IMG/VR virus record: IMGVR_UViG_3300044712_000743
Coordinates: 1-37,945 of that record
Length of the DNA: 37,945 nt
Strand: one strand, 5' to 3'
Source: a virus
The translations under genes were made by a program, and so were the position numbers. Shown piece by piece: positions 1-37,945 of this stretch; position 1 is the stretch's first letter; each line of letters starts with the position of its first letter. A model generated the notes under the pieces. The model saw only the letters and a program-made list of their open reading frames with translations, was not told the origin of the DNA and searched no databases.

Positions 1-34
1 GATTAAAGTTCTGGCCCAGCAGTAACCCGCCGTG

Positions 35-67
35 AGGTTTGAGAATAAATAGCAAAGGTTTAAGAAT
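35..67. repeat. Left-end transposase-site candidates (two 12-mers)
   Basis: AGGTTTGAGAAT lies at 35-46 and AGGTTTAAGAAT at 56-67, with a 21 bp start-to-start distance (two helical turns). Their reverse complements, ATTCTCAAACCT and ATTCTTAAACCT, occur exactly at 37775-37786 and 37814-37825, so the two genome tips carry the same motif pair in inverted orientation. Mu-type transposases bind several similar sites at each end, so I infer that this is the left attachment end. The exact terminal dinucleotide is not resolved; TG at 33-34 is one candidate. Bases 68-172 show nothing further. Confidence 0.72.
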
Positions 68-172
68 CGCGCCCACCACCAACGCCGCCAAACGCACGGT
101 GCCTGCACCATACCTGCAACTGGCATTAACGATCCCTGCAGGGCGCTCGCACATCTCATGCAGGGGTCCCGC

Positions 173-937
173 CTACTCAGCCAGTGACGCCGACATCGTG
201 GGCGATTCAGCAGCCCGACACCTCGCATCATCCGAAAGGCGCGCGGCGGCAATCCGGCAATAGTCCAGGTCCCGTTCGATTCCAATGGCTCGCATGCCCA
301 GGTTACGGGCGGCTAACAGGGTGGATCCAGAGCCCGCAAACGGATCGAGTACCGTGGCGGCCCCGCGCGTGAACTTCAAACACCATTCCATCAGCGGCAC
401 TGGCTTCTGGGTCGGGTGGACTCGACGCTCTTTGCGGCGCATGTCTTCCTGACGGCACCCGCTCCAACGCCAGCGAAACATACGAACCGCACGCGGCAGG
501 TTAGTCCAGGCAATCTCAGCGTTGGAAAACCCCATGCCATCGTTGCGCTTGTCCCAGACCAACCAACAGGTCGCCCGCGACATGCCGCCTATGTGGCCCC
601 CACCCCAAATGATGGATTGTTTAGCGCGGCTGATGGCCATCTGCATTAACCACAGGGATGGAGGGGCGTCGTCCCAATCCACCGGCTTGAAGGTCGTGCA
701 TTTGGCGGTAGCCCACGAGCTCGATCGTTTGTGACCCGGTTTGGCGCTCGACCCCACGGTGCCCCGGGGCGCGACCCCGATACCATAAGGGGGGTCGGTC
801 AGCATGATATCCGCCCTCGGCAGCAGGGGCAGAATCTGCAGGCAATCACCATGGTACACGGTGACGTGGGCGTCCTGGTAGATAGGCGGGAATAGGCGGT
901 GAATCTGGTCGATGGTTGGGGCGTTGTAAGTGGTCAT
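173..937 (-). CDS. DNA methyltransferase (beta-class N6-adenine/N4-cytosine)
   Basis: This 254-residue protein transfers a methyl group from S-adenosylmethionine to an exocyclic amino group in DNA. The catalytic DPPYGIG motif is at residues 48-54, HPTQKP at 174-179 and the AdoMet-binding DPFAGSGS at 198-205. Catalytic motif before AdoMet motif is the beta-class order; DPPY favours adenine over cytosine. There is no target-recognition insert large enough to suggest sequence, and no restriction partner nearby, so an orphan, self-protecting modification enzyme is likely. It is the last late gene next to the left tip, the place Mu gives to its DNA-modification gene mom. I chose the ATG at 937; ATGs at 958 and 979 are in frame, but the extra residues do not look conserved. 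Confidence 0.9.
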   Translation of the reverse strand: MTTYNAPTIDQIHRLFPPIYQDAHVTVYHGDCLQILPLLPRADIMLTDPPYGIGVAPRGTVGSSAKPGHKRSSSWATAKCTTFKPVDWDDAPPSLWLMQMAISRAKQSIIWGGGHIGGMSRATCWLVWDKRNDGMGFSNAEIAWTNLPRAVRMFRWRWSGCRQEDMRRKERRVHPTQKPVPLMEWCLKFTRGAATVLDPFAGSGSTLLAARNLGMRAIGIERDLDYCRIAAARLSDDARCRAAESPTMSASLAE

Positions 938-1020
938 AGCGGTTAAAATGTTCCTCATTAAAACACGCTGAATCAGCAATTGTTTTGCCAGATTTTTCAG
1001 ATCGCGAATCGCTCAGGATT

Positions 1021-1212
1021 CTATGGCCGCGAGTCAGCCGGACATGTGGAAAACAACCAAGGATGCGTGCGGGTGGCGCAGCGCTGCAGAGGGTGAAAGC
1101 ATTTCTGGTCTATCCGGAGCCACTCGCAGCTTTCGCAGCGAGCTTGGCTTTCACCCTTGGGCCGTTGATCAATTGGCACCTCAACTCCGTGCCGGTCAAA
1201 CTCCCGCCTCAT
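1021..1212 (-). CDS. Small cysteine-rich protein
   Basis: A 63-residue protein whose ATG overlaps the stop of the upstream gene as ATGA, which suggests translational coupling. Five cysteines (26, 29, 38, 45, 57) begin with a C-x2-C pair and could bind a zinc ion. It is basic at the N terminus and has no signal or membrane segment. I do not recognise the family. Its place between the last tail genes and the methyltransferase makes a small accessory protein likely. The main support is the coupled start and the cysteine spacing. Confidence 0.55.
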   Translation of the reverse strand: MRREFDRHGVEVPIDQRPKGESQARCESCEWLRIDQKCFHPLQRCATRTHPWLFSTCPADSRP

Positions 1213-2282
1213 ACCCCAAACCTGGTAACGCGAATGTTCTCGCCTTCGCCCAGATCGGATTCAAATGTGGTGAACCCGCCGATGGCCGCCGTCTCGCTGG
1301 TCCCAACCCCGTAGGTCATGTTCTGGCTCGGGGCCAAGCATCCGCTGAACGTGCCGGGTTGATAGAGGTAGCTGCGCAGGTCGTAAAACGCGGACTTCAG
1401 GCAGGCGAATGAGGCGTTGTTGTTCTGACCGGGGGTGTAGAAATAGGACTGGTATGACGCCGGATCAGATTCACCCAGGTAAAATGTCAGGTTACCTGCG
1501 GATATCGGATTGACGGCGTCGGCCCTGGTGATGATGGGTTGACCGGTGGCGTCATACGAAATTGTCCACAAGCGACGCCAGAAGGACACCACGGAAGGAG
1601 TTCCTAATCCCCACGGCCTGCTGGCAGCGTTTTCAGGAGAAACCATGGTTTGCAACTCAGACAGCATGTCATCGATGACAGCGGCGGCGCAGAGGGATTC
1701 AGCGGCGGCGGTGTATTCTGCCCACGTGTATGGCTCGCTCAGTTCGATTCCGTCATAAACCTCCCAGACGATCCGGGTGTTTAGAATCTCGAAATATCCG
1801 GCTGAATGCGAGCCAACGAACGTGTTGCTTTCAATCGTCTCAGAAAAAAACTCGGTGCTGTCGTGGAATAATGCGCCGAAGTCTTCAAGGCTGGCTTCAA
1901 TTGGAGGATTTCCAATCGCCTCCCTAGATGTAAAAACGTCCCCATTAAAACGATTGATCGTGCTGGTTAGTCGATCCGGTTGGCTGGAGTAAAATCCGGT
2001 CCATTCGCCTCTGGCTTGGGCGCTATTCCATGCCCCAAGTTCCGCAGATTCAGCGGGAAAGCCAGCTGAATAATCCCACTCATAGCGCGCCCAACGCATA
2101 CGCCATCCAGCGTACTTTTTTAAATACCGTGGACTGGGTGTAATGAGAAGTGGATCAGACCCACACGATCCGGAGTCTTTAAACCCCCAGTAACCGAACC
2201 ACGTGAACTGCGCCTGGGCCTGGACCGCCGCGAACCAGCCCACGCCGCAGCCGCAACCGCAGGATCCGAGCGTTCCGGTCAT
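1209..2282 (-). CDS. Hypothetical late protein, probably tail tip
   Basis: A 357-residue protein starting one base after the stop of the putative tail hub gene, so it is in the same transcript. The N terminus carries a Cys/Gly-rich stretch (GSCGCGCGVGWF, residues 6-17), followed by a Trp/Tyr-rich region and a long acidic middle part. Aromatic residues and Ser/Thr are frequent throughout, as in extracellular or virion-surface proteins. There is no recognised catalytic motif. The position after tape measure and hub suggests a tail-tip or receptor-contact role, but that is inferred from position only. Confidence 0.6.
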   Translation of the reverse strand: MTGTLGSCGCGCGVGWFAAVQAQAQFTWFGYWGFKDSGSCGSDPLLITPSPRYLKKYAGWRMRWARYEWDYSAGFPAESAELGAWNSAQARGEWTGFYSSQPDRLTSTINRFNGDVFTSREAIGNPPIEASLEDFGALFHDSTEFFSETIESNTFVGSHSAGYFEILNTRIVWEVYDGIELSEPYTWAEYTAAAESLCAAAVIDDMLSELQTMVSPENAASRPWGLGTPSVVSFWRRLWTISYDATGQPIITRADAVNPISAGNLTFYLGESDPASYQSYFYTPGQNNNASFACLKSAFYDLRSYLYQPGTFSGCLAPSQNMTYGVGTSETAAIGGFTTFESDLGEGENIRVTRFGV

Positions 2283-2283
2283 A

Positions 2284-4269
2284 TTAGGTGGTGGGTGGCG
2301 GGGCGTCGTAGGGCTCGGAGAAAACGCCCAGGATCTTCATAAGCACCCCGTCTTTGCAGAAATCAACCTCGCGGACCTTGAGCTCCCGCTTGACCTTGTC
2401 CCAGCCAGCGCAATCGGCGGTGTTCAGGTCCAGGACGGCGTCGCCGGCGGTCATTTTGCTCCGGGCAGCGTCGGCGGTGACGGTGCGGACAGCCTTGGTG
2501 GTGCCGTAGCCCATTTCGTGGGTGGCCGTCTTGGTGTCGCCGGTCTTGGGATCGGTAGTAATATACCCGGCGCCCGCGTCCGCGATCTTCTGGTAAGAGC
2601 TGGTGAGCCCGCCACCGTCGGTATTGGTGGCCGCCACGTCTTTGCCGAGCTGGACCGTGGATCCGCCCGACAGGGTGCCACCGCGGGCAGCCGGGTTGGT
2701 GTAGATCATCCTCCGGCGGGTGACCTGCAGAAGCGCAATCAGATCCCGTATGCCTAGGTGGGTCGGCGGACCGAAGGTTAAGACGGTTTCGCCCAGATCC
2801 ACGTCCTGGTCCATTTGCTGGACCATGGCGCGCATCGTGGCCCACTCGGCGCCGGCGTCTGATCCGCCGGTCAGGTTCACCACTAATCCTAGTCCGTTGC
2901 GGTCGGTGAGGCCCAGGGCGCGCATGGCGGTGTCCACCTCCACCTCGCCCAACTTGATAGCGCCGGAGTATTGGACGGCACTAAGGGCGTCGTAAAGCGC
3001 TTTAGCTATCCCGGACGGCACGGGATCACCATCGGTGAAGGTCGCCAACGTGCTGTAGGTGTGAGCGCCGGCCGGGGCGTCGGTGGCTATAATATTGGCG
3101 GACAGGTTTTGGCGGACGGTATGCTTGCCTCCGGTTTCCAGATCCTCGGAGGTGTATTCTACTACCGCCGTTACCTTTTCCTTGGCGGCCGTATAGCCCA
3201 TCCAGTCTGCCATTTGCCCGCGGGTGAGCTCGCGCGGATAATCGGCGGCGGGCAATGCCCGACCGCTGTTGCTGATCAGCTTGAGGTTGCTGATCCGGGT
3301 GTTGGTGGATACCAGGTGGGCCACGTGAGATTGCCACCAGGCGATATTGGCAAGGTCTATGGCGGCGGTCTCGATCGCGGCCGATACGGAGTTGGATGAG
3401 AAGCCCCGCAAATCGATGGTGGACTTGAACGTATTGAGCTGGTTGCCAGTGGCGTTTGTGGGCCAATAATCGGTCAGAACGGATAGATGCTGTTCTCCAT
3501 CGGATTCGCTGAGGATCTCGTATTTCAGACAAACCGCGGGAACGACCAGGTCATCGCGCCGGTCCACAGTGAATTCCGATAAGGGCCGGGTCGCGATGGT
3601 AAAGCTGGCGGCCGGAAGGGCTGTCCGCTGGGCAATGTGGAACGTGGGCGGCGTGGTGGAGTAGTCAAACCACGGCACGGCATCCGGATGCCAGCGGAGC
3701 TGTTTGCGGATGACCTCGGCAATGGCAATTTCGCGCACTTCATCCACGGGAACGGTGATTCCTGTCGGCAGAGTCCCGAGCTGGACGGGAGCGCCAAGGG
3801 CAATAGCATGGTTAACGGCTTCTGCAATCTGCTCGGAGGTGGTGGCGTATTCCAGCGCTCCATCGACAAGCTTCACATTCAGGAAGATGTGGGAGTTCTT
3901 GATATTGACGTTGGCCGTGCCGTTCCACATCAGCCAGTCCTGCTCGAAAATGTTGCGCTCGAAGTAATGCCACGGCCCCACCAGCTGATAGCTCAGGCTT
4001 TCAGATTGGGCGGTACCGGAGCGTGGGGTTTTGACGACCAGGCCGTAAAACCAGCGATTTCCGCCCGAGTAAACGCCATTGGACAGGGTGCGGTTTCGGT
4101 AGATGCTCAGCCAGGCTCCATACGGGAAAACGGCATAGGCATCCGCGCGAGCGCGATCTGCCCGGAAGGATACCTGGTCAACGGTCTGGGCGGCATCCCG
4201 CCGGCGCATGGCACAGAGGCCCCACTGCTCCAGGCTCTTTTCCGTGCCGTTGTAGTCGATGGTCCACAT
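2284..4269 (-). CDS. Putative tail hub / tail-associated protein
   Basis: A 661-residue protein directly after the tape measure gene (2 bp gap). The N-terminal 100 residues begin MWTIDYNG and contain many beta-type segments with FPYG and WFYG turns, like the domains by which siphovirus hub proteins ring the tail tip. The rest is a mixed alpha/beta body with a central helical stretch. In siphoviruses the genes after the tape measure build the distal tail and the hub that closes it. The name rests on gene order and general character, not on a diagnostic motif. No peptidase or lysozyme motif is visible. Confidence 0.55.
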   Translation of the reverse strand: MWTIDYNGTEKSLEQWGLCAMRRRDAAQTVDQVSFRADRARADAYAVFPYGAWLSIYRNRTLSNGVYSGGNRWFYGLVVKTPRSGTAQSESLSYQLVGPWHYFERNIFEQDWLMWNGTANVNIKNSHIFLNVKLVDGALEYATTSEQIAEAVNHAIALGAPVQLGTLPTGITVPVDEVREIAIAEVIRKQLRWHPDAVPWFDYSTTPPTFHIAQRTALPAASFTIATRPLSEFTVDRRDDLVVPAVCLKYEILSESDGEQHLSVLTDYWPTNATGNQLNTFKSTIDLRGFSSNSVSAAIETAAIDLANIAWWQSHVAHLVSTNTRISNLKLISNSGRALPAADYPRELTRGQMADWMGYTAAKEKVTAVVEYTSEDLETGGKHTVRQNLSANIIATDAPAGAHTYSTLATFTDGDPVPSGIAKALYDALSAVQYSGAIKLGEVEVDTAMRALGLTDRNGLGLVVNLTGGSDAGAEWATMRAMVQQMDQDVDLGETVLTFGPPTHLGIRDLIALLQVTRRRMIYTNPAARGGTLSGGSTVQLGKDVAATNTDGGGLTSSYQKIADAGAGYITTDPKTGDTKTATHEMGYGTTKAVRTVTADAARSKMTAGDAVLDLNTADCAGWDKVKRELKVREVDFCKDGVLMKILGVFSEPYDAPPPTT

Positions 4270-4271
4270 GG

Positions 4272-6245
4272 CTAGCGGTTGGTGTCAAACTGGCTTTGGA
4301 TATCGGCGAGAGCCTTGTTTATCTTGGCATTCAGCGAATTCAGTGACACCTTGAATGAAGGAGCTATCTGATCAATGGTTTTTCCCAAATCGTTTACTGC
4401 AGACGCCATCCCGGCAAGATCGGCTGCGGTTCGACTATCCTTACCCAACTGTCCCGACACGTCTCTTACCAGTCTTAGCGCCTCAACGTCTCGGGAGGCC
4501 TGGAATTCCTCCTTGTTGTAGTCCATCGAGCGGCCAATAATGGTGCGCTGATAGAGGTTGTCGCGGACACGCTTGGAGGCTTCGGGGACGATGGTGGACT
4601 GCAGGCCTTTCAAATGGGTCAACTCTCGCTGTTCATCTTGCAGCGATTGATAGCCGTCGGGAGCTCCAACCATGATGGCGCGATCCAAGGCGACGTTCTT
4701 TCTTAGCTCAAGATCGGTCACCTTTTTAGCCAGGAATCGTCGGTTTACCAGGGTTTGAGGGTCAAAATTCGGGTCGGTATCTGGACTGCCCAGCGCTTCG
4801 TTATCACCCAACTCCTTGCGGGCTCTGTCCAGCTCCCTGGCCAGCAACTTCGCCGAATCCCTTTCCTGTTCGAACTTGTTCGCCTGATCAACCCTGGCCT
4901 GCTGCGACGAAACCTTACCATTGATATCGTCCACCTCTTGCTGGGCCTTTTTTGCCTGCTCAGTGGCTTGTTCCTGCAGTCGGCGCTCCTCGATCTGTTT
5001 CCGCATGAAAGACCGCCCGGCATATTTGTCCTCGATCATGGCCTTATCGGCGGCCGCCCGGATGGGATTTATCTCGCCCAGTGCCAGCCTTCGGTCAACC
5101 GCCGCCATTTCGCCTTCCTTGGCGTAGCTGTCCATCTTTTCGGCGTGGCTTAACTCCTCACGCTTTTCCTCGTTGAGATTCTTAAGCGCCTCTTCTGTCT
5201 TGGAAACGGATTCCTTGTATCCGTCCATCGCCTTTTTGCTGCGCTCCGTGGCCGCCCGGCTGTCATCCATAGCCTGAGACGATCGACGCAAGGCATTCTG
5301 CATCCCGGAGATGTTGGGCAGTGTTCCGCCAATCATCTCAGCCCAAAACTTAGCGGCTACGGTTAGGCCAGTAAGACCGGCCTGCAAAATCCCAGTTTCG
5401 GCGACGAACCTCCCAATCCCCTCTTTCAGCTCGTCGAACTGAACGACCATCATCCGCCACTGGCCATTGAGCGTATTAACCGAGGCCTCGAGCTGTCCAC
5501 CGCCCCTGAGCGCCAGGGTCTGCATGAGCTGCTCCAATTTTTCGGTCTTGGAAGCGCTTTCATCCAGTACGATTCCGTAGCGGGAAAACATCTGGAAGGA
5601 GCCCTGCATGGCCCTTGAAAAGGCAGTGGAGGCACCCTGCAGGTCGCCGCCCATGATGCCAGCCAAGTTTTTTACAGCCTCGGTGTACTGGTCGATGTTC
5701 GTATTATCCGCGCCGAACTGGGTCAACCTGGTGATGACGGCCAGCCATTCGTCATCGGCTATGCCCGTGGCATCACGCATGGTTCCGGCCAACTCCTGTA
5801 GGCGCTCCCGGTATTGCCCCACCTGGATTCCGGCCTGCGCCAGGGCGGCGTCCAGCTTCACCACCTGGTCTTCGGCCTTGGCGTATTCGTCCAGGCCTTC
5901 CTTAGCCACCTCGGCGGCGGCGCCGACCGCCATGAATCCGGCGCTGACGGCGCCGAGCGATCCCGTGGTGAGCTTCCCGACCGTATCCTGCAGCTTGCCG
6001 AATCCCGGGACTATGTCGCGCAGGCCTTCGTTGGCTACTTTCATCCACTCGCCGACGGCCGTGCCTTCGTTAGCGCGCTTGAAAGCATTGATCTCGACCG
6101 TAGCGCGGGCCAGTTGGGCCTCCATGTCTGAAAACGGCTTGCCCATGGCCTTTGCCGCCCCGATCTGTTTCTCCAGCGCCGCGGCGGCCTGCTCGGCTCC
6201 GGCCAGCTCGGTGCGCGTCTTGATTAGGATTTCCAGGTCGGGCAT
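4272..6245 (-). CDS. Tail tape measure protein
   Basis: A 657-residue protein made of long helices. The N terminus starts MPDLEILIKTRTELAG and goes on with Ala/Lys/Glu-rich coiled-coil segments. A hydrophobic Ala/Gly segment lies near residues 95-112, and a second apolar stretch near 285-300. The region around residues 130-260 (KNLAGIMGGDLQGA, FSRYGIVLD) is typical of tape measure N-terminal domains. The protein fills the tail tube and sets its length; at about 0.15 nm per residue the tail would be near 100 nm. It is the shortest element of evidence for a siphovirus rather than podovirus tail, together with the tube protein. No lysozyme or peptidase domain is visible. Confidence 0.85.
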   Translation of the reverse strand: MPDLEILIKTRTELAGAEQAAAALEKQIGAAKAMGKPFSDMEAQLARATVEINAFKRANEGTAVGEWMKVANEGLRDIVPGFGKLQDTVGKLTTGSLGAVSAGFMAVGAAAEVAKEGLDEYAKAEDQVVKLDAALAQAGIQVGQYRERLQELAGTMRDATGIADDEWLAVITRLTQFGADNTNIDQYTEAVKNLAGIMGGDLQGASTAFSRAMQGSFQMFSRYGIVLDESASKTEKLEQLMQTLALRGGGQLEASVNTLNGQWRMMVVQFDELKEGIGRFVAETGILQAGLTGLTVAAKFWAEMIGGTLPNISGMQNALRRSSQAMDDSRAATERSKKAMDGYKESVSKTEEALKNLNEEKREELSHAEKMDSYAKEGEMAAVDRRLALGEINPIRAAADKAMIEDKYAGRSFMRKQIEERRLQEQATEQAKKAQQEVDDINGKVSSQQARVDQANKFEQERDSAKLLARELDRARKELGDNEALGSPDTDPNFDPQTLVNRRFLAKKVTDLELRKNVALDRAIMVGAPDGYQSLQDEQRELTHLKGLQSTIVPEASKRVRDNLYQRTIIGRSMDYNKEEFQASRDVEALRLVRDVSGQLGKDSRTAADLAGMASAVNDLGKTIDQIAPSFKVSLNSLNAKINKALADIQSQFDTNR

Positions 6246-6250
6246 GGATT

Positions 6251-6283
6251 CAGGAGTTAGAAGCTAGAAGTTGGGAGTTGGAA
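6251..6283 (+). repeat. Spacer repeat, AGGAGTT/GAAGTTG type
   Basis: The spacer between the tape measure start and the 131-residue gene consists of degenerate units such as AGGAGTTAGAAG and AGTTGGGAGTT. On the transcribed strand it reads as AACTCC units leading to the tape measure ATG. The same unit type fills 13990-14022 and 36472-36499. Confidence 0.8.
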
Positions 6284-6297
6284 TGGTGGGGATCCGG

Positions 6298-6693
6298 TCA
6301 GGGTTTCGCGAAGGCGTTGGTCACGGTCACGTAATTGGTGATGGTCACGACATTAGTGACCGCGGCAACCTTGGTGTTGACCTCGAGGGTCGATTTCCTG
6401 AGCACCCAATCTTTGAGCCAGGCGCGCGAGTTCGTCGCTTCCAGCCAGTCCGTTGACTGCTTGGGCGTCAACGTCAGATCGATCCGGTCAATGACCTTGC
6501 CCCCAGGCCCGAGATAATAGATCGCTAGGAGATGCTCGCCCTTGAGTGTGAATGTCAGCGGATCGATCCGAATACGCTCGACCGCCATTGACGCCGTGGG
6601 CGTGGTACTGATTTCACTGTCGCTGTCGCCAACGGCCGCGACCGTGACGGCCAGGGCGATGGCAAGGATGGCGTTCAAAAGGTGTCGTTTCAT
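6298..6693 (-). CDS. Exported small protein of the fibre cluster
   Basis: A 131-residue protein beginning MKRHLLNAILAIALAVTVAA, a typical cleavable signal peptide. The C terminus has a short repeat of the form VTNVVTITNYVTVTN, likely a beta-strand stack. The ATG overlaps the TGA of the SGNH fibre gene (ATGA), so it is translated with that gene. I do not recognise the family. The signal peptide implies export of this gene product from the host cytoplasm, which is odd for a virion component. It may be a fibre partner or a surface-acting lysogenic factor. Confidence 0.6.
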   Translation of the reverse strand: MKRHLLNAILAIALAVTVAAVGDSDSEISTTPTASMAVERIRIDPLTFTLKGEHLLAIYYLGPGGKVIDRIDLTLTPKQSTDWLEATNSRAWLKDWVLRKSTLEVNTKVAAVTNVVTITNYVTVTNAFAKP

Positions 6694-9600
6694 GGTATGA
6701 TTGTTGGGTTAAACCGCATTAAGCCGCTAGATCCGCTTGATATTCCAACGCCGACAACCTGAACAACGCCATTCGTTGGTTGCGTGGTTGTGAATGCTCC
6801 AGCCGTCGTTTGGCTCAGGTAGCACCGGTAACCAGCGGTAAGGCCTGACGTGGTAAACAGTCCGGACAGCAAGACGTTCACCGTCTGGCCGGTTGTGCCG
6901 CCATCGGTTATGAGTCCAAACGCCTGAGTTGTGGCGCTGTTCGCCTGTGCCTTTGAGACATAACCATCGCTGGAAACGTAAACCAGATCGCCCGCGCTCA
7001 GCGTCTCCGCGGCGTAAAGTCGGACGGAATCGCCAGCCCAGTTTTTTGCGGCGGGAACGGCAAGCTGGCGTTGGGGAAGGTCATAGGTGTCGATGGCCGC
7101 CAAAACGATATTTGTCCCGTTCCCACGCAGGAATTGCCCAGACGTGGCCGCGCCAGCAACCTTGAAGTCGTGGGCGTCAACCGTGCCATGCGCAATCGCG
7201 CTACCGTTGACTTGCAGCTTGTTCGTTGTGTCGGAAGTTGGATCACCTATCACCACGTTTCCGCGATCAATCGCCAATGCGTTGTACCTTGCTCCGTTGT
7301 TGGTCTGCACCATGTTCCATCGGACGACACCACCGGCTGTGGTATCGGCATTGATTGTCAGCGAATAGTTGGCATCGGACTGGGCTGACATCGATAGCGT
7401 GTTCCCGGTGTAGGCATCGGGAGTTCCGATGCTGACTCTTGCCCAAGGGCTGGCTATGCCGAAGCCGGAATTGGCACCGCCGCCAAGCAGTAGTGGGATG
7501 TATGCGCCAGCGCCACGGTCATATCCGAAAACAGAAACGCTGCCGCTGTTGGGTGAAACCTCCATCCCATAGCGGCCGTCTGAAACTACCAGCTTGTTTT
7601 GTGGGTTGCTGTAGCCGATGCCGACGTTGCCGTTATTGGCAATTCGCACAGCCTCATAAAGCCCAACGTATTGCTTGAACGTCATAAATGATAAACCGTT
7701 TGCACCCTGCATGTCAGCCTCTGGAACTGAATACATGCCACCTAAGGTGGTTGCTCCGTTTTGGGCTGTAACAACTGGGTACAGTGTTCCAAGCGATGCG
7801 TATGGCGTGTAAACGGAAAGAATTGTGTTTGGCGCGGAAAGGTTAAGTCCGATACGACCCCTATCAAACGAGATGGGATTGTACGCAACGCCGTAGTTTG
7901 TTTGAACCAATCCCCAACCCACAACGCAGCTATCTAAAACAGTGGAAGAAAATGAAAGCGAATAAGCTCCCGGCCATTCCTTGGTTGATAACGTCAGCGC
8001 GTTTCCAGTGTAATCTCCTGTCGTAACAGTGTGCAGCCTGGCCCCAGGACTCGCGGTGCCGATCCCCACGTTGCCTGGAATATACACCGTTGGTGTGTAA
8101 CTATCGCCCTTAATACTCAGTCCTAGATATGGATCATTAAACCCAACTTCTGCGTAGAAATTAAGGTCACTCAAGTACGGAGCTGCTCCGTTCTTCTTTA
8201 GTTCAATTGCTGGGATGCCGTGGTTGGCAAAACCCATCAGCACCGACACACTTCCGGTGCTATCAGTCGAGCCATACGATGAGTTTCTCAGGCTCAGCAT
8301 TGGTGAAGATCCAGACTCACCCAAAACGCTTAGCTTCACATTTGGGGCTGAATCGCCAATGCCAGCGTTCCCGGTTCCGTCCAGCGTCATCACGCGACGA
8401 CTGCCCAAAGTTGACGCCGAATCGGTGCCGTACTTCCAAACCCAAAAGTCGATGGCGTTGCCCGCCTCTGAGCCGCCCGAGTGTCGCGTACGAATCGAGT
8501 GTGCGTAGTTCGTGGTGTTACCGTAGCCAAGACGCACCTGGGCGATTCCGTTCTCACCTGCTGCGGTGTCACCGTTCCTGAGTGATAACGACGCTCCAGA
8601 GGCAGCTCCGTTGCCCATCACGTCGAGGCTTGCAACTGGATTGGTGACACCCACTCCCACACGTCCGTATTCGCTCAGTGACAGAGTGGTGTAATCGACG
8701 CCAGCCGCGAAGGTATGGAAGTCCAGGCCGGAATAGTAGTTGTCGATGAACCGGCCTTGAATGTACGAAGGTGAGATAAGATTTGCCGCAAGGTACAGCT
8801 TCCCGGCTCCGATCAATCCAACGTCTCCACCAACGTCAAGCTGGTGCGTTTGGTTGGTCCAGTTTATACCCACCAATCCGTTATGGAATGCCAGAACTTG
8901 ATGATCCACACCACCGGCCCGTTGGCGAAACTTAAAGTCAATCGCTGAGTCGTGGTAGTGCATGTCCAGCGTCAGCCCGTAGCTGCCCCAGTCTGGATTC
9001 CATGACCACCTCTGCATGGGGATTAGTGTCCCATCTCCGATGGTCCTGCCGATGTCCAGCGCGGCGGCGGTTTGGACGGTGCCGATGCCGACGTTCCCGT
9101 TTTCGTCTGCCATTACGGGAGTCAGCCATCCATTCCAACCGATGCCGTAGGTGCCAGTGCGGAGCGACACTCCAGACCCAGGAGATCCGCTGTTGATTTG
9201 CAGTCCCGCCCCGCCAGACTGGAATATCGTTGTGACCTGACCCGTCTGCGGGAATCCGCTCGTTGCGGCATAGCTGGAGATCCCAAGCGGATATTCAGAA
9301 ACGGTGGCCGAAACGTCGGCCAGCTTGTATGTTGTGGTTGGATTGCGGTAGTTGGCCGTGCCTAACAGCTTCTTGACGCTGGCAGGCATGATTACGTCCA
9401 TGATCACGTTTGCAATCCAGAGGTTCTCGGCCTCGGTTGGATGAATGTGCCGCCCATCTCCGAATGGATCGTCCATCCACAACGCATGCTCCGCGTCACG
9501 GAACAGCGTGAAGGTATCAATGAACGTGCATTGGTAGTCCCGCGCCGCCCGGCGAATGATGGGGATGATGGTTTTGAACCATGCTTCATCTCTCAATCCT

Positions 9601-10271
9601 GGGGTGTCGTTTACGCTGGTCGGGGCCATGAGCAGTATGGCCGTTTGGGCCAGTGAGCGGGTGGCCCGAACAGCCGCCAGCCCGGCCCTCATGTCCTCTT
9701 CAAATGTCTCCCGGTTCAACGGGCCGTCGTTGATGCCATGCCGCACGACCAGCAGGTCTGGATTCCTAGCAATCTGATTCGTAACCTGATCGTACCTCCA
9801 TTGGTGATACGAGGTGCCAGACACGGCATCGTTGTAAACATTGGCATCCCAGTAGTCCGACGCAATGAGGTTGCGAAGGATGTTGTGCATGAAATAGTTG
9901 GTGTCACCGATTCCATCCCCGGCTGTGGTAGAATCTCCAGCAAGCACGATGGTTGGCACTTGCCTGGCCATCAGTTTTTTGTGGAAAGCGTAGAGGTATT
10001 CCAGTCCAAACACATTTCCGCTCAGATCGCCGTGCGCGACGTTTCGCGCGTAAATCTGCCCCGACATTTCGAGCTGATTCGTGGCGTTGGTTACTCCGAT
10101 TCCGAAGTTGCCATTTAGCAGAAGTCCATTGGTCGGGCTCGTTACCAATCCGTTGGTATCCACCATCACGGTGCCCTGCCAAACCACGTTGTGGCCCAGG
10201 TTAAGGTCCAGTGTGGTGCCAGCGGACCAGGCCGTGAGCGCCGAGATAAATAGAGCGAACAGGATTCTCAT
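6690..10271 (-). CDS. Tail fibre with SGNH/GDSL esterase domain
   Basis: A 1193-residue protein. The N terminus (MRILFALFISALTAWSAG) resembles a signal peptide. An SGNH hydrolase domain spans about 105-300: AGDSTTAGDG with nucleophile Ser114, GIND at 179-182 (block III) and DGRHIHP at 272-278 carrying the Asp/His pair. Such enzymes remove acetyl groups from surface polysaccharides. From 55 to about 1060 there are at least nine NxGIG...L.V repeats typical of trimeric fibres. The last 110 residues (GDLVYVSSDGYVSKA, SGLTAGYRCYLS) look like a DUF2190-type beta domain. No intramolecular chaperone domain is visible. I chose the ATG at 10271 because it overlaps the upstream TGA as ATGA; the longer frame adds an Arg-rich shadow. 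Role inferred: adsorption with capsule deacetylation. Confidence 0.82.
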   Translation of the reverse strand: MRILFALFISALTAWSAGTTLDLNLGHNVVWQGTVMVDTNGLVTSPTNGLLLNGNFGIGVTNATNQLEMSGQIYARNVAHGDLSGNVFGLEYLYAFHKKLMARQVPTIVLAGDSTTAGDGIGDTNYFMHNILRNLIASDYWDANVYNDAVSGTSYHQWRYDQVTNQIARNPDLLVVRHGINDGPLNRETFEEDMRAGLAAVRATRSLAQTAILLMAPTSVNDTPGLRDEAWFKTIIPIIRRAARDYQCTFIDTFTLFRDAEHALWMDDPFGDGRHIHPTEAENLWIANVIMDVIMPASVKKLLGTANYRNPTTTYKLADVSATVSEYPLGISSYAATSGFPQTGQVTTIFQSGGAGLQINSGSPGSGVSLRTGTYGIGWNGWLTPVMADENGNVGIGTVQTAAALDIGRTIGDGTLIPMQRWSWNPDWGSYGLTLDMHYHDSAIDFKFRQRAGGVDHQVLAFHNGLVGINWTNQTHQLDVGGDVGLIGAGKLYLAANLISPSYIQGRFIDNYYSGLDFHTFAAGVDYTTLSLSEYGRVGVGVTNPVASLDVMGNGAASGASLSLRNGDTAAGENGIAQVRLGYGNTTNYAHSIRTRHSGGSEAGNAIDFWVWKYGTDSASTLGSRRVMTLDGTGNAGIGDSAPNVKLSVLGESGSSPMLSLRNSSYGSTDSTGSVSVLMGFANHGIPAIELKKNGAAPYLSDLNFYAEVGFNDPYLGLSIKGDSYTPTVYIPGNVGIGTASPGARLHTVTTGDYTGNALTLSTKEWPGAYSLSFSSTVLDSCVVGWGLVQTNYGVAYNPISFDRGRIGLNLSAPNTILSVYTPYASLGTLYPVVTAQNGATTLGGMYSVPEADMQGANGLSFMTFKQYVGLYEAVRIANNGNVGIGYSNPQNKLVVSDGRYGMEVSPNSGSVSVFGYDRGAGAYIPLLLGGGANSGFGIASPWARVSIGTPDAYTGNTLSMSAQSDANYSLTINADTTAGGVVRWNMVQTNNGARYNALAIDRGNVVIGDPTSDTTNKLQVNGSAIAHGTVDAHDFKVAGAATSGQFLRGNGTNIVLAAIDTYDLPQRQLAVPAAKNWAGDSVRLYAAETLSAGDLVYVSSDGYVSKAQANSATTQAFGLITDGGTTGQTVNVLLSGLFTTSGLTAGYRCYLSQTTAGAFTTTQPTNGVVQVVGVGISSGSSGLMRFNPTIIP

Positions 10272-11926
10272 GGGATATCGGTGACGGTCAGATGTTCGGT
10301 GCCGGCGGCGCCGCTGAGGGTGACTTCCTGGTATTTTCCCTGGGTCGCATTCCACAGGCGCAGGGTGGTTCCAGCGATACTGCCGGTGATACTGCGCTGG
10401 ACGATGTTCGTGGTGGTAGAAGTCTCGGACGCCGTGATGGTCGCGCTGTTCTTTTGGTTGGTAATCGTGTTGGCGTTGGTGGCGTTGCCAGACCAGGCCA
10501 CGGCCCCGACCACGTTCGTGCCGTAAACTTGTTGGCCGGTGTCACGCCAGAATCCAACCAATATCCAGCGGGCGGCGCTGCTGTCGTAAATGAGCGTGGC
10601 GGCGCAGGCGCCCGAGCTGGTGACGTCGCCGCCGGCCAGGGTGTAGATGCGGTTGGCAGTGGTGCCGGTGTCATTCTTAATAGTGACCGGGTAGCTGAGC
10701 GGGAAATAGAGGGTCACCACCTGGCCGTTAGCACCGGCGGTCAGGCCGCTGATGGAATAGGCCCCTCCCGGACCACTCGGGAACCGAACGAAGGAGTTGG
10801 TGCTGATGTTGACGTCGGCGTTGGCGCCGGTGGCCAGGCTGGTATTATCGAAGCGCTGCAGGGCCAGGTTGCCGCTGACAGCCGTGGCTCCAGCCAGCGT
10901 CCCGCCCGTATAGGTGCCGCCGGCCAATGCCCCCACCGTTCCGCTGATGCTGGTAGCGCCAGCGATGGTTCCACCGGTGATGGCCGCGCCCGCGATGGTG
11001 CCGCCTGCAATGGCCGCATTTGTGATGGTCCCATCCGTTACGGCCGCCCCGCTCACCGTGCCACCCGAGATGGCGGAGCCAGCGATGGTGCCTCCCTGGA
11101 TGGTGTTATTAGTGAGCGTCGATGATTTTAGGGTGGTATTGGATACCACGCCCCCAGTGAGCAGCTGGATGGCGGCGCTGATTGTCGCGTTGCTGATGGT
11201 GGTGTCCACCAGGCGGCCGGCTGCCACTACGGTATGCGAAGCCGATCCGAGCACGATTTGATTATCCGCCGTGGTCCTGGATCCGTTGCCAAAGGCAATC
11301 GAGTTTGCGTTCGTTGCGATCGATCCGGTTCCCAGGGCGATGGCATCAGTGGCATTGGACGAAAAAGCGCTACTCCCAATCGCCATCGACCGCAGACCAT
11401 GCGCCTGAGCCAGCACGCCCAGAGCGGTGGATTCCTGGCCTCCGGCCGTGGTTCCGTTCCCGATCGCCGCAGCCCAGGCGTTGGTGGCCTTGGCATTCGC
11501 ACCCACGGCCAGGGCTCCACCTACTGCAGTTGTAGCGCCAGAACCGAATTGCTCGCTGGCAATGCCAGTCCCAGGAGAGCTAAACGCGCTGCCCCGGTTG
11601 ACGCCATTGCTCAGCGTGGGGTTAAACCAGGTGCCATTGGTCAGCTTGTCCACGCTGCCGCCAAACACGCCGTTCGACGCGATCAACTGCCCGGTGAAGG
11701 TCTTGATTCCCGCCACCGTCTGGGTGCCGCTGCGGTTGACCAGGTTGGTCAGGAACAGTTCCGTGCCGGAGAGCAGGCTGGTGCTGCCCGCGAGGCCGTG
11801 GACCAGCAGGGAGGCGACAGTCGCGCTTGGAATAGGCACGCGCACGGCCACGCCGTCGTTGGTGGTGGCGGCGCGGCTGAACTGGATCAGCATCAGGATT
11901 GCAAAGAGGGTGCAGAATCGTTTCAT
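10268..11926 (-). CDS. Tail fibre / adhesin with YadA-like head repeats
   Basis: A 552-residue protein with an N-terminal signal-like segment (MKRFCTLFAILMLIQFSRAA). GTQTVAGIKTFTG at about 67-79 is a tail-fibre motif. Residues 137-230 contain AIGNGT, TALGVLAQ, MAIGSSA, IALGTGS and IAFGNGS units, the left-handed beta-roll repeats of YadA/Hep_Hag trimeric adhesins. Residues 278-325 are five decapeptides of the type GGTIAGAAIT, another beta-helix. The C-terminal third is a mixed beta domain. It is almost surely a trimeric receptor-binding or shaft protein. Its TGA overlaps the ATG of the SGNH fibre, suggesting joint production. Confidence 0.8.
   Translation of the reverse strand: MKRFCTLFAILMLIQFSRAATTNDGVAVRVPIPSATVASLLVHGLAGSTSLLSGTELFLTNLVNRSGTQTVAGIKTFTGQLIASNGVFGGSVDKLTNGTWFNPTLSNGVNRGSAFSSPGTGIASEQFGSGATTAVGGALAVGANAKATNAWAAAIGNGTTAGGQESTALGVLAQAHGLRSMAIGSSAFSSNATDAIALGTGSIATNANSIAFGNGSRTTADNQIVLGSASHTVVAAGRLVDTTISNATISAAIQLLTGGVVSNTTLKSSTLTNNTIQGGTIAGSAISGGTVSGAAVTDGTITNAAIAGGTIAGAAITGGTIAGATSISGTVGALAGGTYTGGTLAGATAVSGNLALQRFDNTSLATGANADVNISTNSFVRFPSGPGGAYSISGLTAGANGQVVTLYFPLSYPVTIKNDTGTTANRIYTLAGGDVTSSGACAATLIYDSSAARWILVGFWRDTGQQVYGTNVVGAVAWSGNATNANTITNQKNSATITASETSTTTNIVQRSITGSIAGTTLRLWNATQGKYQEVTLSGAAGTEHLTVTDIP
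10952..11095 (-). repeat. Tandem 30-bp coding repeats in fibre gene
   Basis: Five consecutive 30-base units encode decapeptides of the type GGTIAGAAIT (residues 278-325 of the fibre). The units are similar but not identical. They can change number by slippage or recombination, which would alter fibre length. Confidence 0.75.
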
Positions 11927-11930
11927 GGGG

Positions 11931-12581
11931 TTACGGTGCGATGGTGGTTACTTTGAATTCGCCGGTGTCGTCTACGCCCAGGACCACGGCCTTGCCATTG
12001 GTGGGGTGTACCAGGGTGATGGTCTTGCCGGCCGGGGCCACGAGCTGCAGGCAGCCGGCGATCAGGGCGTCCACCTCGGCCTTGGTGTAGCTGGTGGGCG
12101 GCGCTGGCGTCGGCGTGTCGGCCCCGCCGATGCCCGTTTCCACCACGAAGATCGAGCCATAGCCAATCTGGACGATGGCGCTGGGATCGGCCGTGGTGGT
12201 AGCCACGATGCTGACGAAGTATTCCGTTTGGTTTCCGGTCACGGTCAGGGCCGTGTCGGCGGCGGTGAGGGCGAATAAACCGTGCTGGCCGGTAGCGTCA
12301 TCCCAGCTGGCATGGCTCGCTTCGGTGATGGTGGTATCCAGGTCGCCAGCGTTGAGCGTTTTGGTGATGAGGCTGGCGCCGGTGCGCGTCGCCTTGATCC
12401 GCAGGGTGATGGTGGAGAAGTTGCTGATCGTGAGAATCTCGCCACCACTTTTGCAGAGCAGCTCGATCTGAACGTCGCTGGCGCGGGCGAAAGAAGGCGT
12501 TTTCGATCCCTCCAGGTCGGTAAATGATCCCGGCGAAGCGAGGTCGCACTCGATCCGGATCCGTTGGCGTGGGCAAATCAT
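11931..12581 (-). CDS. Fibre/baseplate-associated protein
   Basis: A 216-residue, Thr/Ile-rich, mostly beta protein. The N-terminal 140 residues (RIRIECDL, ISNFSTITLRIKATRTG, YFVSIVATT) look like a jelly-roll attachment domain as found at the base of siphovirus receptor-binding complexes. A Pro-rich linker (TPTPAPPTSY, about 154-163) is followed by a predicted helix TKAEVDALIAGCL and a small beta end domain. The linker and helix resemble trimerisation stalks. It sits 4 bp before the YadA-like fibre start and probably anchors that fibre. The family is not recognised with certainty. Confidence 0.6.
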   Translation of the reverse strand: MICPRQRIRIECDLASPGSFTDLEGSKTPSFARASDVQIELLCKSGGEILTISNFSTITLRIKATRTGASLITKTLNAGDLDTTITEASHASWDDATGQHGLFALTAADTALTVTGNQTEYFVSIVATTTADPSAIVQIGYGSIFVVETGIGGADTPTPAPPTSYTKAEVDALIAGCLQLVAPAGKTITLVHPTNGKAVVLGVDDTGEFKVTTIAP

Positions 12582-12584
12582 AGG

Positions 12585-13007
12585 TCAGTCAGTGTCTTTG
12601 GAGGTTTCACGGATTCGGCCGCCGGTGATTTGGTATTGGGCCACCCAGGCCACGCCGTTATACCGCGGGCTGGCCTGCACCACAGCGCTCTGGATCCAGC
12701 AAGTTTTCATCGCCTCGCCCCGTCCTCCGACCGTGATGGTGACATCCCACTGGCCCACCAGTTTGGCCTCCTGGGTAAGCACGAACCACTGACAGTCGGT
12801 GTGCGAAGCGAATCCGCCATCCACATCGAATGTCAGGTTGGTCTGGCTGTTAGATCGGTCGATGGCCTGGGCCTCGCGCCAGCGGCAGCCCTGGACGATC
12901 TGAATCAGCCGTCCGGGCTTGGGATCGAAATTGCTGATCGGCAGACCGCCATCATCATCGCCGAATACCATCAGCGTCTTCGGTGCTTTGAGGCCCTGGA
13001 TTTTCAC
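12585..13007 (-). CDS. Tail protein of unknown role
   Basis: A 140-residue protein, GTG start, 3 bp before the next ATG and 3 bp after the tube gene. It contains MVFGDDDGGLPISNFDP and RSNSQTNLTFDVDGGF, a compact beta pattern seen in small tail-tip or fibre-base proteins. The place after the tube gene is where siphoviruses keep tail assembly chaperones, but the beta-rich composition argues against that helical family. No frameshift signal between two overlapping frames is apparent. Function is inferred from position only. Confidence 0.6.
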   Translation of the reverse strand: MKIQGLKAPKTLMVFGDDDGGLPISNFDPKPGRLIQIVQGCRWREAQAIDRSNSQTNLTFDVDGGFASHTDCQWFVLTQEAKLVGQWDVTITVGGRGEAMKTCWIQSAVVQASPRYNGVAWVAQYQITGGRIRETSKDTD

Positions 13008-13010
13008 GGC

Positions 13011-13982
13011 TCAAGCTGTAGTGAGCGCCAGCGATGCGAGGGCGTTGACCGTGCTTCCTGTGAGCGTTCGGGTGGCGATCCAGCCCACCTCGCCATTGCG
13101 CAGCACGCTGGATCCGAACTTCATGCCGGATGACACCATGCCGGCCTTGGTGAGCGTGGCGGTGAGCAGCAGCGGCACGGCGCCAGCGGTAATTACTAAG
13201 TCGTGGGCCGTGGAAAGTCCGGCCACGCTTGCCCCGCGGACGCAGCCAGTATTTTGAAACAGCGGACCGCTGATCAGCTCCGCCTCAGCGATTCCAGAAG
13301 TGACGCCCAGCGGAACGCATTTCGCGCGCACCTCCAGGCTGCTGATCTGGTAATTATAAGTGCCGTACGCGTCGCACTTTTTCTGCGTCAGGCCCATGTC
13401 AAATTCAACACTCACCCCGTCCTCGGTGGTGAAGCTGCTCCAGGCGCCCGAGGCAGCCCAGGATAGCGCAGCCGACGCCTGCAGGACGCTGGCCGAGGCG
13501 AGGGAGCCAGGATCCGTGAAGGATGCGGTGGTGATGACGCAGAAGCTGGCGGAATCCGACCAGGCGGTGTTGTTTTTGTTGATGCAGGTGAATGTGACCG
13601 AACCGAAGGGCGTTTCGCCCGCCGAGATCTTGAGGGGCGGCATGCTGGTGACGGCCGCCGCCGCAAAGGTGATCTTCTTGCCGGCCACAGTCCAGATTTC
13701 AAGGGTGGCATCCGTGCCCGTGAAGATGAAGTCCCCGATCTTGGCGCCGAGGTACGGATACAGGTGGGCCAGGATGTCGGAGGTGATTTGGCCGACGGGC
13801 GTGAACGTGACCACGGCTTTGCGGTCCAGCAGGCGGGCATCGATTTCGCCGTACATGTCCGAGAGCACCTTGGCCAGCTCCCAGTCGCAAGCCACACTGA
13901 TGTCGGATTTCGAATAAAACACGTGCGTGCCAAAGGTGATGATGGCCGGGCCGGCGATGACAGTTGAACGATCGAGGGGCAT
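13011..13982 (-). CDS. Major tail tube protein
   Basis: A 323-residue protein starting MPLDRSTVIAGPAIITFGTHVFYSKSD. The N-terminal half (WELAKVLSDMYGEIDARLLDRKAVVTFTPVGQI) has the pattern of tail tube proteins that stack as hexameric rings. A second, Ala/Ser-rich beta half (from about 170) may be a surface-exposed domain; it contains YNYQISSLEVRAKCVPLG. It follows the tail terminator gene after a repeat-filled spacer and precedes the fibre block. No sheath gene is adjacent, which supports a non-contractile tail. Confidence 0.7.
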   Translation of the reverse strand: MPLDRSTVIAGPAIITFGTHVFYSKSDISVACDWELAKVLSDMYGEIDARLLDRKAVVTFTPVGQITSDILAHLYPYLGAKIGDFIFTGTDATLEIWTVAGKKITFAAAAVTSMPPLKISAGETPFGSVTFTCINKNNTAWSDSASFCVITTASFTDPGSLASASVLQASAALSWAASGAWSSFTTEDGVSVEFDMGLTQKKCDAYGTYNYQISSLEVRAKCVPLGVTSGIAEAELISGPLFQNTGCVRGASVAGLSTAHDLVITAGAVPLLLTATLTKAGMVSSGMKFGSSVLRNGEVGWIATRTLTGSTVNALASLALTTA

Positions 13983-13989
13983 ATTTTTT

Positions 13990-14022
13990 AGGAGTTAGGA
14001 GTTAGTAGCTAGGAGTTGGGAG
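13990..14022 (+). repeat. Spacer repeat, TAGGAGTT type
   Basis: Units of AGGAGTTAG recur three times with small changes and end in AGGAGTTGGGAG. They fill almost the whole spacer upstream of the tail tube ATG. On the transcribed strand they read CTAACTCCT. Same family as 6251-6283. Confidence 0.85.
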
Positions 14023-14039
14023 AAAGATGGGTTCGGGTT

Positions 14040-14765
14040 TCAGGTGAATATTGCGGTTACTGCGTTGCTGCTGATGTATCCGGTTTTGCTGGCGACGGCG
14101 CGGACGGTGCAGGCGGCGGTGATGGCCACCGGCGCACCGGTCCAGACGATGGCGTTGCTGTTGGGGGCGTACGGCGCGGATCCATCCAGAGTGTAGGTGA
14201 TGGTGGCGCTGCTGGTGGCGGAGGCCATCATGGTGATAGTGGCCGGGTGCGTTCCCGAGTTGGGGGTGATGACTGGCACCGAGCATTTCAGTACCGGATC
14301 AGTGTCGGATTCGTTGGTGCTGAACTTTACTTCGTAGGCCACCTGGGCGAGCGGATCGGCTACGGGATCGAGGGAATCCTTTTCGCTCATGATCAGCGCG
14401 GACAAGGCCGGGTGCGAGTATTGGTGCAGCACCTTCTGAATTCTCCGGGCCACGGCCGATGCGGGCTTGCCCGTTCCGCTGGCGCCAGTGTTGATCAACA
14501 CATTTTCCAATACGCGGATGGCGAAGTGCAGGCGCATGCACGGGCCGGGCACGTTCGGGTGCTCCACCCGTCCGGCTACTTGCAGGATCACGGCGCAGAT
14601 ACCCATCTTGCCGCCCTTGGTGGTGAGGGTGCCAAGGCGTTTCTGGATCTCGGCCGCGATGTCGCCCGTGCGCTCGGTCAGGACCGGGATGTCGGTGAAG
14701 TATTCATCCGCCGCCAGCCGGGCCGCCACATCGGCGCGCAGATCATCAATAAAAGTTTCGCTCAC
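14040..14765 (-). CDS. Tail terminator with C-terminal CHB_HEX_C-like domain
   Basis: A 241-residue protein in two parts. Residues 1-160 (FIDDLRADVAARLAADEYF, MRLHFAIRVLENVLIN) resemble phage tail terminator or minor tail proteins that close the tube at the head-proximal end. Residues 168-241 show the CHB_HEX_C_1 pattern: PVITPNSG, ATITYTLDGSAP with the typical TLDG-x-P turn, TVRAVASKTGYISS. This Ig-like domain is common in secreted carbohydrate-active proteins and is an unusual appendage here; it probably decorates the virion surface. The GTG start overlaps the upstream TGA. The domain call is firm; the terminator call is from order and length. Confidence 0.65.
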   Translation of the reverse strand: MSETFIDDLRADVAARLAADEYFTDIPVLTERTGDIAAEIQKRLGTLTTKGGKMGICAVILQVAGRVEHPNVPGPCMRLHFAIRVLENVLINTGASGTGKPASAVARRIQKVLHQYSHPALSALIMSEKDSLDPVADPLAQVAYEVKFSTNESDTDPVLKCSVPVITPNSGTHPATITMMASATSSATITYTLDGSAPYAPNSNAIVWTGAPVAITAACTVRAVASKTGYISSNAVTAIFT

Positions 14766-15325
14766 GTCAGCCCTCCTTTGCTCATCAGATAGCCGGTAAT
14801 TTCGCCCGCGATGTAATCGGATAGAACGGCATCGGCGGGCAGCACGGTGGAATCAGCCTGTTGATTGACTCCGGGCACCAGCCAGAACATCGGCTTGCCG
14901 GTGTCGATATCGGAGAGCCATTTCTTGCCGGTCTTGGGATTCATGTTGAATCGCAAACTGAATTCGCGGGCGCGGTGTCCATAGGCTTCGGCACAGGCCG
15001 GTATCGTGAGGTATTTCGGCGGATTGCTCGGCTCAATGGGACCGCCCTTGAACCGCTGTCGGATCCCCACCTGGTTCACGCCCAGCATCACGCCGTCCGG
15101 GAGCAGCGTGTAAAAGGTGCCGCGGGCGGCCTGGGCGTAGAAATGGGTGCGCTTGCCGCCGAGCTTGTTCGGGCGATCCACTTCCAGCTGCCGAAAGTGC
15201 GCCTTGAGGCAATTGACGCCAGCGCGGCCGGCCACGGGATTGATGCGCTCGCCAGCGAGGTTCGCCATCAGCGATTGCAGCGCCGGAGTAGCGTTGTCTT
15301 TGATGTCGATGGTGGTGGCGCTCAT
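14762..15325 (-). CDS. Tail completion / virion morphogenesis protein (Mu G-like position)
   Basis: A 187-residue protein starting MSATTIDIKDNATPALQSLMANL. Residues 30-80 are basic (NCLKAHFRQLE, NKLGGKRTHFYAQAARG), and the body holds KYLTIPACAEAYGHRA, a motif seen in morphogenesis proteins of Mu-like phages. The position between the F-like head gene and the tail terminator fits a head-tail joining or tail completion role. The ATG at 15325 was chosen because the frame upstream of it is only translated spacer repeat. Its stop overlaps the next start. Confidence 0.6.
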   Translation of the reverse strand: MSATTIDIKDNATPALQSLMANLAGERINPVAGRAGVNCLKAHFRQLEVDRPNKLGGKRTHFYAQAARGTFYTLLPDGVMLGVNQVGIRQRFKGGPIEPSNPPKYLTIPACAEAYGHRAREFSLRFNMNPKTGKKWLSDIDTGKPMFWLVPGVNQQADSTVLPADAVLSDYIAGEITGYLMSKGGLT

Positions 15326-15330
15326 ATTTT

Positions 15331-15400
15331 GACAGGATGAACAGGATGGACAGGATGCAGACTCAGGTTGTTTAATCCTGTTGATCCGGTTAATCCTGTC
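15331..15400. repeat. Spacer repeat, ACAGGAT type with inverted copies
   Basis: Three direct units (GACAGGATGA, ACAGGATGGA, ACAGGATG) are followed by three inverted ones (AATCCTGTTGATCC, TAATCCTGTC). GACAGGAT at 15331-15338 pairs with ATCCTGTC at 15393-15400. The transcript could fold into a hairpin just before the MSATTIDI start. A shorter relative lies at 35320-35356. Confidence 0.85.
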
Positions 15401-15419
15401 TGAATATTTGTCCCAGCCT

Positions 15420-16250
15420 TCATGCTTCTTTCTTCCTAAGCACATCGCCGTCGAATTCGTAGCCGTCGCCCAGGCTGGCTAGCAGCGCGTCGCGCATCGG
15501 GCCTTCGGCCACCGGAGCGGCGACTTCCAGGCCATCGTTGAAGCCGCGGGTTTGCGGGGATACTTCCTCATCCGGGGCTAGCAGCCCCAACTCCTCGGCT
15601 TCGGCTCGGGAGACGTCGCTGACTTCGATCCCGCTGTTGTAGTCGAAGGGCGGATAGGGCAGGCCGAATTCGGAAATGGTTTCCCAAATGGGATCGTTCT
15701 TGAGCGCGATCATGCGGCCTTCGCTGAATCCATCCTCGATCGGTTGGCCCGGAGGCATGCCGGCGAAGATCTGGCCGCCGGCGCCGCGCCAGCGTTCGTG
15801 CCAGGTGCGTTTCTCTTTGCGATCCTCAGCGCGGATCAATTCCTGGGCCGGGTAGGCATCGAGCGTGTCCTGTCCCTGCATCCAGTCGCCATAGCCATGG
15901 GCCATCTTGGTATTGGTTTCGATCACCAGGTTGAGGCGCTGATCGCTGCGCAGATCCTTGATAGTGCCGGCGTCTTCCTGGATGGGAATGTAGCCGATGC
16001 CATCCAGCGAGTCTTTCAGCGCTAGGCGGACGGTGGCCGGATCGGTTTTGCCATCCACCAGGTCGGTTACCCGGTCGAATATCTCCTGCAGGTGGCTTGC
16101 ATAGACCGTGCGGGCGCTGAACAAGGCCCGTTCCCGGATGGCCGCATCGATCTCCGCCAGCTCCTTGCTCGAAAGCGACGTGGGCAAGCTGCCCTTGGCG
16201 CGCAGGGCGGCCAGGGCTTGCTGGAAGGGAGATTGATTTCCGAGGTTCAA
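15420..16250 (-). CDS. Mu F-like minor head / head morphogenesis protein
   Basis: A 276-residue protein. It contains a helical N-terminal half (DPATVRLALKDSLDGIGY, DQRLNLVIETNTKMAHGYG), then TWHERWRGAGG and LPYPPFDYNSGIEVSDVSRAEAEELGL, the last typical of F-like head proteins of transposable phages. The family acts in portal-neck assembly and remains in the virion. The order differs from Mu, where F follows the portal directly; here it follows the adaptor gene. The start is a TTG at 16250, within the final unit of a spacer repeat and without a Shine-Dalgarno site, so the start is uncertain. Confidence 0.65.
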   Translation of the reverse strand: MNLGNQSPFQQALAALRAKGSLPTSLSSKELAEIDAAIRERALFSARTVYASHLQEIFDRVTDLVDGKTDPATVRLALKDSLDGIGYIPIQEDAGTIKDLRSDQRLNLVIETNTKMAHGYGDWMQGQDTLDAYPAQELIRAEDRKEKRTWHERWRGAGGQIFAGMPPGQPIEDGFSEGRMIALKNDPIWETISEFGLPYPPFDYNSGIEVSDVSRAEAEELGLLAPDEEVSPQTRGFNDGLEVAAPVAEGPMRDALLASLGDGYEFDGDVLRKKEA

Positions 16251-16274
16251 GGGTTAAAGGGTTAAAGGGTTCAG
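16246..16274 (+). repeat. Spacer repeat, GGGTTAAA type
   Basis: GGGTTAAA is repeated twice, flanked by TTCAAGGG and GGGTTCAG. It overlaps the TTG start of the F-like gene and the 3' end of the adaptor gene (16271), so the stop of one gene and the start of the next lie inside or at the edge of the repeat. Confidence 0.85.
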
Positions 16275-16735
16275 AGGCCTTCCATTGAGGTCCGCGTCGC
16301 TTTGCGGGTGGGCTGGGTTACGAGCTCAACTCCGCCTCCGGCCTGCACGTCGGCATCAATCGCGTCCCTGGGCGTGCTGATGGGGAAATCAACCGTGCCT
16401 GCGATGTCGAGGTCTTTATAGGCCCTGGTGATCTGGCTGCGAAATTCCTCAGTGAGCTGGAGGCTGGATACAATGCTGAACAGGCGGCCGGCGATAGCTT
16501 CGATGATCAGGAGGCACGCCTGGTGCTTGAGCTCGGGAGGCACAGAGTAGGCGGTGGCGCTGAGACGGACCCTGCCGGCGATGCGGTTGCGCACGTAGTC
16601 GCTGCGCGAGCGCATCAGTTCGGTAAACGTGTCCAACTGGCCGGATCCCAGCGCGGCCGATCTGAACGAGGTCATGCCGGCAGATAACAGCACGTCATCC
16701 AGGTGGGCAGCGGTGATGACTATCCAGGAGCTCAT
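16271..16735 (-). CDS. Head-tail adaptor (gp36/DUF1320-like)
   Basis: A 154-residue helical protein beginning MSSWIVITAAHLDDVLLSAG. The segment VPPELKHQACLLIIEAIAGRLF matches the helical core of adaptor proteins that join the portal to the tail in Mu-like phages, where a P-x-x-L-K turn precedes the central helices. Gene order (capsid, then this, then morphogenesis and tail genes) agrees. The C terminus is an acidic and then basic tail. I am moderately sure of the adaptor role and less sure of the precise family. Confidence 0.55.
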   Translation of the reverse strand: MSSWIVITAAHLDDVLLSAGMTSFRSAALGSGQLDTFTELMRSRSDYVRNRIAGRVRLSATAYSVPPELKHQACLLIIEAIAGRLFSIVSSLQLTEEFRSQITRAYKDLDIAGTVDFPISTPRDAIDADVQAGGGVELVTQPTRKATRTSMEGL

Positions 16736-16738
16736 GAC

Positions 16739-16770
16739 AAAGGCTAAGGGCTAAAAGCTGAAGGCTAAAG
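16739..16770 (+). repeat. Spacer repeat, AAAGGCTAA type
   Basis: Units AAGGCTAAGGG, CTAAAAGCTGAA and GGCTAAAG follow each other upstream of the adaptor start. A related element is at 25936-25960, in the opposite sense relative to its gene. Confidence 0.85.
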
Positions 16771-16816
16771 TATCAGCCGGGTTAGTCACCTCCCCGGCGC
16801 TTGGGTATAGATCGCG

Positions 16817-17278
16817 TCAGTTGAACCACCCGTACTGCACCCGGTAACACGTGACGGTATTACTGGCGGCCGTGGTCATGGTGGCCCATCTTATGTAACG
16901 CGCGCCATCCAGTTTGGAGCGGTCAAACAACGTGTATTTAGCCACCACGTTGGTGGCGGCCGTGAACGGCACCGTGACGGTCAGGTTTGCGGCACTGGTG
17001 GTGTAGTTGGTTCCATCGATGCTTACCTGGAAGGTCAGCACTGCTTCGTTGGTGGCTCCCGCCGATCCACCCAGGAACGGGATAATGGCGATTCCACCTT
17101 TGGCGGGAAGCTCCACGCGGGTGGAATTCACCGTGTAGGAGGTGAGGTTGTCGAAGGCGTTGGATACGCCCGTGCCGGCGAAGTTCCCGTAATTCAAGGG
17201 AACCACTTGTGCGGACGCGGGCATGGCAACCAGGGCCAGGACCGCAATCGCGATTAGACTGAGAATAGTTCGTTTCAT
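16817..17278 (-). CDS. Secreted protein next to the capsid gene
   Basis: A 153-residue protein with a classic signal peptide (MKRTILSLIAIAVLALVAMPASA, cleavage after ASA near residue 23). The mature part is Thr/Asn-rich and beta-type (TFQVSIDGTNYTTSAANLTVTVPF). There are no cysteines in the N-terminal half of the mature part and no catalytic motif. The ATG at 17278 gives the complete signal; a longer frame to 17323 adds residues encoded by spacer repeat. It sits between the capsid and adaptor genes on the same strand, so it should be made late. A decoration, pore or host-envelope role is possible; none can be shown from the sequence. Confidence 0.65.
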   Translation of the reverse strand: MKRTILSLIAIAVLALVAMPASAQVVPLNYGNFAGTGVSNAFDNLTSYTVNSTRVELPAKGGIAIIPFLGGSAGATNEAVLTFQVSIDGTNYTTSAANLTVTVPFTAATNVVAKYTLFDRSKLDGARYIRWATMTTAASNTVTCYRVQYGWFN

Positions 17279-17287
17279 TGTTTCTAT

Positions 17288-17314
17288 GGTTTCAGGTTTG
17301 CGTTTCAGGGTTCG
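17288..17314 (+). repeat. Spacer repeat, GTTTCAGG type
   Basis: GGTTTCAGG, GTTTGCG and GTTTCAGGGTTC stand in tandem upstream of the secreted protein start. On the transcribed strand they read CCTGAAAC, as at 25249-25280. Confidence 0.75.
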
Positions 17315-17353
17315 AATCCACACGGTGGATAACCCGAAGCTGTTTGGCTTCGC

Positions 17354-18289
17354 TTAGGTGATCGCTAGCAGTTTCGCGGCGAGGGTGCTCGTTTGTTGAA
17401 TGTCTTCCGACCAGTCCACGCAGTGGATGTCAGACGAGGCGGACTCATCACGGTAGGTCTTTACCGATTCCACCAGCACGTCCGAGGTGCTGAAGCACTT
17501 GAACGCGCTCGGGTCATAGACCGTCGGATTCGGGAGCGAGTAGATGAGGATCGCGTACGCTCCGAGAAGATTGCTTTTCGCAACCGTGGTCTGGCCCGGC
17601 TTGGTCACGGTGGAGCTGGCAGCCGTGATTAGTGGCTCCACTGGCACCATGAGCATGTCCACCAGATCGCCCATTTTCATGGCGGTCTTAACTCCGGCCA
17701 GGCGGCTCTTCGCTTTGGCATTCATCCGCAGCTTGCGGAAGGCCGTGGTGCTCAGGATGAGCTTGATGTTTTCCGTGGAGCCCACATCGGTGGCCAGGTT
17801 TTCCAGCTGCTCATCCAGCTGGTCGATCGGGTCAACACTGTCGCTGGACCAGTTGCCGCGGTCGGTTACCGCAGTCATTCCCGCCAGGAACGTGGCGACC
17901 GCCCGGGCGGCGTAAGAGGTGGCCTTCGTCGACAACATGGCTTTGACCTTGCCCTGGCTTAGCAACTCATCGCTGATGTTGCTGGCGCCCGCGAGAGACT
18001 TCTCGTGATCATCCACGGTCACCTCAAGGCCATGCGGCCGGCAATTGTAGTTGCCGTCGGTGGCGGCATACTGGATGCGGGTGCGGGTGCCGCCCAGGCC
18101 GCGCTGGGTGTCCACGACAGAAAACGAGTTTCGGTCGTCGAACTTTTTGAACGTGCCGGCGGCGCCGGTCACCTTGACGATGGGACAGAGCAGCCGGGCC
18201 AGCGCAAAGGCGGCCAAGCGATCCTGCACGAAGCCCTGAGCAAAAGTAGTCAGGGGGACATTGATTGAGGCAGTGGAGGTAGCAGACAT
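17354..18289 (-). CDS. Major capsid protein (probable)
   Basis: A 311-residue protein. It begins MSATSTASINVPLTTFAQGFVQDRL; residues 40-100 are a beta-rich arm (GTFKKFDDRNSFSVVDTQRG, LEVTVDDHEKSL), and residues 110-230 a helical spine with KLILSTTAFRKLRMNAK. LLGAYAILIYSLPNP and TYRDESASSDIHCVDWSEDI at the C terminus match capsid proteins of the HK97 fold in transposable phages of B3 type. It follows the protease/scaffold and the decoration protein, the expected order. No separate helical prohead delta domain precedes it, which agrees with a separate scaffold. Confidence 0.78.
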   Translation of the reverse strand: MSATSTASINVPLTTFAQGFVQDRLAAFALARLLCPIVKVTGAAGTFKKFDDRNSFSVVDTQRGLGGTRTRIQYAATDGNYNCRPHGLEVTVDDHEKSLAGASNISDELLSQGKVKAMLSTKATSYAARAVATFLAGMTAVTDRGNWSSDSVDPIDQLDEQLENLATDVGSTENIKLILSTTAFRKLRMNAKAKSRLAGVKTAMKMGDLVDMLMVPVEPLITAASSTVTKPGQTTVAKSNLLGAYAILIYSLPNPTVYDPSAFKCFSTSDVLVESVKTYRDESASSDIHCVDWSEDIQQTSTLAAKLLAIT

Positions 18290-18355
18290 ATTGGTTGTGA
18301 TTTCAGGTTGGGGACAACTTCATTGATTCCGTTAATAGCGGTGAGCTCGCGTCGT

Positions 18356-18748
18356 TTAGCTCGTGTAGATGACCGGTCCAATGGGGGCTACCATGAACAG
18401 ATCGCCACTGACGGCGGACTGCATGGCCACGCCCACAATCACGCGGGCGCCGGTGGTGGCATCGGTGACGACCGAGCCGTCGGTGGACTGCTGCACCAAG
18501 GCGCCCTTGGTGATGACGCCGGAGGATTTCATCAGCACCGGGGCCGGGAAATTCCCCAGCACGGCGCAGGTGTCCTTGCCGGTGGTGGCCTGGCCATCCA
18601 GGATGATGAGCGTGGCCGGCACGGTGGCCGACGCGCTCAGGGTTGCGGTTTCACCCGAGAAGGTAGCCAGGTAGCCGGACTTGGCGCTGTGATCGACGCT
18701 GGGCGTCAACACCAGGGTGGAGTCGGATTTTGCAGCGAGTGCATTCAT
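18356..18748 (-). CDS. Capsid decoration protein (DUF2190-like)
   Basis: A 130-residue beta protein. The pattern of G-x-A-T-L-S, a TKGALVQQSTDG turn, VIVGVAMQSAVSGDLFMVAPIG near the end is that of DUF2190/head decoration proteins, which trimerise on the capsid surface. It lies between protease/scaffold and major capsid, as usual. A related beta domain ends the SGNH tail fibre. Confidence 0.65.
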   Translation of the reverse strand: MNALAAKSDSTLVLTPSVDHSAKSGYLATFSGETATLSASATVPATLIILDGQATTGKDTCAVLGNFPAPVLMKSSGVITKGALVQQSTDGSVVTDATTGARVIVGVAMQSAVSGDLFMVAPIGPVIYTS

Positions 18749-18814
18749 ATCGTGATTTTGAACTGTTTGCTAATGGGTTAAACGGACGGTTGATCTCTGG
18801 TTTTTGAGTTTTGG

Positions 18815-20086
18815 TTACTTGTTTTCGGTGAACAACTGCGGACACTCCTTGCGCGCCGCGTTGAAGGCGTCCTCAAATGACATCCCGGTTTTTTGCTGGA
18901 TTTCCGCCACCTTGCTATGAATGGCGACGCTCTGTTCCTGCGCGTTGGCGATCGCGGCCTTGCGCTCGCCCAGGTTTCCGGTGGCCGGCTTGGTCTTGAG
19001 CGCGGGCGGGAGTTTCTCCAGCGCCGGGAGCTCGTTGGTGAAGTTGGATTCCAGCTTGTTGGCCCAAACGGGGCGATCGGCGGGAGCGATCCGGCCGGCA
19101 GTGATGGCCGAATCCAGCGCGCCTTCGATGCGGGCTTTGCGCTCGTTGGTGAAGGCGCTTTGCTGTTCGGCCAGTTGGCCATTGATCCGCACCATCACCG
19201 CGTCCTTGGCAGCGAGTTCGGTTTTTACGGTGTCGCGTTCGTTGGCTACGGAGGCCAGCTTGGAGTCCACCTGGTCTAGGCCGGCGAGTACTTGTTCGTC
19301 GGTTGCGTCGTTGGCCAGGGAAACGCCGTGCTTGGCCAACCACGGAATCAGTTTGCTTTTATCCATGATGCTATTGGGTTGGGGTTGATCGGCGGTCCCA
19401 TCGGGGACGCCTTCGTTGGTGAGGTGGCGCACCGGCAAGTTGGGCCGGTTCGTCAATCCCGCCGACCGAAACACGGTCGGGCGGAAAATGGGTTTGCTCC
19501 CGCTAGGGGCTTCGGGGGACACCTCGTTGGCCAGCCAGTAAGCCGACACGGAGGTGAAGGCCTTCGATTCGATGGCTGCTGCTCCCTCTTCGGTGAGCAC
19601 GGGCTTGCCATACAGTCCATCGTCGCGCGCCTCCAGCGCGGTAAAAATGCCGCGCGGCTCCTTGTCTGCGTACTCGTTGCCGATGCCCGGTGCGTCCGGG
19701 TGTCCGACATAGAGCTTGCGTCCGCGCAGGAATCGCCTGGCGCTGCCGGCCAGGCTGTGAAACTCGTTTACCATGTCCGCCACCGCCTGGCGGTCTAATC
19801 GCTGAATGGCTGGCTCGGTTTTCACCGTGCCGTCGGGCTGCGACAGGAGCACCTTGCCGGGAAAATCGCCGTACGGCGCCAGGTGCATCCAGCCGTCTTC
19901 CTGGATGCGCAGATCGTTGACGATGCCGACCAGGGCGTCGGAGACCGTGTTTGCGAAACTGGCACCTAACGTGGAACCGCTTTGCAAAACGCCGGAACCC
20001 CTTTGCAAAATGACCGGAGCGGCCGGCGAGGGTTGTGACAGCCTGCGGCGCATTAAACGCGCTATAAACGAAATCGTGAGGTTCAT
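18815..20086 (-). CDS. Prohead protease and scaffold (Mu gpI-like)
   Basis: A 423-residue protein. Residues 60-220 form the protease part: MHLAPYGDFPG, QRLDRQAVADMVNEFHS, LYVGHPDAPG (the His is a likely catalytic residue) and SVSAYWLANE. From about 240 the sequence changes to an Ala/Glu/Lys-rich helical scaffold, starting MDKSKLIPWLAKHGVSLA (ATG at 19366). In Mu, an internal in-frame start yields scaffold Z from gene I; the same could occur here, but no Shine-Dalgarno site precedes 19366. The ATG at 20086 overlaps the portal stop (ATGA). Confidence 0.8.
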   Translation of the reverse strand: MNLTISFIARLMRRRLSQPSPAAPVILQRGSGVLQSGSTLGASFANTVSDALVGIVNDLRIQEDGWMHLAPYGDFPGKVLLSQPDGTVKTEPAIQRLDRQAVADMVNEFHSLAGSARRFLRGRKLYVGHPDAPGIGNEYADKEPRGIFTALEARDDGLYGKPVLTEEGAAAIESKAFTSVSAYWLANEVSPEAPSGSKPIFRPTVFRSAGLTNRPNLPVRHLTNEGVPDGTADQPQPNSIMDKSKLIPWLAKHGVSLANDATDEQVLAGLDQVDSKLASVANERDTVKTELAAKDAVMVRINGQLAEQQSAFTNERKARIEGALDSAITAGRIAPADRPVWANKLESNFTNELPALEKLPPALKTKPATGNLGERKAAIANAQEQSVAIHSKVAEIQQKTGMSFEDAFNAARKECPQLFTENK

Positions 20087-21618
20087 GCTTTGGTCCGGGT
20101 TAGTCCGCTAACGAAAGATTGTCGCAGCGCGGCCGCGATCGCTCCGGCCGAGGCCGGATCGGCATTGATGTCACGCAGCAGGCTGGGGAGCTGACGTTGA
20201 AATGACACCAGTCGATTCCTCAGAATATCCGGATCATCGATCTGCAGGATCCTTTCCAGACGGTTGCAGATGGGTTTCATGTCGGATGCAACCGCGGATA
20301 AAATCATGGACCTGTCACCGGAAGCGGTTTCATTCGCCATGGATTTATCGGGAGCCATGTCTGGCTCGGTGGTCAATAATTGCCCCGGAATGGAAACGGG
20401 AGGCTTGGCGGCGACCAGTATCTCGTCATCTTCGTCCGCCTGGGTGCGATCGTAGCGGGCCAGGGCATCGTCGGTGGCCAGTCGGACGCCGGCAGAGATC
20501 AGGAATTGATCCACCTTGAGGTCTTGCTCCACATTCCGCTTGGTGGGCACGGGGATCTTCAAGAAGGCCAAAGGCTCCACGCCCTCGCCAAACATGTGCC
20601 GGATGACAAACCGATCAACGGATAGGTTCAACGTCTCACCGATCAGCTCGGCATCGTCTTCCAGAAAGAGGTCGGTCTCGGATTGCTGCAGGCTGGCACC
20701 CACGGCCTGGTCGCCCTTGGCCATGGTGCCCAGGTCGCCGCCGCGCCATAGGATCGTCATGGCTCGATCCATCCGCTCGATCAGCGGCGGGAAGGGCAGC
20801 GTGGATCCACCCTTGGCTTCGATCAGCTCGATGCTCGTGCCCTCGCTCACCACGGCCGCCATTTCGGCGGCGTAGTATTCGACGGCCTCGGCCAGATCGT
20901 TCCACTGTGCCGATCCCTTCGGGGCGCCAGTTTTGGCGATCACGCCGGGCGTGCCAAACTTCTCGGAGTAGGCCACCCAGTCCTTCAGTGGCATGTTTTT
21001 GAACATCCAGGCCACGGAGCTGGCGATCATCAGGCCATCACCGGCCGTCACCAGCCACTCGCCGTCGGCCAGGTCGGATCCGACCGTGTCGTAATCCTCG
21101 CGCAGGAAACGGAGCTTGCCGCTGGTGTTTTCGAAGAACCAGAGCGGCACGAATCGGAATTGAGCCGTTAGTCCCTTCGGAGATGGCTGCCAGACGATCT
21201 CGTGCGCCGCGTAGCGGTAGCCTACCGCCGAAAGCATCTGGCGAACCAAAAGCTTGAATGAGCCCACCTGGTTCAAATCCATGCCGTTGACGCACGACAG
21301 GTGATCGTAAAAATACTCTAGCGCCTCCTTGTGCCGTTCCGCCTCGGGAGAATCGTCCAGCTTCATTATGGAGTAACCCAGCCGGCTGACCGCCTTTTCA
21401 CGCTTGGGTTTCACCGCCTTGAGGATGTCATCCCGATCGGCGATGGCTGACATGGTAAGCGCGAAATTACGCAGGTAGCCGTTTTCGAACTGATCGAGCT
21501 GGGCCGATAGCATCTCGGGCACCATGCCACGGATCGGGTTGAATCGGCTCTGAATGTGGCGCTGCACTCGCTGCGCTGACAGGGCCTCGGTTTTCACTGG
21601 GGTAACGGCCGTGCTCAT
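20083..21618 (-). CDS. Portal protein (DUF935, Mu gp29-like)
   Basis: A 511-residue portal. It contains an N-terminal helical part (RHIQSRFNPIRGMVPEML), then MLSAVGYRYAAHEIVWQP, VPLWFFENTSGKLRFLR, KNMPLKDWVAYSEKFGTPGVIAKTG and ILWRGGDLGTMAKGDQAVGASLQQSETDLF, which are landmarks of the DUF935 family. Twelve copies form the ring through which DNA enters the head and to which terminase and tail bind. Usual family length is about 500 residues. Start codon overlaps the terminase stop (ATGA). Confidence 0.9.
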   Translation of the reverse strand: MSTAVTPVKTEALSAQRVQRHIQSRFNPIRGMVPEMLSAQLDQFENGYLRNFALTMSAIADRDDILKAVKPKREKAVSRLGYSIMKLDDSPEAERHKEALEYFYDHLSCVNGMDLNQVGSFKLLVRQMLSAVGYRYAAHEIVWQPSPKGLTAQFRFVPLWFFENTSGKLRFLREDYDTVGSDLADGEWLVTAGDGLMIASSVAWMFKNMPLKDWVAYSEKFGTPGVIAKTGAPKGSAQWNDLAEAVEYYAAEMAAVVSEGTSIELIEAKGGSTLPFPPLIERMDRAMTILWRGGDLGTMAKGDQAVGASLQQSETDLFLEDDAELIGETLNLSVDRFVIRHMFGEGVEPLAFLKIPVPTKRNVEQDLKVDQFLISAGVRLATDDALARYDRTQADEDDEILVAAKPPVSIPGQLLTTEPDMAPDKSMANETASGDRSMILSAVASDMKPICNRLERILQIDDPDILRNRLVSFQRQLPSLLRDINADPASAGAIAAALRQSFVSGLTRTKA

Positions 21619-23258
21619 ATTAGAACCCCCTTGGATTTGCCGACGGTTCGCACACGGCCGGATACTCCCCCGCGGGCGTAGGCGAACGGAGCCGCGTTAC
21701 TTGCACCCGCCCGCACCGCCAGGGCGATGGCCCAGAAATGATCGGCGTGGCCGGCTTCGTCGCGCACCGCGGCGATCGAGGTGCGTCCGCCAGGCGAGGT
21801 GATGCGCTCGGGCTTGCGCATGTCGTCTCGCGCGTCCTGGTCCAGGATCACATGGATTTCAATGGTGCGATCTTCGAAGCAGCCGAGCATGTCCGTGGCC
21901 ATGATCTCGGTGACGCGCGCGGTCGGTGCCTTGCGGCCCTCGGCCTGCAGGCGATCGTTGATCGGCTCGGTAGTGGCGAAGTTGATGCCGTGGACCTTGT
22001 AGTCGCCCCACTTTTCCTGGGCGTACTCGCACAGGCCAAGTCCCAGGCCGGTCATGTCGATTTCACAGCGGCGAAAACGGGGCATGTCGCAGACGATGTC
22101 CAGCTGCTCTTGCTGCGCCGGCAGGCGCATGCCGCTCATGCGCAGCATGGCGATGATGCGCCGGGTCTGCCCCAGCCGCTCAATCACGCAGATCACTGAT
22201 AGGTCCCGGCTGCGGCCTACGTCTTGTCCCACTTCCAGGCCGCCCTCGGCCCGGTACATGCGCGCCACGGAGGCCGGGCTCCAGACCTGATCGTCGATCG
22301 GCACCAGGTTGCGCTCCGCGGCCGCGATCAGCTCGTAGGTGAGCAGCACCATGTTCTCGTCATTGAACAGGCAGCCGTAGTTCTGATCGTAGGCCCGCTT
22401 GTCCAGCGCTTTGGCCCGCGCTTCGTCCGGGGTGATGGGCTGGCGCGTGTTGGGGTCGTACACTTTTACGCCCTGGCGCCAGGCTTCCTGGCGGGATACC
22501 CGCGAGACGGAGTAGCCGGCGGTGGATTGGAAGACGGTGCCGTCGTAGGAGCCCGGACCGGCCGCCATACGGTAAAACATGTTGTACTTGCCGTTGCCCG
22601 TGGATGCGATCCGGCAGAGAAACTCCGGGTTCGAGCTCAGGATCGGCTCGGCCGCTTCCCAAATGGCCACGGAGTCTTCATGGAATGCAAATTCGTCCAG
22701 GATCAGGTCGCCCGAGAAACCGCGCGCCGTGCGCGGGTTGGCGGCGAGCACCTTGATGCGGCCGATCCGCTCGGTGCCATCGATGGTCACACGGATCCGC
22801 ACCTCCATCCGCATATTGTCGTATTTGATGTCCGGGCTTTGGTCTTCGGCCACGTAGACGGCCGCATCGCCCACGGTCTGGATTTTATCCTGGTCCAGGA
22901 TCATGCCCATCTTGCGGCAGACGTCCTGAGCCTTGATGACGAACTCGGCGCCGTTGTCCCGGCTGTTGGACAAGACGGTGATCAGCCAGGAGTCATAGCG
23001 CTGCAGCTGGGAGAGCAATCGGTCCACGGCCCAGGAGGCCAGGGTGAATGATTTCCCGATCTGGCGCGACCAATGGAGCACCAGGATGCCGGTGGAGCGA
23101 TCGCGGAAAGCCGGCTGCTGGTAGGAGCGGAACTTGATCGGCTCGCAGGCCCGGATGATGTGGTTGGCAATTGCCACCGTTTCACGGCGCTGATTTCGGA
23201 CGGCTTTATTATCTACGGAAGACCGGGAATTAAACGTGCCGGGTTTGGCCTCCCGCAT
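21615..23258 (-). CDS. Terminase large subunit (Mu gp28-like)
   Basis: 547 residues from the ATG at 23258. The ATPase has a Walker A-like SRQIGKS at 64-70 and a Walker B ending in LILDE (Asp188, Glu189). The RNase-H-like nuclease carries acidic residues in VGQDVGRSRD (Asp346), CEIDMTGLG (Asp401) and AGHADHF (Asp506). It pumps DNA into the prohead and makes the packaging cuts. Mu-type phages package headful from integrated copies, taking host DNA along. A longer frame reaches 23930, but its first 220 residues overlap the small subunit gene antiparallel in composition and are a frame shadow. A TTG at 23366 is an alternative start. Confidence 0.9.
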   Translation of the reverse strand: MREAKPGTFNSRSSVDNKAVRNQRRETVAIANHIIRACEPIKFRSYQQPAFRDRSTGILVLHWSRQIGKSFTLASWAVDRLLSQLQRYDSWLITVLSNSRDNGAEFVIKAQDVCRKMGMILDQDKIQTVGDAAVYVAEDQSPDIKYDNMRMEVRIRVTIDGTERIGRIKVLAANPRTARGFSGDLILDEFAFHEDSVAIWEAAEPILSSNPEFLCRIASTGNGKYNMFYRMAAGPGSYDGTVFQSTAGYSVSRVSRQEAWRQGVKVYDPNTRQPITPDEARAKALDKRAYDQNYGCLFNDENMVLLTYELIAAAERNLVPIDDQVWSPASVARMYRAEGGLEVGQDVGRSRDLSVICVIERLGQTRRIIAMLRMSGMRLPAQQEQLDIVCDMPRFRRCEIDMTGLGLGLCEYAQEKWGDYKVHGINFATTEPINDRLQAEGRKAPTARVTEIMATDMLGCFEDRTIEIHVILDQDARDDMRKPERITSPGGRTSIAAVRDEAGHADHFWAIALAVRAGASNAAPFAYARGGVSGRVRTVGKSKGVLI

Positions 23259-23386
23259 TTCGGCGGGATCGCTGCCAATTGACGCCGCCCGGCTCGGCGG
23301 TTGGTCCACGACGTCTGCAGACGCCCTGGACCGGGTTTGCGTTTTGGGTTTTATAAGAGTCTTCAAATCCGTGGTTCCCGTGGTTG

Positions 23387-23995
23387 CTATGCCGCCACCT
23401 CCCCGAACAGTTTCTCGCGGATCGCGTCGATCTTCTGTCGCTGATCCAGCCCCGAGCTGGCTGCAATCACCTTGAGCTCCGGCAGCTTCGCCAGGCAGGC
23501 CTCCGCCGCATCGAATTCGAATTTCTGCCGGGCCAGCGCCAATTGCTGCGCATCGATCTCCTGTCCCCGTGCCATCAAGTCCAGCTTGGCCGTGTCGTGT
23601 TTGGCTTTGAGGCCCAGGGCGGTGAGCTCGGCCAGGTCCTTGAGGGTGGACAAGTCCAGTTTCTCCCCGCCGGCGAGCTGGGCCTCGAAGGCTGTCTGGC
23701 CAATCAGCTGCAACAGCGCGTCGTACGTGTTCGACGGATTGGCCGCAAATTGGTTCACCACCGAGTTGGCCTTGGCCGCGCTCTCCGTAATACGACGGAG
23801 GAGGTCCTGCTGGGTATAGCGCGATCGCCAGTTGCACAAGCTGGTGGTAGAGGCTTGAATTCCCCAGCGTTCTCGCGCCCTGGCTACGGCATCCTCGTAG
23901 CTGATATTCTCCGACTGAAGCCAGTCCCAAAGCTCGGCCTTCTGGGTTTCGCTAAGCTTGTCCCACTTCGATTTGGAGTTCGTTTTTTTAGACAC
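23387..23995 (-). CDS. Terminase small subunit (Mu gp27-like, DUF3486-type)
   Basis: A 202-residue helical protein with a GTG start. The N-terminal half has an HTH-like part (LWDWLQSENISYEDAVARARERWGIQASTTSLCNWRSRY), which fits DNA recognition by small terminases. The long helices after it (LKDLAELTALGLKAKHDTAKLDLMARGQEID) would drive ring formation. It sits directly before the large subunit, as in Mu. The first residues are Lys/Ser-rich. Confidence 0.75.
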   Translation of the reverse strand: MSKKTNSKSKWDKLSETQKAELWDWLQSENISYEDAVARARERWGIQASTTSLCNWRSRYTQQDLLRRITESAAKANSVVNQFAANPSNTYDALLQLIGQTAFEAQLAGGEKLDLSTLKDLAELTALGLKAKHDTAKLDLMARGQEIDAQQLALARQKFEFDAAEACLAKLPELKVIAASSGLDQRQKIDAIREKLFGEVAA

Positions 23996-24003
23996 GGCTA
24001 GGA

Positions 24004-24279
24004 CTAGGGGTTGTCGGATTGATGTGTCGCCATCCAGTCGCGGCCGTCGGCGGTGATGCGCACGCAGACGTTCTCCGGCGAGATCACCTTGTCCACCGGC
24101 GCAATCAGCTTTTTATCGATCAGGTACTGGATCTCCTTGCCGAGCTGGCCCAGGGTGAGCTCGCTGTTGCCCTCGGAGCGCAGGAACTGCAGCAGCAGCC
24201 GGGAGCTGGCGAAGCGCTCGGCCGCGGCCGCGTAGCGCAGCACGGAGTAGCGGATTTGTTCGGTCTGTTGCGGGTCCAT
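24004..24279 (-). CDS. Small winged-helix protein (VpaChn25_0724-type)
   Basis: A 91-residue protein: MDPQQTEQIRYSVLRYAAAA leads to a winged-helix pattern (LTLGQLGKEIQYLIDKKLIAPVDKVISPENVCVRITADGRDWM). Small proteins of this kind stand just before the terminase genes in many Mu-like prophages, where they are known only as conserved phage proteins. It could assist terminase or regulate late genes. It ends 8 bp before the small terminase start. Confidence 0.6.
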   Translation of the reverse strand: MDPQQTEQIRYSVLRYAAAAERFASSRLLLQFLRSEGNSELTLGQLGKEIQYLIDKKLIAPVDKVISPENVCVRITADGRDWMATHQSDNP

Positions 24280-24283
24280 GGCG

Positions 24284-24685
24284 TTACTTGATGACTCGGG
24301 TGTTGTTTAGGAACGCGATCACTCGGTCCGGCAATTCCTGGATTTTCTTGTTGATGTCATTTTCCAGGGCGTCCAGCCGGGCGTGGATGCGGGAGGCGCG
24401 GGATTCATCGGAGGCATCCAGCGCGATGCGATCGGCCTTCATTTCCGTGCGGATCTGAACCAGCTGTTGCTCGATATTGCCCACCCGCCGTTCGATTTCG
24501 CTGTGCTTCTGTCCGCACTCTTTGCCGGTAACAAATTCCTCGCTGAATGATATCTCGCGCTTTTGCGTCCGCTTCTGGCCCATCAAGGCCATCACCGACG
24601 CCACGCTGGACAGGAGAAATCCTCCAATGATCAAGAAGTCGCGCAGGTGGACTGGATCGGTGTTTTGAATCTGTGCGAGTATCAT
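24284..24685 (-). CDS. Membrane-anchored coiled-coil protein (DUF2730-like)
   Basis: A 133-residue protein with one N-terminal transmembrane segment (LRDFLIIGGFLLSSVASVMALMG, shortened here by reading residues 14-33) followed by charged helices with a coiled-coil pattern (EIERRVGNIEQQLVQIRTEM, SRIHARLDALENDINKKIQ). This architecture matches DUF2730 proteins of Mu-like phages and also i-spanins, which anchor in the inner membrane and reach across the periplasm. The adjacent small lipoprotein gene ends 3 bp before its ATG, so the pair could be a spanin set. Experimental role unknown. Confidence 0.6.
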   Translation of the reverse strand: MILAQIQNTDPVHLRDFLIIGGFLLSSVASVMALMGQKRTQKREISFSEEFVTGKECGQKHSEIERRVGNIEQQLVQIRTEMKADRIALDASDESRASRIHARLDALENDINKKIQELPDRVIAFLNNTRVIK

Positions 24686-24688
24686 ATT

Positions 24689-24835
24689 TCAGGGCACGTA
24701 TTCCACGGGCGGGAGCTGGAGGGTCACCTGGCCCGATGGCAAATCGGTTCTGGTCGGTTGCGGGGCGGGCGTGGCGCAGCCGGCCACCAGCGCCGCTAGC
24801 GCCAGGACCGCTATCAGATTATGTAGCCGAAGCAT
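24689..24835 (-). CDS. Small lipoprotein, o-spanin (Rz1-like) candidate
   Basis: A 48-residue product starting MLRLHNLIAVLALAALVAGC. The lipobox LVAGC puts the lipidated cysteine at residue 20; the 28-residue mature part is Pro-rich (CATPAPQPTRT, LQLPPVEYVP), which is typical of outer-membrane spanin subunits. The start lies inside the 3' end of the upstream gene (22 bp overlap). The membrane coiled-coil protein follows 3 bp later. It suggests a diderm host, since o-spanins work in an outer membrane. Confidence 0.7.
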   Translation of the reverse strand: MLRLHNLIAVLALAALVAGCATPAPQPTRTDLPSGQVTLQLPPVEYVP

Positions 24836-25242
24836 GATTCAATCTCCTTGGTGGTGAGCGGAACTATCCGCTGGGTCTGAGGCTCCCAGAACAGCACATC
24901 CTCCGGAGTCTCGCCGCAGATCGCAAAGTTGATGCAGTGGGGACCGCCTGGGGCCACGTACAGCCAGAGCCCAAAGGCGAGCCCCTGGCCTTCATGGCCC
25001 GGCGTACGCGCATGGCAATCGCTGGCATCAGCCCAGGCCCGGCGCGCGAACTTGTCGCAATCGTTCTTGTTCGGCAGGTATCCGGCCAGGCAGCGCGCGC
25101 GCAGGTTGGACCAGTAGGAATCGCTAAACGCCCCAGCAATCCATTTGCGCGTGGGCAGCGCGTAGACATCGTCCATGATCACCGCCGGCGCCATCAGCGC
25201 CCCGCGCATCGCAATCAGTTCCTGGAGTTTGTCCGAAGTCAT
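24814..25242 (-). CDS. Conserved phage Cys/His protein, possible lysis enzyme
   Basis: A 142-residue protein without signal peptide. Landmarks are NKNDCDKFARRAW (Cys62), GLAFGLWLYV, GPHCINFAI (His102, Asn105) and LFWEPQTQRIVPLTTKEIES. A Cys followed about 40 residues later by His-x-x-Asn inside beta strands is what one expects of a papain-like or transglutaminase-like cysteine hydrolase. The neighbours are a holin-like protein and a lipoprotein, so it is the best endolysin or amidase candidate in this window; no lysozyme or other classical endolysin is visible. The catalytic role is inference. Confidence 0.5.
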   Translation of the reverse strand: MTSDKLQELIAMRGALMAPAVIMDDVYALPTRKWIAGAFSDSYWSNLRARCLAGYLPNKNDCDKFARRAWADASDCHARTPGHEGQGLAFGLWLYVAPGGPHCINFAICGETPEDVLFWEPQTQRIVPLTTKEIESCFGYII

Positions 25243-25248
25243 GGGATT

Positions 25249-25339
25249 AAGGTTTCAGGGTGAAGGTTGAAGGTTTCAGGATCGTGTCACTGCGCGGGCG
25301 TCGTCTGTCCTGAACCCTGAACCCTTGAACCTTCAACCT
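25249..25339. repeat. Inverted pair of spacer repeats around a stop codon
   Basis: Units GGTTTCAGGGTGAAGG at 25249-25280 and the inverted family CCTGAACCCTGAACCC at 25309-25339 face each other. The stop codon of the holin-like gene (25287-25289) lies between them. In the minus-strand transcript the arms could pair imperfectly over some 30 bases. The distal arm is translated as the VEGSRVQGSG tail of the upstream protein. Confidence 0.75.
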
Positions 25340-25934
25340 CCATCGCTGCCGGAATCTTGGGGATGATCGCTGATCCCTGCGCGTTGGTGGTGACCTGGAC
25401 ATCGCCCGAGCCCGTGTTTTCACGCACGCTCGTATTAAACGGATTGGCGCTCTGACCGATTTCAAAGGTGTCGAAAAACTTCGGCGAGTAGATGGGACCG
25501 TTGGTGGTGGTGGGTATGAGCTGGAAAACGGTGGTGACCAGCCCCAGTTTGATTTCGGGGGTTTGAGTGCTGGGCGACGCACCGATCTGGATCCCGAAGG
25601 TTCGCTGCTTGACGCTCACGATCTTGTCGGACTTTAACGCCGTGGTGCAGCCTGCCATCCCAACCAAGACAATGCCCAGCAGCAGCAGCTTGACGGACTG
25701 CTTGGCCATCCCGCGGGCGAACGTGTAGCCCATCGCCGCCAGCGCGGCCGCCGCCATGCCCAGCGCCTTGTCGATCCCGGAATCAGAGGGTATGACTCCA
25801 GAGGCTAGCAACAGACCAATCAGCGCGGCTGCCGCTGTCATCCAAAACTCGGTGGTTTTGTAGCCCGGCTTGACGTCGGGTGTGCTGCTAAGTGTGGCTT
25901 CGATGGTGGAAATGGGATTGGTGGGTTCGTTCAT
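25287..25934 (-). CDS. Holin-like protein fused to a lipoprotein domain
   Basis: 215 residues in one frame. Residues 25-75 (GYKTTEFWMTAAAALIGLLL, then KALGMAAAALAAMGYTFARG) have the two-helix pattern of phage holins. Directly after it, MAKQSVKLLLLGIVLVGMAGC (shortened: Met76 to Cys96, internal ATG at 25709) is a complete lipoprotein signal, followed by a 120-residue beta-rich domain. Either a real fusion is made, or the internal start gives a separate lipoprotein from the same frame. The last 12 residues are encoded by spacer repeat. First gene of the late/lysis strand after the central region. Confidence 0.65.
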   Translation of the reverse strand: MNEPTNPISTIEATLSSTPDVKPGYKTTEFWMTAAAALIGLLLASGVIPSDSGIDKALGMAAAALAAMGYTFARGMAKQSVKLLLLGIVLVGMAGCTTALKSDKIVSVKQRTFGIQIGASPSTQTPEIKLGLVTTVFQLIPTTTNGPIYSPKFFDTFEIGQSANPFNTSVRENTGSGDVQVTTNAQGSAIIPKIPAAMEVEGSRVQGSGQTTPAQ

Positions 25935-25935
25935 A

Positions 25936-25960
25936 ATTCAGCCTTTAGCATTCAGCTTTT
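25936..25960 (+). repeat. Spacer repeat, TTCAGC/TTTAGC type
   Basis: ATTCAGCCTTTAGCATTCAG lies one base upstream of the holin-like ATG. It is the inverted relative of 16739-16770 with respect to the gene it precedes. Confidence 0.75.
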
Positions 25961-25968
25961 TGAAAAGT

Positions 25969-26120
25969 CCCGCCTCGCCGGACAAAACCCGACGCGGGTC
26001 GATGCGCGCGGGAAGGAGCAGCCGGCGAGGCGGGGAACGGCGCCTGCGAAGGAACGCCGAGAGCTTGGTTGCAGGGTATCGACCGATTAAACACGCGCGC
26101 ATTTATGCGCGCTTATCGGT
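25969..26120. ncRNA. Candidate structured RNA / nested inverted repeats
   Basis: This gene-free stretch (25961-26147) holds several strong inverted repeats. CCCGCCTCGCCGG at 25969-25981 pairs perfectly over 13 bp with 26022-26034, enclosing the inner pair ACCCG/CGGGT. CGGCG and CGCCG follow near 26039-26060. ACCGAT at 26082-26087 pairs with ATCGGT at 26115-26120, enclosing GCGCGCAT (26095-26102) and ATGCGCGC (26105-26112) with a two-base loop. Such a density of exact helices suggests an RNA or a protein-binding DNA structure. Strand and transcription are unknown. It lies where the late promoter should be. Confidence 0.4.
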
Positions 26121-26147
26121 GCGAGTGCATTCCCACGCTGGGAAGAA

Positions 26148-26180
26148 AGTGAAAAGGTGAAGGGTGACGGGTGAAGGGGA
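26148..26180 (+). repeat. Spacer repeat, GGTGAAGG type
   Basis: AAAGGTGAAGGGTGACGGGTGAAGG-like units (shown in part: GGTGAAGGG, TGACGGGTGAAGG) stand before the terminator of the GYF gene. Confidence 0.7.
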
Positions 26181-26182
26181 TT

Positions 26183-26205
26183 AAAAAGCCCCGCGGGAGC
26201 GGGGC
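26183..26205 (-). terminator. Rho-independent terminator of the GYF gene
   Basis: On the minus strand GCCCCGC-TCCC-GCGGGGC (26205-26188) is followed by TTTTT (complement of 26183-26187). The 7 bp GC stem plus U tract is a standard intrinsic terminator. It follows the GYF gene stop by 54 bp and separates it from the late operon. Confidence 0.8.
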
Positions 26206-26211
26206 GGGGCC

Positions 26212-26241
26212 AGTTTCAAGTTTCAAGTTTGAAGGGTCAAG
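26212..26241 (+). repeat. Spacer repeat, AGTTTCAAG type
   Basis: AGTTTCAAGTTTCAAG is followed by TTTGAAGGGTCAAG. It lies between the GYF gene stop and its terminator. The same unit recurs at 30099-30128 in the early operon. Confidence 0.85.
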
Positions 26242-26259
26242 CGAGGCGGGGCTGATACC

Positions 26260-26721
26260 TCACCTTTCGGGCTTCTGATCGAGCTTGTCGCAGACGATGA
26301 AAACCGATCCGATGAAAACGACGGTCATCGATGCTAGAACTCCGATCAGACGATCTTGCGACTTCCCCATGTTAATGACACGGGACGCACCAGATTCGAC
26401 AGACGAATCGAACACGATCGCAAAGAAAGCCAGGGCGGCCACGCCAATCATAATGATAACGGTGCCAACATCGGTTTTGCTGGTCCTGAAATCTATCTTA
26501 CTGAGAAACGAGAAAAAATCGGGGATCATGATCGGATCAGTTGATTTTGTGGCATTGGTTAAGCAGCTTAAAGGAATCCACTCGGTGGCTCCTGGTGTGG
26601 TATATAGTGTTTCCGGTTTTAGCTCACCCTTCCAAAGCATTTTTACCACCTGCTCGTAAGCCAATGGTCCCGTTTCCACGCCGTCCACCATGACAAATAT
26701 TTTCGCGTTTGGATCGACCAT
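26260..26721 (-). CDS. GYF_2-domain membrane protein (accessory candidate)
   Basis: A 153-residue protein. Residues 6-54 (IFVMVDGVETGPLAYEQV, GELKPETLYTTPGATEWIPL) are a GYF_2 domain, a small fold that binds Pro-rich peptides and is common in bacterial membrane proteins. Two transmembrane segments follow at about 85-104 and 125-143. A good Shine-Dalgarno AAGGGAG precedes the ATG, and an intrinsic terminator follows. It thus forms its own transcription unit beside the immunity genes, the typical situation of a lysogenically expressed accessory gene (moron). Superinfection exclusion is a possible role, not shown by sequence. Confidence 0.75.
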   Translation of the reverse strand: MVDPNAKIFVMVDGVETGPLAYEQVVKMLWKGELKPETLYTTPGATEWIPLSCLTNATKSTDPIMIPDFFSFLSKIDFRTSKTDVGTVIIMIGVAALAFFAIVFDSSVESGASRVINMGKSQDRLIGVLASMTVVFIGSVFIVCDKLDQKPER

Positions 26722-26738
26722 ATTTTTTCTCCCTTTTT

Positions 26739-26784
26739 TGACGGTATACCCGTCATTGTCCTACCCCCTCTGGCAAAATGCCAG
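26739..26784. promoter_or_regulatory. Two palindromic operator candidates in a divergent promoter region
   Basis: TGACGGTATACCCGTCA (26739-26755) is a perfect 6 bp dyad around TATAC, and CTGGCAAAATGCCAG (26770-26784) is a perfect 6 bp dyad around AAA ending one base before the ATG at 26786. They sit in the 64 bp between the divergent GYF gene and the small basic gene. Two unrelated palindromes suggest two different regulators. The bound factors are unknown. Confidence 0.6.
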
Positions 26785-26785
26785 C

Positions 26786-26995
26786 ATGAAAACTGAGCGG
26801 AAGGTTAAATTAGAGCCACCCCTGGAGGCGCTGGCGGAGGATTGGAACGCGGTTAAATGCCGCGCCTGGGCGAAGATTTTCGCCCGGTGGGCCAGGCAAT
26901 TGCACGTGAAGGCTAGGATTTTGGACGCCGATGCGGGCAGGCGTCCTCGGTCGCAGCTCGCACCTTTGCCAAAATCGAAGGTGCGTCGGAACTGA
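26786..26995 (+). CDS. Small basic protein
   Basis: A 69-residue protein starting MKTERKVKLEPPLEALAEDW, rich in Arg/Lys, Trp and Ala (WAKIFARWARQLHVKARIL). Its 3' end overlaps the 3' end of the repressor gene by 83 bp in convergent orientation. The ATG lies directly behind a palindrome. I do not recognise the family. Convergence on the repressor gene suggests that expression would interfere with repressor transcription. Coding status rests on its amphipathic composition and start context. Confidence 0.45.
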   Translation: MKTERKVKLEPPLEALAEDWNAVKCRAWAKIFARWARQLHVKARILDADAGRRPRSQLAPLPKSKVRRN

Positions 26996-27701
26996 CCGCA
27001 AAGCCTTTGCCCGATTGAATCGCGGGAGCGGGTTCGGCCGCGGCCGTTGATATGGCAGCATTGATTGCCGCGGCGCAATCAGGGTCGTATTTGAAAGCGG
27101 CTCCAAGTTGCTTTAGGATCGATGTTGCCTTGGCCTGGTCCTCTGGCGTTCGAATGGATCCCGCAATGAACACTCCCGACGCCGCCACCTTACCACCCTT
27201 CAATTCAAGTCGCACCTGGATCACCCCGGGATCATCAGTTGTTTTGGGAAACGATTTGTCCCATGTTCCGCCTCCAGCTGATTTGTTTTCCAAAGGGAAG
27301 CGCCGGCGCAGCTCGACCAGCGCCCAGGAGACCTGGTCCGGATCCGTGCCGACCCGATCCAGCCACTGGCGAAGGTGATCGAGGCATTGCAGCCTCTTTG
27401 CATCGAGATTGCGAGAGGCCGACAAGGGGGGGGCAGTGGCGGTTTCCCCACCGTTGTCTAACCTAGTTTCCACTTGGGAAGACTTTTGGTTAGATTTACG
27501 ATCTAACTCAGCCTCTAACAAATCCAACTTCTCGATTAATTTGTTGCCTGGCGGTTTTATCCCTTTCTCGACCATGTAGACGTAATTCCCGCTAATCCCA
27601 AGCAAAACGCCCATTTCATCTTGGGTTTTGAACAGAGAAGTCCTGATCCTTTTCAGCCTGTCTGAAAAGTTAGATAATATCTCACTTATTGTTTGACTCA
27701 T
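26913..27701 (-). CDS. XRE-family repressor (immunity, c-like)
   Basis: 262 residues from the ATG at 27701. The N terminus FSDRLKRIRTSLFKTQDEMG, then GVLLGISGNYVYMVEKG, is a canonical XRE helix-turn-helix (about residues 13-60), followed by a coiled segment and an Ala-rich C-terminal domain (to FAVSSDAPSILAK) probably for oligomerisation; no Ser-Lys LexA-type peptidase is evident. It is divergent from a Cro/Ner-like gene, the arrangement of a lysis-lysogeny switch. A further in-frame ATG at 27728 would leave one base to the divergent ATG and is unlikely. Its coding sequence contains several TCTAAC-type sites, suggesting autoregulation. Confidence 0.8.
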   Translation of the reverse strand: MSQTISEILSNFSDRLKRIRTSLFKTQDEMGVLLGISGNYVYMVEKGIKPPGNKLIEKLDLLEAELDRKSNQKSSQVETRLDNGGETATAPPLSASRNLDAKRLQCLDHLRQWLDRVGTDPDQVSWALVELRRRFPLENKSAGGGTWDKSFPKTTDDPGVIQVRLELKGGKVAASGVFIAGSIRTPEDQAKATSILKQLGAAFKYDPDCAAAINAAISTAAAEPAPAIQSGKGFAVSSDAPSILAKVRAATEDACPHRRPKS

Positions 27702-27717
27702 TCTAACCAAAGTCTTA
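27457..27717. promoter_or_regulatory. TCTAAC operator cluster
   Basis: TCTAAC occurs at 27457-27462, 27502-27507, 27514-27519 and 27702-27707, and as GTTAGA at 27489-27494 and 27669-27674. AAGACTTTTGGTTAGA (27479-27494) is matched by the reverse complement of 27702-27717 (AAGACTTTGGTTAGA) with one extra T. The distal site lies between the divergent start codons, the proximal ones in the first third of the repressor gene. The layout suggests looped operators bound by the repressor. A possible early promoter is TTGACT at 27693-27698. Confidence 0.6.
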
Positions 27718-27729
27718 CTTTTGGCCATT

Positions 27730-27915
27730 ATGACACGTCAAGAGGCCAAAGCGAGCCTAAAGTCGAAGGGGATCCCCCAGGTGAAAGCGGCGCAATTTCT
27801 CGGAGTGACCTTCGAGCATTTGAACCGGGTGCTGAACGGTCACCGCCACAGCCGCCGGATCCTGGCGAAGATCGAGGCGCTCCCAGTTCGGGAGACTAAA
27901 AAGGAGACCGTATGA
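27730..27915 (+). CDS. Cro/Ner-like small DNA-binding protein
   Basis: A 61-residue basic protein: MTRQEAKASLKSKGIPQVKA, AQFLGVTFEHLNRVLNG shows an HTH at about 15-37. It is first in the early operon and divergent from the repressor, the position of ner in Mu. It should switch from immunity to early lytic expression. The leader between the putative promoter and the ATG is very short, so the transcript may be nearly leaderless. A TTG at 27721 is a less likely start. Confidence 0.72.
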   Translation: MTRQEAKASLKSKGIPQVKAAQFLGVTFEHLNRVLNGHRHSRRILAKIEALPVRETKKETV

Positions 27916-28082
27916 ACATCGACACCGATTTTGAGCCCACGGCCACCAGCTCTGCGGAGATCCCCGGAGTCAGCTACCGGTACGAGTGTTTGTGCCAGGT
28001 CTGCTGGCATCAGTTCCAGCTGGCCAGCAAGGACGCCCCGCACATCTGCCCCGAGTGCGCCGGGAAAGAGGAGGCCGCATGA
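27912..28082 (+). CDS. Small zinc-finger-like protein
   Basis: A 56-residue protein overlapping its neighbours at both ends (ATGA at 27912 and at 28079). C28-x2-C31 and C46-x2-C49 (CQVCWHQF, HICPECAG) form a rubredoxin-like zinc ribbon; Cys26 precedes them. The N-terminal 20 residues are acidic. Role unknown; small zinc proteins of early operons often contact host polymerase or nucleic acids. Confidence 0.7.
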   Translation: MNIDTDFEPTATSSAEIPGVSYRYECLCQVCWHQFQLASKDAPHICPECAGKEEAA

Positions 28083-28420
28083 GCAAGCAGACCTCCCAGC
28101 CTCTAAATCTGAGCAACACATACCCGAGCGGAATGACTTCGCCGGGTGAGAAATTGCAGAATTACAAGTGGATGGCCGGGGAGATTCCGCTGATAGGAAC
28201 GGACGCGTTGGTGAGCAGCGCGATGGCCTGCGTCGGCATGATCGTGACCGACATAACGGAACGGTACGAATACCGGGAAATGTGGGAGACCACCCCAGAA
28301 AACACGCGTGAAGCGATCAAGGACAAGTGGACCCAGATGGTGGTGTGTGAATTTGCTTCGGTTCTGAAAACCTGCGCCACTGGCCGACCAGGAAATTTAT
28401 CTGACGGTCAGCAAACTTAG
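28079..28420 (+). CDS. Hypothetical early protein
   Basis: 113 residues, ATG overlapping the upstream stop. Central sequence WMAGEIPLIGTDALVSSAMA, CVGMIVTDITERYEYREMWE suggests mixed alpha structure. No motif recognised. Its last 34 residues overlap the 3' end of a minus-strand frame at 28317-28655. A frame extending to 27986 exists, but its first 31 residues duplicate the zinc protein's region in another frame and are a shadow. Confidence 0.6.
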   Translation: MSKQTSQPLNLSNTYPSGMTSPGEKLQNYKWMAGEIPLIGTDALVSSAMACVGMIVTDITERYEYREMWETTPENTREAIKDKWTQMVVCEFASVLKTCATGRPGNLSDGQQT

Positions 28421-28655
28421 CCTGGAAACCAAGTTTATGCTCAATAGCCTCCAACGCTCTGAGAATTTTAACGCCCTCCTCCCAAGGGACGCCCGCAGAG
28501 AGTTTTCGGTAAATGGAATCACCCCGCTTAAGTTCGGAGCGCTCCAAGTCTCCCCCGTTGGTAATTGTGTAAAAGCTCGCAAGCAGGTTCGGGGCGTGGG
28601 CGCGCAAGGCTGCCTCAATGCCACGCAAAACATCCTCGGAAATCGTGTTGGGCAT
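28317..28655 (-). CDS. Possible antisense-oriented small gene in the early operon
   Basis: A 112-residue frame on the minus strand starting MPNTISEDVLRGIEAALRAH. It shows amphipathic helices and protein-like composition (ASFYTITNGGDLERSELKRG, YRKLSAGVPWEEGVKILRAL), better than either plus-strand frame in 28421-28708, a span that otherwise has no gene. It would be the only minus-strand gene in the early region. Regulator or toxin-type roles are conceivable; there is no motif to support either. A further ATG at 28745 overlaps the next gene. Confidence 0.45.
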   Translation of the reverse strand: MPNTISEDVLRGIEAALRAHAPNLLASFYTITNGGDLERSELKRGDSIYRKLSAGVPWEEGVKILRALEAIEHKLGFQAKFADRQINFLVGQWRRFSEPKQIHTPPSGSTCP

Positions 28656-28708
28656 AGGGCGGATACTACTCCCGCCCATTTCTCCGGCAACAGCAAAAAG
28701 GTAGCCCC

Positions 28709-29311
28709 ATGAGCGACCAGCCCACCCATCCCAATCCGACGCCAAGCCTGTCCCAGATGCCGGACACGATCCGCAAGCGGCATGCCATCGAGCAGATGCG
28801 GCGGTTCCTGGCCGGGGAGCTGCGCCGGTTCAATCTCTCGCACCGGCAGCAGACGATCGCTGAGGTGATCCTGGACCTGTCGCTGGGCTGGGGCGAGCGT
28901 TCAGCTCGGATCCCGCGCCTGGTCTATTTCACCGAGATCACCGGGATCAACGTGGCCAACGTGAGCCGCGCGATTAAGGGCCTGTACGAGATGCGGATCC
29001 TGTTGATCGAGATGAAGAGCGACACGGTGATCTACACGCTCAACACCAATTCGGACACCTGGCAGGTGAGCCCACGCGTGCCCCGCTCCAGCATCCGCAA
29101 GGCCCACGAGATGCTCAAGTCTCACAACGGCATCCAGACCACGCAAGACGATGAATTGAGCAAGGACATGGCCCGGCTGGAAGAGTTTTTGCGCCCGTAC
29201 AAGGAGACCCCCGAAAATTTTAAACCGCATCCGGTTGACCAAATTTTTGACCCGGCTGTTGCCGATTCGGCAACCATTGCCGAACTGGCAATTGAAAAAC
29301 TGCTGGTGTGA
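28709..29311 (+). CDS. Replication protein, phage O N-terminal domain type
   Basis: A 200-residue protein. Residues 24-110 match the winged-helix DNA-binding domain of phage O-type replication initiators: LRRFNLSHRQQTIAEVILDL, SLGWGERSARIPRLVYFTEI, TGINVANVSRAIKGLYEMRI. Such a domain binds an origin or a regulatory site. There is no helicase-loader C domain of lambda O type; the rest is a linker ending in an acidic tail. For a transposing phage it might link the transpososome to host replication, or simply be a regulator. AAGG lies 8 bp upstream of the ATG. Confidence 0.7.
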   Translation: MSDQPTHPNPTPSLSQMPDTIRKRHAIEQMRRFLAGELRRFNLSHRQQTIAEVILDLSLGWGERSARIPRLVYFTEITGINVANVSRAIKGLYEMRILLIEMKSDTVIYTLNTNSDTWQVSPRVPRSSIRKAHEMLKSHNGIQTTQDDELSKDMARLEEFLRPYKETPENFKPHPVDQIFDPAVADSATIAELAIEKLLV

Positions 29312-29321
29312 AAGGACAGCG

Positions 29322-29588
29322 ATGAACGCAACCGAGCAACAATTCCGAGTCCACGGCGGCAACCGTTCCCAGTGCGATCGCATCCTGGAGCTGTTGCTGC
29401 GCCGATCTCCGGATTGGGTCCCCATGCCGGACCTGGCCCGCGCCGCCACGCCCACCGGGATCGGCTGCCCGGTGCATAGCCGGATCAACGATATCCGGAC
29501 GAAGTACGGCTACAACGTGGAGCACCGCAACCGCTGGATCGCCAGCCAGTGCCACAGCTACTACCGGCTGCCATCTCGGATACCCTGA
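29322..29588 (+). CDS. Winged-helix early protein
   Basis: 88 residues from the ATG at 29322. NRSQCDRILELLLRRSPDWV, PMPDLARAATPTGI, VHSRINDIRTKYGYNVEHRN, HSYYRLP is the pattern of a winged-helix domain of phage replication or regulation proteins. Its stop lies within the first unit of a CCTGAACCC-type repeat. A longer in-frame start at 29235 is inside the preceding gene and unlikely. Confidence 0.65.
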   Translation: MNATEQQFRVHGGNRSQCDRILELLLRRSPDWVPMPDLARAATPTGIGCPVHSRINDIRTKYGYNVEHRNRWIASQCHSYYRLPSRIP

Positions 29589-29617
29589 ACCCAGAACCCT
29601 TCAACCTGAACCCTTAA
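29583..29617 (+). repeat. Spacer repeat, CCTGAACCC type
   Basis: CCCTGAACCC, AGAACCCTTC, AACCTGAACCC in tandem fill the spacer between two early genes; the stop codon at 29586 is part of the first unit, and the GTG of the next gene follows directly. Confidence 0.9.
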
Positions 29618-29618
29618 A

Positions 29619-30092
29619 GTGAGCTACCAAGTCGAACTCGCCATCTCGCTCCCACCCACTCGGCCGCTGTTGCCGGTGGAGGCCGCCATGGTCATCGCGG
29701 ATCGGAATGAGGACTATATCCTGGCCTTGGTGGATGAAGGCATTCTGCCATTCGCCTGGGACTTGGCCGGCAAGGATTCGAAGCGACGCGAATTGCGGCT
29801 GCTGATGACGGACTTCAAAGAGTGGGTGAAGAATCCCACGGCCTGGCTGGCGCGCGGCGCCGACACCAGGAACCACGAGGAAGTGATCGCCAGCCTCTTT
29901 CCCCATTCGCGCCCGGAGCTGCGCGGCACGGAGCTGCAACGCATGTTCAGCTGCGGCCACAGCCACATCATTAACCTGATCAAGGATGGGCTGCTGACGG
30001 CCACCACGGAGATCCTGACCGGCCCGAACGGATCCCCGAAGATCACCCGGCTGAGCATTGTGCAACTGCTCATCGCAAGGAGGGTGCTGTGA
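29619..30092 (+). CDS. Early HTH-type protein
   Basis: 157 residues with a GTG start and no Shine-Dalgarno site; the leader is a spacer repeat. Two similar segments, EAAMVIADRNEDYILALVDE and LQRMFSCGHSHIINLIKDGL, each look like an excisionase-type HTH (a short helix, turn and recognition helix followed by a wing). Duplicated MerR/Xis-like domains suggest a DNA-bending or regulatory protein. It is coupled by GTGA to the next gene. Confidence 0.6.
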   Translation: MSYQVELAISLPPTRPLLPVEAAMVIADRNEDYILALVDEGILPFAWDLAGKDSKRRELRLLMTDFKEWVKNPTAWLARGADTRNHEEVIASLFPHSRPELRGTELQRMFSCGHSHIINLIKDGLLTATTEILTGPNGSPKITRLSIVQLLIARRVL

Positions 30093-31303
30093 GCGCTCAG
30101 TTTCAAGCTTCAAGTTTCAAGGGTCAAGAAGGGCAGGCTGCGAGTGCGTTGCTTGAAACTTCCAACTTCAAACTTGAAACTTCCACCCCTTTCCCACCCG
30201 TCCCCGTGTGCGCGGATGCCGGGCTTATGCGCGGGAAAACCCCGGCCGGTAAATCGGTGGAGTCTTGCGACTCGGCCGGGGAACCCCTTTACCGCTGCAG
30301 TGATTGTGGCCGATCCGGATTCACCGGAGTGAAAGGCCACAACTGCAACGGAGTCCTCAAAACCAAGAATCTGAATATGGAGCAAATCATCGAAACCAAC
30401 CAGGTCGAAAGCAACCCCCTCACACCCGCAGTCATTCCGTCGTCGATGCCGGAAGCTGTCAACCCGAACCCAGACGAACTGGGCCGGATCGCCGATGTGG
30501 TCCGCAAGGCCTTTCCGCTGTGCAAGCAGGCCTGGCAGGATTTCAACCAGTACCGATTCGGGATCGGCCTGTGCCTGATCCGGGCCAGGGATCTTCTTTC
30601 ACAGCGCGGCGGAAATCGAAATCCGGGCGGAAATAACCAGCACGGGAGGTCAACTGGCCACGGTGGCCAATTGACCTCATTGGAATCCTCAAAACCAGCA
30701 TTTACCGCTGAGCAAGCCGGGCTTATCTCGTGGATGGAGAAGGAGTTCCCGCAGAATTCGCTGCGCACTTTACGCCGTTATCGCGAGTGGACGGAGCGCA
30801 AGGCGCTGCCGATTATCGAACAGGAGCGTCAGCAGCTGCAGCTGCCCATGGGCGACGTGAAGCAGATCGAGTTTTTCGAGCTTCCGGAGGAACAGCGCGG
30901 CGCCATCGGTAAGCTGCTCAAGCAGGCCGTGGACGCCAAGGACGTGACGCAGACCCTCCGGAGCATGGAGGAAGCCCCCGGCGATCCCGACGCCTGGGGA
31001 CCGCAAGGCGGCGCGCGCAAGACCCTTTCGCCGCGGCGCAGCAAGGAACAGATCACCACCGACGAATGGGAGGAAAAGGCGCGGGCCTGGTGCAAGAACA
31101 TCAAGACCCTGGCAGCGGCTGGACTGGATGGCGCATTCAAGGATCCGGCCGGCAAGAAACCGGACGTGAACTACTGGGACACCATGTCGGATGAGGTCTT
31201 GGATGCCGTAAAAGTCAACCTATTCGACCTCTATCGCGGGATGCAGTCCACGCTCGCCCGGCGCGATGCCATGGCCCCGAAACAGGCGAAACGGGTTGCG
31301 TGA
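30089..31303 (+). CDS. DUF3102-like early protein with zinc motif
   Basis: 404 residues. AAGGAGG at 30077-30083 is a strong Shine-Dalgarno for the GTG at 30089. Residues 4-33 are encoded by spacer repeat. YRCSDCGRSGFTG, then HNC (C70, C73, H84, C86) form a possible zinc knuckle. Residues about 139-235 (KQAWQDFNQYRFGIGLCLIR, LISWMEKEFPQNSLRTLRRY) match the DUF3102 pattern, often found in phage regulatory regions. The C-terminal half is helical. An ATG at 30377 would skip the repeat and zinc part. Role unknown, DNA binding possible. Confidence 0.65.
   Translation: MSAQFQASSFKGQEGQAASALLETSNFKLETSTPFPPVPVCADAGLMRGKTPAGKSVESCDSAGEPLYRCSDCGRSGFTGVKGHNCNGVLKTKNLNMEQIIETNQVESNPLTPAVIPSSMPEAVNPNPDELGRIADVVRKAFPLCKQAWQDFNQYRFGIGLCLIRARDLLSQRGGNRNPGGNNQHGRSTGHGGQLTSLESSKPAFTAEQAGLISWMEKEFPQNSLRTLRRYREWTERKALPIIEQERQQLQLPMGDVKQIEFFELPEEQRGAIGKLLKQAVDAKDVTQTLRSMEEAPGDPDAWGPQGGARKTLSPRRSKEQITTDEWEEKARAWCKNIKTLAAAGLDGAFKDPAGKKPDVNYWDTMSDEVLDAVKVNLFDLYRGMQSTLARRDAMAPKQAKRVA
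30099..30183. repeat. Inverted pair of AGTTTCAAG repeats inside a coding region
   Basis: AGTTTCAAGCTTCAAG-type units at 30099-30128 face inverted units at 30152-30183. AGTTTCAAG at 30099-30107 pairs exactly with CTTGAAACT at 30173-30181 or 30152-30160. The element lies just behind the GTG start of the DUF3102-like gene and is read in frame without a stop. Confidence 0.85.
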
Positions 31304-31343
31304 CCTGAACCCTGCACCCTTCACCCTGAACCCTTAAACCTTC
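31304..31343 (+). repeat. Spacer repeat before the transposase gene
   Basis: CCTGAACCCTGCACCC, TTCACCCTGAACCC and TTAAACC follow each other between the stop at 31303 and the ATG at 31350. No Shine-Dalgarno site is present. Confidence 0.9.
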
Positions 31344-31349
31344 CCCCTC

Positions 31350-33359
31350 ATGCTCTCCCTCGACATCTACAATTACTCGGTCGCCGCCCAGGATCGTGTG
31401 AACTTGTTGAAGGAGTGCATGGAGGAGATGGAGGCGGGGGCGAATCCGAAGTCGCTACAAACCAGATCTGGGCTGAGCTGGCAGAGTCTTTACCGCCTGT
31501 TCGCCGCGTGGAAGAAATCCAACGGCGACCGCAGCGTATTAATGGACCGGCGATATTACCGTGAGCTGTGGAAAACGGAAGAGTCAGCGGCGAAGCTGCC
31601 GGAGGAATTTTTGACGTGGGTGGCCGGTCAGATGTTGGGCAACCAGCGCAAATCGCGTCCAGCCTGGCGCGGCATCATACGGCGGTGGCTGCGCTGGCTC
31701 AACGGCGATCAATCGGCGCGCATTCCCGGCTATGAGACGTGTCCGCTCTGCGGCACATCCGGCAAGCATCCCAGCGGCTGGTCCTATACGAACCTGATGG
31801 ACAAGGCTCAGCCTCCGAAGGCGGAGCTGGTGCTGGCCCGCGTGGGCACGGCCGCGGCGCGCGAGTTCCTGCCTTGCGTTCACGGAACGCGGAAGGGAGC
31901 GCGCTGGCTGGAGTGGGTGTTTTTTGACGACGTTTGGCTGGATCGCAAGTGCATCGTTCCAGGATACCCGCAGCCGGCGCGTATCCTGCAGCTGGGCGGC
32001 CTGGACTATGCCACCGGGTATTATCTCAAGTTCGGCCAGCGCCCGGAGCTGCCCAATGACGACGGCACACGGGACCGGCTCAAGAAACGCGATTTCCTGT
32101 TCCTGGTGGCGGCTTTGATCGATGAGTACGGATTCCCCGAGCAGTACAAGATGCACTTCGTACTCGAGCGCGGCACGGCCACGCTATCGCGCGCGGAGGC
32201 CCAGGTGCTGTACGATGCCAGCGATGGCCGCATCGTCTGCGGCTACACCAGCATGGACGGACAATTCATGCTCGCCTGGGAGGAGGGGAAGATCGGCAAT
32301 TTCCGGGGCAAGTCCCCATTGGAATCTTGGCATGCGCTGCTCCACAATGAATCGGCATCCATTGGTGGCCAGGTCGGCAAGGACCGCAACCATTGCCCTC
32401 AGCTGATAGAGGGCATGGAACGTGAGGCCGTAACCTTATACCGCGCGGGCCTGGTCATGACCGAGGAGCAGCGCATGCAGCTCCGCTTCCCGTATCCCAC
32501 CCTCAGCGAAGCGTACGCGCAGACGCTGGACGTGGTGGCGCGGATCAATGCGCGCGCCGATCACGAGTGCGAGGGATTTGACCAGGTGGCGATCTGGAAG
32601 CTGCCCGGCGTGCCGATGCTCTGGCAGCCGGCGAGCACCCTTCCGGAGGGCATGGAAGATAAGGTGGAGTGGTCCTCGCGCGTGGAAACCCCGGCCGAGC
32701 GCAAGTCGCGGCTGTCAGTCGGCGTGCGCATGCTGCGGCTGCCGCCCGGAATCTGGCCGAGGTTCTATGACGACGGGCACGAGGTTTGCACCGTCAACCA
32801 GCGTTCCGAGATCGAAGTCCGCGTGGACGGCCGCAAGGTGTTCTTTGGTCCGGCGGATCCCGCGGCCGCCCTGCCTGCCGGATCCGAGGTGCTGGCCTAC
32901 TTTTTCCCGAACGATCCGCAGTTGGTCCACATCACGCACAAGGGGAAATACGTGGCCGCCTGGCCGCGCCTGCAGGTGCGCCGCGGGGACCGGGATGGCC
33001 TCAGCGCTGCCATTCGTCGCAACCAGACTTTCCTGAATGAAACCACCGCCAGGGTGACCAGCAAGATGGCGGAGAAGCTGTCCGACGAGCAAAGGCGCAC
33101 GGACGACAACTCCCGGCTGGTGGCGGCAGCGTTTGGAGTACGCACCGGCGACCAGGTCACGGAAACCTCCGGTGCAAGCGCTTTGCAGGCGATCAGCGAG
33201 CGCATTGCAAGTGACCGGAAAGATTCCCGGATAATGGACCGCGAAGCCAGGCGAGAAGGTCTGGCCGCCGCGGAAGAATTTTTGAGCGCCCCAGCCGCGA
33301 CAACGGCCGAAGCGCCCAGCCAATCGGACCAGGAGGAGTTCCTGGATTCGATTTTGTGA
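31350..33359 (+). CDS. MuA-like DDE transposase
   Basis: 669 residues, close to MuA (663). An N-terminal HTH-like region (residues 15-60) is followed by a Cys pair (CPLC, 131-134; also C176, H178). The RNase-H-like core begins at WLEWVFFDDVWLD (Asp193 or 194) and LDYATGYYLKFG (219-229). At the second position VLERGTATLS (Glu273) replaces the usual DxG motif. GKSPLESWHALLHNES gives Glu325. The C-terminal part has an SH3-like beta barrel (GVRMLRLPPGIWPRFYDDG) and a helical end. It excises and joins phage ends during integration and replicative transposition. Start: ATG at 31350, leader made of repeat. Confidence 0.88.
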   Translation: MLSLDIYNYSVAAQDRVNLLKECMEEMEAGANPKSLQTRSGLSWQSLYRLFAAWKKSNGDRSVLMDRRYYRELWKTEESAAKLPEEFLTWVAGQMLGNQRKSRPAWRGIIRRWLRWLNGDQSARIPGYETCPLCGTSGKHPSGWSYTNLMDKAQPPKAELVLARVGTAAAREFLPCVHGTRKGARWLEWVFFDDVWLDRKCIVPGYPQPARILQLGGLDYATGYYLKFGQRPELPNDDGTRDRLKKRDFLFLVAALIDEYGFPEQYKMHFVLERGTATLSRAEAQVLYDASDGRIVCGYTSMDGQFMLAWEEGKIGNFRGKSPLESWHALLHNESASIGGQVGKDRNHCPQLIEGMEREAVTLYRAGLVMTEEQRMQLRFPYPTLSEAYAQTLDVVARINARADHECEGFDQVAIWKLPGVPMLWQPASTLPEGMEDKVEWSSRVETPAERKSRLSVGVRMLRLPPGIWPRFYDDGHEVCTVNQRSEIEVRVDGRKVFFGPADPAAALPAGSEVLAYFFPNDPQLVHITHKGKYVAAWPRLQVRRGDRDGLSAAIRRNQTFLNETTARVTSKMAEKLSDEQRRTDDNSRLVAAAFGVRTGDQVTETSGASALQAISERIASDRKDSRIMDREARREGLAAAEEFLSAPAATTAEAPSQSDQEEFLDSIL

Positions 33360-33383
33360 CACACCAACAAAAAGGAGCCTAAC

Positions 33384-34424
33384 GTGAGTGATCCGAATCT
33401 GCAACCAGACAATGTCAAACGGATGAGCATTCCGGGTGACATCGTCAACCGAGCCACCAGCGATCTCGACGACGAAAAACGCAGTTTAATCCGCTGGTTC
33501 CATAGCCACTGCATGGAACACAACCTATCCCTGGTCGAATCCGGCAAGCTGATCCGCTATGACGATTCCACGGTCCATAAAATCTTCAACGGCCGATACG
33601 AGGGCAATCTCGACAACGTCTGCAAGGAGATCTCCGATCTCAAACACCTTGTCGAAGAGCGATCTGCGGGGCGGCGGCTGGATTTCGTGGTGACCAAAGG
33701 TGTGCAGCGCATCTGGAAGCTGTGCGACGCGGCCCTCGAGTATCAGCGCATCGGCTTCATCATCGGTGACAGCCAGACGGGTAAGACCACGGCGCTGCTT
33801 CAATACCAGCAAGACCACAACCACGGCTCCACGGTGTACGTGCGCTGCCCGGTCAATCCGAGCATGGCCATGTTTCTGGATCAGTTTGCCAGGGTGCTGC
33901 GCATCAGCACGCAGTACACGCAGCAGGAGATACGCCGGCGGATCATTTCGTCCTTCGACGATCGCATGCTGCTGATCGTGGACGAAGTGCATCAGTGCCT
34001 CAGCGCTCGCATGATGACCGCCGCCGCGCGGCCGATCGAGTTTGTCCGTGAACTGTTCGATGAGGCGCATTGCGGGGTGATCCTCTGCGGCACTCCGGTG
34101 TTCGATGAGGCCATGGAGCGCGGAGCCTTCGCCGGTATCCTGAAACAGTGCAAGCGACGGCGCATCTGTAAGGCGATGCTCCCTGCCACGCCTGCCCCCG
34201 AAGATATGAACCTGTTCTCGGCCGCCTACGGCCTGGAGCCGGCCACCGGGGAAGCCCTCAAGCTCCAAACCGATATCCTGCATGAGGAAGCCCTGGGCAT
34301 GTGGCTGACGTTGCTGCGCATGGCCGCCAAGTCGGCCCACAAATCTGGCAAACGCATGACCTGGGACCACGTGCGGAGAGCTTACCTTGGGCTGCGCGCC
34401 CTGGAAACGGAGGGTGGGTTATGA
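33384..34424 (+). CDS. MuB-like AAA+ ATPase, target selector
   Basis: 346 residues, GTG start with AAGGAG 9 bp upstream. An N-terminal HTH region (IRWFHSHCMEHNLSLVESGK, DDSTVHKIFNGRYEGN) precedes the AAA core: Walker A GDSQTGKT at 128-135, Walker B LLIVDEVH at 196-203 and a sensor-like GVILCGTPVF near 239-248. ATP-bound MuB coats target DNA, recruits the transposase and gives target immunity. Gene order transposase-ATPase with 24 bp between them is that of Mu. Confidence 0.9.
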   Translation: MSDPNLQPDNVKRMSIPGDIVNRATSDLDDEKRSLIRWFHSHCMEHNLSLVESGKLIRYDDSTVHKIFNGRYEGNLDNVCKEISDLKHLVEERSAGRRLDFVVTKGVQRIWKLCDAALEYQRIGFIIGDSQTGKTTALLQYQQDHNHGSTVYVRCPVNPSMAMFLDQFARVLRISTQYTQQEIRRRIISSFDDRMLLIVDEVHQCLSARMMTAAARPIEFVRELFDEAHCGVILCGTPVFDEAMERGAFAGILKQCKRRRICKAMLPATPAPEDMNLFSAAYGLEPATGEALKLQTDILHEEALGMWLTLLRMAAKSAHKSGKRMTWDHVRRAYLGLRALETEGGL

Positions 34425-34711
34425 GCACGCTGCTCTATCTTATACCGGCAATCTTCGTCCTGGCCGCCATGGCCTTCGTGGTGTCGCTTTTCTGGGCGGC
34501 CACGGGTTCTCCAGACGTCAATGGGGATCCGGAGCGGGATGCTGGCCAGATCGATGACGAGCCCAAGCCGCAGATGGTGCTGTGCATGGACTGCGGTCAC
34601 ATCATCCGCCACGGCACCAAGCCGGCCAGCCACGGCATCTGTATCCACTGCGTGCAACGGCGTCGCGCCCACCGCAACGCCGAAACCTTCAGCCTGAAAC
34701 CGTCCCATTAA
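34421..34711 (+). CDS. Membrane protein with cytoplasmic zinc ribbon
   Basis: 96 residues, ATGA-coupled to the ATPase gene. One transmembrane helix (residues 4-26: LLYLIPAIFVLAAMAFVVSL) and then an acidic linker, with a zinc ribbon C55-x2-C58...C74-x2-C77 (LCMDCGH, CIHCVQRRR). Topology unknown. Not a recognised family; early expression suggests an effect on host membrane or on signalling. Confidence 0.65.
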   Translation: MSTLLYLIPAIFVLAAMAFVVSLFWAATGSPDVNGDPERDAGQIDDEPKPQMVLCMDCGHIIRHGTKPASHGICIHCVQRRRAHRNAETFSLKPSH

Positions 34712-34858
34712 CCATCAATCAACTCCATGCCTACCAGCGAGCCAACCTGGGATGGACTTCCGCAGCACGAGATACTGCGCAGAATCATGATCCAGGAGCG
34801 TCGAGGATGGCAGGAACCCGTAAACCAAACACCACCACAAATCCAAAAGGAGCAAATC

Positions 34859-35317
34859 ATGACCGAAGCGATACAAGAACAGCCGGCCGTACCCGCGCAG
34901 GCACCAACAATGACTGCGACCGATACCATTAAAATGGAGATCGCCAAACTGAATGGGGCGCAATTCCAAGGCCGCCAGATCCTGCAACAGTTACCGGATC
35001 TCAAGCCGAAGCTGGTCCAGGACAAAATCTGTTTCCTGGCGTCCCAAGGTTACCTGAAACGGGTGCCGAGCGAAGGACCGGCCGTTTACCAACAAATCTC
35101 ACCTTTCACCAAGCCACACCGAAAGGCTTACAAACCGGAGGCCAAAGCGGAGCCGAAACCGACCAAAGTAACGCGGTTTACCAATGCGACGGTCACGCTG
35201 ACTGCCACGCCGTCCATCACGCCCACCGAGTCCATACTGTCCATGCTGTTCTGCCAAAAGCAGGCGCTGGAAACCCAACTTCGCAAGCTCACCGCCGCCA
35301 TCGAGGCGCTGTCCTGA
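34859..35317 (+). CDS. Early protein with winged-helix-like domain
   Basis: 152 residues from the ATG at 34859, chosen for AAGGAG 7 bp upstream; an in-frame ATG at 34727 has no such site but would close a 147 bp gap. Residues 20-75 (TIKMEIAKLNGAQFQGRQIL, KLVQDKICFLASQGYLKRV) suggest a winged helix. A Lys/Pro-rich linker (PEAKAEPKPTK) follows, then a C-terminal helix (FCQKQALETQLRKLTAAIEA) likely for oligomers. Family not recognised. Confidence 0.6.
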   Translation: MTEAIQEQPAVPAQAPTMTATDTIKMEIAKLNGAQFQGRQILQQLPDLKPKLVQDKICFLASQGYLKRVPSEGPAVYQQISPFTKPHRKAYKPEAKAEPKPTKVTRFTNATVTLTATPSITPTESILSMLFCQKQALETQLRKLTAAIEALS

Positions 35318-35319
35318 CC

Positions 35320-35356
35320 ATTCCAACTCCGTCAATCCTGTTAATTCTGTCAAAAC
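35320..35356 (+). repeat. Spacer repeat, AATCCTGTTAATTC type
   Basis: TTCCAACTCC is followed by GTCAATCCTG, TTAATTCTG and TCAAAAC. It joins the AACTCC and AATCCTGT unit types in one element upstream of the Gam-like gene, without a Shine-Dalgarno site. Confidence 0.8.
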
Positions 35357-35362
35357 ATCCCT

Positions 35363-35914
35363 ATGAGAAAAGTAACTGAAAAAGCCCCTGAAACTCCCGA
35401 TTTTGAGGAAGTAGTGAAACTGCTGGCAGTTCTATCCGATGCCACCAACCGGCTCATGGAAATCGAGAGCGACGCGAACGAACAGTTTCTCGTCATCATC
35501 GATGATCGGAAGGCCGAATATGCCCAACTGCAGCAAGCCTGCATCCGGGCTGAGACTGCATTGGAGACCATCTGCAAAATGCACCCCGAATGGTTTACGC
35601 GGGCCAAGAGCATTAAGACCCCCTATGGCAAGGTAATGTTTCACTCTAGCACGGTCTTGGAAATCACCAACGAAGAGGCCACGGTCCGGTTGCTCCGGGC
35701 GTGGGAAAAGACCAACCCTGAGTTTAATGCTCGGGATTACATCCGCAGCGTGGACTCTCCGAACATCGAAGCGCTGGAATCACTACCGGACTCGGTACTC
35801 GATCAGTTCATGGTCAAGCGCGTGAAAAAGGAAAACTTTTCAGCCACCCCGGCAAAGGTCGATTTCGGAAAGGCCGTCAAAGAGGCTGCGGTCGAAAAAG
35901 AGGCGGCGGCGTAA
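35363..35914 (+). CDS. gam: Gam-like host nuclease inhibitor
   Basis: 183 residues. A long N-terminal helix (EVVKLLAVLSDATNRLMEIE, YAQLQQACIRAETALETICK) leads to the compact domain KSIKTPYGKVMFHSSTVLEI, TNEEATVRLLRAWEKTNPEF, RVKKENFSATPAKVDFG. This is the Mu Gam family, a Ku-like dimer that binds DNA ends and blocks RecBCD-type exonucleases. A linear infecting or excised phage end needs it. Position after transposase and ATPase agrees with Mu. Confidence 0.85.
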   Translation: MRKVTEKAPETPDFEEVVKLLAVLSDATNRLMEIESDANEQFLVIIDDRKAEYAQLQQACIRAETALETICKMHPEWFTRAKSIKTPYGKVMFHSSTVLEITNEEATVRLLRAWEKTNPEFNARDYIRSVDSPNIEALESLPDSVLDQFMVKRVKKENFSATPAKVDFGKAVKEAAVEKEAAA

Positions 35915-35925
35915 AGGAGATCGCT

Positions 35926-36132
35926 ATGAATCAGGTTGAGCTAAATGGATTCACCCGCGGCAGCGATGGGCTGTACCGAAAAATCACGCGCGACGCCAAC
36001 GGACGGAGCGAACAAATCATCCGCGACGCGACGGGCAAGACCATCGGTTATCAAATCATCGAGTGGGACAGGAGGCGCAAATCACTGCACTCCACCACCA
36101 CATGGGACGGCAAATATGAGCACGTGGCTTGA
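35926..36132 (+). CDS. Small hypothetical early protein
   Basis: 68 residues with an excellent Shine-Dalgarno (AAAGGAG, 6 bp before the ATG). The sequence (GLYRKITRDANGRSEQIIRD, ATGKTIGYQIIEWDRR) suggests a beta-hairpin fold. No motif recognised. It follows Gam by 11 bp and overlaps the next gene by 17 bp. Confidence 0.65.
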   Translation: MNQVELNGFTRGSDGLYRKITRDANGRSEQIIRDATGKTIGYQIIEWDRRRKSLHSTTTWDGKYEHVA

Positions 36133-36484
36133 AACCGAAAACCGTCCGGCCTTCGCGATTTCCGTGCCGGTGCTGGCAGACGGATACGACTACCGCGCCA
36201 TGGTGCAGCGCATGGCAGCACGTGGCCTGGTCAAGCTTCCGGAGATCACTCCGGAAATGACCTGCGACGAATATGCGCGCCAGTTGGCTCAAGACAACGC
36301 GGCCGCCATGCGCCGGCTGCGCGCCCGTCGCCGCCGCCAGGGCCTCACCGGCGCCGGCCACCCGCGCAAGCGCCCATACCTCGCGCTGCCCGTCGATCCC
36401 ATCGCAAAACGGGAAGAGCGCCTGCGCCGCCAGCGCGAGCTCATGCGGCGGCGCTACGCGGCGATGAAAGATTCCAACTCCTAA
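36116..36484 (+). CDS. Arg-rich early protein
   Basis: 122 residues from the ATG at 36116. The middle (YRAMVQRMAARGLVKLPEIT, MTCDEYARQLAQDNAAAMRR) is helical and the C-terminal half very basic (RLRARRRRQG, EERLRRQRELMRRRYAAM), which suggests nucleic acid contact. The final DSNS is encoded by spacer repeat. An upstream in-frame ATG at 35945 lies in the previous gene and is not used. Family not recognised. Confidence 0.6.
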   Translation: MSTWLETENRPAFAISVPVLADGYDYRAMVQRMAARGLVKLPEITPEMTCDEYARQLAQDNAAAMRRLRARRRRQGLTGAGHPRKRPYLALPVDPIAKREERLRRQRELMRRRYAAMKDSNS

Positions 36485-36499
36485 CTTCGAACTTCCAAT
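36472..36499 (+). repeat. Spacer repeat, TTCCAACTCCTAAC type
   Basis: ATTCCAACTCCTAACTTCG and AACTTCCAATC stand between the Arg-rich gene end and the GemA-like ATG. In the direction of transcription it reads as the same AACTCC units that precede the minus-strand tape measure and tail tube genes. Confidence 0.85.
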
Positions 36500-36500
36500 C

Positions 36501-37001
36501 ATGAGCCCCAAACAACAAGGCTGGTACTGGCGCGAGTGGGCCGCGGTGCGCCGGGCGATGCCGGATGCCGATCGGCACGCTTTCCACGCTCGGGCTCTAG
36601 GCAAGGATAAGTCCAGCAAGCTGCTAACGAATAAGGACTTTGACCTGGTAATGGCCGAGTTTTGGAAGGTCACCCACCCTGAAAGCCTCAACAAACAGAT
36701 GCGCCAGCAGGACCAGACGCGCAATCGTGCCATGTTCACCGTTCGATCATTCCCGGAGCTCTACGTCGCGCGGATCTGCATGTCCAAATACGGCACCCGC
36801 GATCCGGAGCACCTAAACCTAGAGCAGCTCTGCCAGCTCGCCATGACCCTGAACAAGCGCAAGGAAGGGATCGACGATCGCGAGATCCGCAACGCCGAGG
36901 CCATGGACGAAAGCCTGCAATCTGAGGAAGGCATCGACGATCACGGCGTCCCGATCGTCGAGAACGAACCCGACCAGGTGACCGCCGAATGCCCGTTTTA
37001 G
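36501..37001 (+). CDS. GemA/gp16-like early regulator (DUF1018-type)
   Basis: 166 residues, ATG behind a spacer repeat without Shine-Dalgarno. The N-terminal 60 residues (WYWREWAAVRRAMPDADRHA, FHARALGKDKSSKLLTNKDF) resemble the GemA/DUF1018 pattern of Mu-like phages, including the basic segment and the LTN-DFDLVMAEF helix. The second half is helical with an acidic end. In Mu, GemA modulates host gene expression and DNA topology. The match is by pattern only, so the confidence is moderate. Confidence 0.6.
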   Translation: MSPKQQGWYWREWAAVRRAMPDADRHAFHARALGKDKSSKLLTNKDFDLVMAEFWKVTHPESLNKQMRQQDQTRNRAMFTVRSFPELYVARICMSKYGTRDPEHLNLEQLCQLAMTLNKRKEGIDDREIRNAEAMDESLQSEEGIDDHGVPIVENEPDQVTAECPF

Positions 37002-37086
37002 GCACTAGACTTTGTCGGTATTCCTGGTCATTTTATGACCCCAGGAAAACCGTCGTTTCAGAAACAAAAACGAAAGGTAAAATCAG

Positions 37087-37197
37087 ATGAAGAGAGGACT
37101 ACAATTGATCGTATTAATCGCAGCGATGTTCGGGCTGTTTGGCCCGATCCCATGTGATCCATGGCGAAAGAAAGGTCGATGGAAGTCGAATCCGTGA
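37087..37197 (+). CDS. Putative 36-residue membrane peptide
   Basis: MKRGLQLIVLIAAMFGLFGP begins a 36-residue product with one hydrophobic segment and a basic C terminus (WRKKGRWKSN). AAGG lies 9 bp upstream of the ATG. It overlaps the start of the last gene by 37 bp in another frame. It may be a real small membrane peptide or a translated leader for the following gene. No homologue is recognised. Confidence 0.4.
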   Translation: MKRGLQLIVLIAAMFGLFGPIPCDPWRKKGRWKSNP

Positions 37198-37709
37198 AAA
37201 AGCCCATCACCCGATCAGCATTGCGACCCCACCAGCCCCTCCCGGACGAAATCACGAGCCACCTGCTCGATTTCGTCCGGACTCATTTTTATGCGGAATC
37301 CCCCAAGCAATTTTACCAGGACCGCCGATTCCTGTTGCGGGTCGTGACATGGCCGGCGGCCTGGCTGAGCTCGCGAGCCGTAACCCTGCAGCCGGAGCGA
37401 TACCAGGCGATCGTTATTGAAGTCCTACGAGGCATCATGCACCACGGCAAAACCGATGCCGTCAAATACTGGCCAGGCTATCTCCTCCACTGCATCCAGG
37501 AGCACTTTAAGCACCACGGCGAGGCGATCTATGAAGAAGCCAAATCCCTCCGCACCTGTCTGGAGCACGCCTTCCTGGGAATCGCCAAGGCCAAGGCCGC
37601 GGCGCCCTCCAAAACCGTCGAAACCCTGGCCCAGGTCAACCGAGTCCTTACCGCGCCGCGCAGATCCAAGCAGGCATCCAGGCCCTCCAAACAACTCGAC
37701 CTGCTATGA
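37161..37709 (+). CDS. Last early-strand gene, in the mor position
   Basis: 182 residues. The first 30 residues are basic (SVKKPITRSALRPHQPLPDE); the body (FYQDRRFLLRVVTWPAAWLS, IEVLRGIMHHGKTDAVKYWP, LLHCIQEHFKHHGEAIYEEA) is helical and resembles no motif I know. The C terminus is basic with QLDLL at the very end. In Mu, mor follows gemA and activates middle transcription; no Mor-type HTH can be seen here. It is the last gene before the right-end sites. An ATG at 37179 is an alternative start. Confidence 0.55.
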   Translation: MAKERSMEVESVKKPITRSALRPHQPLPDEITSHLLDFVRTHFYAESPKQFYQDRRFLLRVVTWPAAWLSSRAVTLQPERYQAIVIEVLRGIMHHGKTDAVKYWPGYLLHCIQEHFKHHGEAIYEEAKSLRTCLEHAFLGIAKAKAAAPSKTVETLAQVNRVLTAPRRSKQASRPSKQLDLL

Positions 37710-37774
37710 CCCTGCAACCCCATTTCAGTGACTCTGCAGCGACGAGTCAAACCATTGAAACCCGGTCGATTATC

Positions 37775-37901
37775 ATTCTCAAACCTTTGGTAAACAGCCT
37801 TTTTCGGCGCCGGATTCTTAAACCTCTCCAAAACCCTCAGAATCCGACGTAAGTCCTTCCAATAAAGGAATCTAAACCCTTCTCAAGGAATTCTCACCCA
37901 T
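37775..37901. repeat. Right-end transposase-site candidates
   Basis: ATTCTCAAACCT at 37775-37786 and ATTCTTAAACCT at 37814-37825 are exact inverted copies of the left-end motifs (39 bp apart). With the next bases the shared form is ATTCTYAAACCTTTG for one site of each end. Weaker relatives are TCTAAACCCT at 37871-37880, CTTCTCAAGG at 37879-37888 and ATTCTCACCCAT at 37890-37901. The gene-free 37710-37945 thus looks like a Mu-type right end with several sites. The last 40 bases show nothing definite. Confidence 0.7.
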
Positions 37902-37945
37902 CTCGCGCAGACTCAGCCACATCCATGCGTTTATCTCCGTTACCC

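Follow-up and report, generated by a model that had tools for sequence, protein, structure and literature searches.

Predicted signal peptides on the fibre-slot and capsid-side genes of a Mu-type phage lineage suggest that outer virion parts could be exported and joined to the particle at lysis

In the textbook account, tailed phages are assembled in the cytoplasm. Virion proteins with cleaved signal peptides are known from the filamentous phages (pIII and pVIII), but there the virion is assembled whole in the inner membrane and then extruded, and these are not tailed phages. Lys44 of phage fOg44 is a secreted endolysin: its Sec signal is cleaved, and the protein waits outside the membrane for the holin to act (PMC6116005), so phages can keep proteins in reserve there until they lyse the cell; Lys44 is, however, a lysis enzyme and no part of the virion, unlike what we propose below for the signal peptide (SP) proteins of this study. 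The Lom protein of lambda is an SP protein coded among the tail genes (PMC12309495), yet it is an outer-membrane barrel made in lysogeny and has no homology to fibres. Decoration proteins of the Hoc/pb10/gp12 type bind carbohydrates on cells (PMC7602432). The tailed-phage GDSL fibres of Pectobacterium phage PPWS4 and Vibrio phage martha 12B12 resemble one of the fibres described here in their place in the late operon and in their fibre repeats, but their N-termini are SP-free whereas that of our fibre is a signal peptide. In the unrelated cultured myovirus phi1422 of Bdellovibrio, gp68 (L094:4851-6695, 614 aa) adjoins the tail-fibre gene and starts with MKFMIAFIIALFSVTMATAQ, a textbook SP; it shares with our fibres an SP beside a fibre gene, had no sequence match in the phage collection, and appears from its sequence to be an independent case of an SP protein near a fibre gene. 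We found no report in the open-access literature of SPs on tailed-phage fibres as a lineage trait.

The window, by which we mean the whole stretch of DNA analysed, is a viral contig of 37,945 bases with the late genes on the minus strand and the transposition genes on the plus strand. It contains a Mu-type portal found by Pfam, a terminase gene, a TniB/AAA MuB-like ATPase (the match to Phage-MuB_C is weak), and a Mu-type head protease and major capsid protein (phrog_328 and phrog_1005), and this gene content identifies it as a putative transposable phage of Mu type; the product of 31350-33359 is MuA-like by place and by eye, without a Pfam match. One tail-tube-like gene and no sheath gene were seen among the window genes, so the morphology is probably that of a siphovirus. 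The major capsid protein served as the query for finding relatives (referred to by L numbers), many of which are metagenomic contigs. The capsid-matched relatives that lie within bacterial genomes are all in Verrucomicrobiota, where 44 of 388 genomes gave a match, and the host of the window phage is therefore most likely a member of Verrucomicrobiota. The features on which the argument turns are these:

4272..6245, minus strand, tape measure protein, SP-free core part (phrog_1535, E=0.0023, and position)
6298..6693, minus strand, 131-aa small protein with a predicted SP, between the fibres and the tape measure; ATGA overlap with 6690-10271
6690..10271, minus strand, 1193-aa tail fibre or spike with a predicted SP; GDSL esterase domain (residues 112-281) and fibre repeats
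10268..11926, minus strand, 552-aa candidate tail fibre with a predicted SP; motif TQTVAGIKTF and YadA-head repeats
11931..12581, minus strand, 216-aa SP-free protein (ORF) upstream of the fibres
16817..17278, minus strand, 153-aa post-capsid protein with a predicted SP and one jelly-roll domain (ORF, family alignment, AF2 model)
17354..18289, minus strand, major capsid protein, SP-free core part (phrog_1005, E=7.6e-24)
20083..21618, minus strand, Mu-type portal, SP-free core part (PF06074, E=2.8e-56)

The initial annotation held that four genes of the late operon begin with export signals, and this was borne out. The four minus-strand ORFs 6298-6693, 6690-10271, 10268-11926 and 16817-17278 are real, start with ATG, and code for Sec-type SPs; the N-termini of the four proteins are MKRHLLNAILAIALAVTVAAVGDS, MRILFALFISALTAWSAGTT, MKRFCTLFAILMLIQFSRAATT and MKRTILSLIAIAVLALVAMPASAQVV. 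By rule, each has a positive n-region, a hydrophobic core and an AxA-like site, and none of the four has a lipobox. The predicted cut lies near residue 16-18 in 6690-10271, the SP of 10268-11926 covers about residues 1-19 (FSRA|ATT), and that of 16817-17278 covers residues 1-23 (...PASA|QVV), with the jelly-roll at about 25-153. Longer mechanical ORFs with GTG starts (6690-10355 and 16817-17323) are upstream extensions of two of these genes, and the ATG starts fit better. The starts of 6690-10271 and 6298-6693 overlap the upstream stop by 4 bases (ATGA), and the ATG of 10268-11926 lies 4 bases past the upstream stop, which indicates that the signal codons are the natural starts. Misread starts were ruled out by this ATGA coupling together with the coding-type substitutions and the absence of a conserved internal start. 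Starts behind the hydrophobic segments, which the initial annotation had named as one of the observations that would overturn its claim, were not found in any conserved form: some ATG, GTG or TTG codons do lie behind the signals in the window, and in 6 of the 15 relatives of 16817-17278 the 15 codons past the cleavage site include none.

The rule by which SPs were called asks for a positive n-region, a hydrophobic core and an AxA-type cleavage site within about 40 residues. It accepted seven of eight E. coli signal peptide controls (MalE was missed) and was positive for 1.9% of uncalled plus-strand ORFs. With genes called by a simple dynamic-programming caller, 41 of the 255 genes that follow the capsid gene in the window and its relatives were SP-positive, a few of them falsely through internal starts of tape-measure proteins, compared with 0 of 78 late-operon genes of alphaproteobacterial Mu-type phages (relatives of Pelagibaca phage P1). 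This difference (Fisher p=1.4e-5, a value that overstates independence given the shared ancestry of the relatives) rules out chance hydrophobic N-termini as the source of the signals. The packaging-to-capsid block upstream was not lower (20 of 158 SP-positive, among them lysis lipoproteins and false positives), and it was discarded as a control. Pooled dN/dS was 0.53 for the SPs and 0.24 for the mature parts; the SP codons evolve as coding sequence that is freer to drift than the mature part, as in signal peptides generally.

Two of the four products had also been described as evident tail fibres, a description that holds better for one than for the other. The case for 6690-10271 is supported by matches to the PHROG profiles phrog_8460 and phrog_9942, and by a GDSL domain that is 31-35% identical over about 280 aa to the PPWS4 and martha 12B12 fibres or spikes. 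The assignment of 10268-11926 is reasonable, with YadA_head repeats above the cut-off (PF05658, E=1.2e-7) and a weak BppL_N match below it; tblastn gave no match in the phage collection for this protein or for the 985-aa fibre of L032. A known trimeric autotransporter adhesin was rejected for 10268-11926 because the anchor domain is absent, no YadA C-terminal membrane anchor family having appeared when its full length was scanned with Pfam. Among the late-operon genes of the window we recognised no fibre candidate that lacks an SP. The SP-free protein 11931-12581 has a homologue at the same place in L002/L032 and no family match in profile searches, and it is possibly a fibre-docking or baseplate part.

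The same arrangement recurs in most of the relatives. SP fibre-slot genes number four in a row in L032, three in each of L033, L041 and L043, and two in L036, and one or more are present in L007, L015, L021, L029, L034, L035, L037, L040 and L044; in L006, L008, L009, L039 and L042 we recognised none. The slot of 6298-6693 is likewise occupied by small SP proteins in several relatives. One of the SP proteins (L007:7600-8637) matches tail fiber and minor tail PHROGs (6e-29 and 4e-28) as well as minor tail proteins of Arthrobacter and Gordonia phages, and the SP proteins of L029 and L036 match tail-fiber PHROGs. Homologous pairs of SP fibres carry different signals (L034/L035 and L015/L021), which points to signal swapping of the kind seen in the post-capsid protein described below. 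Fibre-slot SPs are also found in prophages of Verrucomicrobiota genomes (L098, L101-L103, L106 and L109-L111), on proteins of 643 aa in L102, 657 and 668 aa in L103, 747 aa in L106, 655 and 492 aa in L109, 452 and 398 aa in L110 and 401 aa in L111. SPs on virion-module genes thus read as a lineage trait that is wider than the window, conserved and, as far as we found in the literature searched, undescribed. None of the Flavobacterium, Maribacter and Arthrobacter fibre homologues that were checked has an SP. For the cultured verrucophage P8625, its authors' own SignalP run gave no SP (PMC4642752), and its fibres gave none by the present rule, so the trait is not universal in Verrucomicrobiota phages.

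Consecutive SP fibre genes are often joined as CCATGA, in which a Pro codon and the stop run over the next ATG (window 10268, 6690 and 6298; L032 and L033). This sequence could be a cassette junction.

In the majority of the first 30 capsid-matched loci, the product of the post-capsid gene is about 140-180 aa long and has an SP; in the others, the capsid gene is mostly followed at once by the next conserved head gene. On the capsid tree, the window's clade has 18 members, the window among them, of which 17 (all but L006) have a post-capsid protein with SP and jelly-roll, and further post-capsid SP cases lie outside that clade. The post-capsid protein of L050, which starts with MNIFAALLMLLTVLITAPPLKAQ, was tallied as lacking an SP because the charge rule missed it. 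In an alignment of 19 members taken from the same gene place (A3), identity to the window protein is 21-35%. The predicted cut, A23-Q24, is near-invariant across the aligned proteins while their signals are divergent, and some positions of a DGTN motif in the mature part are near-invariant too. Three members (L013 1819, L017 11033 and L019 10706) have prepilin-like N-termini (FTLIEI, FSLVEIMMVVAIIGIL and GGFTLVQLLLVICIIGIL) that end in the usual AQV; they have the look of type IV prepilins, yet their prepilin-peptidase sites are mostly poor. Judging from these sequences, it is as if host pseudopilin signals had been recruited, the signals being swapped and export kept.

The AlphaFold2 model built from 19 sequences (pLDDT 85) has a helix at residues 2-16, corresponding to the signal, followed by a single beta sandwich that begins at about residue 25 and takes up the rest of the chain. 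Foldseek and VIA-align returned matches at low identity to the TNF-like lectin BC2L-C, the projection (P) domain of IBDV VP2 and carbohydrate-binding modules; the best viral structure matches are uncharacterised phage proteins, and tblastn gave no match to 16817-17278 in the phage collection. The jelly-roll is a common arrangement and no proof of function. Like the Hoc/pb10/gp12 decoration proteins, the window protein is a small beta domain coded beside the capsid gene; it differs from them in its SP, in having a jelly-roll and not an Ig fold, and in being known here from position and fold, which make it a likely capsid decoration or surface protein. In another prophage subclade (L101, L059 and L063), a 300-420-aa protein with a lipobox-like signal (VSGC) lies near the capsid gene. 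In L024 (about 9854-10945, plus strand) no stop interrupts the capsid frame ahead of its usual start, and the in-frame extension, MKFSTKRFVLGLALITLWAIYSPVSLLIACILYTGLANML, resembles a signal or membrane segment.

It had been proposed that the fibres are either exported or kept at a membrane or virion by uncleaved signals. Export of the SP proteins is strongly suggested by their sequences, and of the two options cleavage is favoured, since the A|Q site is kept while the signal drifts and the modelled folded domain starts directly past the cut. SPs are predicted on parts that can be added last, namely fibres and surface proteins, and on none of portal, capsid, tube and hub, parts that have to be made in the cytoplasm and whose genes are SP-free in the listed relatives. 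Assembly in two compartments predicts this division, and likewise cleavage sites that persist while the signals turn over. We propose, at a probability of roughly 0.45, that the phage builds its virion in this way, with the outer parts docking at lysis. Late in infection, the peripheral parts (fibres, post-capsid protein and one small protein) would be exported via Sec and cut at the kept signal-peptidase-I sites. Folding or trimerisation of the cut parts would take place in the periplasm, at the time when tailed, DNA-filled heads are being put together in the cytoplasm; once holin and endolysin open the cell, the finished particles would meet and bind the waiting outer parts. Decoration proteins and several known fibres are able to bind finished particles. 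A still more tentative statement of the proposal is that tailed phages of Verrucomicrobiota may make their core in the cytoplasm and their fibres and capsid-side protein in the periplasm after Sec export, joining them at lysis. Two observations count against assembly in two compartments: the homologues of these fibre domains in other phages lack SPs, so fibres of this kind can do without export, and the verrucomicrobial phage P8625 manages without SPs. If the lineage does send its receptor-binding proteins and surface proteins through the export pathway, the folding of fibres, changes of host range, superinfection and lysis would all be tied to the secretion system of the host, and annotation that reads an SP as the mark of a non-phage gene would be wrong for these phages.

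The main rival to two-compartment assembly is that the SP proteins stay out of the virion and, once exported, work on the host envelope or beyond it, as phage adhesins or as receptor-masking lectins or esterases that prevent the trapping of progeny on debris or superinfection. Export signals are what such proteins would need, so the same signals are predicted; the GDSL/esterase domains and lectin-like folds would suit surface sugars, and lambda Lom is a known non-virion SP protein near tail genes (PMC12309495). However, the SP proteins occupy the fibre slot of the late operon and are translationally coupled there, several of them match tail-fibre or minor-tail families, and we recognised no further fibre candidate in the window. 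We consider action on the envelope without virion membership unlikely, though it has a real share of the probability.

A markedly less probable explanation is that the SP proteins belong to the virion and are assembled in the cytoplasm, their signals being bypassed through weak export, late Sec shut-off or a shorter product. That homologous fibres elsewhere function without export would agree with this, as would the possible start codons behind the window signals, but the kept cleavage sites and the repeated gain of new signals would be unexplained if the signals were unused, and a conserved internal start is lacking. Uncleaved signals acting as membrane or virion anchors are very improbable, because although a hydrophobic segment is kept, and 6298-6693 and the prepilin-like signals could remain in the membrane, it is the A|Q site that is kept and not the core, the modelled domain begins past the cut, and tailed virions have no membrane.

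Some other genes of the window and its relatives carry signals or surface-type features. The holin-like ORF at 25287-25934 (minus strand) has an in-frame internal ATG near 25709 that would give MAKQSVKLLLLGIVLVGMAGCTTALKSD, a lipoprotein signal; lipoproteins are found at a similar place in L004, L005, L012 and L024, and these are possibly spanin-like lysis proteins. The gene at 14040-14765 (minus strand), in a Mu gp37-like place, ends in a C-terminal Fn3_assoc/CHB_HEX_C domain (7e-10), a surface-type domain that is an extra on a tail-completion-like protein. The product of 1209-2282 (minus strand), for which there was no family match, begins with MTGTLGSCGCGCGVGW, rich in Cys and Gly; a protein coded after the hub gene of L043 has a similar, Cys-rich beginning.
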